Shown: piece after piece, positions 1 through 64,000 of the stretch
Numbering within the stretch: position 1 is the first letter of the stretch
Layout: each line of letters begins with the position of its first letter
Source: Hypomesus transpacificus
Lineage: Eukaryota > Chordata > Actinopteri > Osmeriformes > Osmeridae
Length of the DNA stretch: 64,000 nucleotides
Direction: 5' to 3'
Assembly (NCBI RefSeq): GCF_021917145.1
Contig: NW_025813703.1
Span: forward strand, 62,001 to 126,000
Notes under the pieces: model-generated
What the model was told of the DNA's origin: nothing
Seen by the model: only the letters and a program-made list of their open reading frames with translations
Databases searched by the model: none
Made by a program: the position numbers and the translations under genes

Positions 1-320
1 ACAAGAACCGAGACCAGGACCAGGACTACGACCAGAACTAGGACCAGGACTGAGACCAAGACCAAGACCAGGAGTACGACCAGGAGTACGACCAGGAGTC
101 AGGCTCTTCCTCAGAGACACAGGTCTCTCCTACAGACAATAAGACAAGGCATTCATAACTGTAACATCGTTTGAACATTGAACATTTGAACATCATCTGC
201 ATAGCTTTCGGCTGGAGTGGCTAGGCTGAATTCCTGGAACCTATCGTGGTACTGGGTTCACATCCCTACCGTGGTACTGGGTTCACATCCCTACCGTGGT
301 ACTGGGTTCACATCCCTACC
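1..320. repeat. Short tandem repeats in RECQL4 intron
   Basis: Positions 1-110 are GACCAGGA/CAGGAGTACGAC units. Positions 245-320 hold three copies of a 25-bp unit (GTGGTACTGGGTTCACATCC then CTACC). On the minus strand each unit starts with GGTAGGGATG, the sequence at the real exon 4 donor (319), so the donor has been copied twice downstream. Confidence 0.8.
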
Positions 321-1579
321 TTGATGAGGCCTCCCAGGTTGGTCTTGAGCTTCATGCCATAGTACTGGGCAGAGGCCTGGAGGGACTCGCGGTCCTGGGG
401 GGTGAGGGAGGGGGCAGACGCCGGCAGGCTGCCACGGTTCAGGAAGGACCCCCAGCTGTCTGTCTCCTGGACACACACACACAAACACACAATTACACTG
501 TTGTCAGAACTAGCAGTTGCAAAAACAAACCAGCCAACCAGACAGGAGAGCCTGCTGTGTAGCTTAGAGGCTGTCATACACAGATACAGCCACAGTACCT
601 TCTCTGCTGCAGGCTGAGGCTGGGGCTGGGGCTGGGGCTGAGGCTGGGTTTGGGGCTGGGTTTGGGGCTGGGTTTGGGGTCCATGCTCCTGGTTCTGGTT
701 CTCCTTGTTAAGCTTCAGACTCTTGTACTCTTTATAAAGCTCTAGAACAGAAACACTCGCTCAGAACCACAGAAAAAAACCCACACAGCACCTTCCACAG
801 CAAAACACCCACATGCTCCTGTGAAGCAGGAGAACGATCCTACTCCCTTCATCTCAGCCAGAGAAAACACTTAAACACTAATTATTCCAACTGGACATAG
901 GCTTAACTTGTAGTTTGGTAGATAGATTGGTTGGTTTGATTTTCTATTTATTCAGAGAACATCCCTTTTTAGCTTTGTTGATCTCGAATGAGTCTAGAAA
1001 CTGTTGCATTGCATTGTTGTTGTTGTTGCCTGTCCTTCTGTCCTTGTGATAAATTAAGAAATAGTGAATGCTAAAGGCCACAAAGGTCTTTGTGAGAACT
1101 GATCATTTTGGAACTCATATAAATTATTAGGAGAGGGGTTCCCTTTATTTGCTTGCCCCCCATAGTGCAGGGCCCTAACCTTTACCACCAACCCTGCTCC
1201 ATGACAACATAGCCTGACTCACTCCTGGTCTCCTCTGGGGCTCCATCGATGTCCTCCTGAGGCCAGACAACAGAAGAGAGGCGAGAAGGGAGAGGAGAGG
1301 GCGAGGGGAGAAGAGGAGGGAGAGAGGGAGACAGTGATGGGGAGGATAAGCGTGTAGATGGGACTGTAAAGCCTGCATAAATAAAGCATTTTATATACAG
1401 AAGGCCTAATTGAGTTATAGTAGCATTACATGCTGTCTAGACACTACATAGGCGCTTTCACCAGTCATGTTAATATGAGGTTCGTAACTCTCTACCTTAT
1501 TCGGTTTCCTCTTGTGTTCTTTCAGGAACTTCTGTTCCCAGTTCTTCAGAAGAATCTTCACGTCATTATTGCGATCCAT
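320..1579 (-). CDS. recql4: RECQL4 DNA helicase, N-terminal exons only (partial)
   Basis: This is the 5' part of the RecQ-like helicase RECQL4, whose Sld2-like N-terminus acts in replication initiation; the helicase core lies beyond the left edge. Coding exons (minus, 5' to 3') are 1496-1579, 1223-1256, 599-741 and 320-466. They join in frame with GT/AG borders. The protein starts MDRNNDVKILLKNWEQKFLK, matching the known RECQL4 start (a DVxxxLxxWE motif). APEETR and LYKEYKSLK follow, and exon 4 has a WGSFLNR block like the family's WGPxLNR. An in-frame ATG lies 18 bases upstream (1597), but the family start favours 1579. Exon 3 carries a Pro/Gln tract made of short DNA repeats. The gene is head to head with HGH1. 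Recognition is by family memory of the N-terminus, not by the helicase domain. Confidence 0.85.
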
Positions 1580-2354
1580 CTCGGCACCTCTGGTCACCTG
1601 ACCGGGCTGACAATGCGGTTGTCGGCATGTAAACGTTTAAACGTTTAAAGCCAGATTAATACTTTAATTATATTATTTTAGCCAGCGTTCAAACATGAAG
1701 CACTATCAATTGTTGACAGTTGTAGCGCGCGCTGTGGATGTGACGTAGAACAATTTCACCAATCCGGCGGAACTAAAGTTTTCACAACGAATCAGAAACC
1801 AATACAGTTTTACATGGCGGAAATGTTTGTGTAATCTGTAATCCCATTGGATCCATGGAACGTCACTCAAATACTATCACGGAAGGAGCAACAGCATGGC
1901 TACAAGCGTGTGAGAGAAGGTAAGTGTTTTTCATAATACGTGTCTGATTAACGTTAGAAAAGTTAGAATGACGCCCTGTATACGTTAATGGTATTGTTCA
2001 CTACTTAAATTCAACCGTTTTTTAATCGTACGTTAGAAACTAGGACAGTGTGAGTCCTTATGCGTTTTGCCATTCTCAGGAAATATATTAGGCATTATAT
2101 TACTGTTTACAGTTCATTCTATTACTACTATTCTAGTACTATTTCATAATACAGGCTCTGTATACATTCAATACATTGTTATTTTGAGGTGTATTCTAAA
2201 TGGTAGAGAGTTCATCTGTACGTGATGTTGTATGGATGTACTCATGGATATCTCTATCCTAGGTGTTGTAGCTCATCCTGGTTCAGTGTAGACCTGCACC
2301 AGTGTAGACTGTCCTGCGCACAGACGTGACCCAGACAGGACTAACCAGTCGGCC
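1580..2354. promoter_or_regulatory. Bidirectional RECQL4/HGH1 promoter and HGH1 5' UTR
   Basis: This is the space between the two divergent start codons. It has a CCAAT box at 1759-1763, an inverted CCAAT (ATTGG) at 1846-1850 and a CRE-like TGACGT at 1741-1746, and no TATA box. A probable non-coding HGH1 exon ends at 1919 before GTAAGT. A TCCTAG acceptor gives a second exon from 2263 that carries the HGH1 ATG. The boxes are seen; promoter function is inferred from the head-to-head arrangement. Confidence 0.6.
1896..1913 (+). other. Five-codon upstream ORF in HGH1 5' UTR
   Basis: The inferred non-coding first exon of HGH1 contains ATG GCT ACA AGC GTG TGA (encoding MATSV), which closes before the splice donor at 1920. 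If the exon model is right, ribosomes meet this short frame before the HGH1 start at 2355. Its effect on translation is not shown by sequence. Confidence 0.4.
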
Positions 2355-5220
2355 ATGTTGAGTGAGGGCAAGGCAGGAGAGCTCCTCTCATTCCTGGGCA
2401 CAGACACCCGCCCAGACGTGAAAAGCCACGCTACCGGCTACCTGCTGGGCCTCTCAGGATCCAGGGATGGCTGCCGCAGCCTCCGCTCCCAGCCCCAGCT
2501 CCTCCGCGCCCTCCGCGTCCTGACCTCCGACCCCTCCATCGCCATAGCGAAGGACTGCTTCCACGCCCTGGTCAACCTCTCTGCCGACGAGACGCTGCAC
2601 CAGGTGCTGCTGTCGGACCAGGACTTCCTGCCGCCGCTGCTGCGTAACCTGTTCGACCCCTCCTTCCTGTTCTCGGACCGCGTGAGCACCATCCTCACCA
2701 ACCTGTCCCGGCACCGGCCCAGCTGCGGGCCGGTGCTGCAGGCCGTGCAGCGGCAGGAGGGGGGTCTGGCTGGGCTGGTGGAGCTCTTCTGCTCCGAGGG
2801 CCCCCAGCAGGCGGCCCCTCTGCACTACCTGGGGCCACTGCTGTCCAACCTCTCCCAGCTGCCCGAGACCAGGACCTTCCTACTGGACCAGGACAGGTGC
2901 CCAGGCGCAGCACACGCGCCTCACATACACGCTTGTGTTCGTTACACAAGCATACACGCGTTTACACGCGCATGACGTACGTCCGCGTATCGAGCTGTGA
3001 TGATCTCTCCCTGCAGGTGTGTGATCCAGAGGCTCCTCCCCTACACGCAGCACGACTCCGCCATCAGACGAGGGGGCGTGATTGGTACACTGAGGAACTG
3101 CTGCTTTGACCACGGTGAGTCGACAACCTACTCGCTCGCTCGTTCGCTCACTCACTCAGTAACTCACTCACTCGCCCACTCACTCACCTGTTCTGCCCTC
3201 CCCCTGTAGCCCACCATGAGTGGTTGCTAGGCGACGCGGTGGACATCCTGCCCTTCCTGCTGCTCCCGCTGGCGGGGGGGGAGGAGCTTAGCGAGGAGGA
3301 GAACGATGCGCTGCCCGCCGACCTGCAGTACCTGCCGGAGGACAAGCAGAGGGAGGACGACCCCGACCTGAGGACCATGCTGCTGGAGACGCTGCTGCTG
3401 GTGGGGCTGCACGCGTCACATGACCACGCAGTACCATATATGGAGCTGCACGCATCAAATGACCACGCAGCACCATATATGGAGCTGCACGCATCACATG
3501 ACCACGCAGCACCAGATATGGAGCTGCACGCATCACATGACCACGCAGCACCATATATGGAGCTGCACGCATCACATGACCACGCAGCACCATATATGGA
3601 GCTGCACGCATCACATGACCATGCAGCACCATATCACATTACCATATATGGAGCACAACATGACTATATACCATATATCGACATATAAATTGATATTTTC
3701 TCTTACTGTGATTTGTGTAACACGGAGACTAACTCCTCCCGGCTTAACCCAAACAGCTCACAGCCACCAAACATGGCCGGCAGGTGATGAAGGATGTTTA
3801 TCCCATCATGAGAGAGTTCCACAAGTGGGAGAAGGAGCCTCAGGTGGTGTCAGCCTGTGAAAAGCTGGTCCAGGTAACACACACTCACACACGCGCCTTC
3901 ACACACACGCGCCTTCACACACACGCGCCTTCACACACACGCGCCTTCACACACACGCGCCTTCACACACACGCGCCTTCACACACACGCGCCTTCACAC
4001 ACACGCGCCTTCACACACACGCGCCTTCACACACACGCGCCTTCACACACACGCGCCTTCACACACACGCGCCTTCACACACACGCGCCTTCAAACACAC
4101 GCGCCTTCACACACACGCGCCTTCACACACACGCGCCTTCACACACACGCGCCTTCACACACACGCGCCTTCACACACACGCGCCTTCACACACACGCGC
4201 CTTCACACACACGCGCCTTCACACACACGCGCCTTCACACACCTGGCCTTCACACACACGCGCCTTCACACACACGCGCCTTCACACACACGCGCCTTCA
4301 CACACACGCGCCTTCACACACACGCGCCTTCACACACACGCGCCTTCACACACACGCGCCTTCACACACACGCGCCTTCACACACACGCGCCTTCACACA
4401 CACGCGCCTTCACACACACGCGCCTTCACACACACGCACCTTCACACACACGCACCTTCACACACACGCACCTTCACACACACGCACCTTCACACACAGA
4501 CATACATACATTTCTGTTTTATTGACAAACCGTTAAAGTTAAGAAAATAATCGAAAGTGGAAGGCACCTGATGTGAGAAAAACTCGGGAAGAGCGGAATC
4601 TGATATGTGATGTGTCATGTGGTGACTTGGGTTATGTGCTCTATACCGATGTCATAATCATCAGTCTGTCTGGCTAGATCATTTCCAGCACAGTGCACTA
4701 GGGTGCCGCGCTCCCTGGTGGCGGAAATTGATTTTGGATTTGTCTTTTTTAAATAAATATTTTAAAAAAAATCAATAATGATGTATTTGAAGTATGTGTT
4801 TGAATTGAAGAATTGTGTGTAACATAGGCAAAATCATTTTGTTTGTTTGATTTTGGTGTGCCACCCCAAGATTTGCTGTGGACCCATCTGGCCACCCCTA
4901 TCAACATTTCGCTACTGCTAACTGTTTCCTCTTCCACTTCCTGCATTTTCTGTCCTCAGGTGCTGATTGGGGACGAGCCAGATGAAGGGATGGAGAACCT
5001 GATGGAGGTGGAGATCCCAGCAGAGGTGGAGGAGAAGCTGAAGGACGCAGATATTAAAGAGGAAGAGCAGATGAAGAGAGAGGAGGAAGAACTGCAGAAA
5101 AAGCAAGCGGAGGAAGAGGAGCGAGAGGAGGAGGAGAGATTGAGAGGAGGAGGAGGTGAAATAGAGAACAGGAGGAGAGAGGGAGGACTGGAGGAGAGAG
5201 AACAAGAGGAGGAGAGGTAA
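2355..5220 (+). CDS. hgh1: HGH1 (FAM203), eEF2-folding chaperone cofactor
   Basis: HGH1 is an armadillo-like cytosolic protein that helps deliver eEF2 to the TRiC/CCT chaperonin. Coding exons are 2355-2896, 3017-3114, 3210-3400, 3757-3873 and 4960-5220, giving 1,209 nt and 402 aa (human about 390). Family blocks are clear: RGGVIGTLRNCCFDH, HHEWLLGDAVDILPFLLLPL, LPEDKQRE, TATKHGRQVMKD and ACEKLVQVLIGDEPDEGMEN. The start has a good context (GGCCATG), and no ATG precedes it in the exon. Introns 3 and 4 hold tandem repeats. The C-terminus departs from the mammalian one: after the conserved core it becomes a Glu/Arg-rich, probably coiled or disordered tail encoded by GAG-rich DNA. The gene is divergent from RECQL4 and convergent with the TSSK5-like gene. 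Confidence 0.95.
3410..3645 (+). repeat. Minisatellite in HGH1 intron 3
   Basis: About six copies of a unit near 39 bp (core GCTGCACGCATCACATGACC followed by ACGCAGCACCATATATGGA) fill most of the 356-bp third intron. It begins 10 bases after the donor, so exon 3 sequence may have seeded it. Confidence 0.85.
3876..4500 (+). repeat. 16-bp minisatellite in HGH1 intron 4
   Basis: Nearly 40 copies of a 16-bp unit (GCCTTCACACACACGC) run from just after the donor at 3873. The 3' end drifts to CACC. Alternating purine-pyrimidine runs (ACACACACGCGC) are the type known to adopt Z-DNA. Confidence 0.95.
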
Positions 5221-5370
5221 AGAGGAGAGGGAGGACTGGAGGAGATTCGGATGGACGGAAGACACAACCCTACTTCTGTTTAACAGAACGCATAACCACC
5301 AAGTCAATGACCTCCGTGGGACCTCTTTAACACATCAGACACAGTTGTAGTTCCAGACCAGAAATCCACA

Positions 5371-5385
5371 TTTATTAAAAATAAA
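5371..5385. other. Back-to-back poly(A) signals of HGH1 and TSSK5-like gene
   Basis: AATAAA on the plus strand (5380-5385) serves HGH1, whose stop is 160 bases upstream. TTTATT at 5371-5376 is AATAAA on the minus strand and lies about 100 bases past the kinase stop at 5472. Since cleavage normally occurs 10-30 bases past the signal, the two 3' UTRs should overlap by a few tens of bases. Confidence 0.65.
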
Positions 5386-5471
5386 CGTTTCATTTAGTTT
5401 TCACAGTGTGTTAGTGTGTCCACGGCTGGCTCTTTAGCCAGGAAGGTGTGTGCGTGTAGGTGTGTGTGTGT

Positions 5472-8345
5472 TCAGCCAGTGGAGGGCGTTCTGAGACAGT
5501 TCTTGGCATAGCCGTCGTCCATCTTGCCGGCCTGGCCTCTCGACCTCACCTCCTTGGCGGAGCCCGGCTTCCGGAAGTTGGGCAGGTTGTGGAAGGGGCG
5601 GGGCTGGGAGGGGGGGCGAGGTTGGCGGGACACGAACAGGCGCGTGGGGGACACGGAGGGGGGCTGAGGGGGGCGCAGCAGCAGACGACAGGCGGTCACG
5701 CGGGGGGGCTTGCGGTGGGAGGGCTCCGCCCGTCCACCGTCAGGGGGCGGGGGGGCGAGGGGCGGGCCGCTTCGTAGGCTGGGGTGGCGGCGGGTGGGTG
5801 ACGGCGGGGGAACGTGTCCTAAGTGGCATGAATGACCTTTCACTCCACCCCGCGACAGCACCATACCTGGAGGGGCAGAACACAGGAAGTACACCTCATA
5901 CACAGGAACAGGAAACCACAGGGCTACCAACAGACAGGTAACGCTAGCAGAAAGACGAGTAACGCTAGCACAGACAGGTAGCGTTAGCAGACAGATGGGT
6001 AACGCCAGCAGACAGGTATGCACGTTCACCTGGGAGCACCTGGTCATCTTTGTGCTGCCTGGCCGAGGCCCCGGACCTATCGGGGCACTCGTGGCTCCGG
6101 CTGGTGATGTCACTCTTGGTGGGGCGGAGCTTGTGCAGCAGGTTGGTGGGGGGGAGGAGCCAGGGGTGTGTGTTCACCTGGCTGAGAGGCAGCCGGCAGG
6201 AGGGCTGCCACTGCAGCAGCTTCCTGATCAGGTCCTGTACACCTAAACACACACACACATACCTATACACACACAGGGTTGCACGGTATACTAGTACTAG
6301 AAAGGTGTCGTAAAAAGACGAAGACTTTAGAAGGCACACACACACACGCCCAGACCGACCCACACACATGTTTTAAAATCAGATACACACACATAGGCCC
6401 AGACCAGACACACACACACATAGGCCCAGACCAGACACACACACGCCCAGACCAGACACACCCACAGTGTGTGTTACCTGAGGAGACGGGGGTCTGGAAG
6501 GTGAGGTTCTGCTGCTGCAGTTTCTTGGGGTGTTTCTCCTGGTACGGAAGCTTCCCAGTTACCATGGCAAACAGGATCACCCCCCTGGACACACAGCAGG
6601 TAGCTAGAGGCAGGCTGGTTGGGTGTGTGTGTGTGTCTGGTGAATGTGTGTGTGTGTGTACTCACAGACTCCAGAGGTCAGCCTGTTCTCCGTTGTACTT
6701 GCGTGAGAGCAGGATCTCTGGAGCCGTATAAGCCACAGAGCCACAGAACGTGTTCATCAGGGCTCTCCTGTCACTCGAGTGGTTGGCAAAGCCAAAGTCT
6801 GGCGGCAAGACACACACACATATACACACCGCATAAACACTCACATGCACACACACGTACCAGACACAACACCACGCCACAAACCCATCATCTAACCAGT
6901 GCCTCTTCACTACCTTGTACGAGCTAGGAGATGAAGCGAGAGGGGCTTGCGTACCTGTCAGTTTGACGAAGCCCTGCTCGTCCAAAAGAATGTTCTCACA
7001 CTTCAAGTCTCTGAAGAGGAAGAGGAAATTATGGAATTGGACCTGCACCTGGAACTTGTGGACTATAAAGTAGTTGTTGCCGTGATTGCTAGTGCTTAGT
7101 TACCAGCAACTGATTAGTTGGGTGGTTAGTAGGTTGAATTAATATCGTTACTTAAGTACTATGTGGATCACAACCATGTGGTTGGTTCTATGTGGTTTGC
7201 AGAACAGTTAGTTCTGACTTCAAAATCTGATTTGGTTGTGATTATCTGTAATCGAACTGTGAAATGTTTCCCGGGGGGACAATATCCAATACCAACAAAA
7301 CCTTTTCAAAGTTCAATTAGAGATATGGATGCGCCTCCCAACGGATGGTCAATAAATGCGTTAATTAACGTGATACAATTCACTGCATCTGTATGGAAAA
7401 TAAAGTATTCACTTTATATTGTCTTGCTGCTAGTCAGCTAGCATTTCATTTATAGTCTGAAAGAAACCCTTTGAAACAATACCTGTGTACTATGTGGCTG
7501 TTGTGGCAGTGCATGACAGCGTTGACGATCTGTTTGAAGACCCTGCGCGCCTCATCCTCGCTGAGGCCAGGGCTGCCCTTGCTGCGGGACACGGCGTTGA
7601 TGTGTTCCAACAGATCTCCCCGCAGCGCCAGCTCCAGAACCAGGTAGAACCGCAGCGGGGAGCGGAACACGTCATACAGCTGGATCTGAGACCCGGAAAA
7701 CAGCCATGATCAACCAGCATCCTGTGCGCGCGCACCTGTGTGTGTGTGTGTGCGTCTGCTCTCACCACTCCAGGGTGTCTGTAAGTGGCATTCAGGGCGT
7801 AGATTTCTCTATGGAGGAACTTTTGGGAATATTCTGGAGGAGTGTCATTTATGGAGATGATCTTGATGGCCACCTGACAGACACAGGCAGACAGGAACAC
7901 AGACCAAGAAACAGACAGACAGACAGACCAAGATCCAGACAGTCAACAGGCAAGCAAGCCGACCGGCAGATGATACGGATAGAGAGACAGACATGTAGAC
8001 AGACAGGCAAACAGACTGATAGCGCAAACAGCATAGTGACTGTCCCACACTCTCTGGTACTCTACTCGATGGCGCTCTACTCAGATACTCTACTGGACTC
8101 AACTCAACTCTGTTCTACTCTACTGTGGTCTGTGGGTAGTGTACCATGTTGTGGTTCTTGCTGCGCAGGTCGTTGGCCAGCCTGTAGTTCTGGCAGATCT
8201 TGTTGGGAGTGGCGTATCCCAGGTAGACCTTGGAGAAGGCTCCAGCGCCAATCCTCTTAGCCGACAGCAGGTAGCCATTCTCCCTGCACTCCATTGCACG
8301 CTCATCAATAGACTTCCCACAAACCCTTGCTCTCCGTCCGCTCAT
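5472..8345 (-). CDS. tssk5: TSSK5-like testis-specific serine/threonine kinase
   Basis: This is a protein kinase of the CAMK-related TSSK group, which acts in spermatids and sperm. Exons (minus, 5' to 3') are 8145-8345, 7766-7873, 7483-7685, 6955-7010, 6666-6798, 6478-6584, 6030-6242 and 5472-5866, totalling 1,416 nt and 471 aa. Kinase motifs are complete: Gly-rich loop GAGAFSKVYLG, VAIK (Lys71), HRDLKCEN (Asp172), DFG (Asp190), activation loop with TFCGS (Thr206), APE (Glu217) and DLWSLGVILFAMVTG. The lobe ends with RLPLSQVNTHPWL. The last exon adds a 131-residue Pro/Arg/Ser-rich tail. As I recall, the human 8q24.3 counterpart is a pseudogene; here all motifs and frames are intact. Family assignment is firm; the number 5 rests on synteny and on similarity from memory. 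Confidence 0.88.
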
Positions 8346-8484
8346 TCTGACTCCTGCCCTTCTCTAGTACGCCGCTGACATCACAGCCTGGCTGGACCAA
8401 TCAGGGCTGGGAGGCTAGCGGCTCCTCATGGCGAGGTGACCTGCTTGTCTGACATTAGTTCTGGGCTTTACTGTGAGGTCAGCA

Positions 8485-8640
8485 TGGGTCTGGCAGTAGT
8501 GTAGGTTAGGCTGTATGACTGTAGGTCAGGCAGTACTGTAGGTGTGGCAGCAGTACTGTAGGTCAGGCAGTACTGTAGGTCAGGCCGTACTGTAGGTGTG
8601 GCAGCAGTACTGTAGGTCAGGCAGTACTGTAGGTCTCTGT
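8485..8640 (+). repeat. Short tandem repeat upstream of TSSK5-like gene
   Basis: About eight imperfect copies of GTAGGTCAGGCAGTACT and a variant with GTGTGGCAGCAGTACT lie 140 bases upstream of the kinase start. Confidence 0.8.
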
Positions 8641-9709
8641 TAACTGTTTTCTGCTGGAGTCTGCTGACTGCAGGACTTGGAACCATTACCATGGCAACAT
8701 CATTGATCAACACAAAACAATCCCTCTTCCTTTGTGATGTCATGGATTTTTCATTAAGAGTTTTGAAGTTCCTTGAGATGAATGCTTTCTTACCTGTCAA
8801 TTGCACTACTTTTATATTATTTTATACCATTGTATATGTATTAAACCAGATAAATACTGCCCATTGTCTACAATACTATATGTTAAATGGTTTAACTTAA
8901 TTGTAAGTTTATTCTATATCTCATATTTTCTAGTTTGTATTCTGGCTAACCCTTTTGCACTTGGCCTGAAAATGAAGTATTTTATTGCAAATATCTGTTT
9001 TGTGCGTCAGTCGTGTTTCCGTGTCCCCCTGGTGGAGGAACTTGGTCAGTAACTGAGCACCAGCAGTGGAGACACACGAAGACATGTTCTGTCTGCTGGT
9101 CACTCACTCACCTCCTGGTTCTGACCCTGACCCTGTGCTGGTACTGGTCTCTCCAGCAGGGGATCTCTTCCCACTCCCCTTCGCCTACCTTGAGATTCCA
9201 AGCGCTGTTGGGAGCTTGTCTTTGATTGGCCTGTAGACGGTTACCTGGAGAGAGCTGGTGTCTCATTGGGCAGGATCAAGTCACCAGTGGGTGATCACAG
9301 GTGATCGTGAGGGTGTAGGTGTGTGTAACTTCTTGTCCTACTTGACTGAGAGCCAACAAGTACACTTTGCATCATGACTGACCTACAGGCACCCACCTGT
9401 GAGTCATACACACACACACACACACACAGACACACAGGGGGGTCTGGGGAGTGCTTCATGTAAACAAACAGAGCAGGTGGTCGTTAAACTGTTTCCTGTT
9501 TCCTACGAACTGCTTCCTGTCCTCTGAGCCCCTAAACCCACAACATTAGGAACCATAATTCAGGCAGCAGATTCACACACACACGTACACGCACACAAGC
9601 ACACACACTCTGAATTGCCCAGGAATGAAAGATGCTCAGTGTCCTGAAAAGGAATGTTGATCTCTGACAAGGTGATTCACTCAAAGGCTCCGACAAATCC
9701 TTACCCCGT

Positions 9710-10625
9710 CCCCCTCCTCTCTCCTACCTCTCTCCTCTCCCCCATCTCTCCTCTCCCCCACCTTTCTCCCCCTCCTCTCTCCTCTCCCCCACCTCTCTCC
9801 CCATTCTCTCTTCTCTCCCTCCTCTCTCTCCTCTCCCCCACCTCGTTCCTCTCTCCCCCACCCCTTTCCTCTCCTCCTCCTCTCTCCTCTCCCCCTCTTG
9901 TCTCCTCTCCCCTACCTCTCTCCCCAACCTCTCCTCTCCCCCACGTCTCTCCTCTCCCCCTCCTCTCCTCCACCTCTCTCCTGTCCCCCTCTTCTCTCCT
10001 CTCCTCCCACTCCTCTCTCCCCCCCTTCTCTTCCCACCTCTCTCCTCTCCCTTTCCTCTCTCCCCCTCCTTTCTCCCCTCCCCACCTCTCTCCTCTCCCC
10101 CTCTTCCCTTCTCTCCCCACCTCTCTCCCCTCCTCTCTTCTCTTCCCACCTCTCTCCTCTCCCCCTCCTTTCTCCCCTCCCCTCCCCTCCCCTCCCCTCC
10201 CCCCCCTTCTCTTCCCATCTCTCTCCTCTCCCCCTCCTTTCTCCCCTCCCCACCTCTCTCCTCTCCCCCCCTTCTCTCCCCACCTCTCTCCCCCTCCTCT
10301 CCTCTCCCCCACCCCTCTCCCCCTCCTCTCCTCCACCTCTCTCCTGTCCCCCTCTTCTCTCCTCTCCTCCCCCTCCTCTCTCCCCCCCTTCTCTTCCCAC
10401 CTCTCTCCTCTCCCCCTCCTTTCTCCCCTCCCCACCTCTCTCCTCTCCCCCTCCTTTCTCCCCTCCCCACCTCTCTCCTCTCCCCCTCCTTTCTCCCCTC
10501 CCCACCTCTCTCCTCTCCCCCTCCTTTCTCCCCTCCCCACCTCTCTCCTCTCCCCCTCTTCCCTCCTCTCCCCCCCTTCTCCCCCTCCTCTCTTCTCTCC
10601 CCACCTCTCTCCTCTCCCCCGTCCT
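9710..10625 (+). repeat. 0.9-kb polypyrimidine block (CTCTCCCC repeats)
   Basis: Nearly uninterrupted C/T sequence is built from shuffled units such as CCACCTCTCTCCTCTCCCCC and TCCTTTCTCCCCTCC. Several 35-38 bp higher-order copies sit near 10400-10550. Mirror-repeat polypyrimidine DNA of this type is known to form triplex (H-DNA). All six frames are wholly or mostly open, which produces false long ORFs. Confidence 0.95.
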
Positions 10626-11842
10626 CTCTGGAGAGGCAGCTGTTCTGATGAAGACTTTGTGGTCCAGATTTACAACTGAGTGGGCTAGAGCTGGGGGAAG
10701 AGCTAAAGAGGCTAGCCCCTCCCTCCTACCCCTCCTCCCCCCTCACCAGTGATCTAACAAAAACTAGACGTCCGACTAAGACTTTTTTCTAAATGAGCTC
10801 AGGCAAGTCAATTACACTGTGGTCACCCTCCCCTCCTCTCTCTCCTTCACCCCTCCTCCCTTCCTTTCCCCCCTCCCCACCCCCTCTCGTCTGCAGGGGT
10901 GAGGTCATGCAGATGCTTCTCTATTTAAGGCTTTATTGCAGATCAAGGCTGCTAAGACTGCTCTCGTCCAATCAGAACTCAGTAAACTGCCCTCCGTGCG
11001 GCTGTGGGACTGCGCTGGTACAACCGTGCTGAGTCACCCTGGAAGGTACAACATGGACGCCATGCTGAGAGGACGCATGCTCCGAGAGGGCACAGATTCA
11101 TTAGAAGGGAGAGAGAAAAAAGAGGGAGAAAAAAGGAGAGGTGGAAAAAAAAAGATAGCGAGGGAAGAAGTCATATTATTCTAGCGACATCTGCCAAAGT
11201 CTTCGCAAAGGAAGAAGGACGCTATTGTCGACAGAGGAAGACAGACATGACTCTTACCTAGGCTTGTATCCGCCCTCCCTCCTCTCTTTTCCTCTCATCT
11301 CCCTTCCCTTCCCTCATCCCCCCTCCCATCCCCCACTGCACTTCTCTCTCTCCCCCCCCTCCCCCGCCCCTCATCTCTCCTTTCTGCATATTTCTGTTTG
11401 TTCCTTAGCTTCCTGCGTCTGAAAAGCTGAAAGAGGGAAAAGAGAAGTTATGGAAAGCGTGGTTTTCCTCCAGAAACCAGGACGGCTGCTTTCAAACTAC
11501 TCAGAGTGATGCAATGGGACTATTATTGAGTTTCACTGACAGGAAACCCACAGCCACGCACACACAAGTAGACATACGCGTGCGGACACACACACACACT
11601 GTCTCTCCTGCAATATTGTGGACCAGACAGATTCCTAGACTGTTTCAGTGCCATTTTCTGATGTCAACATCCGAGTCCTATTGCACCAGCTACTCACACA
11701 CTTAATACACACAAAACACCATGACTAACTCACACGACACTATAGCTCTCTACCTAACCCACATTAGGAGGTTTAAGTAACAAGGAATTCAAGGTGTTTA
11801 CTCCACCAAGGCCCGCTACTGGCAGGAAGTCATCCAGAGGTA

Positions 11843-11910
11843 TGGGTGTAATTCAGTGGTAGGGCATTCGACTGCAGATCTAGAGGTTGCAGCATCTGCT
11901 TAATGAACAC
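11843..11910 (+). mobile_element. tRNA-Cys-derived SINE remnant (head joined to tail)
   Basis: GGGTGTAATTCAGTGGTAGG followed by GCATTCGACTGCAGATC matches the A-box and the anticodon arm (CTGCAGA, GCA anticodon) of a tRNA-Cys. The T arm is missing. The sequence instead runs into GCATCTGCTTAATGAACAC, similar to the common teleost SINE tail ending CTGCTAAATG. This looks like a SINE with an internal deletion rather than a working tRNA. Confidence 0.6.
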
Positions 11911-13269
11911 TTTATTATCATTATTAAAAGGTCACAGTTGTTTTAAGACCAATGATGTTTCCCCATGTCTCCCAGTCTGGGACAGTTTGGTCTGGCAGGT
12001 TTCTCCTTTCCTCTTTCCCTTCACCCTCCTCTTCCCCCCCCCCCCCCCTCCCCCCACCCCTCCCTCTCTCTCTATGCTCCCTGGGTCGTGTAGTCCACTC
12101 GCTCTGTGTTGATTAAAAATCCTTTTATGCGCCTCAATTTCCTGTCAGCTGGTGTGTCTGGGGGAGCAGGGCATTCTGGGACATCAAACAGCAACCAGCT
12201 GCAGCCAATCAAGTGGTTTCCCCAGCTACTGCCGACGCTAATTGATAAATGTGGTAAACGAGCAGCTAGGCCAGAGCGGAACCAGATGAGCTGGAAAGAG
12301 AGCGAGAGACTGAGGGGTAGAGAGAGGAGGGAGAAGGAGAGAGCAATATGGTTTATGAGCCATGGCCGTTTCACCACTCCCATGCATGTATGCCGTATCA
12401 AAGACTCTTATTAGAGATCTACATCTATGGAGCGTTTTACCATCCCTGCCTTGCAGAATTAACAGGAGACTGGCGGAGAGGCTCGGAGAGAGGCTGGGAG
12501 AGAGGGAAGGCTGGGGGAGGAGAGGCTGTGGGAAAAGAGAGGCTGAGTGGAGGGGGGAGAGGCTGGGGGAGGAGAGGCTGGGAGAAGAGAGGACGTGGTG
12601 GTAGGAGAGGGGAGATGGTGGGGGAGGAGAGATACTGGGAGAGGATAAGAGGCTGTCTGAGGAATGAGGCAGTATGAAGAGAGGCTTGGGGACAAAAGAG
12701 GCTGGAGGAGGGGAGAAGAGAGGCTGGGAGGGGAAACTACAGAGAACACAGAGATGTGGACCCCAAACCCCAACACAATGGAAACATCTAGAAACACCCT
12801 TTTAATTAAACAGCAACTGTGGCACCCAGTCGCCGGGACAGGCACAATTCCAACTCTGGACTGGGTTCCCACTCTGGGCTGGGTAATGTCATTGCCACCT
12901 GACATTAGAAACTCAACTGAACCAGAGGGGGAAGGAGGAGGGGGAAGGAGAGGCGCGGTGGGGAGAAGGAGAGACTGTTCTAGTTGATCCACATCTGAAT
13001 CATCAGGAGAAAGCTATGTCTCCAACAACTCTAAACATACAAGGTATTTTTATGATCTGACCTACGGCCTTGGTGAGCGATGATTGGCTGAGGAATCTAA
13101 ACACTACCACAAAAGCAAACCAATAACATAAATCTGAAACGTACGTTTTATAACAACTTGTATTAAACAGTTATGAGACTGAACAAGGAGGCACTTGGTG
13201 CAGCACTGATGTGTGTGGTGGGAAGCAGGCATCTACATCAGCTGATCGTACACAATAACATGTTTACAT

Positions 13270-13560
13270 CGTTAACAACACGTTTACGTCATCAGATAGA
13301 ACAGAATAACATGTCTACATCAGTAATAACATGTTAAAAATCACCTCCTAGATGGAAATATATTCATAGATGGTTCTAGATAGAAATACCAGGTTCTAGC
13401 ATGTAAAATCATGGCAATAACAGGTCCTAGCAGGTAAGAACATGTTAATAACAGGTCCTAACAGGTAAGTACATGTATATAACAGGTCCTAGCAGGTAAG
13501 GACATGCCAATAACGGGTCTTAGCGGATAAGATAGTTAATAATAATAATAATAGGTTGTA
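13270..13560 (-). repeat. Degenerate tandem repeat in BOP1 3' UTR region
   Basis: About ten diverged copies of a unit near 30 bp (AACAGGTCCTAGCAGGTAAG plus ACATG) end 30 bases from the BOP1 stop, so most of the repeat should be transcribed as 3' UTR. Confidence 0.65.
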
Positions 13561-13588
13561 GTACACAATAAAATGGTAATAACACGTC

Positions 13589-16500
13589 TTAGGTGAAGAG
13601 GCGGATGGTGGCATCAGCTCCAGAGGAGAAGACCCAGGGCTGGGTGGGGTGAAAGGTCACATCCAGGACCCCAAGGTCATGGGTCAGGGTGTGACCCTTC
13701 AGAACCTTGACTGGGACGATGAGTGGGTTCTGGAGCAGGTCACTGGAAGGGCGGGAGAGAGGGTTAGAATAGTGGAACGTCCATTTCGCACTGTCACACT
13801 GTGAACGTAGTCATGGTAACCTACTTGTACACCATGCCGTGGCAGACAATGACGCTGCCATCGTCCGATCCCGAGGCGAAGAGAGGATAGTGGCTGTGGT
13901 AGGCCACGCCCCTGAGGGCCTTCTTGTGGTGCCTAGGCAACAACCGGTGAAGGGTATTTGTTAAAAAATCAATCAAGTCTCTATGACGTCAAAGAACAAA
14001 CTACCCAACTACGCATTTGGGCTAATGATGATTAGAGGATAATTAGCATAGTGTTAGTGATTAGCTAACCGTAGGATCTTGTAGGGCTTGGTGGAGAGGT
14101 CCAGGTCAAACCAAGCCAATCTGCTGTCATAGCTACCACAGACCAGGTTGTCTCCTGTGGACAAAAACACATTTTACAGTGAGAGAGAGCGCATGAAGCC
14201 TGGGGCTAGCCAAACGCTAGCCAAGCACTAGCCTAGCGAGTCTTAGACTGGGACTAGCCTTGCATTTTTTTGCCTAGCGTGTGTTAGCATGGGACTAGCC
14301 TAGCATTTGTTAGCATGTGACTACCCTAGCTTGTCTTAGCCTAGCACTAACCTAGCGTATTTTAGCCCAGGACTAGCCAGGCACTAGCCTAGCATGTCAA
14401 AGCATGGGACTAGCCAGGCACCAGCCTAGCATGTCTTAGCTTGGGACTAGCCAGGCACCAGCCTAGCATGTCTTAGCTTGGGACTAGCCTACCATGTCTT
14501 AGCCTAGCCTTACCTCCGGGGTGGATGGCCATGCTGGAGATCCACTTGCAGTTGGTCATCAGCTTCTTGGTGAGCTCCTGCTTGATGAGGTTGTAGACAC
14601 GGACGTATCGCTGTGTTGCCACGAAGAAGTACGGCCTGAGTGGGTGGAAGGATACACACTGCACCAGGCCCTTGCTCTTGCGGAAGGGGTTCTGCGTGCG
14701 GCGCTTGCTGATCTGGTGGATGAGCACCTGCAGGTTGCTGCTGTTGTCCGGCATCACGCTGGCCAGATAGTCCCCCTTAGCGTGCCAGGTCACCTGACGC
14801 ACCGCCTGAAGAGGTGTGTGTGTGTGTGTGGGGGGGGGGGGGGGGAATGGTTATAATAACCGTCTATAACCCACAAAACACCTTATGTGCCAATGTGAAC
14901 CCATATCCATTGCTGGGGTTTGGGACGCTAATGCTAACCCTTATCCATCTCTAGTGTTTGATGTGCTGATGCAAACCCTTATCCATCTCTAGTGTTTGAT
15001 GTGCTAATGCTAACCCTTATCCATCTGTAGGGTTTTGGATGCTAATGCTAACCCAGATCCAGATCAAGACCGCAAGTCAGGAGGTTTTTCCTCCAGCTTT
15101 ACTTGGAGAAAGCAGAGAAACTTCCCTAACTTGCCTATTTCTGGAAGTTTCCGTCAGCTGCAGGAAAGACAAACCCTCCACTGGGCACCAGAGCGCTGAC
15201 AGCTTCAAACTGGGAACAGCCAGCCTCTGGGAGGGAGGGGGTGAGGATAGTACCTTAGGGTGAGTGAGGGTGAGTCGGATTCCCTTCTCGTAATCGGGTC
15301 CCTGGGAGGAGCTCCAGACCACGGCCTGCTCCTTCTCCTCCTCTGGAGCCTCGTAGGAGGACAGCAGCTGCTCGGTGGACGACACCACCAGCCGGTCAGC
15401 CAGGCCAGGGCTCACCACAAGCACAGAGCACTCACTGGGGACGGGGACCGGGTTGGAGGGGGGGACCGGGAGGAGGATAGGGGACGGTTAGAGAGGAGAG
15501 GAAACGAGGATAGAAATGCAGGAGGAGGAGAGAAGAGGAGGTATCTTACAAGCAGACGGCCACCAGACAGAGTGCGGGGTTAGGGTTCCAGGCCACGCCC
15601 TTCACAGCTCCGCCCACCTCCAGAGTCTTCATGCAGCGCGCCGTGGCAACCTCCCAGAAACGCAGCGAGCCGTCGTCCGAGCCTGTTGGGGTCAGAGGTC
15701 ACCTCTTACACGCTGTCACCCTGCTACACCTCTAACAGTATACCTCAACTGAACTAGTACACTTGAATTACATGGATTCATTTCGCAGACACTTTAATCC
15801 AAAGTGATGTACAAAAAGTGCTTATAGAAAATAAAGCATCAGAAGCGCAGTTCTAACGGTATTTCGGAAGTCAGAGTCAAGGAACGGTCTGTATTTCCCA
15901 GGGACAGTGAAAAGTAACCACATCTCATCTACCAGGCAAAAGGGGCAAACATCATATTTCAAATACAGTGCAAAGACACCATCCAAACTACAATTTAGTA
16001 CAATGCAGAACAATAACATAAATAACAAAAGGCAGAACTGAAATGCAACATCAAACAATTTAATGGGTTCAGTCTCTAGCAAAACAGGATCTCAGTATAC
16101 GTACTCTAGTGTAGTACGCTAGTCCCTAGTCTAGTATGCTTCATGTCTGTACTCCTGCCGTCCGTCCGTACTAGTAAGCTGTGTGTGTTTACCTGCACAG
16201 CAGAGGCAGCGGTCGAGCGAGGGTCACGCCAGGGTGGAGCAGAATAACTCAGAAACCATGATCACTTTTTAACTACAGCACTGGCTGCTGCTGCAGCAAA
16301 CAGATTTAGCATACTGGGGTTATGGCCCTCTGCTCTTAACCCTGGGGGTGCTGGTCACTACTCTGCTATACTCTGGTCACTACTTTGGTATACTCTAGTC
16401 AGTACTCTGGTATACCCAGCAACCTGTTGACACCAGTCAGACAAACCAGGCTGAAGCACAGGAAGTGAACTGCTAAAAGATGACAGACCAAGCCTGGGGA

Positions 16501-18000
16501 CCACTGGCACACTGACTGAACCACAGCTGAACGTACACACACACGAGAACCACATATTCCGGAGTTCATAGGGAGATGGGCAGGGTCAGGGATGCCATGG
16601 TGACCCAGTGTGGCCACATCATTAGCGGGGAATGTGATAGAGGCTTTGCAGGGAGAGCTGAGGTACACATACAAGCTAGGCTAGTTTACAGCCCACATAC
16701 AGGCTAGGCTAGTTTACAGCCCACATACGGGCTAGGCTAATTTACAGTGCACATACAGGCTAGTTTACAGTGACAGGCTAGGCTAGTTCCAATCTAAATA
16801 CAGGCTAGGCTAGGAGTAGCAACATAGACTTGTACTCACCAGAGACCAGCCACTGTCCAGTAGGAGACACACTTATGGAACGCACCAGACTGGTGTGACC
16901 TCGATACACCTGGGAACACAGCACAACTGTTAAATGTGTGTGTGTACGATTGTGTGTGTACAAATGTGCGTGTGTGCAGGGCGGAGTACCTACCAGGGAC
17001 TGTGTGGTGGGGAAGGGCTGCAGGTCTTTGGGTTTGGGGAGCTTGGGGATCAGGTCCTCTGGATTGACGCTCACCTGAGGGGAGAGAGACCACACACACA
17101 CACACCGCTACATAAGCAACCTGAGAGAACTGCTTGTGATCATACATGTGTGTGTTTTTATGAGAGTGTGTGTGAGTGTATGACTGTGGTTGCGGTTGTG
17201 TGTCTCACCCTCATCTTGCGCTGGCGGGGGCAGAGGTAGAGGTCGAGGCAGCGTTCGAAGCGCTGCTGGATGAAGCGAGGGAAGGAAGGCACGGCGCGCA
17301 GGCAGGAGAACTTCTGGGGCAGGAGCTCCAACTTCCTGTCCTCTGGGTCCTGCTGCTCCCAGGCAAGACGCTGCGAGGCACAACATCACAACTCGGCTCG
17401 GTTACAGTTTGTTTTCAGGCAGGCAGAAGAAAGGAAATCAAATGACCATCACAACTCTACTACGGCACAAATGAGGTGTATTGCAGTACAAAGCTATTAG
17501 ACCTGTTAAAGCAGTGTAACTACGCAGGTCTGTACTGCATCACAAAACGAGTGATGGGTCTTTTGAAATGTCCTTCGTTTCGAGGCTTTTCACAAACAAA
17601 AACGTACCACATGACAGTAGATATTGTTTATACTGGGGATACAGTTTTTCCAAAGAGCTTTGTTTAGAATATTTTGTTTACAATAATATCCTTGGTGTGT
17701 GCCTGGGTGTGTGTGTGTGTGTGTGTGTACCTCCTCCTCTGACAGCAGGTACTCAGGGGGGGGATTGTAGGACTCCTCGTGACCAGGCAGGCGCAGCTTG
17801 GGGGCGGGGACATGCATCTTGTGCCTCCCCAGGATGGCGTTGGGGTCAGTGGTGGCCCAGAGGTCGTAGTACACCGGGGTCCTGACCTTGGGCTGGCGGG
17901 GCTTGATCCAGCCCATCTTTATAGCGTGCACCATCTTAGACACCTGCACACAGCACACTGGGTAAGTACAGGGGCGACACCTCACACATGACACCCTGTG

Positions 18001-18039
<39 letters not shown>

Positions 18040-21000
18040 GTGCGTCTCACCTTCTCCTTCTCAATGAGGGAGGGGATGAAGCTGCGCTTGTCCTGAGGCC
18101 TGTTGGTGACCGGGTGGATCATCACCTCACCAGAGAAGAAGTCCACAGACGGCTGGAGAGAGCGAGGAGGGGGGGGGGGGGAGTAGTGAGGGAGAGAGAT
18201 GGGGATGAAGAGACAGAGAAAGGGAGAGAGACGGGGATGAAGAGACAGAGAGAGGGAGAGAGATGGGGATGAAGAGACAGAGAGAGACAGAGAGATGGGG
18301 ATGAAGAGACAGAGAGAGTGAAGAAAGATGGGGATGAAGAGACAGAGAGAGTGAAGAAAGATGGGGATGAAGAGACAGAGAGAGTGAAGAAAGATGGGGA
18401 TGAAGAGACAGAGAGAGGGAGAGAGATGGGGATGAAGAGACAGAGAGAGGGAGAGAGATGGGGATGAAGAGACAGAGAGAGGGAGAGAGATGGGGATGAA
18501 GAGACAGAGAGAGGGAGAGAGATGGGGATGAAGAGACAGAGAGAGGGAGAGAGATGGGGATGAAGAGACAGAGAGAGAGAGAGTGAAGAGAGATGGGGAT
18601 GAAGAGACAGAGAGAGGGAGGAGAGGGGAGGGGGAGAGTAGTGAGGGAGAGAGGAAGAGAGGTGAGGATGAAGAGACAGAGAGAGGGAAGAGAGAAATGA
18701 CATACATCAGTCAAACGTCAACATGGTCCTCTGGCCATGTGATCAGGATGTGACGGTTGCCGTGGTTACCTCGTACTCGTTGAAGTTGACGTCTCCGAAG
18801 TGGCCCTTCTGCAGCCGCTGCACCAGCTCTATCTGCTCGTCCGTCAGCTTGACATCACTTCCTGTCATCTTGTCGTGCACCGTTCGCCTTGGGAGTGGGA
18901 GAAGAGCACGGTGGGTTAAGGTAACCATTACAGGAGCCGTTACCATGACCACCTATACTATTATCATATATGATATATCATATACTATTGTCATCATCAT
19001 CACCATAATTATAAGCACAACTCTCTCCAGTCACCAGCCCTCACCAGTAGTCAGGGTTGTCCATCTTGTCCAGGAACTCGTCCAGTTCGTCCTTGTTTCT
19101 GATGGGCTTATAGATCTTCCTGCCGTCCAGGTCATAGCCAATGTGAGGATAGTCCTGGTACCACTCCATAGGAACGTTCCCCACTGTGTTTCTTATGTCC
19201 TGAGGAACACAGAAACATGTCACAACCCAGACCCTAACCCCGTCACAACCCAGATCCTAACCCCGTCACAACCCAGACCCTAACCCCGTCACAACCCAGA
19301 TCCTAACCCCGTCACAACCCAGATCCTAACCCCGTCACAACCCAGACCCTAACCCTGTCACAACCCAGACCCTAACCCTGTCACAACCCAGATCCTAACC
19401 CCGTCACAACCCAGACCCTAACCCCCGTCACAACCCAGATCCTAACCCCGTCACAACCCAGACTAACCCCGTCACAACCTAGACCCTAACCCCGTCACAA
19501 CCCAGACCCTAACCCCGTCACAACCCAGACCCTAACCCTGTCACAACCCAGACCCTAACCCCGTCACAACCCAGACCCTAACCCCGTCACAACCCAGACC
19601 CTAACCCCGTCACAACCCAGACCCCAGTCCCAGACTCACACGACTCTCAGCCTCAGAGCCAGACAGACCCAAGACCCAGACCTGAAGCTGCAGGCAGGTG
19701 ACAGACCTCATTCCTGCTGCAGCCTGGCAGGACACAGACCCAGTCTGTAACCCTGCTGCAGTCTGGCAGGACACAGACCCAGTCTGTAACCCTGCTGCAG
19801 TCTGGCAGGACACAGACCCAGTCTGTAACCATGCTGCAGTCTGGCAGGACACAGACCCAGTCTGTAACCATGCTGCAGTCTGGCAGGACACAGACCCAGT
19901 CTGTAACCCTGCTGCAGTCTGGCAGGACACAGACCCAGTCTGTAACCCTGCTGCAGTCTGGCAGGAGGACACAGACCCAGTCTGTAACCATGCTGCAGTC
20001 TGGCAGGACACAGACCCAGTCTGTAACCATGCTGCAGTCTGGCAGGACACAGACCCAGTCTGTAACCCTGCTGCAGTCTGGCAGGACACAGACCCAGTCT
20101 GTAACCCTGCTGCAGTCTGGCAGGACACAGACCCAGTCTGTAACCCTGACCCAGCATAAGCATACTGATGAACCCAGAAAGCAACTCAAGTAGAAGGCCC
20201 TCGTCTGGAATGAAAACACCACTGTAGCAGCTAACTCATCCTCCAGATGGCTACTGTATGCACTCGGCGGGGGAGGGGAGGAGAGGAGACAGGAGGGGAG
20301 GGGAGGAGGAATGGAGAGGGAAAAGCAGGAGAGGAGAGGAGGAGGAGGAGACGGGGTCTACACATCAAAACAGATCTAGACAGACGACAACACTAACCCT
20401 AATCCTACTGCAGTATAGATGGCATGAGGGTTTCCTTCTTCGGTGCCAGCAAGAGAACTGTGTAGAGGAGGAGGAGGCCAGGAGGGAGAGGAGGAGGAAG
20501 AGGAGGACAGGGAAGGAGGAAGAGGGGGACAGGGAAGGAGGAAGAGGGGGACAGGGAAGGAGGAACGGGAGGAAGTGGAGAAGGACAGAGAGGAGGGGGA
20601 GGAGCTGAGGAACTGCGTGTGTAGAGGGAGGAGGAAAAGGAGGGGCCAGGGGCGAGGACACTCCCCCAGCTATAAAAGGGGCACACGGAAACTCAGACGC
20701 CTCACATGGATCTGGAGACTGGGAGGGAGGGAGAGAGGGAGAGATAAAAATATATTGACAGACAGAAACAGAGAGAGGACAGACTGAAACACAGAGAGAG
20801 AAAGAGATAGAGATTTACGCAGGTAGTGTGAGAGATCACAAGAGACACATGAGAAGCTAAACAGAGAAACAGACGTGGAAAGAGACAAGGAAAGGAGAGG
20901 AGAAGTGAAACCTCGGCAGAAGATACCGGATTGGTACTGGACCTGGCCTGGACCTAGCTCACTGGTACTGGAACTAGCAGAGTGGTTCTCGACTTGGAAT

Positions 21001-22690
21001 ACTGGTACTGGATCTGCACCGAGCACATTGGACCCACACAACACAGGACAACTCTTTTTAAGCCAATCGCCTTCTGTGTGTTTGTGTGTGGTCAGCAGCC
21101 CCTCGATCCCTCTCCAGTCCTGCCTTCGACCCTGACCCTTCAACCCCGACCCCTAACTAACGAGCATGAACAGGTGACCAGAGGATCCCTCTACTGTCCT
21201 GACCCCTGAGACTGTGACGTTGACCCCTGACCCCAGCGTGGTCAGGCGATGTCATTTGCAATGGTGCGCCCTGCGGCCGGGAGCCTGCTGTACTCGGAGC
21301 TGTCGCTGCCGTCGTCAGGGGAGAGTAGCGAGGGGGAGGGGTGCATCGCCATGCACGGCGCCGCCTACCACCTCCGCAAGCCTGTCCGGGAGGCCCCGCC
21401 CCCGGACCCTCAGGCCCCGCCCCCCAAGAACACAGCTAACGCGCGGGAGCGCGACCGCACCAACAGTGTGAACACTGCCTTCTCCGCCCTCCGCACGCTC
21501 ATCCCCACGGAGCCCCGAAACAGGAAGCTCTCCAAGATCGAGACGCTGCGATTGGCCTCCAGCTACATCAGTCACCTTGGCAACGTGCTGCTATTGGGGG
21601 AGGGGCCGGCGGAAGGACAGCCCTGCCAGGGAGGAAGCCCCGCCCCCCATTACCATCACTATGCCTCCCCCAGCCGTAACCGTGACAACGAGAACGCCCA
21701 GCCCAAACAGATCTGCACCTTCTGTCTCAGCAACCAAAGGAGAGGGGTGAGTCCACACACTCCCCCTCCTACACACACGAGGGGGGAGAGAGAGAAGAGA
21801 GGGAGGCTGGGGAGAGAGAGGAGGGGGAGAAAGAGAGAGGGAGGAGGGGAGACAGAGAGGAGGGGTGGAAAGAGAGAGGGAGGAGGGGAGACAGAGAGGA
21901 CGAGAGGTGGATGAGAGAAAGAAGAGGGGGAGAAGAGGGGGAGAGAGGTGAGAAGGACGAAAGAGGGGGGGGGAGAGGGAAGGGGGAGAGACTGAGCAGT
22001 GAAATATACCATATGCCCAAAGCAACGTGACTTTGGAACATTTCTGCTGTATTATATCATTGCACTTGCGAACACACGTTCACCCCAAACCACTGTGACT
22101 AACTGCACTCAACCAACAAGTCACTGAGCCAGCCAGCCAATCAGCTTACCAGTCTGCCAACCAACCCGTCAGCCAGCCAGATTGCGAGCCGTCCATCCGG
22201 CCTTCCAGCAAGTCAACCATCCATCCAGCCCAGGGCTCACAGTGGGCCTGCTGTCTCTGGTTGAAAGACGGGCCAGTGACTGGCCCCTCCAGTCATCCCA
22301 TCAGTAGTGTATCAGTACAGTAGCTAAGAGAAACCCTGCACTCCAGCTAACACTAGACTACAGAGTCCCTACACTGTATTACACCATATTACCATAGGCA
22401 ATGTTATCTGTTCCCAACTCTAGAATACATAGTAATAGCTATGATTTACAAGGGCTATCAGAGCATTTTCGTGTTCTACATTATTAAGTAAGTAAGTAGA
22501 GCATTACCATGACTGCACCATAGATTATTACCATGACTACACAATACCATGACTACACTGTGTAGAGCATTACTATGACTACACAGTTTAGCCTTACCAT
22601 GACTTCAATGCTGAGTATTACCATGACTTCAAGGCATTACAGTGACGGGACATGGTAAAAATGAGCTCATATAGATAATACAATAATACA

Positions 22691-22747
<57 letters not shown>

Positions 22748-23190
22748 CTACGTGTCTCAGTGAAGTGAGAGACAGAATAAAGAATTACAAACTACACTAG
22801 AGATTGATGACAGTGAGAAACTAAGCATATTTCTGGGCGAGGGACTTGCCACCAGAGAAGTATTACAGTGTCACACTCTGACTAACAGTGAGTCAACCAT
22901 GCTGACTCTCCCTTTTAAACAGTGACTACCTCCACTGCCTGGCAGTACAACAATGATCCTTCATCCTATGTTGGTGCCTCTTACACACAACTGCTGGGTG
23001 GCATGAAGGCACAACATACCGGCAAAGAGACAGAGAGAGAGAGAAATATATATATAGAGAGAGAGAGAGACAGAGACACAGAGAGAGAGAGACAGAGAGA
23101 GAGACAGAGAGAGAGACAGAGAGAGGGAGGAAGAGAGAGAGAAGTAGAGAGAGAGGGCGAGGAAGCGAGGAAGATGGCGAGGAGATGAGA

Positions 23191-23242
<52 letters not shown>

Positions 23243-23248
23243 CAAAGA

Positions 23249-23280
<32 letters not shown>

Positions 23281-24455
23281 CAGAGAGACAGAGAGAGAGA
23301 CAAAGAGAGTGCGTGTAATGGAGCTGGAGAGTAATGTCTCTAGCAGGTGAGGACAAACTAGTGCAAGATCGCAGGGGGGGGATTGCATAACACATACCGG
23401 CACAGAGTGCACAAAGCCCACACACACACACCTGTGCAAAGTGTGCACACGTGTGCACTGGAACAGGGGTGACCCAAAAAGATTCCTAATTGGGTGTGTG
23501 ACGGCCCAAGGGAGGAGTTATGGTTCTGGTGGACTCAGTTCCGTCCCCCCCCACACAACCACACACACACAAGATATCAGAACAGAATTACCTCTTATAT
23601 TCCCATATTTTCATACATCCTATCATCAAATAACCCACTAGGGTTGGGCGAGAAGTACAAATGTTCCTATCGACAACCATCATTGCTTCAATCTGTGATT
23701 GGTGATGTATTCGACAATTTGCGGGTGATGTTGTAACGGACCAAAATAGATAAATTCATAGCAAAGTTTAACCATCATCCTTTGAAATACAGTTTTCCTG
23801 CCTCCGTTAGTTATAAAGGGATAATTCCCCAAATCTCAATGCAGAGTTGCAGTCAAACAGCCATTGCAGAGTGTTTTATAGGGTCTGTGTATTCAGTACA
23901 CCTACTGACTATATGTATTTATTATGGTCTGAATGTGTGTCTTCTTTTTCAGAACAAAGACAGAAACACTGCTCTGAGGAGTTAATTGCTAGACGAGAAA
24001 GACAGGGGATGATCCCCCCAAGACCCTACTACACCCCCCAGGACCCTACCACACCCCACCACACCCCCCAAGACCCTACTACACCCCCCAAGACCCTACC
24101 ACACCCCCCAGGACCCTACCACACCCCCCAGGACCCTACCACACCCCCCAGGACCCTACCACACCCCCCAGGACCCTACCACACCCCCCAGGACCCTACC
24201 ACACCCCCCAGGACCCTACTACACCCCCCAGGACCCTCCTACATCCCCCAGGACCCTACTACACCCCACAGGACCCTACTACAACCACTCTAATGATTTT
24301 TTGTATGAAACTTGACTGGGTTTCTACAGCATCACAGCTAATCAAGTTCATAAGCAGGCAGTACTTGTATGATAAAGGTATAATCACTGTCTTATGCTCG
24401 GTAACTTCTGGACTCGACAGACATACTGTTTCCCTACACACTCACTTGTCCATTC

Positions 24456-24491
<36 letters not shown>

Positions 24492-24529
24492 CCCCTCACA
24501 TCTACAACCCTGACACACACAGTTACTAC

Positions 24530-24560
<31 letters not shown>

Positions 24561-27500
24561 ACACTGTAGAGCACTTGTATGGAGTCCTTGAGTGCAGTAG
24601 CAGCTTTCAGACAGGAAGCTGGCGCCAGCTTTGCTTTTCCCCCCTCCCCCTTCTTCCCTTCCTCCCCTAATCCCCCCCCCTCTCCTATCCCTTCTCCATT
24701 ACTCCCCCTGTCCTCTACCCCTCCGCCCCCATCCCCCCCCCCCACCCTCTTCATTCTACTAAAGAGCACATGTTAAACCTATCGCAGGGAACGAGACCTT
24801 CCTGTCTGCAGGCTGGAATCTCAGGATCAGGTTAGTATGGTGGTGGGTGGGTGTTACTGGGGTGAGGAGTGAGGGCTACAGAGGGTGGGGGCATGGTGTC
24901 TGGGATATGGTCGGGTTCAGGACTAGGGTGGAGTATCGACGTCAGGGTTGGGACTGGGCAAACCAACGATAGCGGTGCGTACCGCGATAAAGACACTCAT
25001 TCAATTACAAGAAGAAAACCAGCACGGTGGGATGTTCGATATTGTCACTTCGATGCATCGGATTGGAGGGTCCAGGAAAGCGCATAACGATCAGGCAACG
25101 TTCGGTTGCGTGAACGCCCCCCCAATGCGCTCCCTCCGTGGCTCATGAACAGCGTGATAATGGAGCGTGCTACGGCCGACACGGAAAAGGCCAGTCATTG
25201 TTCGGTTGCACCCTCAACACAACAAAAGCAAACCTTGTGGCGTGAGATAATGAGTTCAAATGGTGAGGAAGAAGCTGTCGATAAGCTTGCCAGTATGGCA
25301 GTTAGTCTGACCGATCAGAGAACACGACGACCGTCCCAACCAAGAGCGGGAATCCAACCAATACTAAATGTTTACCCCATGGCTGCTTCCGCCCTTTGGA
25401 GCAGTCTGTACAGTGTTAGACAGGGGGGGCATGGGGGCAGGGTTAGGGCGGTGTCAGGGGCAGGGCTAGGTGTTAAGGTTTAGATAGGGTGACTAGATTG
25501 ACTCCAAGGATGCACAAGCTTATTGCTTATTGCCTCCCCATTTAAGATGTTCAGATATTTGTCTGTCCGGTCCTTGTCCTAGGAGTGGTGACGTCTCACG
25601 TGAGTGAAAAGGGTACAAGCAATTTGTATAAAATACATACTCCTTTTATTGTGTAATTTTGTTTGTTTGTTGTGTTACTACTAAGGGGGAGTCATGTTCA
25701 CTTTGTGGAGGTTTAATAGGCCTTTGAAGGAACAAGAATTCCTTCATAGGCCATTTGTTGATGTGTTGCGAAGCAGGATGGCAAAGTAGTACTTCATGAC
25801 AACTTTTTTTAAATGATTCTCAAAAATAAATTATCGATAGACATCACAGCGATGTCATGGAGCATGTCTGTTGGTGAACACACAACTATGAGGTTGGCCC
25901 TCAGCCTTAACAGATTTTCAGATAGAAATGCAGGGAATTGCAGTAATACTTAACCCTTTTTTAACTCAAATTATTATTATTTCCAAATAATATCCCATAT
26001 CTCATATATAGATAAGTACCCTTATCTCAAAACATGCCTAAAGAGCATGTTTATTAGTTGTACTTAGTGTATAATTTATTTTCAGAATATGGGCATAATT
26101 TGCATCTTACATTTAAAATAAATGATTTTGTCTTAGATGAAGTGGGAGATTTCTGATTGGGTCTGTAGAGCTTTTTGACTCCGGTCCTGATGAAAAAAAT
26201 ATTGTGCCAAGGTGCATTTGGTCAAGAACTGTCCTCAATTCCAGCACAGATGAAGAGGATGAGAACATTTCGAAAGATTGGAGATAATCTTGCATGGTGC
26301 AGAGTATTAAATGTTACAGCTATGGTACCTAACCCTGACAATGATTCAATTAGTTTGTTTGACCTGCTAAAGTACTGCTGATGTATTGAGAATAAAGTAC
26401 ATACACAACCCTGATGGAATACAGACAGGTCCACTGGGAGTTACTCCAGTCCAGAAAGTGGAGAAATATGTGCCATCCAGTGGGAAAAGTCCAGACAGTA
26501 GAAAGAGTTATGTAATAACACCACACACAAGAGATGCAACGCCATCTGGTAAATGGTGACAGAAGCGACCCTCTTCCATGCAAATATAAAGACAAAATCC
26601 CTCTTTTCTACATGTCAGAGCTGTGACAGAAAGTATTGATTCATCACGAAGACGGCGATCAAATCATAAGAATAAGTGCACAAGACAAGATCAGATCACA
26701 TGGGAGATGGATATGCATCAGCGTCTGTTCATGCCTGCCGTCATTAGAAAGTGCAATGGATCCTGAATGTACAACAAAACGCAGGACTGTCAGTATAACA
26801 CTGTGCTCTTAGTTATCATTCAAGTGACGTATCAGTAAGATTTCAGTCCAATAAACATTTAGGTTTAAGGTGTTCAAAGAAAGTATTTGGTACCAGTCAT
26901 CAAGTAGGTGACTGGTATCAATCTCAATCTCAGACAGGCAATGTCAATTAGTTTGCCAGATGACTAGTTAAATGGAAATGGAGGTTGTTCCACATAATTA
27001 TGCAAGTGACAGTTCTCATGCAATATGGGGAGGAAGAAAGATCTTAAGATGAAAAGGATTAAATAGTGCAGTGTCGTTTTTGTGAAAACTGACTAGAGAT
27101 CATCGAACTGTCAAAAGATTAGTGAGTGATTCAGAGCACAGACAAATTTTGGACAGATAAAAGGTTAATTAAGGACATTTTCTGTGAGACAAATTTATGG
27201 TATTAAAGAGGCAGCTATAAAACTGCCACTGCTGAGAAATGAACAGGTATTTGAAGCTGCCGGTGTTACTGGAATCCTGAGAACCTCTCACTGCAGATGT
27301 ATCCCAGTTAGAACCATTGGGAAAATGAGGTCAAACTTCTGAGTTCATCTTTGAAACTTGTTACGGTCAAGAAAGCCAATAAACTGATTTCTTATTTGGA
27401 AAACTACAACCTAATTTGAGAAAGCCCTGTTGTTTTGTTTTGTATTTGTCCTATTTTTATTGTATTATTCTTTTATGCCTTTTTGTATTTTGTTTTATTG

Positions 27501-29996
27501 TTATTATTCCTGGTTGTGCTCAACCTGAGGCAGAGATTCTGTAGTTTGTGTGACAACCTTGTGCCTTTCTGTGACAACCTATCCCATCTGCAACTTTCTT
27601 TTATGGCTATTTTGCTGCTGTCGAAACAGAACAAAACAGAAGAAATAGAAAAATCAGAAGCAGGTGTGTTGGAGCAGGGAAACCTCTAAAACATGCAGGA
27701 CAGGCTGCCTAGAGGACCAGGGTTGAGGACCGCAGCTCTAAACCATTCAGAAAGACGTGTCCCCAAAGTGAGGGTTTTGTCATGCATTTCCCCAATGTCG
27801 GCTTAAGTAGGTCTGTGTGTGATTGTGACTGTGGGGGAGTGACTGTGTGTATGAGGCTGTGTGATGGTGTGACTGTTTGTGTGACTGTGTGGCTGTGTGT
27901 GTGAGGCTGTGTGACTGTGTGACTGTCGGGGTGTGACAGTGACTGTTTCCTACCTCCTCATCCGAGGTGTCCTGTTCGTACTCGTCCCTCAGCATGGTAC
28001 TCAGTCCTCTCTCTTCCATCCCCCTCTCCTCTTCTCCACTCTCACCACATACTTTCTTCACCTTCTTTTTTTTCACCTTCTTCAATAAAGAACCGTCTTC
28101 CTGCAGGGCACAGAATACTCAGTTTAAGAAGATGACAGAGGGTGTCCATGTTTTACAGATTGTCACAAGGAGGGATCCTCAATGATAAAACGATTCACCA
28201 CCACGCTTTCTCCAATCTCTCCAGACTCTAGTAGACTACAATAATTAACACCTTTGTGAAAACTCTGTCCTCTTCCAGGGATTGAAGAATTGCTTCACAA
28301 CAATTAGAGTTCTGCCCTGTCAAACTGTGAAAGACATGGCTGGGTTACAGCTCCCCCCAATGGTCAGGAAAAAGAACACATCTTTCGCACTTACCTGAAC
28401 TGAGACCAGTCACACCGTTACAGAAAGAGAAGCTGTTACAAATAGACCAATCACACTGTTGCAGATCTACGACTACAACTACGTTTACTTGCACCAAATA
28501 TTTAGATTTTTGCCTTTATTCTGGAACATAAACACAACATTCCTGCTCATATGTTTACATGTCAAATGAAAATATATATCCCCCCTAATATTCCTGTTCA
28601 CATCGCAGCCGTGCTTACTCCGATTAACTAGTTGGCTTGTGTACAACGCACAGAGCTGACAGTGAGACAGTGTGTTGCAAAGTGCATTAAAAAACAACAG
28701 AAATGCTGATTCTGAATATGCTGCATACATCTCCAAAGAAGGCTCCTACGACCCAAATCATATCTGCATATGCCACGTCTTCATTAGAAAATGCTACATT
28801 CAGAATATGGCCTAATTCAGAATATCTCAAAGAATTGATATCCTGAATAATAGTGGGATACTAGTGTGCATGTAAACATTCTCACTATTACAGAGAGAAA
28901 CCAGTCACACTGTTACGAGACACACCAGTCAAGATGGCTACCTGAACATCTTCCTTTTCTGGGCTCTCAGCTCCACTGCTGATCTCCAGGGGTCCATCGA
29001 TGACAGCCAGATCTTCCTCATCGTCACTGTCGCTCCCCGATTCCTCCAGCCCTGAGAACACACTCTCCTCACTGTCAGAAGCATCCTCTTCCTCCTTTTC
29101 CAGGGTCAGGTCTATGCTGAACAAGGGAAGCTGGGAGGAGAGATGACATGTAGAAACATCAGGATAGTCTGCAGTGTGACACTCGTCAGCTACATTACAT
29201 CAACCAGCCAACCGGGACTTAGCGCTAAACTGTGCAATAAAACAAGCATTTTGTCTCCATGAAGTTATTTCAAGCCAAGGTCAGCTTTGAGCCAGTTAGA
29301 TTGTTCTTCAACACTTATCATTTCGGTTATGATTTGATTAAGGGGCAATAAGTTCATTATATTAAAAGTTGCTGCCTTTTCTGGAGGTCTGTTTTAGACT
29401 GGCCATGTCTCTTTCACAGTCTTAAGCCAGGCTACTGTTCATGTTCTGAAAGCTTTTGAGATAAATTACTTGACAAGTATAAATGCTTTCAAGTTTTTAA
29501 TTGCAAATGCTTCCAAGGGCATCGAAGGAATACAATGTAACAAATAAAGAGTGCAAAAGCATCTACTAAATCGGTGTAACGATTGAGGGTAATAACCCGT
29601 GGGCTAGTTATATTTTTTAACTTTGGTTCGAATCGTACTTAATTCTCCGTGGATGCTTTTTGCTCATAAAAACAGACAACCGCTGCCACCGGAACCTACA
29701 GATACTCGCTACATCAAGCACACACTACCTTTATAGAAGACTGAACTGGGATGCTAACTGGACAAGAAAGATTCAAATCTCATTCCGGCCATGCGTTCTT
29801 GATAGCTAGTAGCAAGCTAGCACAGCGGTATAAGCTGGCCGCTCGGTTTCAGCTAACCGGTTAACATTACATCTAAAACGGCATTGTGCTGTACCTTGTC
29901 ATCCTCTTCTTCTACGCTCCTTTTCTTCACACTCTTTTCTTTAGCCTTGCTCATGTTTGTACAGTCTGTGTTGTACTCGAGCTTCTGTGTCGGCAT
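13589..29996 (-). CDS. bop1: BOP1 ribosome biogenesis WD-repeat protein
   Basis: BOP1 (yeast Erb1) works with PES1 and WDR12 in the nucleolus for 28S/5.8S rRNA maturation. Sixteen coding exons (minus, 5' to 3') are 29895-29996, 28942-29130, 27954-28100, 19045-19199, 18770-18887, 18051-18152, 17731-17943, 17209-17370, 16994-17074, 16840-16909, 15550-15682, 15254-15434, 14514-14805, 14070-14154, 13825-13932 and 13589-13742. They total 2,292 nt and 763 aa (human 746). An acidic N-terminus ([16 protein letters not shown]) precedes the BOP1NT domain ([30 protein letters not shown]). WD40 blades follow ([44 protein letters not shown]) and the end is [11 protein letters not shown]. The start may instead be MSKAKEK at 29954. 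Intron 3 (8.75 kb) hosts SCX on the other strand. Confidence 0.97.
14200..14512 (-). repeat. Degenerate AGCCTAGC repeat in BOP1 intron
   Basis: About eight imperfect copies of a 40-45 bp unit (TAGCCTAGCATGTCTTAGC, GGGACTAGCCAGGCAC) fill the intron between BOP1 exons 13 and 14 up to the splice donor. Confidence 0.75.
14885..15060 (+). repeat. Tandem repeat in BOP1 intron
   Basis: Three to four copies of a unit near 55 bp (TTATCCATCTCTAGTGTTTG, then ATGTGCTAATGCTAACCC). A poly-G run (14830-14845) and GT run sit just to the left. Confidence 0.7.
15776..15822 (-). mobile_element. Teleost SINE tail fragment
   Basis: On the minus strand, CACTTTGGATTAAAGTGTCT followed by GCGAAATGAATCC matches the common fish SINE tail (CTTTGGATAAAAGCGTCTGC then TAAATGAAT). 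No tRNA head is visible nearby. Confidence 0.55.
18003..18036 (+). repeat. (GT)n microsatellite in BOP1 intron
   Basis: About 17 GT units sit close to the BOP1 exon 6 donor (18051). A second shorter run (17708-17729) abuts the exon 7 donor, placing simple repeats directly at two 5' splice sites. Confidence 0.9.
18180..18690 (+). repeat. Purine-rich 36-bp-class minisatellite in BOP1 intron
   Basis: About 14 copies of AGATGGGGATGAAGAGACAG followed by AGAGAGGGAGAG, with a variant ending GTGAAGAAAG. The array runs from just beyond the exon 6 acceptor (18152) almost to the next exon. It opens all three minus frames but has no coding features. Confidence 0.95.
19205..19625 (+). repeat. 23-bp minisatellite with CCCTAACCC cores
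   Basis: About 18 copies of CACAACCCAGACCCTAACCC plus CGT, starting six bases from the BOP1 exon 4 acceptor (19199). Each unit contains a telomere-like CCCTAA. Confidence 0.95.
19725..20155 (+). repeat. 39-bp minisatellite
   Basis: Eleven nearly identical copies of a 39-bp unit (CTGCTGCAGTCTGGCAGGAC then ACAGACCCAGTCTGTAACC). One copy has an extra GAG. Because 39 is divisible by three, long frames stay open on both strands; they are repeat translations, not genes. Confidence 0.95.
20255..20645 (+). repeat. Purine-rich (GGAGGA) block upstream of SCX
   Basis: Irregular GAGGAGGA and GGGACAGGGAAGGAGGAAGA units end 25 bases before the SCX TATA box. They could form triplex or influence the promoter, but no factor site is claimed. 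Confidence 0.7.
20671..20678 (+). promoter_or_regulatory. TATA box of SCX
   Basis: TATAAAAG in a GC-rich setting (CCCAGCTATAAAAGGGGCAC) lies 570 bases upstream of the SCX ATG. Transcription would begin near 20700, giving a 5' UTR of about 550 nt. It is a consensus element, and no competing TATA lies between it and the ATG. Confidence 0.6.
21249..23985 (+). CDS. scx: Scleraxis bHLH transcription factor, nested in BOP1 intron 3
   Basis: Scleraxis drives tendon and ligament progenitor programmes by binding E-boxes as an E-protein heterodimer. Exon 1 is 21249-21746 (166 codons, donor GTGAGT) and exon 2 is 23953-23985 (10 codons plus TAA, acceptor TTTTTCAG). The intron is phase 0 and the product is 176 aa. 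The bHLH runs about residues 62-112: [20 protein letters not shown], then [20 protein letters not shown] and [10 protein letters not shown]. The tail [20 protein letters not shown] ends LRS, as expected for scleraxis. It lies inside BOP1 intron 3 on the opposite strand, as in mammals. Teleosts have two copies (scxa, scxb); this sequence alone does not say which. The intron holds simple repeats. Confidence 0.95.
21765..22000 (+). repeat. Purine-rich repeat in SCX intron
   Basis: GAGAGAGGGAGGAGGGGAGA-type units begin 20 bases after the SCX exon 1 donor. No gene signal. Confidence 0.8.
22697..22744 (+). repeat. (GT)24 microsatellite in SCX intron
   Basis: Uninterrupted dinucleotide run, preceded by CGCAC. 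Confidence 0.95.
23025..23315 (+). repeat. (GA)n-rich microsatellite block in SCX intron
   Basis: Long runs of GAGAGA with CAGAGA and CAAAGA interruptions, including a pure run near 23195-23230. A short TATATATA lies at 23046-23055. Confidence 0.9.
24010..24290 (+). repeat. 20-bp minisatellite after SCX exon 2
   Basis: About 14 copies of ACACCCCCCAGGACCCTACC start 25 bases past the SCX stop, so they are probably part of the SCX 3' UTR. CA runs follow at 24459-24489 and 24547-24563, with a poly-C tract at 24530-24546. Confidence 0.9.
24570..27953. other. BOP1 intron 3, no gene recognised
   Basis: AT-rich single-copy-looking DNA. At 24950-25370 there are GGGCAAACCAACGATAGCGG and short frames, without a complete ORF or clear ends. 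At 26170-26300 an acidic frame reads [14 protein letters not shown], faintly like the N-terminus of a piggyBac-type transposase, but stops follow at once. From 27180 to 27420 broken frames continue. These may be decayed DNA transposons; no family is claimed. Confidence 0.4.
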
Positions 29997-30650
29997 GCTG
30001 CGGACATCAACAGCGGTCCATGTGGGGTTTGTGGAGTAAAGGGGTCGAAGTTGAGAGTGTAGATTAGATGGGTACACTCGTTTTGGCTACACGTGGATGG
30101 AACCGGCGGGCTGCATTGAAATTACACACGCGAGATTTAAGGTGTGCTCTATGGGACGGGCGTTTGATGCAAATTAAAATTCTATCTTAATGTTCAATTT
30201 TGTATTATATATTTATATTTTTTTTTACATTTAATGAAATTCATGAATGTGAAGTGTATGTATCATGTATGTATCTGGCAAGTTTTTGTTGATGATGTCA
30301 CACACATGCGACAACTACCATGCGCCTGTGCAATGGGCATTATTTACGCAGTTCGTACTTGAGAGACATGTAGATTGGATGGAAATTTCCATCTCTTATA
30401 GTTATCGACCATACAAGGTCCCACTCCCATACTTATACGCTACAGTTTTGAATATTTGGATCCCGTTAAACTCTGTAACCGCCTATGTCGTAGTTACAGC
30501 TTAAACTGCGCTGTCAATAATATTACGCTCGTTTAGGCTTTGTTTTTCTTTCGAGCGCCCCCCCTTGTGTCGGTGGCTATTTTTGGAGTCTCCTAGCTCG
30601 TTAGCTAGCTGTAAACTTAGCAAGCTTTTTTTTTTTTTTACTGTGTTGTG
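29997..30650. promoter_or_regulatory. Bidirectional BOP1/HSF1 promoter region
   Basis: The two start codons diverge across 654 bases. In mammals Hsf1 and Bop1 are also a head-to-head pair sharing a promoter. I see no clear TATA box at either end and no perfect heat shock element (inverted nGAAn triplets). An ACACACGCGAGATTT segment (30124-30138) and TTTCGAGCGCCCCCCC (30549-30564) are the more GC-rich spots. Function is inferred from the arrangement. Confidence 0.6.
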
Positions 30651-31261
30651 ATGGAGTTCCACGGTGGCGGGTCTGGCGGTGTTATAGTCAGCGGCAGTAA
30701 CGTACCAGCTTTTCTCACCAAACTGTGGACTTTAGTTGAAGATCCGGACGCCGATCCACTCATTTGCTGGAGCCCTGTAAGTTACTACGACTGTGTGTAC
30801 TGGCAAAGCTACGAGGTTAGCTACAGTAGCCTGCCCAAATAAGATGGCATTTATCAATACTATCCAACATTGTGTAGCATACAGGTTAATGTTAGTGGTA
30901 GTGAGGTTACACTTCCAGCTATTAGTTTAGCTAACGATATGATATAGTTGGTTTCCCTAATTAGCTCTAGCTAGATCGTTGTTAAGATCAAGGTAGCCTG
31001 TGTCAGACACACGTTAGCCGAACTGGTTCGCAAGTTAGCTAGGCTAGGAGTAACCAGGCAGCTGTTGTATAGTCTGCGTTAACGGATTGCGGGATTTGGG
31101 AGTTTGGGATTGCTAAATTATCTAACCCCAACTAGCTAGTGGACTAAAACTGAAATGTTTGACACTTTTGAAGCAGCTGTTCGACTGTTGATTGCAGACG
31201 TCCCTAAATCTTAAATAACCAGCTGCTGAATGGGAATGCGTTGTTGTAGCTAACTGTTAAT

Positions 31262-31307
<46 letters not shown>

Positions 31308-34300
31308 CAAAGATGTACAGAGCGTAAAATATAAATAGTTAACATGGTAATATGGGGACACGGTGTGATTTAAATAAAGAAATACAATTAAATATGTACA
31401 TGCGCGGAAGTAAATACAACAAACCAACTTAAGTTTAACTACTGGAAGTAATTGTTCACAGGCTTGCTACGTAGGAACAACTCTTGCAGCAAGATGCGTC
31501 ATAGGATGACGGGAGAAGAGGGTAGAGTCTAACTTTATCGGAATGTTAGCTAGAGTGTTTATCGACCATTGTGTGAGACCTGGCAACAGCAGACTGTCGC
31601 TGCTATTGGTTTGAGTTATTAGGTTGGTTTTGGGTGCTGATCTGTAGGCGTCTGTGACGTTGTTTGTAAAAGGTCTCTAAAATAAGATTTGATTTGACCA
31701 GAGCTTGATGGGCATGCTGTCTCACTTCCCAGAACAAAAATAAAGCTCAGACCGTTCTTTGACTCTGACCACTGAAATATTGTTGGAACTGATGCACTTC
31801 TGATTCTTGACTTTCTGCTGTACTTTCTATTTGTATTGTATGTTGCTTTGGATAAAATCATCTGCTAATGTATTGTGACGTTGTCCCAGAATGGAAATAG
31901 TTTCCACGTGTTCGATCAGGGCCGCTTCTCCAAAGAGGTTCTGCCGAAGTTCTTCAAACACAACAACATGGCTAGCTTCGTCCGCCAGCTCAACATGTGT
32001 GAGTATCCTCCCCCTCCTGTTCTCCCTCGTTTGTCCTCACCCTTCGTGTCCTCCTCACCCTTCGTTTGTCCTCACCCTTCGTGTGTCCTCACCCTTCGTG
32101 TGTCCTCACCTTCGTGTCCTCCTCACCCTTCGTTTGTCCTCACCCTTCGTGTCCTCCTCACCCTTCGTGTGTCCTCACCCTTTGTCTCCTCACCTTTCGT
32201 GTGTCCTCACCCTTCGTGTGTCCTCACCCTTCGTGTGTCCTCACCCTTCGCGTCCTCCTCACCCTTCGCGTCCTCCTCACCCTTCGTGTCCTCCTCACCC
32301 TTCGTGTGTCCTCACCCTTCGTGTCCTCCTCACCCTTCGTGTCCTCCTCACCCTTCGTGTCTCCTCACCCTTCGTGTCCTCCTCACCCTTCGTGTCCTCC
32401 TCACCCTTCGTGTCTCCTCACCCTTCGTGTCCTCCTCACCCTTCGTGTGTCCTCACCCTTCGTGTCCTCCTCACCCTTCGTGTCTCCTCACCCTTCGTGT
32501 CCTCCTCACCCTTCGTGTGTCCTCACCCTTCGTGTGTCCTCACCCTTCGTGTCCTCCTCACCCTTCGTGTCTCCTCACCCTTCGTGTCCTCCTCACCCTT
32601 CGTTTCTCCTCACCCTTCGTGTCCTCCTCACCCTTCGTGTGTCCTCCTCACCCTTCGTGTCTCCTCACCCTTCGTTTCTCCTCACCCTTCGTGTCCTCCT
32701 CACCCTTCGTGTCCTCCTCACCCTTCGTGTGTCCTCCTCACCCTTCGTGTCCTCCTCACCCTTCGTGTCCTCCTCACCCTTCGTGTGTCCTCACCCTTCG
32801 TGTGTCCTCACCATTCGTGTCCTCCTCACCCTTCGTGTCCTCCTCACCCTTCGTTTCTCCTCACCCTTCGTTTCTCCTCACCCTTTGTGTCCTCCTCACC
32901 CTTCGTGTGTCCTCCTCACCCTTTGTGTCTCCTTACCCTTCGTTTGTCCTCAACCCTCCTGTCCTCCCTCCACCTGTATCCTCACCCCTCCTGTTGGACT
33001 GGGCAACATGGCCTAAATAAATAAAAATACACAAATACTACAAAGGAAACTAGAGAGGGTACCATTTCTGGGGAAATTGTAGGGTGTGCTTGCTTGCGTC
33101 GGTTGCAGATGGGTCCGTTTATTATGAAACAAGCTATCCTAACAACGTTGTCACCAGCAGTATGTTTCAGATGGAATCGCGGTTGCATGACATATTGTTG
33201 GAATTGTAGAGACGAGTTGGATTCTAAATCCCAGTTCCCCCCCCCCTGTGTGTCTCTGTCCAGACGGCTTCCGGAAGGTGGTGCACATCGAGCACGGCGG
33301 CCTGCTGAAGCCGGAGAGGGACGACACAGAGTTCCAGCACCCAGACTTCCTCCGGGGACAGGAGCACCTGCTGGAGAACATCAAACGCAAAGTCACAAAC
33401 GTACAGTCCACTGTTCTTGACCAGTCTGCCTGACAGATACGCTTGTTCAGTGTCTCTCTCTGTTTCTCTGTCTCTCTCTCTGTTTCTGTCTCTGTTCCCT
33501 GTCTCTCTCTCTGTTACTCTCTCTCTCTCTGTTTTCTGTTTCTCTGTCTCACTCTGTGTTACTGTGTCTCTGTCTCTTTCTGTTTTGCCGTCTTGTTTGT
33601 TCCTGTCTCTACCTCTCGCTCTCTGTCCCCTTTGTTTGTTTTCGTCTCTCTTCTGTCTGTTGCTGTGCTTTCTTCTGTCGAGACTCCTCCTTCCTTCTCT
33701 CTGTGTCTGAGGGGACATCATGTCGGGATAGCTAATCTGAAGCCAGCATGGTCTACCATCTGGGGATTAAATCTTTGAGGATCTGGTAATCTGAATGTAT
33801 AATCTGGCCAGGCCAGAATCTTTGACAAGCAGGACCAGACTGCTCCTTCAGGATCCATGCTTTTTTCTGTGTGTGTGTGTGCGTGTGTGTGCGTGTGTGT
33901 GTCTGCCTGAGTGTATGTGTGGACGCTACCTGCTAAACGTGCCCTATGGTCTCCCAGGTGTCCAGTCTGAAGCAGGAGGACCTGAAGATCAGCACGGACG
34001 ACGTGTCCAAGATCCTGACTGACGTGCAGCACATGAGGGGCAAGCAGGAAAACATCGACTCCAAGATCATTGCCATGAAACAGTGAGGGGACACACACAC
34101 AGACATGCATACACCAACAACAATTAACTCACATGCCACACACATTTATGCATGTTTTAAATGTGTTTGCCCAATGCGTGTGTGTGTGTGTGCACAGTGA
34201 GAACGAAGCCCTGTGGAGGGAAGTGGCCAGTCTAAGGCAGAAACACACCCACCAGCAGAAAGTCGTTAACAAGGTAAACACACACACACACACCCCCAAA

Positions 34301-37300
34301 CAAACACATTCCCCCCCCCCCACACACACACACACACACACGTATATTGTGGTAACCAGGGTCTCACCCTGTGAGCCTGTCTCGCACTCTCATCCCGTCT
34401 CACCCTGTTTCACCCCGTCTCCGTCCACAGCTGATCCAGTTCCTGGTGACCTTGGTTCAGTCCAACAGAGTGCTGGGGATGAAGAGGAAAATGTATGTGA
34501 CATTAGCATCTTTATTATGTAGCATTTATCCAAAGCAAAGTGCACCGCGCGTGTGGAAAGTCCCCTTGACTAGAGTTGCAGTGGGGAAGGGTATCGAACG
34601 ATTTGACCTGCTACGTTGTTGAGAGGAGGAGGAGGGGGGGGGGGGGGGGGGGTTGGGGTTGGAGACTGTGAGGTTATGATGATTGGACCTGCTTACGTGG
34701 TCATGTGACCGCTGTCCCCTCTGCAGACCGCTGATGCTGAACGACAGCAGCTCCGCCCATTCCTTACCCAAGTTCAGCCGGCAGTACTCTCTGGAGCCCC
34801 TGGAAGCCTCCCCAGTCATCTCTGTGAGTCCTGGAGCCTAGCCTGTCTTAGCATAGCATGGTATTCTCTCAGTCTTGGAGCCTAGCCTATCTTAGCATAG
34901 GGTTTTCCATGAGTCCTGGCGCATAGCTTTGCATAGCATATTGTTCTGAGTCCAGGAGCGTAGTTTAACTTGGCTTAGCATGAGGTTCTATCTGGGAGTC
35001 CTGAAGCCAAACTTAGCACAGCATAGCATGACATCATACAGCATAATCTATTTTTGTTTGTTCAGTTAATGGACAATAACATGTGCTTGTGTGTGCAGGC
35101 GCCTGGCAGTGCTTTCAGCGCTGTGAACCTGTTCCAGACAGAAGCTCCTCTAAAGTCCGGCCCCATCATCTCTGACATCACTGACCAGGCCACGCCCAGC
35201 CCTGTGGAGGACAACAGCGATTGGCTGGAGGACAGGTTAGTGCCATGACCGCCACACAATAAACAAGCTTCATTCATGTCACTCTTTTGTCTTGTTCTCT
35301 CGCTCTGTATCCACGCAGTTGAGTAATAGCCTGAGAGCCTGTTAACCTGTGCGTTATCCCTGGTGGGTTACCCTTAACCCTGCCCCTGGTTAATCCTATA
35401 TAACCCTGGTTGTTATGCGTTCAGTTCCAGCAGCCCGCGGGTGCTAGTCAAGGAGGAGCCGTCCAGCCCCGGAGGGGAGGAGCCATGTTCTGCCCAGGAG
35501 GGGCTTTCAGCAGACACGCCCCTTTCTCCCACAACCCTCATCAACTCCATCCTGCAGGAGAGCGAGCCCGGCCCCGCCCCTGCCCCTGACCCCACCCACA
35601 CAGATCAGCCGTGTCTCAGTGTCGCCTGTATTGACAAGTGAGCGTCCTACCCCCTCTAACCCTGATCCAACTACACGCACACACGCACACTTGTCCAATA
35701 GCACCCAGATGGACACAGGCAGGTGTGAATCCAGGGACAGGCCAACTAGGTTGCCTCTTGAACCCCAGTTACAGTACAAGTACCAGAGTATGAACCAGTT
35801 TACCCCAGTTATGTGAGTTATCATTCTCAGGTATCTTTAGCATTCGCAGACTAATATGTGGCTTTCTGTCTAGTTTTTTTCTGTCTTGTTCTAGCAGGGA
35901 CAGCAGTGTCTATTCTGTCTAGTTCTAGCTGGGACAGCAGTGTCTCTTCTGTCTAGTTCTAGATGGGACAGTGTCTATTCTGTCTAGGTCTACTGTCTAG
36001 TTGTTGTGCTTTTATGTTTCAGTTCTGCCCAGGTGTCAGATGTTTCCCTCCTCATCCCCAGTCCCTCCTCAACCTCGTCTCCACAGCTCAGGCATCATCT
36101 GGGGTTAGCATGTCGGCTGGCCCGCCACACCGTATCAAACACACCCTATAGACACACCTTAGACACCGACAGCGACAGCCCCACTATTACCGTAAACCCT
36201 GAAGCCCCGACACTGTCATCAACCAACAGTTCGGATGTTCACCTGGTTGTAGTTTCACTCTTTTTGGAATACTGTTCAGTGTTTGTATTGGGGCAGTGGT
36301 TTATGCCAACCACAGCAAACGCGCTTCGTAAACAAGGGCAGATGTGTGTTGGTTCTACTCTTCAACCTCCATACCCCCCAGGTATGACCCCCATCCCCCC
36401 AGGTCTAACTTCCCCCCCAGGTGTAATCCCGGTCTCACTGTCTTGCAGGCTCGAGCTAAACGATCACCTGGACAGCATCGACAACGGCTTGGAGAACCTA
36501 CAGACCATCCTCAATGCCCAGAACATCAACTTCGATTCCTCCCCTCTATTTGAAGTAATGTCTCATCTATTTAGTCTGTGGGCTGCTGTCCTGGATGGGT
36601 GGGTGCTGTGCTGGGTGGGGTGGGGGATGGGGGGGCCAAGTGGGCAATGTTAGCTGTGTGCTTGAATGTTTGTCCCGTTACACTGTGATGCTTTCTGCAG
36701 TTCTTCCTGTACTATTATGACAATTTCAATGAAAGCTTCTTCTGAGTGGATAAATGTCAATGTAATGTTTTCTTGATGGTGTGTTTCAGTTTTTCAGCTC
36801 ACCCATGCCCAACAGTGACTTTGACCTGGACACAAGCCTGGACAGTGTGAGTTAGTCCTACCAGCAAACACTACCTGGCTCTTTAGCTAGCTAGCCCAGC
36901 CCAGCCACGCCCTCTAGCTAACCCTACCTAGCTCTTTAGCGCACCTGCTAACCCTGCCTAGCTTTGTAGCTAACCCTACCTAGCAGTTTAGTGCACCTGC
37001 TAACCCTGACTAGCTTTCTTGCTCACCCTGCCTAGCCCTTTAGCTAACCTTGCCTAGCCCTTTAGCCCACATGCTAATCTTGCTAATTTAGCCATCTAGC
37101 TAATGCTTCTTAGCCCTGTGTGTATCACAGTCCCACTTGTGTGTTTCAGATTCGGGACCTGCTGTCACCTGAGCCTTCCAGGGTGGGGGAGCCTGGCGAG
37201 GACTCAGGTTAGCGCCCAGACACTTCCCTTCACACACCACACACACACACACCTTCCTTCACACACCACACACACACACCTTCCTTCACACACCACACAA

Positions 37301-37677
37301 ACACACCTTCCTTCACACACACCTTCCTTCACATACCACACACACACATCTCCCTTCACACACACCATACGCTCTACTACACATACGCAAACATGCCACA
37401 TGACGCATACATGTGCCCAGTCACACCTGTGACCCTGTGAGAGTGGAGGCCGCATCACGACGTGTGTGTGTGTGCAGGAAAGCAGCTGGTGCAGTACACA
37501 GCCTCGCCGCTTGTGCTGCCGGAGCCAGGCGACCCCGAGCCCGAGAGCAGCGTGGGGGACCTGCCCTCCCTGCTGCAGCTGGAGGGAGACTCCTACTACA
37601 TCCCTGACGACCCCACCTTCTCCCTGCTCTCTTCCGACTTCCAGACGCCCTCGCCCCCCCAGCCTGGACTCTCCTAG
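30651..37677 (+). CDS. hsf1: HSF1 heat shock transcription factor 1
   Basis: HSF1 trimerises on stress and activates chaperone genes through heat shock elements. Thirteen coding exons are 30651-30776, 31890-31998, 33264-33400, 33958-34082, 34198-34273, 34431-34492, 34727-34823, 35099-35235, 35425-35637, 36449-36554, 36790-36846, 37150-37207 and 37478-37677. They total 1,503 nt and 500 aa (human 529). Domains in order are the DNA-binding domain ([15 protein letters not shown] to [16 protein letters not shown]), the HR-A/B coiled coil (about 125-205, [17 protein letters not shown]) and the phospho-sumoylation motif VKEEPSSP (Lys299, Ser304). HR-C follows from about 362 ([20 protein letters not shown]), then an acidic C-terminal activation region ending [19 protein letters not shown]. 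Exon 1 to 2 joins as [15 protein letters not shown]. It is head to head with BOP1. Introns 1 and 2 carry a poly-G run and a large minisatellite. Confidence 0.98.
31261..31304 (+). repeat. T11-G33 homopolymer run in HSF1 intron 1
   Basis: Eleven T followed by 33 uninterrupted G on the transcribed (non-template) strand of HSF1. The run length may be inexact because such tracts are hard to sequence. Confidence 0.9.
31835..31882 (+). mobile_element. Teleost SINE tail fragment in HSF1 intron 1
   Basis: GTTGCTTTGGATAAAATCAT followed by CTGCTAATGTATTG matches the common fish SINE tail. It ends within ten bases of the HSF1 exon 2 acceptor (31889), so the SINE tail may now supply part of that exon's polypyrimidine or branch region. 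Confidence 0.6.
32030..32965 (+). repeat. 0.9-kb minisatellite in HSF1 intron 2
   Basis: About 50 shuffled copies of 15-18 bp units (TCCTCACCCTTCGTGTG and TCCTCCTCACCCTTCGTGTC). It starts 30 bases after the exon 2 donor. All three plus frames stay open for 300 or more codons, giving Pro/Ser/Leu/Val-rich false proteins. Confidence 0.95.
33445..33625 (+). repeat. Pyrimidine-rich (CTCTCTGTTTCTGT) tract in HSF1 intron 3
   Basis: Irregular CTCTCTGT and TTTCTGT units 45 bases past the exon 3 donor. No coding signal. Confidence 0.8.
34502..34546 (-). mobile_element. Teleost SINE tail fragment in HSF1 intron 6
   Basis: On the minus strand GTGCACTTTGCTTTGGATAA is followed by ATGCTACATAATAAAG, a diverged copy of the same fish SINE tail. 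It starts ten bases past the exon 6 donor. Confidence 0.5.
36855..37110 (+). repeat. Degenerate TAGCTAACCCTGCC repeat in HSF1 intron 11
   Basis: Diverged copies of a 25-30 bp unit around CTTTAGCTAACCCTGCCTAG. A similar TTAGC-type degenerate repeat fills intron 7 (34825-35030). Confidence 0.6.
37215..37375 (+). repeat. CA-rich tandem repeat in HSF1 intron 12
   Basis: Five to six copies of CTTCCTTCACACACCACACA-type units, period about 27-31 bp. Confidence 0.8.
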
Positions 37678-38489
37678 ACGCTCCTCTGCATCCGGTCGCC
37701 CAGAGACTCTCGCTGCGCTGATTTTAAATGGGGATGTCTCTGTTTTATACAGCCATGTCCAACCGGGGAAATGTCCTCAAGTTCCTGAGCAGAATTGCAG
37801 TCAGCTGGTTGAAATCCCTACAGTCTCTATCCACAATGCCCCGGGCTTGATGCAGTCTTTACCCACAATGCCACTGGCCTGATGCAGTCTTTACCCACAA
37901 TGCCACTGGCCTGATGCAGTCTTTACCCACAATACCCCAGGCCGTGTCCAGTTCGAAGCGTGGTTCACAGAGCACCAAGGCAGGATAGACAACAGATTTA
38001 GACTCCAGAATTTACCAGATTTTGTTTCCCCCTCATTGATCCTTGTGATTTTGTTTCTCTTTATGTCAAATTCCTCTCCTCGTGTCCGTCCTGCTTGTTT
38101 GGATTATTGGGTTCTTTTAAAAGAGTAGTTATTTTACAACATTCTATATTCTTTGTGCTGCATGTTAGATTCACTGTGGGTTTGGCATTTGTTCATGTTT
38201 GCATATCCATGTCTCTCTCTGGGAACCACTGGGTCTCTCTGGGATCCACTGGGTCTTTGTCAGTGCTCACAGGTATTCATGGGCACACTGTTCTGCTTGA
38301 CCATCGAAGTATTTATTTTGTAATAATATAAATGGCGTACACTTATGCAGAGTATTGATTTGTGTGGAATATAAATTTTTTCCACCCATTGTCAGTAGAT
38401 GGATCATAGTGGTGTAGACGGGCCTTCTGTCACGTTGAACGTTTCAACAGTTCCAGAGGTTGGTCTCCACCCTCCTTCTGTTTGGTCTG

Positions 38490-38800
38490 TCTCAATCACC
38501 CGCCCTAGTCCACTCCCCTACTCCACATCCTTAGTCCATATCCCTAGCCCTAGTCCACTCCCCTACTCCACATCCTTAGTCCATAGCCCTAGTCCACTTC
38601 CCTAAGCCACATCCTTAGTCCATAGCCCTAGTCCACTTCCCTAAGCCACATCCTTAGTCCATAGCCCTAGCCCTAATCCATCCCTAGCCCTAGTAAATAT
38701 CCGTACTTCTGGTCACTTGTTCATAATCTTAGTCCGTATCCCTAGTCCATAACTGTTCACATCCCTAATCCTTGTCCATAATCCTAGTCCCTCTGTGGGA
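38490..38800 (+). repeat. CCCTAGTCCA repeat in HSF1 3' UTR
   Basis: Irregular copies of CCTTAGTCCATAGCCCTAGT with CCACTTCCCTAAGCCACAT. It lies between the HSF1 stop and its poly(A) signals, so it is probably transcribed. Confidence 0.7.
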
Positions 38801-38975
38801 TGGAGTCTAGTCTCGGTGTGTGTACTGGAGTCTAGTTACTGTTGCAGACAGGGATGTGGTGGGTATGCGTCTACCAAAATGGACAGTTGAGTACTTTGAC
38901 CATAACCAATGACTGGCGTAACCTGAGTTTTGCTAACTGCGCATGAGAACAATATTTTGTGAAGGGTATGTTTCA

Positions 38976-39001
38976 AATAAACATGACTGTTTTGAAATAA
39001 A
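38976..39001 (+). other. HSF1 poly(A) signals
   Basis: AATAAA occurs at 38976-38981 and again at 38996-39001, 1.3 kb past the HSF1 stop. They are the first clear consensus pair and imply cleavage near 39015. The convergent gene's likely signal (ATTAAA, minus, 39140-39145) is 140 bases away. Confidence 0.55.
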
Positions 39002-39460
39002 ACCGATGCCTGAGTCTTTCGTTAAGCATTGAAGAGAGACGGGGACTTGGGTGGGAGTTTTATACACAAAGCTGTCAACTGAGAAGAGTTAGAATAAGAC
39101 GGAGCAAGAAAGAGTTTGATGTTCAAAATAGAAGTTACTTTTAATGTTTACGCTGACATACATTTAGAAATGTACAATTCTGACACTGAAGTTGCATATT
39201 TCTCACATTCTCTAAATATGGAAATACAGTACCTTAGAATATAACAAACCACAAAGACGAATTAAATTTGAGTTTTGTACAACAGTTTTAGAGGGAGGGA
39301 AAAAATCCTTTCATTGGGACTCCTTTCATCTGAAACAAATTTCTCACATCGTCTTCTTGCGCAGGGACATAGAAATGTAGTTATAAACAAGTGTAGAAAT
39401 TGAATTTACAGTGTCATATTTAAGTTTAAATAGTTCAAACAAACACACAGACACAGAGGA

Positions 39461-42400
39461 CTATTGCTGGTGGGTGGGGTCACTGGGAGGCTGCTGTGCT
39501 GATTGGTCCGTGCATTGGAAACGATAACGCAGGAAGTGCACCCTGGGCTTCATGTGGAAGTCAGCAGGTATCCTCCAGTTCCACATCTTCTGCACCTTCA
39601 GGAGCATCAGACAATATCAGAGAACTCAGGGAGGCTCGGCTGGTAGGGTGGTAGAGGTAGAAGTCTACACAGATATCACATTTGACATTTTATTCATTTG
39701 GAGGAAGCTTTTCTCCAAAGCGACATAGATCTACGTGTAGAGAACATCAAGAATCAGTAGCAGAAAATACAGAATCCCTGGAAGAAGCCCTTCCTGACTG
39801 CTAGGTCACAAGAAGAACCATGGAAGAAGGACTCCCTTGAGCTGCTATCAGTAAACGCATCAATCACAATCTACCACATTTTTTGTATAAAACCTTTCCT
39901 GTATGAAACCTACGGGACTTCCTGTATAGAGTCTACGGAACTTCCTGTTTGAACAGGTGACCTTAGCTTACCTCAGACAGTGTACATGTTCCTGTATATA
40001 GCAGGACTGTGTGCAACAATGTTTTGCACTGTGTAGCAGGACTGTATATGTAACTGTGTAGCAGGGCTGTGCGTGTAGCAGGACTGTATATGTAACTGTG
40101 TAGCAGGGCTGTGTGTGTAGCAGGACTGTATATGTAACTGTGTAGCAGGGCTGTGTGTGTAGCAGGACTGTAAAGGTAACTGTGTAGCAGGGCTGTGTGT
40201 GTAGCAGGACTGTATATGTAACTGTGTGTAGCAGGGCTGTGTGTGTAGCAGGACTGTATATGTAACTGTGTAGCAGGCCTGGGTGTGTAGCAGGACTGTA
40301 TGTAGCATTGTGTAGGTGAAGACGCCTACCTTCAGGACCCTGACCAGATGTGTTGTACTGTTCAGCTGCTGGAACTGGAGAGAACAAACAAAACCGAGAG
40401 AAGAGAAGAACCCTTGAGCATCTGTTCCCCGAGGAACCACCTCTGTTTCCCGAGGAACCACCTGCAGCCTCACCAGCCCGCTCCCAGAGCCGTCTGGTAG
40501 GTGTGTGGGTGTGTGAATGTGTGGGTGTAAGTGCACGTGTGTGAATGGGTGTGTGTAAGTGAACGTGTGTGAGTGTTTATTGTTGACTAACTAGGACTCT
40601 CATGAAGCTTACCAGCCAGCTGTGACTGTTCTGTTCCGGCAGGCTGACCTGAGTGAAACAGACACATGATGTTAACACACAAACACACGTACACACACAT
40701 AGACACCCCCTTACAAACCTCATCACAAACACAGGAAAACTTGATACTACTAACTCCTTTCTAACGACCCCATCACAAATAGGACAACTTGATAATGCCA
40801 CGACCTAGCCACCCAGTCTGTCCTGACACACACTGCTCTCTGCAACTATGGGCCTGGTCTGGAGGACACTCACTGGAACCACGGGCAGCTTGTGGGTCCG
40901 CTGTTCCTGCAACAGAAAACAGAGAGGGACTCTCAGAGAGCTGCCGACAATCTGAACAGAAGTGAACAGACCAGAGTTAGGGTCAGTAGTGAACAGACCA
41001 GAGTTAGGGTCAGTAGTGAACAGACCAGATTTAGGGTCAGTAGTAAACAGACCAGAGTTAGGGTCAGTAGTGAACAGAACAGGGTTAGGGTCAGTAGTGA
41101 ACAGACCAGAGTTAGGGTCAGTAGTGAACAGAACAGGGTTAGGGTCAGTAGTGAACAGACCAGAGTTAGGATCAGTAGTGAACAGAACAGGGTTAGGGTC
41201 AGTAGTGAACAGACCAGAGTTAGGATCAGTAGTGAACAGAACAGGGTTAGGGTCAGTAGTGAACAGACCAGAGTTAGGGTCAGTAGTGAACAGAACAGGG
41301 TTAGGGTCAGTAGTGAACAGACCAGAGTTAGGATCAGTAGTGAACAGAACAGGGTTAGGGTCAGTAGTGAACAGACCAGAGTTAGGATCAGTAGTGAACA
41401 GACCAGATTTAGGGTCAGTAGTGAACAGACCAGAGTTAGGGTCAGTAGTGAACAGACCAGAGTTAGGGTCAGTAGTGAACAGACCAGAGTTAGGGTCAGT
41501 AGTGAACAGACCAGAGTTAGGGTCAGTAGTGAACAGACCAGAGTTAGGGTCAGTAGTGAACAGACCAGAGTTAGGGTCAGTAGTGAACAGACCAGAGTTA
41601 GGAACAGTAGTGAACAGACCAGAGTTAGGGTCAAGAGTGAACAGAACAGGGTTAGGGTCAGTAGTGAACAGAACAGGGTCTGTAGTCAGCACCTTTGTCT
41701 GTTGCCATGTCTGTTGTTGTGTCTGTTGTCGTGCCTGTTGCCATGTCTGTTGCCGTATCCGTTGCCGTGCCTGTTGCCATGTCTGTTGCCGTGTCTGTTG
41801 CTGTGTAAGTGCCTACAGCATCAGTCTGGGGAAAAGTGTTGCTCGGAACCCCTGTAACTGTGACATCACAGGCCATCACAATAATATAATCTTAAGATAA
41901 TGTATTCAATGGTTATGGTTATGTATTCATAGAGGGCCACATGTTCTACTCACCTGATGACTCTGTGTGGTCGACAACAATGTGAAAATCTCCAGCTCCT
42001 ACAAGTCACAAAGTGCAAGTCCCATATTTTAGTCATTATCAAAGTTCTTATCACAGTACCATCACAGTCATTATCACAGACTCATTGTAGTCATCATCAC
42101 AGGCCCACAGACCCCATCAATCATTATAAGAATATCCAGCAATCATTATCAATTGTGATACTGCAATCATCATGTAATGAATCGTAATCATTACAATACC
42201 CATCAGGTAAGTCACAATCCCAGTCAGTATTACAGTTATGATTATAGTCATTATCACAGTCATAAACCAAGTCACTATTACGGTCATTCTGACTCTCTTT
42301 ATTAGCAGGTGTACCTGTGACGTTATGTCCTAATCCAAACTCGGATTCTGTGGAGATGAAAAAAAAAAAGACCATTGAACAGATTCCCAAGCAAACGTAC

Positions 42401-45400
42401 TATTCAACCATCAAGACCTGACTGACCTGTGAAGTTCAGAAGTCCACTGGTCACTGTGACATCATCAGCCCCTGGGACAAACACTGGAGACGTTAGATTG
42501 GTGGAAACGGGTGCAGAGGGATGGTCAAATAGGGATCGGGCGGGGGGTGGTGGAGGGGGTGGGGGAGGTGGGGGGGGGGTGGAGGGTGGAACTGGGTAGT
42601 GAGGAGGGAAGCAGGGAGAGGGGGAAGAGCTGAACCAACCTGGAGCGTCCGAGGCAGTAGAACTGTGGACGTCTGCCAGCACTAACACATGGGGGGGAGA
42701 GGGGGGGGGGGGGGCAGGGTGGACGAAGGTAAGAGACGAAACAAAGAGAGAGAGTGCGGAACAGAAGATTAAAACGAGTTTTGACGCAAACTCTTGTGAC
42801 CATGCGACGCCAAAGAAGGTTTAGACGCTTCGCGACGTGGGGAGGCTGGAAAGGGTTAGGGCTGTGACTCTGTCATAGAGGTGTGGAGGAGAAGAGAGGC
42901 AAGGCCTATACCTGGGGCAGGCGTGGGGGCGTGGACATCGTCCACACCATCTACCAGGACAGTGGCTAACGTGAAGAAACGGGAGTTAGCCAACATCAAC
43001 AGACAGTTACGACCGAGTAGACTGGAAAGTGAGCCGGGATGATATTAATCTATCCCTTTAGCTTTTATCACTAGAATAACGCTATACCCATCCCCTGGTG
43101 CTCGTGCATAATCTGGTGTGACACCGTGTTTGTGTTCCTAGCTGGAGATACTGTGCTCTCTACCTGGAAATCCTGTCTGGATATCCAGTCTAAATATCTA
43201 ATCTAGAGATTTTGTCAAGCGTTCCTGTCTGGAGTACTAGCCTAGAGATCCTGTCTGGAGGTACTAGTCCAGAGATCCTGTCTGGAGTACTAGCCAAGAG
43301 ATCCTGTCTGGAGTACTAGTCTAGAGATCCTGTCTGGAGTACTAGTCTAGAGATCCTGTCTGGAGTACTAGTCTAGAGAACCTGTCTGGAGTACTAGTCT
43401 AGAGATCCTGTCTGGAGTACTAGTCTAGAGATCCTGTCTGGAGTACTAGTCTAGAGATCCTGTCTGGAGTACTAGTCTAGAGGTTCTGTCTGGAAATCCA
43501 TTCCTACCTGCGATAGTCCCCATGATGTGGATATGATCATCAACATGGTGGTCTCCTAGGAACCAGATATAAGTAATATTTCCACATTGTGCCACTAATG
43601 CGGGATATAATGCTTTAGTGCTGTCACTAATGTAGCATACTGTACGTCGCTAAAGGGCAGTCACTAAAGTAGGAAGTGTGATAGAGCTGTCACTAATGCA
43701 GAATGTTCCGTACCTCCATGGGTGTCTATAACCAGACTCTGTCGACCATTCCCTGCAACATACAAATATCCCCGTGAAAACATGCTATTCATTTCAATCC
43801 ACCGGTTTTAATGCAGATATGAAATGTACAGCAATGGCATAGGATCTTTGGCCCACATTTAACTCATAACTTACCATTAGAATCAGCTGAGTCTGTGCTG
43901 GAGACATCTGGACAGACAGGGGGAATGTGTTTATAACTGGTGCTGGGTGGAGGAATTGTTCTGATGTTTGTTGTGGTATCCTACATGTGTGTATGATCTT
44001 ACCTGGGTAATCTATGTGTAAATGATCTGGAAGTGATATCACAGATGCTGCGTCTGTAGACCAAAACTGAGGGTGAGGTTGTTATAAACGTCCTGGCTGT
44101 GAACATTCAGTAGCAGAAACGGTTCCCAGGAGCCAGATACTGGGGCGTTTTTAGACTTACCTGGAGCATCCATGTGGCCAGCGTAATCTCCCATGCCTGT
44201 AGGAATGCATGATGACAACACACTTTTACATCACGTCAGTGACGCGTAGAGCCAAACGACTGTAGTCCACAGTCTTTGCTAGTGCACTAGTGTGTCAACT
44301 ATCCTGCCTTAACCTCATCTCTCCTGCCTCGACTTTAACTAGCCTGCCTAGATCTCAATTAGTCTTCGATGACCTCAACAAGCCTGTGTTGCGGTTTCCA
44401 CAATACCACTGAACTAGCTAAAAAAGGTCAGCTTTCATGCCAGGTCCCACTGACCTGTGTCTGCTGCTGGAGGGTCGTCTGAGCCGGAGACAGCATGGTC
44501 GGGGGAGGAGCCTGGAGAGGGGTGGTCAGATTGAATTAAATACGATTTCAGAACTGTGGGTTACAAATATTCTGAGGGGTTATTGAGCAAAAACATATAT
44601 GTCAGTTTATATTTATCACCCTACATCATGTTTGTTGTGTGCACTCCAGGGAACTCTTCATATATAATATTTAAGAGATACCGTAACCCTAATATTTCAG
44701 TTTAATATAATAACATTGTACTGGTAGGATGATTGGTACCTAATGTGATACTGGTACCTAGTTGGATAACTGGTACCCAGTAGGATAACAGATACCTATT
44801 AGGATAACTGGTACCTGGTGGGATTACTGGTACCTGGCAGAAGAACTGGCACCTGGTAATTAATGAGCTAGAACAACAGCATTCAGTACCTGGATGGGCA
44901 TCTGGATATGGGCTGCTACTGGACAGCAGATCCAGATCTGCCTCAATGTGAATGTCTGGACCAAAGGGATCAACTCCACCTACAAACACAGCCATGACCA
45001 CAGCCATAAGCACAACCATAAACACAACCGTGACCACAACACGCCTTTAGAGGAGATATTGAGATGAACTCACCCATCAACCCAATGAGGAAGTCATGAC
45101 TGGATTCATCTATGATGCCTGGGGAAGAGCATGAGCTGAGTGACGCGATCATGGACACAGAACGGATCGTACCGGAACTGGAAAAACAATAGCACCCTCA
45201 CCTGGACACTCACCTGTATAGTCCAGGTGAGAATCGGTACCAAGCGGCTCAAGAGCACCTGGACAAAAGAACCAACACAAAACGTTTACAGGTGTCATAA
45301 ATAATCAAATGATTTCATCCAGCTTTTATCCAAAGCAACAGGGATTTGAACCTGCAACCTTTACATCTGCAGTGTTATACCCTACCACGAAGCTATACGG

Positions 45401-48400
45401 GGCAGTCTGTCTCATGCTGTCAACGGAATTAGTGATCATCTTTTCTCTCGTATGAGACTAGACCTACCTGCTGTGGAGTCTGTATGAGCGGTTCCATCAG
45501 TGAACGGGTCCGTGCCTAAGGCTGAGATACAAGCAGTTGGACTTCAGAAAAACACTGCTGCCTCCCTGATCCCGACCTGGGTTTCCAAGGTTTCCAATCT
45601 TCTGCCCTGCTCCTCTCCTCCTCGCTTCCTTCTGTCTTCTCTTTTTCCTCCCCTCTACCTCCCGCCCTCTTCCTTCCTTCCTTCCTTCCTCCTCTCCTCC
45701 TCCCGCCCTCTCTTCCTCCTCTCCTCTTCCTCCACTCCTCCTCTTCTTCTCCCCCTGCCCTCCTCTCCTCTTCATCCTCGCTTCCCTTCTTCCTGCCTTC
45801 TCCCCCCAGCCCCATGCCCTCATCCTCCATCCTGTCATACCCTGCTTCCTGTTTGCTCACCTGAATGACCATTCTCAAGGGCTCCATTCAGCAGCTTGTG
45901 ACCATTACCTGAGAAAGAAAGTGATCCCATGAAATCCATTGGCTGTTACTAAGGAGTCATCAATAATGGATGGATGATAGATCTCACCAGTCACATTACA
46001 ACCAACAGCTCACAGAAAAGGTAGAATGGAGCTGTAATTCGATAAATGTTAGCGATTGTTGAATGATTCGAAAATGTGGGGGTATTTGTTGTCTGCAGTG
46101 TTACCGTTGAACTCCATCTCAGGTGCCTCTGAACCTGAAGAAACAGCAAAAAAGCGTACATCATTTATGCAATTTAAGCAATTTAGTCATGTCATATCAT
46201 GGCATGACTCAGGTACCTTGACAGGGGCATTGTGCATCTGCTTTACTGTGTCCAGTGTATAGCAACAGCAGCTGCAGGGGGTGGGTTACAGGTGGGTTAG
46301 AGGTGGGTGAGGGTTAGGGGTGAGTAAGTGAGTGAGTGAGTGAGGGGTGTGTGGGTTAGGGGTGAGTGAGTGAGGGGTGGGTTAGGGGTGGGTTAGGGTT
46401 AGGGGTGAGTAAGTGAGTGAGTGAGTGAGGGGTGTGTGGGTTAGGGGTGAGTGAGTGAGGGGTGGGTTAGGGGTGGGTTAGGGTTAGGGGTGAGTAAGTG
46501 AGTGAGTGAGTGAGGGGTGTGTGGGTTAGGGGTGAGTGAGGGGTGGGTTAGGGGTGGGTTAGGGTTAGGGGTGAGTAAGTGAGTGAGTGAGTGAGGGGTG
46601 TGTGGGTTAGGGGTGAGTGAGGGGTGGGTTAGGGGTGGGTTAGGGTTAGGGGTGAGTAAGTGAGTGAGTGAGTGAGGGGTGTGTGGGTTAGGGGTGAGTG
46701 AGGGGTGGGTTAAGGGTGGGTTAGGGTTAGGAGAGAGTGAGATGTGGAGGTGGGTGTGGAGTTCCGTGGTCTCGTACCGTGAGACGTGGTGTCAGCGTGT
46801 CCTCCCTCTGTTCCTAAGGACACAGTCATGTAGAATCAGACCTGGCCTCTGTGCTATGTAGCAGTAGGAAAGACATGCTAAAACCATGTTCTGCTGGGTT
46901 AGGGCTAGCCCCATACAGGGTTGGGGTTGGGGTTTAGGGTTGGTCCTGACGGGCATGGCTCTTACCTGGAGCCTGCAGCTGAGATGAAGAACTGCCATGT
47001 CCCTCGGCACCTACTGATGACATCATGACACACAACCTCACAACAGTTCTACAAAACACAACCTCAACAAGTTCACCCTGGTTTCTGGAGATGCTGCCCT
47101 CTGGTGTGTGCTGACAGAATGCAGCACACTTGAATGTGCAGGGTTTTGGTTATAATATGGTTTGCTGGTTTAGAGGGTTCGGGTCAGAAGACAATGCATG
47201 GGGTGACATGTGAACAAGGTGGTGTAAGGTCATCGGGAGCACAGTTTGGTCACATGTACAAAGAGGTATGGTCTACATGACGGTGGATCAGTGATTAGTG
47301 GAGGTACATAGACCGCTGGGTGTCGTGGTGCAGGGGTGTGGAACAGAACTGGTACCAGACATGGAGTACAAGGAGGACCCTGGCTGTCCTGGTGCACCAA
47401 CAGACTCTGAAATCACACAAACACTCATCTGAAAGGAGGAGCATCTGAAAGGAGGAGCAGGAGGGGAGGAGGGAGGGAAAGATGATGGGGGAGGAGCAGG
47501 AGGAGGTGAGCAGAGGAACAGGAGGAGGAGGAGGTGAAGAGGAGGAGATGGGTGGGTCTGGCTGAAGCGTTACCTTGGGAAAAAGAGGATGCATCATGGA
47601 GACTTCCGTCACCAGGAGGGCCCTCCTCCACCCCTCCTGAATCCAAAGAGTGAGTCAGATTCATGACTCAGGAGTCAGAGCGCACATGAACAAGACACTG
47701 AGCATGTTTACGTGCACATTCATCATCCAATGTTATTCGGATTCAATTTGGTTGCAAAAAAGTTTGAATTTGGCCTGGATAGTTGCCCTGAGATTTAAAG
47801 GCACATTCATAATATTTAGGAATGCTGCTTTCTTAAGATCAACGTTGTATGATAAATTACATGTCTATGGCACTTTACGGTACAAGGTACTGAACATGTT
47901 GAGTACAGTATGGTATACTTTAGTTAGTGTGCGGTTCTTACCGTTGATCCCTTGTGACGTGGAGGTGCTGCTGGAAGCTACGACAGAGAACACATCATGA
48001 GGTCTCACTCAAGCACACTGACATCGCAGGGATACACGGGGGGGGGGGGGGACAGGGGGGACACGACCCCCCCATCCTGGGAAAAATATGATTTGCCCCC
48101 CCCAATGAATCACTGTAAACATAACTATGTGATTTCTATAATATTAATCATACGCAATGAAAGCGCTTCGCTGATTATGGACACAATGGTGCTTTTTTAC
48201 TGGGCTATGTGTTACAGCAGTCATTTGGAATCCCCCTCAGGAATTGCTCTTGAGAAAATGTCATAGAATTGTCCCACCCCAAGTTCATAGCAGATTTTTG
48301 CCACTGATCGCAGGGAGCACATGCTGCACCTGGTTTAGACTCACATCCAGAGCCAGCAGAGAGGCTAGCACATCCATGCTGCTGGTCACCTGAGGGAAGT

Positions 48401-51400
48401 ATTCTAACAGGTGTTCTGGTTATACTGGAGTGTAGGTGTATGGGTGTACATGTATCTAGGTATATACTGTACAGGTGTGTAGCACTGTAAGTATATCGGT
48501 CTGCAGGCGTACAGTTGTGCAGGTGGTCAATGGTATAGCCTAGTTCTATCCTGGCTTTCTTCCTGTGGTGGGGTAGCGTGGCTGCACCAGAGAGTGAAGG
48601 CCTCCCAGCCCTCTGTGGACCAGGACCACTCTAAGGGGTTCCCCACTTGCCATTCTGCTCATCAGGGCCACAGTGAACACAGACTGAGCCGACAGGGCTC
48701 AGGGGAGAGAAGAGATGTGTGGATGGACAGGTGTGGAGGTGTGCAGGTGTGTGTGTGTGTGAGTGGAGTTGTATATGTGTACAGGCGTATGCTTGAGAGA
48801 GTTACCGTTAAGAGCCTGGCCCTGGGCGGAGGAGTCCGGCAGAGCACTGACGCCTGGAAGGAAACGGCTTTTAGTTTGAGGTCATCTTGGACCGTACACA
48901 TTAACATACTACCCCACCCTCCCTCTACACACACACACATTCACACATACCCCCCCCCACCCCCCCGTAAAACACATTTATTTACACCCCACACACACAC
49001 ACATACCCACAAACACAGAGATGCACACACAGCCCCCCCTCTGTTCTGGCGTAAACCAATCAGATGTGCTCTGGGGTAAACCAGTCAGATCCGTCCTGGC
49101 GTAAACCAAATCAGACGTGCTCTGGTGTAAACCAATCTGATCGGCTCGGGTGTAAATCAATCAGATGAGCTCTGGTGTAAAGCAGCGAGCGATCTCCTGG
49201 CGGAGAGGGGATTAGGGTCATCTTACCCAGGCCCTTTGATGCTGTGCTCGTCTGCGATGCAGCTCCTGCAGGGGAGACGAGAGTCTTCTGAGATTGATCT
49301 ATAAAGCCCTTCATTCAGCCCGCTGGAGGGAAGATTAGGCCTACTTCCATACCTGCACACCCATGTCACTGGGAGAGCAGTGAGGCTTTTGGTTTTACCA
49401 ACAAACGGACTTTATGCAGAGGGGTTCTACTTCAGAGATTGGTTCGTTTGGTTTTATGAAATACCATTTAATGTTTATGTCCGTCTTAAGCGGTTTGTCT
49501 TTGAAACCCGTTACTGTTACGTCATTCAAGACATTCAAGTCGAATTAGAACATGCGTGCTCGTCATTTAACTTTAAAGATCTATCCTTCAGACATTTCAG
49601 TTTGGCCTCTGACCCCAATCACTCACAGAGTCATCTGTTTAGACTGACAGATTTAAACACAAGGTCATTGCTGTTCTCTTCATTGGTGGTATGTTGTTAA
49701 CCTCTCACCCATGTGCTTATCCTGACTCTTGGAGTCATCATCATCTGAAAAGAAAAGGACATTAATAAACGAAATAAATAGATTTGTGTCCATATTGCTT
49801 TAGTCTGATGTTCCATTCCACTGTGAACAGGTTAGGATTAGGCATTCTATTCCAAGTGATATTAAAAAGGTCTAATTTGACGATACTGCAGGTCTCCTAC
49901 TATGATAATGTTAGAAGCAGGTCTAGTAGGACCCACAGCACCATCATACTAGACCTGCAGCATTATCATACTAGACGTACAGAATCATCATACTAGACCT
50001 GCAGGAATGATCAGTAATGCTGCAGGTCTAGTATGAAAATGCCAGGTGTCACATCTTCTGTGTGTGTTCACCTGTTCTGTTTGGCCTCGCCCCCTTCAGG
50101 TGTGTCTCGTCGGCTCGTTAGTAGGGTATTTAGTCAGTTGGGTTATGTGTCCTGTGCCAGTTCGTCTTGTGTGTCTCTACCTAGCGTTCCTGTGTACCTG
50201 TTCTGTTCCTGCCTTGTGCTCTGATCTCCCGTGCTTCGACCTCGATTAGACTCGACGACGACTACTCTACCTGATACCGGATTGTACCTTCACCGCCAGC
50301 CTGTGTACCGACCACCTGCCTGTACCTGACTTCTCTCTGCCTTAAATAAACCCTATTGTTCTTGGAAGCCACCTCCTGTGTCTGCATCTGGGTCTACCTC
50401 TGTGCGTGAGCCGTTACACCAGGAGCAGATAGAAAATGTCAGTCCTACTGGTCTAGTTAGCTAATGCTACACAAATAACTAGATATTGCTGTGGAGTAGG
50501 TCTAGTGTGGGTATGTGGCAGATCTAGTATGATAAAGCTGCAGATCTAGTATGATCTAGTTTGGTAAGGAGGCAAGTCTAGTACAGTCTAGAAGCAGGTC
50601 TAGTAACAAAATGCTAGGATCAGGTCTAGTAAGCTATTGTTAGGGGAAAGTCGAGGAAGGAAATGTTAAGAACAAGTCTACAATGGTGACACTTCAAGTA
50701 TAGTATGTTATTGCTGCAAGTCTAGTATGGTAATGCTACAGGCCTAGTTTGGGAATGATAAAAGTCTAGTATGATAATGCTAGGAGCAGTCGGGTAATGC
50801 TGCAGGTCTAGTATGTTGATGCAGTAGGTTTAGTAAAGCAATACTGGGAGCAGGTCTAGAATGATCAAACTACTGGTCTAAGTAGTAAGACGTGGCTAGG
50901 AGTAGGTTTAGTATGATAATTCTACAGGTATTGTATGATAATGCTGGGAACAGATCTAGTATGGTAATGCTACATGTCTAGTATTTTAATACTACAGGTC
51001 AAGTAAGGTAAGGCTAGGAGCAGGTCTAGTATGGTAAAGTTACAGGTATAGTGTGATAATGCTAAGAGCAGGTTTAGTATGGTAAAGTTACAGGTATAGT
51101 ATGATAATGCTAGGAGCAGGTTTAGTATGGTAAAGTTACAGGTATAGTATGATAATGCTAGGAGCAGGTTTAGTATGGTAAAGTTACAGGTATAGTATGA
51201 TAATGCTGCAGGTCTAGAATGGCAATGCTCAGGTCTAGTTTAGTAATACTAGGAGCAGGTCAATGATAAATTGTCTAAGACGTAGTAAGAGCGATTTAGC
51301 AACATAACCTGACCCTAACTCAACAAAAGTACCTTGCTATTTTAGAGTATGTTATTGTGTCATGTCACTACTATTTTAGAGTGACGTTAAAACAATACCA

Positions 51401-52294
51401 TGTTAATGAAGCCAAGTTAGAGTGATATTAGAACTGTGCCTATTTAGGATGCATCTATCTAAACGTTTATGGCTGTGAACTTAGCGTGAGGACACGTCCC
51501 TCTCCCCAGCCTCTCTATCTCAGTCCCTCCATCCCATGCTGCCCACCATCCCTCCCCTTCCCCCGCCCTTCCGTCTCCTACCCTCCTCCTCCTCGGAGAG
51601 CTCCTCTTCTCCCTCCTCTGTTTCCACCTCCGTGTCCTCGTGTTCTATCTCTGGACAGAGAAGTCAGGGTTACCCGTGAATCAACGGCATCACAGTGAAC
51701 TCAAAATGAACCCACGAGGTTTGGGGAAAGTTCCTACCGTCCACTGGGGCTGTGAAAGCTGTTACTACCAGAAAGACAACCACTGACGCAATTAAAAGAT
51801 TTCTGTGGATAAGAAATAATACCTCAGAATCCATTATAACAAACATAATCGTTGTTATTACTATGACAGTTCACAATGACTACTTATTAACTACGGTTAA
51901 TAAGTTGCTATTGTTGCGTGTCACTTAAATGCTCCTGTGGGTTATTAAAAAGTACAATACGAGGACACAAAATGAATCATGTCCAGGGGTTTAACTCTAT
52001 CCTCCTGTCTCCACAGAATGTTAGCATAATCAGCATTACAACATTTAGATCATCTTTTCAGACTTCAGATGAAGACTAGATCCTTTAGCCCTAACAGTCA
52101 GCAGATGTCTAGACACCCAACAGTCTATCTTCACCACCACACCTGTAAACATCTCAATAATCTGATCCACTCTGGATCACCCCAAATTACAACACTAACA
52201 ATAAACAGCAGAAACCAGCTCCATGGAAACTGCTTATTGAGGAGACAGCCCTCCACAACAGTAGCTCTGCAGTGTTAACTTACCGTGACAGCAT
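39461..52294 (-). CDS. Unrecognised secreted Gly/Ser/His/Asp-rich protein, ~35 microexons
   Basis: No family recognised. Exons (minus, 5' to 3'): 52284-52294, 51738-51802, 51582-51650, 49709-49744, 49227-49265, 48806-48853, 48345-48389 (less sure), 47942-47977, 47574-47636, 47356-47406, 46966-47010, 46778-46813, 46105-46134, 45861-45908, 45468-45515, 45214-45258, 45074-45118, 44890-44979, 44455-44511, 44161-44196, 44003-44053, 43875-43907, 43714-43752, 43508-43555, 42912-42965, 42640-42681, 42427-42471, 42315-42347, 41954-41998, 41693-41812, 40874-40906, 40613-40648, 40474-40493, 40330-40374, 39461-39589. The total is 1,716 nt and 571 aa without a stop. The start MLSRNLLIASVVVFLVVTAF then TAPVD is a signal peptide. 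A Glu-rich stretch follows, then a long Gly/Ser/Asp/His body, a Thr/Ala exon (TATDTATDMATG) and a basic aromatic end (KMWNWRIPADFHMKPRVHFL). NFT, NVT and NST are possible N-glycosylation sites. Introns are phase 1 except the first and last two. Starmaker-like or elastin-like matrix roles are speculative. Confidence 0.7.
39683..39732 (-). mobile_element. Teleost SINE tail fragment
   Basis: Minus strand ATGTCGCTTTGGAGAAAAGC then TTCCTCCAAATGAAT, a diverged copy of the fish SINE tail, in the last intron of the microexon gene. Confidence 0.5.
40000..40312 (-). repeat. 42-bp minisatellite in last intron of microexon gene
   Basis: About seven copies of GTAGCAGGACTGTATATGTA then ACTGTGTAGCAGGGCTGTGTGT, ending 18 bases from the penultimate exon donor. 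Confidence 0.9.
40955..41690 (-). repeat. 27-bp minisatellite with GTTAGGGTC cores
   Basis: About 27 copies of GTGAACAGACCAGAGTTAGG followed by GTCAGTA, with GAACAGGG variants. The 27-bp length keeps frames open on both strands. It begins directly at the donor of the Thr-rich exon (41693). Each unit has a TTAGGG-like core. Confidence 0.97.
42530..42720 (+). repeat. G-rich tracts flanking a microexon
   Basis: GGGGTGGTGGAGGGGGTGGG-type runs lie at 42540-42590, with a 12-base G run near 42703-42714, on either side of the exon at 42640-42681. On the transcribed strand these are C-rich intronic tracts. Confidence 0.7.
43190..43495 (-). repeat. 26-bp minisatellite in microexon gene
   Basis: About 11 copies of GTCTGGAGTACTAGTCTAGA then GATCCT, ending about 15 bases from the donor of exon 43508-43555. 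Confidence 0.95.
45308..45403 (-). mobile_element. tRNA-Cys-derived SINE
   Basis: The minus strand shows an A box (TAGCTTCGTGG, 45385-45395), a Cys anticodon arm (CTGCAGA) and a B box (GGTTCAAATCC, 45342-45352). GTTGCTTTGGATAAAAGC, the start of the fish SINE tail, follows. It is an intronic insertion between microexons, not a functional tRNA (stems mispaired). Confidence 0.75.
46285..46738 (+). repeat. Higher-order minisatellite of TTAGGG/GAGT units
   Basis: Five long-period copies (80-90 bp) each hold (GAGT)n, GTGTGTGGGTTAGG and GGGTTAGGGTTAGGGGTGAG. It is a two-level repeat inside an intron of the microexon gene, with exact telomere-like GGGTTAGGGTTAGGG strings. Confidence 0.95.
47995..48300. 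other. Possible decayed non-autonomous element
   Basis: A block bounded by G/C homopolymer strings (GGGGGGACACGACCCCCCC at 48056-48074) runs through AT-rich single-copy-looking DNA. It has the look of a hAT-type MITE, but I cannot find a matching second terminus or target duplication. Confidence 0.25.
49890..51275. repeat. Degenerate CTAGTATGGTAATGCTACAG minisatellite split by an LTR
   Basis: Many diverged 28-35 bp copies built on AGCAGGTCTAGTATGATAAT and GCTACAGGT occupy 49890-50040 and resume at 50424-51275. Three copies at 51045-51200 are nearly identical, so local amplification was recent. The gap between the halves is a solo LTR. At 49958-50033 inverted copies (CATACTAGACCTGCAG against CTGCAGGTCTAGTATG) could form a hairpin. 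Confidence 0.85.
50047..50418 (+). mobile_element. Solo LTR (gypsy-like) with 5-bp target duplication
   Basis: The 372-bp segment starts TGTCAC and ends GTTACA (TG...CA termini, short imperfect inverted repeat). It is flanked on both sides by CCAGG (50042-50046 and 50419-50423). An AATAAA lies at 50344-50349, followed by TGTCTGCATCTGGGTCTACC, as in the R-U5 part of fish LTRs. No gag or pol lies beside it, so it is a solo LTR left by recombination. Class assignment (Ty3/gypsy-like) is from general appearance only. Confidence 0.8.
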
Positions 52295-52382
52295 GTTGTA
52301 AAGGTCTATGTGGGGGACCGAAACACAGACATCAAGCAGCTAACACACAGGCGTCCTTATGCTTCAGTGGGCATGGCTATAA

Positions 52383-52390
52383 ATTTTATA
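52383..52390 (-). promoter_or_regulatory. TATA box of the microexon gene
   Basis: The minus strand reads TATAAAAT, 89 bases upstream of the ATG at 52294, so transcription would start near 52355 with a 5' UTR of about 60 nt. It supports the 11-nt first coding exon. The 42-bp minisatellite begins about 35 bases further upstream. Confidence 0.6.
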
Positions 52391-52424
52391 CTCTCTCAAC
52401 CCCCCATATTGGGAGGGGGCAGGA

Positions 52425-52770
52425 CCAGCCCTAACCCAGCCCCTGCAGCTTCAGACCCTGACAGGACCAGCCCTAACCCAGCCCCTGCAGCTTCAGACCC
52501 TGACAGGACCAGCCCTAACCCAGCCCCTGCAGCTTCAGACCCTGACAGGACCAGCCTTAACCCAGCCCCTGCAGCTTCAGACCCTGACAGGACCAGCCTT
52601 AACCCAGCCCCTGCAGCTTCAGACCCTGACAGGACCAGCCCTAACCCAGCCCCTGCAGCTTCAGACCCTGACAGGACCAGCCTTAACCCAGCCCCTGCAG
52701 CTTCAGACCCTGACCGGACCAGCCCTAACCCAGCCCCTGCAGCTTCAGACCCTGACAGGTCCAGCCCCAA
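52425..52770 (+). repeat. 42-bp minisatellite upstream of the microexon gene promoter
   Basis: Eight copies of GACCAGCCCTAACCCAGCCC then CTGCAGCTTCAGACCCTGACAG, followed by a (GGACCAGACCA)n tail to about 52860. Forty-two is divisible by three, so both strands stay open. CCCTAACCC cores are present in most copies; three have CCTTAACCC. Confidence 0.95.
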
Positions 52771-52869
52771 CCAGACCAGGGCCAGACCAGGGCCAGACCA
52801 GGACCAGACCAGGACCGACACCAGGATCGGCACCAGGACCAGACCAGGACCCAGACCAGAATCCAAGCC

Positions 52870-55800
52870 AGCTCTGGAACCAATTCTAGCACCATTATCA
52901 GCCAATATACAACCGTAACCTCAGCACCTGGTCAAAACCCAGCTCCAACCCTACCACCAGCCCATAAAACAATCCTAACCCTACCACCAGCCCGGGACCC
53001 TCCTAGAATACCAGGCTTAGTCTCACTCCCGAGACCCACGCCTTGTTCCAGCCTTCAACCCGGGTCCAGTCGTAGACCCAAATCGAATTCCAGCCTTCAG
53101 CCCCAGCCTCACCCTCACTACGTAGTCTCTTACAAGACAGTGCTACTACACAATCTCAAACATGACATGAAGAAACTGTTACAACTACCATGTAGAGCAG
53201 CCATCCCACTGGTCCACCACATAGAGAACCCCTCCCTCTCACCCTGGTCTACCATAGAGCAGCAACCCTTCCCCTGGTCCACCCTATAGAGCAGCCCTCC
53301 CCCTCCCCACGATCTACCTTATAGAGCAACTTTCACCCTCACCCTGGTCTACCTTATAGAGCAACCTTCACCCTGGTCTACCAGTGGAGGGCACAGCCAG
53401 CCTGCTAAAAACATCAAAACAATACCTGCATTCTGCTCTTTTTTCCTCCATACTGACAGACAGAGAGACTGACAGACAAACATGCTGGTGGACTCTGATG
53501 CTGTTTTGAAAGATATCACTTCCTCTATAGCCTGAAGGACAGAGGGACAAATAGAAAAGCAGGCCAAAATGCCCAGTAGCAGGCAGGGAGACAGGCAGAG
53601 AGGCAGAGAGATAGATGGGTAGAGTGGCATACAGGCCGATAGGGTGGTAGGCCGAAAAACTGGTAGGCAGGCAGTCAGACAGAGTACCAGGCAGGCAAGC
53701 AGGTAGAGTGGCTGACAGACAGACAGACAGACAGAGAGGCAGACAGGTAGAGAGGTAGAGAGGCAGGCAGGCAGCCAGGTAAGTAGCGTGGCAGGTAGAC
53801 AGACAGGCAGGCTGATAAAGTGAAAGACGGGCAGACAGACAGGTAGAGGAGCCAGAGAGACATCTAGACAGGCAGGCAGGCAGGCATAAAATCAAACTAA
53901 ACTAGAATTAAAACAGTGCATTCCTGCCCTGCTTGCCAGGTCACCTCAGCAGTCTGTTTTACAGTGTTACACTGTAATGAATACCCGCAGATGCTCAGAC
54001 TTATTGGTGAACTAAATGAATCCTGATGAGAGCAGTGGAGATCTTCCATAAAACAAGAAATTACTGTGCCATCAAACAGACTGTTACTGTTGTCCCTTGA
54101 AACACAACACCTGTCTACCGAACATTCACTTTTACTCTGGAGGACATTCACCTTCCTTACCTCAGGTGAACATGTTCTAACGCCTCAGAACACTCACCTT
54201 CCGTAACTCTGTAGAACACTTACATTTCTCAATTCTGGAGAACATGCACCTTCCTTTACTCAAGAGAACGCTCACCTTCATACAGTACAGTCACAGTACA
54301 GTACTACCCTCAGTGTGTTCGTTACAGTACAGTACTACCCAGCAACATGTAGTCAGATGTTTACGTGTGTTTCACTCGTAGGGATGAGGACATTTGGGCC
54401 CTTTCTCTCACAGATCACAATAACAGCGTTGACACACAGGCACGTGTCGGAGAATAAGGTTAGAGGACATATAGAAAGGCCTTATTATGTGTCATGGAGC
54501 CTTCCATCCATCTGCCAAGATTCCTCTTATCCAGATCCATGTCCCCTTCTCCCCTCCTCCCCGCCTCCCCTCCTCTCCCATGCAGGACAATCGGTTCCTG
54601 TTAATGGGGGGCTGTGCCGGAGCCAAACACAGATTAGAGGCTGCTAGTGTGACCAGGGCAGCCCTGCTCTCCTTCCAATCAACCCAAGCTCTTAAACGAA
54701 AGGAATCCAACAGAAGAGAACTGTTCATCTGTGTCCCCAGTACGATATATTGGGAGAATCCCCCCCCCCCCCCCCCGCCCCCCTCACATCCATCTCCAAT
54801 GTCTCATCATTTCCTACTACCTTTCGTTCGCTCCTGATGACCAACGAGTGGTCTTGGAAATTCCCTGTTCTAAGGGCCTTTGTCAACAGTTTGGGGTTAG
54901 GGTTTGGGGGAGAGGAAGTTACTGTTGTCGGAGGTTGAATCCATCAGTTCTACCACCCCAGCCTCCGGTCCCTCCAACCAATCGGCGGGGAGTGTGTGCC
55001 TGCGTCTTGTGTTACACATCCTACAGTGTCGACGAGACACCTGCAGAACAACAATGGGGCTGCACTGTACTCGTGTTGTCTCTAAAGTGTAACGCAAGTA
55101 ATCCATTTAGTGGACGTGCCACTTCCCAGGTAAAGGTAGGCCTCTTCTCACAGCTATCATGGCAGCCATCAGAGCGCACGCTCGAAACCTCCTGCTCCTG
55201 AAATTAAAGTCTAATATTTCTCCCAGGTCTGGGAGGCTTCCGCCCTCCCGAGGTTTTCTTGGGGGGGGGGCGAGAGGGGTAGGTGTGTGGAGAGGTCAGG
55301 GAAGCTCCAAATGCACTTGGCGTTTGCGGGGGGGTTGGGGGTTGAGGGTTCGGGGGTGCTGGGGCGAGTCAGGCTCCAGTGTTGGGGGGGGGGGGGTGGT
55401 GCAGGTGGGGTTGGGTGAGGATCGCGGTGGAGGGGGGGGGGCGGAGGGGAGCGGTGAGGGGAGCGTTGTGAGCGGTGGAGGGCGGGGGGAGGGGTCCGGC
55501 TCCACTACCCAGCCACTCTGGGCATGGGCCGGTAACCTAGGTCAGGGTTGAGACGCCAATCCCAGGCCTTCTTTCTGGCAGGCCATGGGTCTTTGTTCGG
55601 GGCTGTTTGGAGGCTTTGTCTCTGGTTCCCCTCCTGCGTCCCCCCGGCTCCCCCTCCTCGTCTCCAGTCAGGTTCTGGACCACCAGGTGTGGAGGATGTG
55701 TAACGCGAGAGTCGGGAGGCAGGCGTGGAAACCGAAGCTCCTCAAAACAGCTTTTCTGGGGTCAAATGATCTACTTCACTGGGTCACTTCAAAACCCTAA

Positions 55801-57416
55801 ACCGAGAACTTGATAGCCTCACCTCAATATCCCTCTGTGTCCTCCCCTCTTCTCCTCCTGGCTCACCTCAATATCCCTCTCTGTCCTCCCCTCTTCTCCT
55901 CCTGGCTCACCTCAATGTCCCTCGCCCAGTTCTACCCTCCTGCCTCTCTATATCATATCCCTCTGTCCACTTGCAGACCTGCCTGCCTGTCTGTCTGTTG
56001 TTCCGTCTAACAATCTCTCTCTGCTTGCCTGCCTGCCTACTGGCAGGAAAGGAAGTATGTATGTATGTATGTATGTATGTATGTATGTATGTATGTATGT
56101 ATGTATGTATGTATGTATGTATGTATGTATGTATGTATGTACGCATACATGTATGTATATATATGTATGTATATTTGTCTCGCTGTTTGTCTCCACCTGC
56201 CTGCTAGCCTGTCTGCCTGTCTGTCTGTCTGTCTGTCTGTCTGTCTGCCTTGAGCTGGTGTCTGTGGTAAGAGCTCCTGCCGTAACCCCAACCCTTCACC
56301 TGACTGTAGCCCTGCAGGTCTGCTGTTCCAGCTGTGAGCTTATGACCTGGATGAAAGAGCGCATACATGCATATTTTGGATTCCACTCAACCATTAGTTC
56401 AATCATTTGTTATTGGTTTCTAAGATGTCAAATGTTGAATAAGTGAACATATGTTATATGAGTAACATGAATTGACTTTCAAAGCACAACATTTTATATT
56501 CTATTCTATTAATGTATGGCTTTATTGATTCATTAATTAGGTAATTATTCATATGCACTATTGGGTGTGACACTGTTATAGATGGTGATTAGTGCCCAAT
56601 GTGTTGTGTTCTGTCCTAATGCTGTGGAGTAGATGTGGTGCAAAATAATGTGTTTATTATTTTTCCATTGCACAAAACGTTTTACAAATAACCCATATGT
56701 GTCCTAAAGCATGTTCACATGTTTACACGCACACCCACACATACACACACACACGCGCACACACAAGCCTGTTATCCCCAAAAAGGGTCAGTTGAAGTTA
56801 ATCTGACAACTCAAATCTTTATTGTGTTTTAAAGCGTACATTGAAAATAAAGTGTTTTAGCATTATGTTCATGCAATTGTTATTTCACCTTTGATCCACC
56901 AAATGCAATCTTTATTTTTTCTATAAATTTCTGTTTGTAAGTCCAAGACAGGCAGGAGAATTGTCATAGCCTAGAATGTAATGTATGTACATCTTATTAT
57001 GTTTATCATAACTTAACCAATGATGATCTGAGAGTCAGTGGAGTTATAGTCAGGGTAGCAGCTGTTAAAAGGACAAAGCTAAGAACAGAAAAAGTACTAT
57101 GTCACACAACAGCAAAAGAGACAGTTGAAACCAAAAACCTTCAAGACTTTTGCAAAGCTAACAGTATGTGATGATCAACGCAAAGCTGACAAGCAGGACA
57201 TCAGAACACGGCTGACGAGATGAGCAATATGGATAACCGACATATTCTACATCGTCAAACATTAAACTAGCCTTGAGAAACAAGTGGGTAGAAATTAATT
57301 TACATCAAATAGAGGAAATAATTTAATCTGAGCCCCACAGCCCTAGACAGACACCCTCAACCTTCAAGGAAATGCAGGGTTAGGAAACATGACATGTGAC
57401 ATTTTGATGCGATTTG
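52870..57416. other. Intergenic region between the two minus-strand genes
   Basis: No exon chain recognised. It holds AGAGCAACC-type repeats (53200-53380), a CAGGCAGACAGA-rich stretch (53580-53890), poly-C (54761-54776), G-rich blocks (55260-55490), TATG and CTGT microsatellites, and AT-rich DNA from 56400 on. Its right part is the 3' UTR of the acidic gene: AATAAA on the minus strand at 56818-56823 lies about 600 bases past that stop. Short ORFs around 54487-55551 lack splice or codon support. Confidence 0.6.
56054..56250 (+). repeat. (GTAT)n and (CTGT)n microsatellites
   Basis: About 21 GTAT units (56054-56140) pass into ATGTATATATATGTATG. A (CTGT)n run (56214-56248) follows after a CTGCCTG-rich link. 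Confidence 0.95.
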
Positions 57417-60400
57417 TTACTTTGGCTGCGGGACAGGGTCTTCCTCGATGGGCATCACCGTGATGGCTCTGGAGAGGAGATCAAAAACAGCGGGATCGCA
57501 CAAACGCTCAATTCACAGGTGTAAAACACAAGCTGAAGGTGTAAGGCACTACGTGGCTACAGGACTATGGGTGTAGCTACAGGACTATGAGTGCAGCTAC
57601 AGGACTATGGGTGTAGCTACAGGACTATGGGTGCAGCTACAGGACTATGGGTGCAGCTATAGGACTATGGGTGCAGCTACAGGACTATGGGTGTAGCTAC
57701 AGGACTATGGGTGTAACTACAGGACTATGGGTGCAGCTACAGGACTATGGGTGTAGCTACAGGACTATGGGTGCAGCTACAGGACTATGGGTGTAGCTAC
57801 AGGACTATGGGTGTAGCTACAGGACTTTGGGTGTAGCTACAAGACTATGGGTGTAGCTACAGGACTATGGGTGTAGCTAGGTGCATCAATGTAGACACAT
57901 GATTACAGCAGTAGCTACAGGAGTATCAATGTAGATACAGGTGTATCAATGTCAAGACAGGAATATAGCAGTAGATAGTATAACAGGCATATGGGTGCAG
58001 ATACTTGGATGAACCGTGGAAAGATGGACCTGCAGGTGTGTGGATGGAATAATTACCTATTGAAAACTGATATCCCAGTGGATTCCTTCCATAGCGCTAA
58101 GACTGGGTCAACATGGCAGCATCAGAGCCTGGAAGTAGACAGGTGATCAGTGAGGAGGTTAATGTAGCATCCCTGAAGAAGGAGGCTGATTGGTCTTCCA
58201 GGCTGGCAGTGTGGTGTAGTGATCTTTACCCTGCTTTGCGCCCTGAACCATATCATCTGAATGGTCCAGTTGGTCCAGTTGGTCCAGCTGGTCAAGTGGG
58301 TCCAGTGGATCAGGTGTGACTGAGAGCTCTGTAATATGGGTTCACATTGTGCCAAAACATGATGCTGAACTGTAGCCAACAACATTTTCTTATGTTGTAA
58401 CAAAGGAAGTGCCAGGGTTAGGATACCTACTCACCATCAGATAACATGTCCAGCTCCTCCTGCTCATCTGACTGAACCAACTCTGTTCAGAGAAACACAT
58501 TAGAGTACCCAAACACCACAACCAGAACCAACCCAACTGGGACTACTACAACCACAACCATACAAACCCCAACCCAACTAAAACCCAATAAGAACCAACC
58601 CAACTAACCTAGAACCCAACTAAAGTTCAACCCCACTAGAACCAAATTCATGTGGAACCCAAATAGAACCCAACCCATCTTGAACTAACTCATCTACAAC
58701 CAAACTAGAACCTAATACATAAATACATAGATGCGCAGCATACTCATCATTTATTTTAACATATTTTTTCTTGTAACAGTTGTTGACAGGCACCTTTAAT
58801 ATCTGTCTGAACGGCTACTATAGATGATCTTGATTACCTTGGATTGTTATGGTGTTGTTTGTTTGATATGCTTTTAATGTGTGTTGGCTGTGTGTCTGCA
58901 GTCTACATGATCTGAGCTGTACCCCAAATGGCTTCTTGGAAGGCATTCAAGTTTGATAACAATTCCAACTAGGACCCAACACATTATAACCCAACCCTAG
59001 TAGAACCCAACCCAACCTAACTAGAACCCAACTAGAACCCAACCCAACTGTAACACCCAACTAAGATGAACCCAGCTAGATCCCAACCAGAATCCAATCC
59101 AACTAGAATCCAACACCCATACACACACCTACACATAGATCCAACTAATCTAGAACCCAACTAGAACCAAAACCCATCATGGACCAACCCAACCAGTACC
59201 AACCCAACTGGGAGCAACATCCTCATCATTCTGAATGTGTTCATATCATTCCTGACACTCACCATCAGACACCATGTCTGTGTCATCCAGATCGTCTGAC
59301 TTCACCGTCTCTGTTCAGGGAAACACACACCTCGTAAGAGTACCACCCCCATCAGAACCTCGTTAGGTCTTTGTTTTGTATCCTGGAATTTACCGTCTGA
59401 ATCTGGAGCAGTCTCCTCAAGGTGGTCATCTTCATCTGTTAAGATAAACAGAGTTGAGACTGTAGCATTCACACTACAAGATCCTCACTAGTCGCCACTA
59501 TGTCACCACTATCTCACCACTATGTCACCACTATCTCACCACTATGTCACCACTATGTCACCATTTGTCATCGCTAAGCAGCAGTCAGTCATCCCCTGTT
59601 AACTCATTAATGTCCATTAATTTATGAGTTAATCAATCCATTTATTGGGATTGTAAATTAGACAGGATTACGCAGATAATTTGGACTGGTATTTTTGTAA
59701 AAGACAATGGTAAAGTATTCACAACTGTGTGACGATAGAATAGTTGTCCAAATAACTTAAACATGATTCGCATGTGAGGGAAGTGCTAAGTGGTCTGACT
59801 GGAATACAAACACTCAGTTTGGTTAGCACACCCAGTGAGTTCTTACGCTAATCCTGACCCACCTGCGTTTGAGTCTGCGTCCTCTGCTGGCTCCAGGTCT
59901 GCTTCAAGTTCAGGGTCTGAGGGAACAAGATAACGTCACATCTGGCCAGACAGTAGGACAGGACTGGGCGGAGAATAAGTATCACTCATGGGCGTATCTA
60001 GCCCTATTTTGGGGGGGCTGGAGCCCCCCAAAAGGTTCATTAGCCCCCCCAAAAAATTATGATATAAAAATATATATATATTTCTTCATATTTTAAAACT
60101 AAATATGTTTATCTCTCTTCCTAAAACCCACCGGAGGACACAATTTAAAAGGACATTTTCACAAAAAAACTCCCAGACCCCCCTTAGTTTTGCTGGGTCA
60201 CAGGAAGAATTATGGGTTTTATCTAGGGGCTTACCCCCTCCAAAAGTGGGAACCTAGATTCGCCCCTGATATCACTGCTTTATCATTCACCTCCAATGGT
60301 CTGGAGAGGTAGTCCGCTAGATTGGCTCCCAATGGCCAATAACCCCTTTGTGGTTGATTAGATAGTTTGATACTGATTTACATTTATGAGGCCAGACCTA

Positions 60401-62708
60401 CCAGATGCCAAACTGTCTTCCTTCTCGTTGGCGTCGTCAGTGTCCGTCTCTGTCAGGAAGCAATGAACAGTTATGTACTGTACAAGACGTCTTACTGGAG
60501 AAACGCTATCATCTATGGTGTAGCTATGAATTTTCATTATACAAGGTCATGTGTGGCCATGGCTATGTTACAGAAAAGTCGTACCTTCAGACAGCTTGTC
60601 TACACTGGTATCCTCTGATTGTGAATTGCTGTCCTGGTCTTGGTCTGGGACATCTTGGTCTTGACTGTCATTGCTGTCCTGGTCCTGGTCTGGGACATCA
60701 CTCTCCTGACTGTCATTGCTGTCCTGGTCCTGGTTCTGGTCTGGGACATCACTCTCTGGACTTTCATTGCTGTCCTGGTCCTGGTTCTGGTCTGGGACAT
60801 CACTCTCTGGACTTTCATTGCTGTCCTGGTCCTGGTTCTGGTCTGGGACATCAGTCTCCTGACTGTCATTACTGTCCTGGTCCTGGTTCTGGTCTGGGAC
60901 ATCACTCTCCTGACTGTCATTGCTTTCCTGGTCCTGGTTCTGGTCTGGGACATCACTCTCCTGACTGTCATTGCTGTCCTGGTCCTGGTCTGGGACATCA
61001 CTCTCCTGACTGTCATTGCTGTCCTGGTCCTGTTTCTGGTCTGGGACATCACTCTCCTGACTGTCATTGCTGTCTTGGTCCTGGTTCTGGTCTGGGACAT
61101 CACTCTCCTGACTGTCATTGTTGTCCTGGTCCTGTTTCTGGTCTGGGACATCACTCTCCTGACTGTCATTGTTGTCCTGGTCCTGTTTCTGGTCTGGGAC
61201 ATCACTCTCCTGACTGTCATTGCTGTCCTGGTCCTGGTTCTGGTCTGGGACATCACTCTCTTCACTAGAATCACTCTGAGCTTCAACAGCAACTTCGCTC
61301 TCATCCATGCTGTCATCCTTGCTGTCCTCCTTGCTGTCATCCATGCTGACATCCTTGCTGTCATCCTTGCTGTCATCCATGCTGTCATCCTTGCTGTCAT
61401 CCTTGCTGTCCTCCTTGCTCTCGGAGGAGTCTGCCGAGGACACATTCTTGTCTCCTTGTTTACTTGGCTCCACCTCTGGGACTTGGGCGACCACGGGACC
61501 ACCCTCCTCTAGGCTCTCCGCAGACTCGGCCTGTTGCCCTTCATCTCCCCCTGCCTCCACCTGCTCCCTCACCTCATCCTTAACACTATCTCTATCCGCT
61601 GTGTCATCCTGCTCAGCCGCATCTTGGTTTTCATCGCTGTCTTTGCTCCCCTCGTCCGTCTCCGCTTCCTGTTCCGGGCTGTCTGCTTCGCTCTCACTGT
61701 CATCCTCAGAGTCCTGCTGGCTGTCACTCGCCACCGCGGCTTCCAGGGCCTTGTCACTGTCTGTGTCTTGATCTGCCTCAATTTCCTGGTCACTGTCGCT
61801 GTTATCTGTCTCCATGTCTGCAGGTAGAAATATAACTTAAAGGAAGCTGTGATGTAGTGGAGATGTTGCATTCCAGACCACTATCAGACTGACTGCCCCT
61901 CTTACTGTCCCTTTGCTCTCCCTGGTAATGACCTGGTTACAGCCCATGTAACCGTCCCTACTACTGTTGATGTCCCTGTTACTGACCGTGTTTCCGTCCG
62001 TGTTACCAACCCTGTTATTGTCCCGGTTACTTTCCCTCTCACTGATTCATCCCAGTTAGTTAAAGGTCTATCCCCAGTTACAGTCATTCTAACAGTGCCT
62101 AGGCCACAGTAGTTGTGGATCTATTTAACATATTAATGTGCTTATTTTGGCGTCAACAACCATGGTATAGTTCTTGTGAGGGCTTGCGGGTGTTTGTGTT
62201 GGAATGGGTCATGTGTGTGTATGTATTGTGTGTGCGTGTTCGTGCTTGTCTGTGCTTGTCTTATTGTGTGTGTGTGTGTGTCTGTCACAATCACTATCCA
62301 TCGTTACCTGCATCATCTGGGTCCATCTCTAAGTCCTTGTCGCTGTCTGCATCTGACACCACACAGGGGCACACAACATACTGTTACAAGAGTGACATGA
62401 CAGTGACCAGATTCTGATAGTGCTTATGTAAAAGGGGATCATTGACCTTTCCCTTGTGAATCAGCGTCCTCCTCAACCTCTGACTCTGAAACACAAAAGC
62501 AACATCGCAACATCATGTTAGTGATGTCAGAATCTTGACAGAGTGATGTCAGGATGTGTCGTGTCAGCTCCTTGACGCGATGTAACTGTTTACATTCGGA
62601 TATTAGTGGTGTGTATATAACGGTGGTGTGTGTAACTACCCTCAGACGAATCATCCGAGTCTGTTTCAGCGGCATCTTCATCTTCAACACTGTCACTGGC
62701 AGCTGGAT
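57417..62708 (-). CDS. Unrecognised highly acidic Asp/Ser/Gln-repeat protein (5' end outside window)
   Basis: No family recognised. Exons (minus, 5' to 3') are 62640-62708, 62447-62485, 62308-62352, 60585-61817, 60402-60449, 59863-59916, 59394-59435, 59263-59310, 58435-58482, 58057-58096 and 57417-57468. They join in frame for about 571 codons to TAA. All introns are phase 1 except the last (phase 2). The junction codon is Asp or Glu at nine of ten junctions with phase 1 entry. The 1,233-nt exon (about 411 codons) encodes METDNSDSDQEIEADQDTDS, then EDSKDDSKDDSMDD runs and a dozen or so 15-17-residue repeats of the type VPDQNQDQDSNDSQESD. The end is less acidic (ALWKESTGISVFNRAITVMP then IEEDPVPQPK). 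Extreme acidity recalls mineral-binding proteins such as starmaker or DSPP; that is inference. SCPP genes have phase 0 introns, which argues against that family. Confidence 0.72.
57555..57880 (-). repeat. 20-bp minisatellite in acidic gene's last intron
   Basis: About 16 copies of AGGACTATGGGTGTAGCTAC (with GTGCAGCTAC variants) start about 90 bases from the last exon. Confidence 0.95.
58540..59215 (+). repeat. Degenerate AACCCAACTAGAACCC repeat
   Basis: Irregular 10-20 bp units of ACTAGAACCCAACCC lie on both sides of a non-repetitive insert (about 58720-58965), between two microexons of the acidic gene. Confidence 0.75.
59987..60268. mobile_element. hAT-type MITE with 8-bp target duplication
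   Basis: A 282-bp non-coding element with terminal inverted repeats: left CATGGGCGTATCTAG, right end (reverse complement) CAGGGGCGAATCTAG, 13 of 15 matching. It is flanked by GTATCACT (59979-59986) and ATATCACT (60269-60276), an 8-bp duplication with one mismatch. An 8-bp duplication and CAGGGGCG-type ends are typical of hAT elements. It lies in an intron of the acidic gene. Confidence 0.85.
60620..61265 (-). repeat. Coding minisatellite (51/45-bp) in acidic gene
   Basis: About 13 in-frame copies. The 51-bp form encodes VPDQNQDQDSNDSQESD, and 45-bp forms lack one Asn-Gln pair. Variants change N to K (GTTTCTGGT) or SNDSQ to SNESP. All length changes are multiples of three, as expected under coding constraint. 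A 12-bp Asp/Ser/Lys repeat (61300-61425, SKDD units) adjoins. Confidence 0.95.
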
Positions 62709-62734
62709 CTGATGGGTGCAACAGAACAAAGTGT

Positions 62735-64000
62735 TAGACAGGTGAGGGTTAGACAGGTGAGGTCAGACAGGTGAGGGTTAAACAGGTGTTAGAATGATCT
62801 ATCTGTCAGAAGGCAGGCCGGAAGGATGCATGACAATGAAAAGGGTTCACTTTGTTTATTGAGCGAGCTCAGATAATGTAATCAGGGAGGTCAGCATGAG
62901 TGGGGCAACTGTCTCCCAGACGTCCTTATATACAGTAGCTGGACATGTTAAAACATAGAATGTACAGAATTGTTTCCTTATATGGTCTAGAATGGTCAGT
63001 ACATTGATACAGTAGAACAGGCAAACAGTTGAAAACATCGTAACTCATGTAAGTCCTGATTATACATGTTTCCTCCTCACTGTCTCCCAAGAGTCTGGGC
63101 ATATTTTCAGTCCAGGTCTATATTCGTTATGTGAGGGGCCTCACTGTATGACCTCTTGACCTTAGGAAGACACAAGCTTCATGTATAAAGAAACTCTGTA
63201 TATCAACAGGTGAGGGTTAGACAGGTGAGGGTTAGACAGATGAGGGTTAGACAAGTGAAGAGACAGGTGAGGGTTAGACAGGTGAGGGTTAGACGGATAG
63301 ACAGGTTAGGGTTAGACAGGTGATGGTTAGACAGGTGAGGGTTAGACAGGTGAGGGGTAGACAGATAGACAGGTGAGGGTTAAACAGATAGACAGGTGAG
63401 GGTTAGACAGATAGATAGGTGAGGGTTAGACAGTTGAGGGTTAGACAGGTGAAGAGACAGGTAAGGGTTGGACAGGATGAGGGTTAGACAGGTGAGGGTT
63501 AGACAGGTGAAGAGACAGATGAGGGTTAGACAGCTGAGGGTTAGACAGGTGAATAGACAGGTAAGGGTTGGACAGGATGAAGGTTAGACAGGCAAGGGTT
63601 AGAAAGGTGAAGAGACAGGTGAGGGTTAAACAGGTGAGGGTTAGACAGGTGAGGCTCAGACAGGTGAAAAGACAGGTGAGGGTTAGACAGATAGACAGGT
63701 GAGGGTTAGACAGGTGAACAGACAGGTGAGGTTGAGACAGGTGAAGGTTAGACAGATAGACAGGTGAGGCTTAGACAGTTGAGGGCTAGACAGGAGAAGA
63801 AACAGGTGAGGGTTGGACAGGTGGGGGTAAGACAGGTGAGGGTTACACAGGTGAAGAGACAGGTGAGGGTTAGACAGGTGAGGGTTAGACAGGTGAAGAG
63901 ACATGTGAGGGTTAGACAGGTGAGGGTTAGACAGGTAAAGAGAGAGGTGAGGGTTAGACAGGTGAGGGCTAGACAGATAGACAGGTGAGGGTTAGACAGA
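62735..64000 (+). repeat. 17-bp minisatellite with GGGTTAGAC cores
   Basis: Two arrays of ACAGGTGAGGGTTAGAC units: about 62735-62790, then 63205 to the window end, with AGGTGAAGAG variants. They are separated by single-copy-looking sequence containing CACTTTGTTTATTGAGCGAG. The larger array runs off the window. On the coding strand the unit reads GTCTAACCCTCACCTGT. Confidence 0.95.

Follow-up and report, generated by a model that had tools for sequence, protein, structure and literature searches.

Zebrafish Starmaker (Stm), with its very high content of Asp, Glu, and Ser and its repeats of the Asp-Ser type, medaka Starmaker-like (Stm-l), and trout OMM-64 are acidic, disordered, secreted proteins. 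The tropoelastin gene is built of phase 1-1 cassette exons that join at Gly codons, and in its product hydrophobic modules of Val, Pro, and Gly take turns with Lys/Ala modules for cross-linking; in the genes of secretory calcium-binding phosphoproteins (SCPPs), the introns are in phase 0. According to PMC8812434, zebrafish Stm acts in the fertilization envelope as well as in otoliths. As described in PMC4260845, medaka stm-l and zebrafish stm lack sequence similarity yet are highly similar in genomic structure and expression pattern, so that kinship within this group has been argued from gene structure. The MEGs of schistosomes are reported to encode secreted proteins in short symmetric exons (6-36 bp, accounting for ~80% of the coding region), with alternative splicing thought to vary the protein (PMC5825161). 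In turn, the aphid bicycle genes, insect genes for secreted, fast-evolving proteins with a CYC motif, are described as split into numerous small internal exons, phase 2 in nearly every case, and as being recognized by their gene structure (PMC9168663).

The gene analyzed here (the target) lies on the minus strand of the window, the whole 64-kb stretch of DNA that was analyzed, where it adjoins hsf1, as the preliminary description had it. It comprises 33 exons, running from 52294 to 39561 and joined into a single 493-residue frame that ends with TGA (Table 1), and it is almost certainly a real protein-coding fish gene. The first of its 32 introns is in phase 2 and the next 31 in a row are in phase 1, exactly the number counted before. 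The 30 internal phase 1-1 exons are 30-90 nt long (median 45), with 26 of them in the range of 33-57 nt; the small symmetric exons of the preliminary description are present, but their upper size is 90 nt and not 120 nt. The residues at the 31 phase-1 junctions are 20 Gly, three Glu, three Asp, two Ser, two Val, and one Ala, which reproduces exactly the earlier counts of Gly and Ser. The Gly junctions carry little information, however, since 29 of the 31 exons end with G and 21 of the 31 begin with it, as the splice consensus largely forces. The introns of the target carry many minisatellites. A 27-bp minisatellite at 40957-41676, with an open stretch of 304 codons, was considered as a coding exon and left intronic, since two of its three frames are open, the acceptors in the right phase look poor by eye, and the acceptor of the next exon is strong (7.7).

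Table 1. Positions of the exons of the target and of associated features within the window.
Feature	Position	Strand	Basis
TATAAA box, 96 nt upstream of target ATG	52385..52390	-	sequence
Exon 1, ATGCTGTCACG, phase 2 out	52284..52294	-	exon-chain model
Exon 2, completing signal-peptide-like start; phase 2 in, phase 1 out	51738..51802	-	exon-chain model
Exon 3, Glu-rich IEHEDTEVETEEGEEELSEEEE	51582..51650	-	exon-chain model
Exon 4, DDDSKSQDKHM	49709..49744	-	exon-chain model
Exon 5	49227..49265	-	exon-chain model
Exon 6	48806..48853	-	exon-chain model
Exon 7, joined to exon 8 at a Ser codon	48345..48389	-	exon-chain model
Exon 8	47942..47977	-	exon-chain model
Exon 9	47574..47636	-	exon-chain model
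Exon 10, splice sites rank lowest in chain	47356..47406	-	exon-chain model, splice-site ranking
Exon 11	46966..47010	-	exon-chain model
Exon 12	46778..46813	-	exon-chain model
Exon 13	46105..46134	-	exon-chain model
Exon 14	45861..45908	-	exon-chain model
Exon 15 (45521 with alternative acceptor)	45468..45515	-	exon-chain model
Exon 16	45214..45258	-	exon-chain model
Exon 17	45074..45118	-	exon-chain model
Exon 18, 90 nt, maximum among 1-1 exons	44890..44979	-	exon-chain model
Exon 19	44455..44511	-	exon-chain model
Exon 20	44161..44196	-	exon-chain model
Exon 21	44003..44053	-	exon-chain model
Exon 22	43875..43907	-	exon-chain model
Exon 23	43714..43752	-	exon-chain model
Exon 24	43508..43555	-	exon-chain model
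Exon 25	42912..42965	-	exon-chain model
Exon 26	42640..42681	-	exon-chain model
Exon 27	42427..42471	-	exon-chain model
Exon 28	42315..42347	-	exon-chain model
Exon 29	41954..41998	-	exon-chain model
Alternative exon of 35 nt, phase 1 in, phase 0 out, weak donor; exon 30 of 34-exon model, outside preferred model	41817..41851	-	34-exon model
Exon 30 of 33-exon model (31 of 34-exon model), phase-1 reading TADPQAARGS	40874..40906	-	exon-chain + codon models
Exon 31 of 33-exon model (32 of 34-exon model), phase-1 reading QPAGTEQSQLA	40613..40648	-	exon-chain + codon models
Exon 32 of 33-exon model (33 of 34-exon model), phase-1 reading PAAEQYNTSGQGPE	40330..40374	-	exon-chain + codon models
Last coding stretch, GAEDVELEDTC and TGA stop (39563-39561); first Gly codon starts in preceding exon	39561..39595	-	33-exon model
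ATTAAA, possible poly(A) signal of target	39140..39145	-	sequence
3' part of Starmaker-like neighbor, 11 exons picked by eye	58097..62708	-	sequence

Judged by eye, the start of the target, MLSRNLLIASVVVFLVVTAFTAPVD, resembles a signal peptide. The same MLSR start, with Ala-Pro-Val closing the signal peptide, is attributed to zebrafish Starmaker and trout OMM-64, a putative link; a search of the literature for the first residues of these two proteins did not find them. The mature chain, counted from residue 23, consists of 471 residues with a pI of 4.05, among which Ser, Gly, Asp, and Ala predominate (87 Asp + Glu, six Lys + Arg, 28 His, 64 Ser, and 61 Gly), and has two Cys, at positions 96 and 493. 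By charge and hydropathy, it falls among disordered chains, although near the boundary (0.435 versus 0.475). The product is probably a secreted, acidic, disordered protein of the extracellular matrix, and the earlier picture of a secreted protein assembled from symmetric phase-1 microexons is supported. Pfam gave nothing above the cut-off, with only NCKAP5 (E of 0.1 and 0.09) and PI3K p101 (E of 9.9) below it, and neither the 493-residue protein (E up to 1) nor the alternative 82-residue tail discussed below (E up to 10) found a match in the PDB. Rfam, searched with the whole window, gave no match at gathering scores. In the literature searched, we found no paper joining starmaker and hsf1 and none combining microexons with teleosts; the papers found on otolith proteomes do not concern fish, judging by their titles, and the passages of PMC8515026, PMC9992438, and PMC9496343 contain nothing on the locus.

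Comparison of the target with the described systems reveals several partial likenesses. Its chain is acidic, probably disordered, and, judging from its start, secreted, as in the Starmaker type, but it is rich in Gly, Ser, Asp, and His, is less acidic (Asp + Glu account for 87 of 471 residues), and, in the preferred model, has neither long Asp-Ser repeats nor a large repeat exon. The schistosome MEGs share with it the secreted product and the short symmetric exons, whereas symmetric exons of 30-36 nt make up 309 of the 1482 coding bases of the target, as opposed to the ~80% reported for MEG exons. The aphid bicycle genes are similar in that their products are secreted and their many small internal exons are nearly all in one phase; that phase is different, however, and the mature chain of the target cannot hold CYC motifs, since its two Cys are far apart. 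Tropoelastin has the same phase 1-1 exons and Gly junctions, but the target is acidic and Ser/Asp/His-rich, with no alternation of hydrophobic and cross-link modules and with Lys + Arg at only six of 471 residues, which agrees with the preliminary description of a product that is not elastin-like. The introns of the target, 31 of 32 in phase 1 and one in phase 2, also set it apart from the SCPPs.

A second gene is located upstream of the target on the same strand, with 5.8 kb between its stop codon and the ATG of the target. All 10 of its introns that are seen are in phase 1, its exon 61817-60585 (1233 nt) contains 51-bp and 12-bp repeats, and its product is rich in repeats of Asp, Ser, Glu, and Gln, including the Asp-Ser repeats that the target lacks. 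It resembles Starmaker/OMM-64, a name given by recognition of its composition and repeats; it has no match in Pfam, its 5' end was not found within the 64-kb window, and a pattern scan with its large exon in prokaryote, phage, plasmid, and metagenome collections gave 125 hits, none of them confirmed. Within the window, the target and this neighbor share the plan of small phase-1 exons, which favors seeing the target as one of two neighbors of one kind over seeing it as an isolated orphan; in this respect, the preliminary description was incomplete. On balance, we lean toward reading the target as a gene for a secreted matrix protein that is a divergent, probably tandem relative of the upstream gene of the Starmaker/Stm-l/OMM-64 type, and kinship of the target with the Starmaker-type proteins of the otolith and egg envelope is moderately likely.

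It is possible, although we think it rather unlikely, that the target is a secreted microexon gene unrelated to Starmaker, an orphan of mucus, egg coat, or skin that acquired its phase-1 plan by duplication of its own exons. The exons inside the target are weakly similar to one another, at a level that only 1 of 200 in-exon shuffles reached; this would fit duplication within the gene, although we also count it in favor of the preferred reading. Its product, Gly-rich and far less charged, is unlike that of the neighbor in composition. In addition, the one comparison made between the two genes (27 exons of the target and nine of the 11 of the neighbor, leaving out the large and last ones) revealed no more similarity than shuffling gives (115 of 200 shuffles scored as high). 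Against an independent origin stands the plan that the two genes share as neighbors on a single strand.

The identity of the C terminus stands apart from the question of kinship. A product of 571 codons, ending at 39461 with a basic aromatic C terminus, had been proposed, but the phase-1 frame consists of 493 codons and stops at 39563-39561, and the basic aromatic tail, MWNWRIPADFHMKPRVHFLRYRF, is obtained when the last exons are read in a different frame. To reach it, a phase switch is needed, and the only candidate found is the 35-nt exon 41851-41817, with a poor score, which would switch phase 1 to phase 0 and let the last four exons lead to the stop at 39461. We consider it unlikely that the target ends in this way; in a variant of the same reading, alternative splicing makes both C termini. 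Across four exons, the alternative frame runs for 82 codons without a stop, and the codon usage of the conserved genes of the window favors it in exons 31-33 of the 34-exon model (+12.9 versus -16.4 bits). However, the donor of the extra exon is poor (score -2.1), and the conserved-gene codon model also misses the phase-1 frame in exons 2-29 (-79.9 versus -76.6 for the corresponding other frame); by this control, it is uninformative as a coding test for the target and was set aside. The target's own codon model favors phase 1 in the same exons 31-33 (+6.7 versus -4.9), with small single-exon margins (2.8, 6.6, and 1.1 bits). In exons 2-29, 13 stops interrupt the corresponding other frame over 435 codons, so that an open run of 82 codons is not especially unlikely. 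Following the codon comparison, the 33-exon phase-1 model took the place of the 34-exon model (538 residues, with the basic aromatic end). A further reading, in which modular microexon genes of the phase-1 type, for extracellular mineral or matrix proteins, form a small cluster in the flank of hsf1 and the target represents a second, undescribed kind, Gly/His/Asp-rich, with exons open to free shuffling and two possible C termini in different frames chosen by splicing of exon 30 of the 34-exon model, is speculative and more doubtful still.

There is little reason to regard the target as a decayed gene, in which exons and splice sites linger while a functional protein is no longer made; we hold this very improbable. 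Low scores at some splice sites, as in exon 10, and the abundance of intronic minisatellites would agree with decay, but the 33 exons and 493 codons contain no stop or frame break, although the exons were chosen as open, and both the TATA box and the signal-peptide-like start are retained. Ranked against all AG and GT of the region, the splice sites of the model have median percentiles of 96 and 97 (lowest 69 and 73).

The chain was also compared with chance by a frame-blind search, that is, dynamic programming on splice-site scores alone, with exons of 27-135 nt and generic weight matrices. On the target strand, 23 exons were picked, 20 of them with lengths divisible by 3 (binomial p 1.6e-7 versus 1/3); of these 20, phase 1 is open in 18, phase 0 in 15, and phase 2 in nine. 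The 34-exon model contains 19 of the 23 picks, and the exon that distinguishes it from the 33-exon model is not among them. Divisible lengths were found for four of 11 exons on the opposite strand and for 35 of 76 in the remaining window (both strands, real genes included). The largest number of symmetric exons in any one of 100 first-order Markov resamples was eight, the resamples also giving fewer exons overall (mean 8.7, maximum 17). With other penalties, the symmetric fractions were 23/28, 18/19, and 9/9 for the target and 46/113, 21/45, and 17/26 for the rest of the window, the contrast being smaller at the strictest penalty. When each exon was left out in turn, a codon model of exons 2-29 favored phase 1 for 26 of 27, a partly circular result given that the model itself derives from this frame. 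Searches limited to one phase were uninformative, giving 21 exons for phase 0 and 15 for phase 2 on the same strand. The long phase-0 chain means that a chain alone proves little and would speak for splice-like sites arisen by chance, an origin so improbable, given 20 of 23 symmetric exons versus at most eight in any resample, that we rule it out on the frame-blind test.

Beyond the exon chain, its excess over chance, the signal-peptide-like start, the composition, and the gene order, the target may be an undescribed Starmaker relative that likewise shapes mineral or matrix. By analogy with Starmaker, its product would pass through the secretory pathway into a mineralizing or hardening matrix, with the endolymph of the inner ear or the egg envelope as candidate sites. 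A flexible chain rich in Asp, Glu, His, and Ser could bind Ca2+ weakly at many sites and would then modulate the growth of crystal or matrix. Since the internal exons past exon 2 are all of the 1-1 type, their skipping, gain, or duplication would be possible without a break of the frame, and the length and composition of the product might thus vary by splicing or in evolution.

If the target is indeed a neighbor of the Starmaker type, the matrix genes of the otolith and egg envelope would form a cluster recognizable by exon phase where sequence similarity fails. The proposed kinship, if true, would permit structure-based tracing of a group whose zebrafish and medaka members reportedly share no sequence similarity (PMC4260845), and the target would stand as a freely modular microexon gene for a secreted product in a vertebrate.

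The exons of the target gene, assembled manually and by script on the minus strand starting at position 52294, form in their final arrangement a chain of 33 exons and 32 introns, with the first intron in phase 2 and the remaining 31 in phase 1. The internal exons bounded by phase 1 introns on both sides (30 in number) are 30–90 nt long, with a median of 45, and 26 of them fall between 33 and 57 nt. The junction residues are Gly (20), Glu (3), Asp (3), Ser (2), Val (2), and Ala (1); the counts of phase 1 introns, Gly junctions, and Ser junctions are the same as in the preliminary description of this region. The Gly junctions are mostly accounted for by the splice consensus at phase 1 introns. 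The features of the region are listed in the table below.

Features of the target gene and of its surroundings
Feature	Coordinates	Strand	Basis or remark
DUF383 protein			Pfam match; we take it to be HGH1
Protein kinase stretch	7449–7709	minus	Pfam Pkinase match; between the DUF383 and BOP1 matches
BOP1 domain and WD40 stretch		minus	Pfam matches
bHLH stretch	21231–21911	plus	Pfam HLH match; presumably scleraxis, by its position between the BOP1 domain match and HSF1
Stretch	28891–29199		No Pfam match
Two HSF pieces and HSF DNA-binding piece		plus	Pfam matches; HSF1 by PDB
Target gene	52294–39561	minus	Preferred model
Stop codon TGA, phase 1 frame	39563–39561	minus	Preferred end
End of basic aromatic tail	39461	minus	Other frame
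27-bp minisatellite	40957–41676		26.7 copies; in the intron preceding exon 31
12-bp repeat	41696–41806		Ala-Thr-Asp-Thr-like frame
Alternative 35-nt exon	41851–41817	minus	Poor donor
Starmaker-like neighbor, visible part	62708–58097	minus	Upstream of the target; exons chosen by eye

Because chains in a single phase are easily found (on the target strand, searches restricted to phase 1, phase 0, and phase 2 yielded chains of 27, 21, and 15 exons, respectively), a frame-blind search was run, its only inputs being exon size and splice-site scores with generic weights. On the target strand it picked 23 exons, 19 of them also present in the target model, and the length of 20 was divisible by three; an open reading frame exists in phase 1 for 18 of these symmetric exons, in phase 0 for 15, and in phase 2 for nine. 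Symmetric exons made up 4 of 11 on the opposite strand and 35 of 76 in the rest of the window, real genes included, while none of 100 first-order Markov resamples gave more than eight. With other penalties, the target yielded 23/28, 18/19, and 9/9, compared to 46/113, 21/45, and 17/26 elsewhere in the window. The splice sites of the target model rank high when set against every AG and GT of the region, with median percentiles of 96 and 97, respectively; the lowest values (69 and 73) both fall at exon 10.

Two frames are open in exons 31–33 (numbered as in a first, 34-exon model). In the phase 1 frame the chain rich in Gly, Ser, Ala, and Glu carries on to the TGA stop, whereas the other frame encodes a basic aromatic tail. 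The latter had been proposed as the end of the protein; its open frame does exist, yet phase 1 introns do not reach it, since, by reading of the sequence, the last-exon acceptors fit that frame in phase 0 only. A switch of frame is possible via the alternative 35-nt exon. The codon model derived from the gene itself favors the phase 1 frame (+6.7 vs −4.9 bits), although the preference is small in each single exon. A conserved-gene codon model favors the other frame (+12.9 vs −16.4), but this model also fails to pick out the phase 1 frame in exons 2–29 (−79.9 vs −76.6). In our judgement, the C terminus of the target is quite probably the phase 1 end.

Two of the three minus-strand frames of the 27-bp minisatellite are open, one of which, with DPNSGLFTT repeats, runs into the alternative frame of exon 31. 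The frame of the 12-bp repeat is continuous with the alternative exon, and this repeat could be an exon in some transcripts. Minisatellites abound across the whole window (202 Tandem Repeats Finder rows, overlapping rows counted), several of them in target introns.

The predicted protein comprises 493 residues. Its N-terminal start, MLSRNLLIASVVVFLVVTAFTAPVD, resembles a signal peptide by eye, and is followed by a Glu-rich stretch and then by modules rich in Gly, Ser, Asp, Ala, and His. The mature chain, counted from residue 23 (471 residues, pI 4.05), contains 87 Asp plus Glu, six Lys plus Arg, 28 His, and two Cys, and its charge and hydropathy place it among disordered chains, though near the boundary. 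The peptides of exons 3–29 are slightly more similar to one another than after shuffling within exons, which reached the observed level in 1 of 200 runs. The motif Asp/Glu-x-His-aliphatic, picked after inspection of the exons, is in weak excess (8 vs a mean of 3.0, p 0.02).

Eight of the nine open stretches sent to Pfam gave matches, and the HSF pieces and the target are arranged tail to tail. The neighbor has 11 visible exons, with phase 1 in all 10 introns seen, and one exon of 1233 nt carries 51-bp and 12-bp repeats; this large exon has no match in Pfam. Asp, Ser, Glu, and Gln are abundant in the product, which includes DSKDDSKDD runs. In composition, repeats, and plan, the neighbor resembles Starmaker and OMM-64, a label given by recognition rather than by a database match. 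Since 10 of its 11 exons start with A, creating Asp or Glu junctions, the second junction base differs between the two genes.

Phase 0 introns are a criterion of SCPP genes, from which the target thus differs. Schistosome MEGs, described as encoding secreted proteins from many small symmetric exons (PMC5825161), and aphid bicycle genes, described as encoding secreted proteins from many small exons of the same phase (PMC9168663), are similar to the target in modularity, but it is a member of neither.

Medaka Stm-l and zebrafish Stm are described as having no sequence similarity, while their genomic structure and expression pattern are highly similar (PMC4260845). Since kinship by structure has been argued in this group, and since the target and its neighbor adjoin and share the same unusual plan, the two genes suggest a tandem pair. 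Sequence does not support kinship, as the similarity of 27 target exons to nine of the 11 neighbor exons is not above that of shuffles (115 of 200 as high). A literature search found no text with starmaker and hsf1 together, which does not make the locus undescribed. Because exon similarity is lacking and the 5′ end of the neighbor was not found within the window, we propose the kinship with moderate confidence, and a function can be suggested only by analogy. Starmaker is reported to bind more than 25 Ca2+ ions with no gain of structure (PMC8391695), and, since Stm is described as having roles in the otolith as well as the fertilization envelope (PMC8812434), the target protein might act in similar settings.
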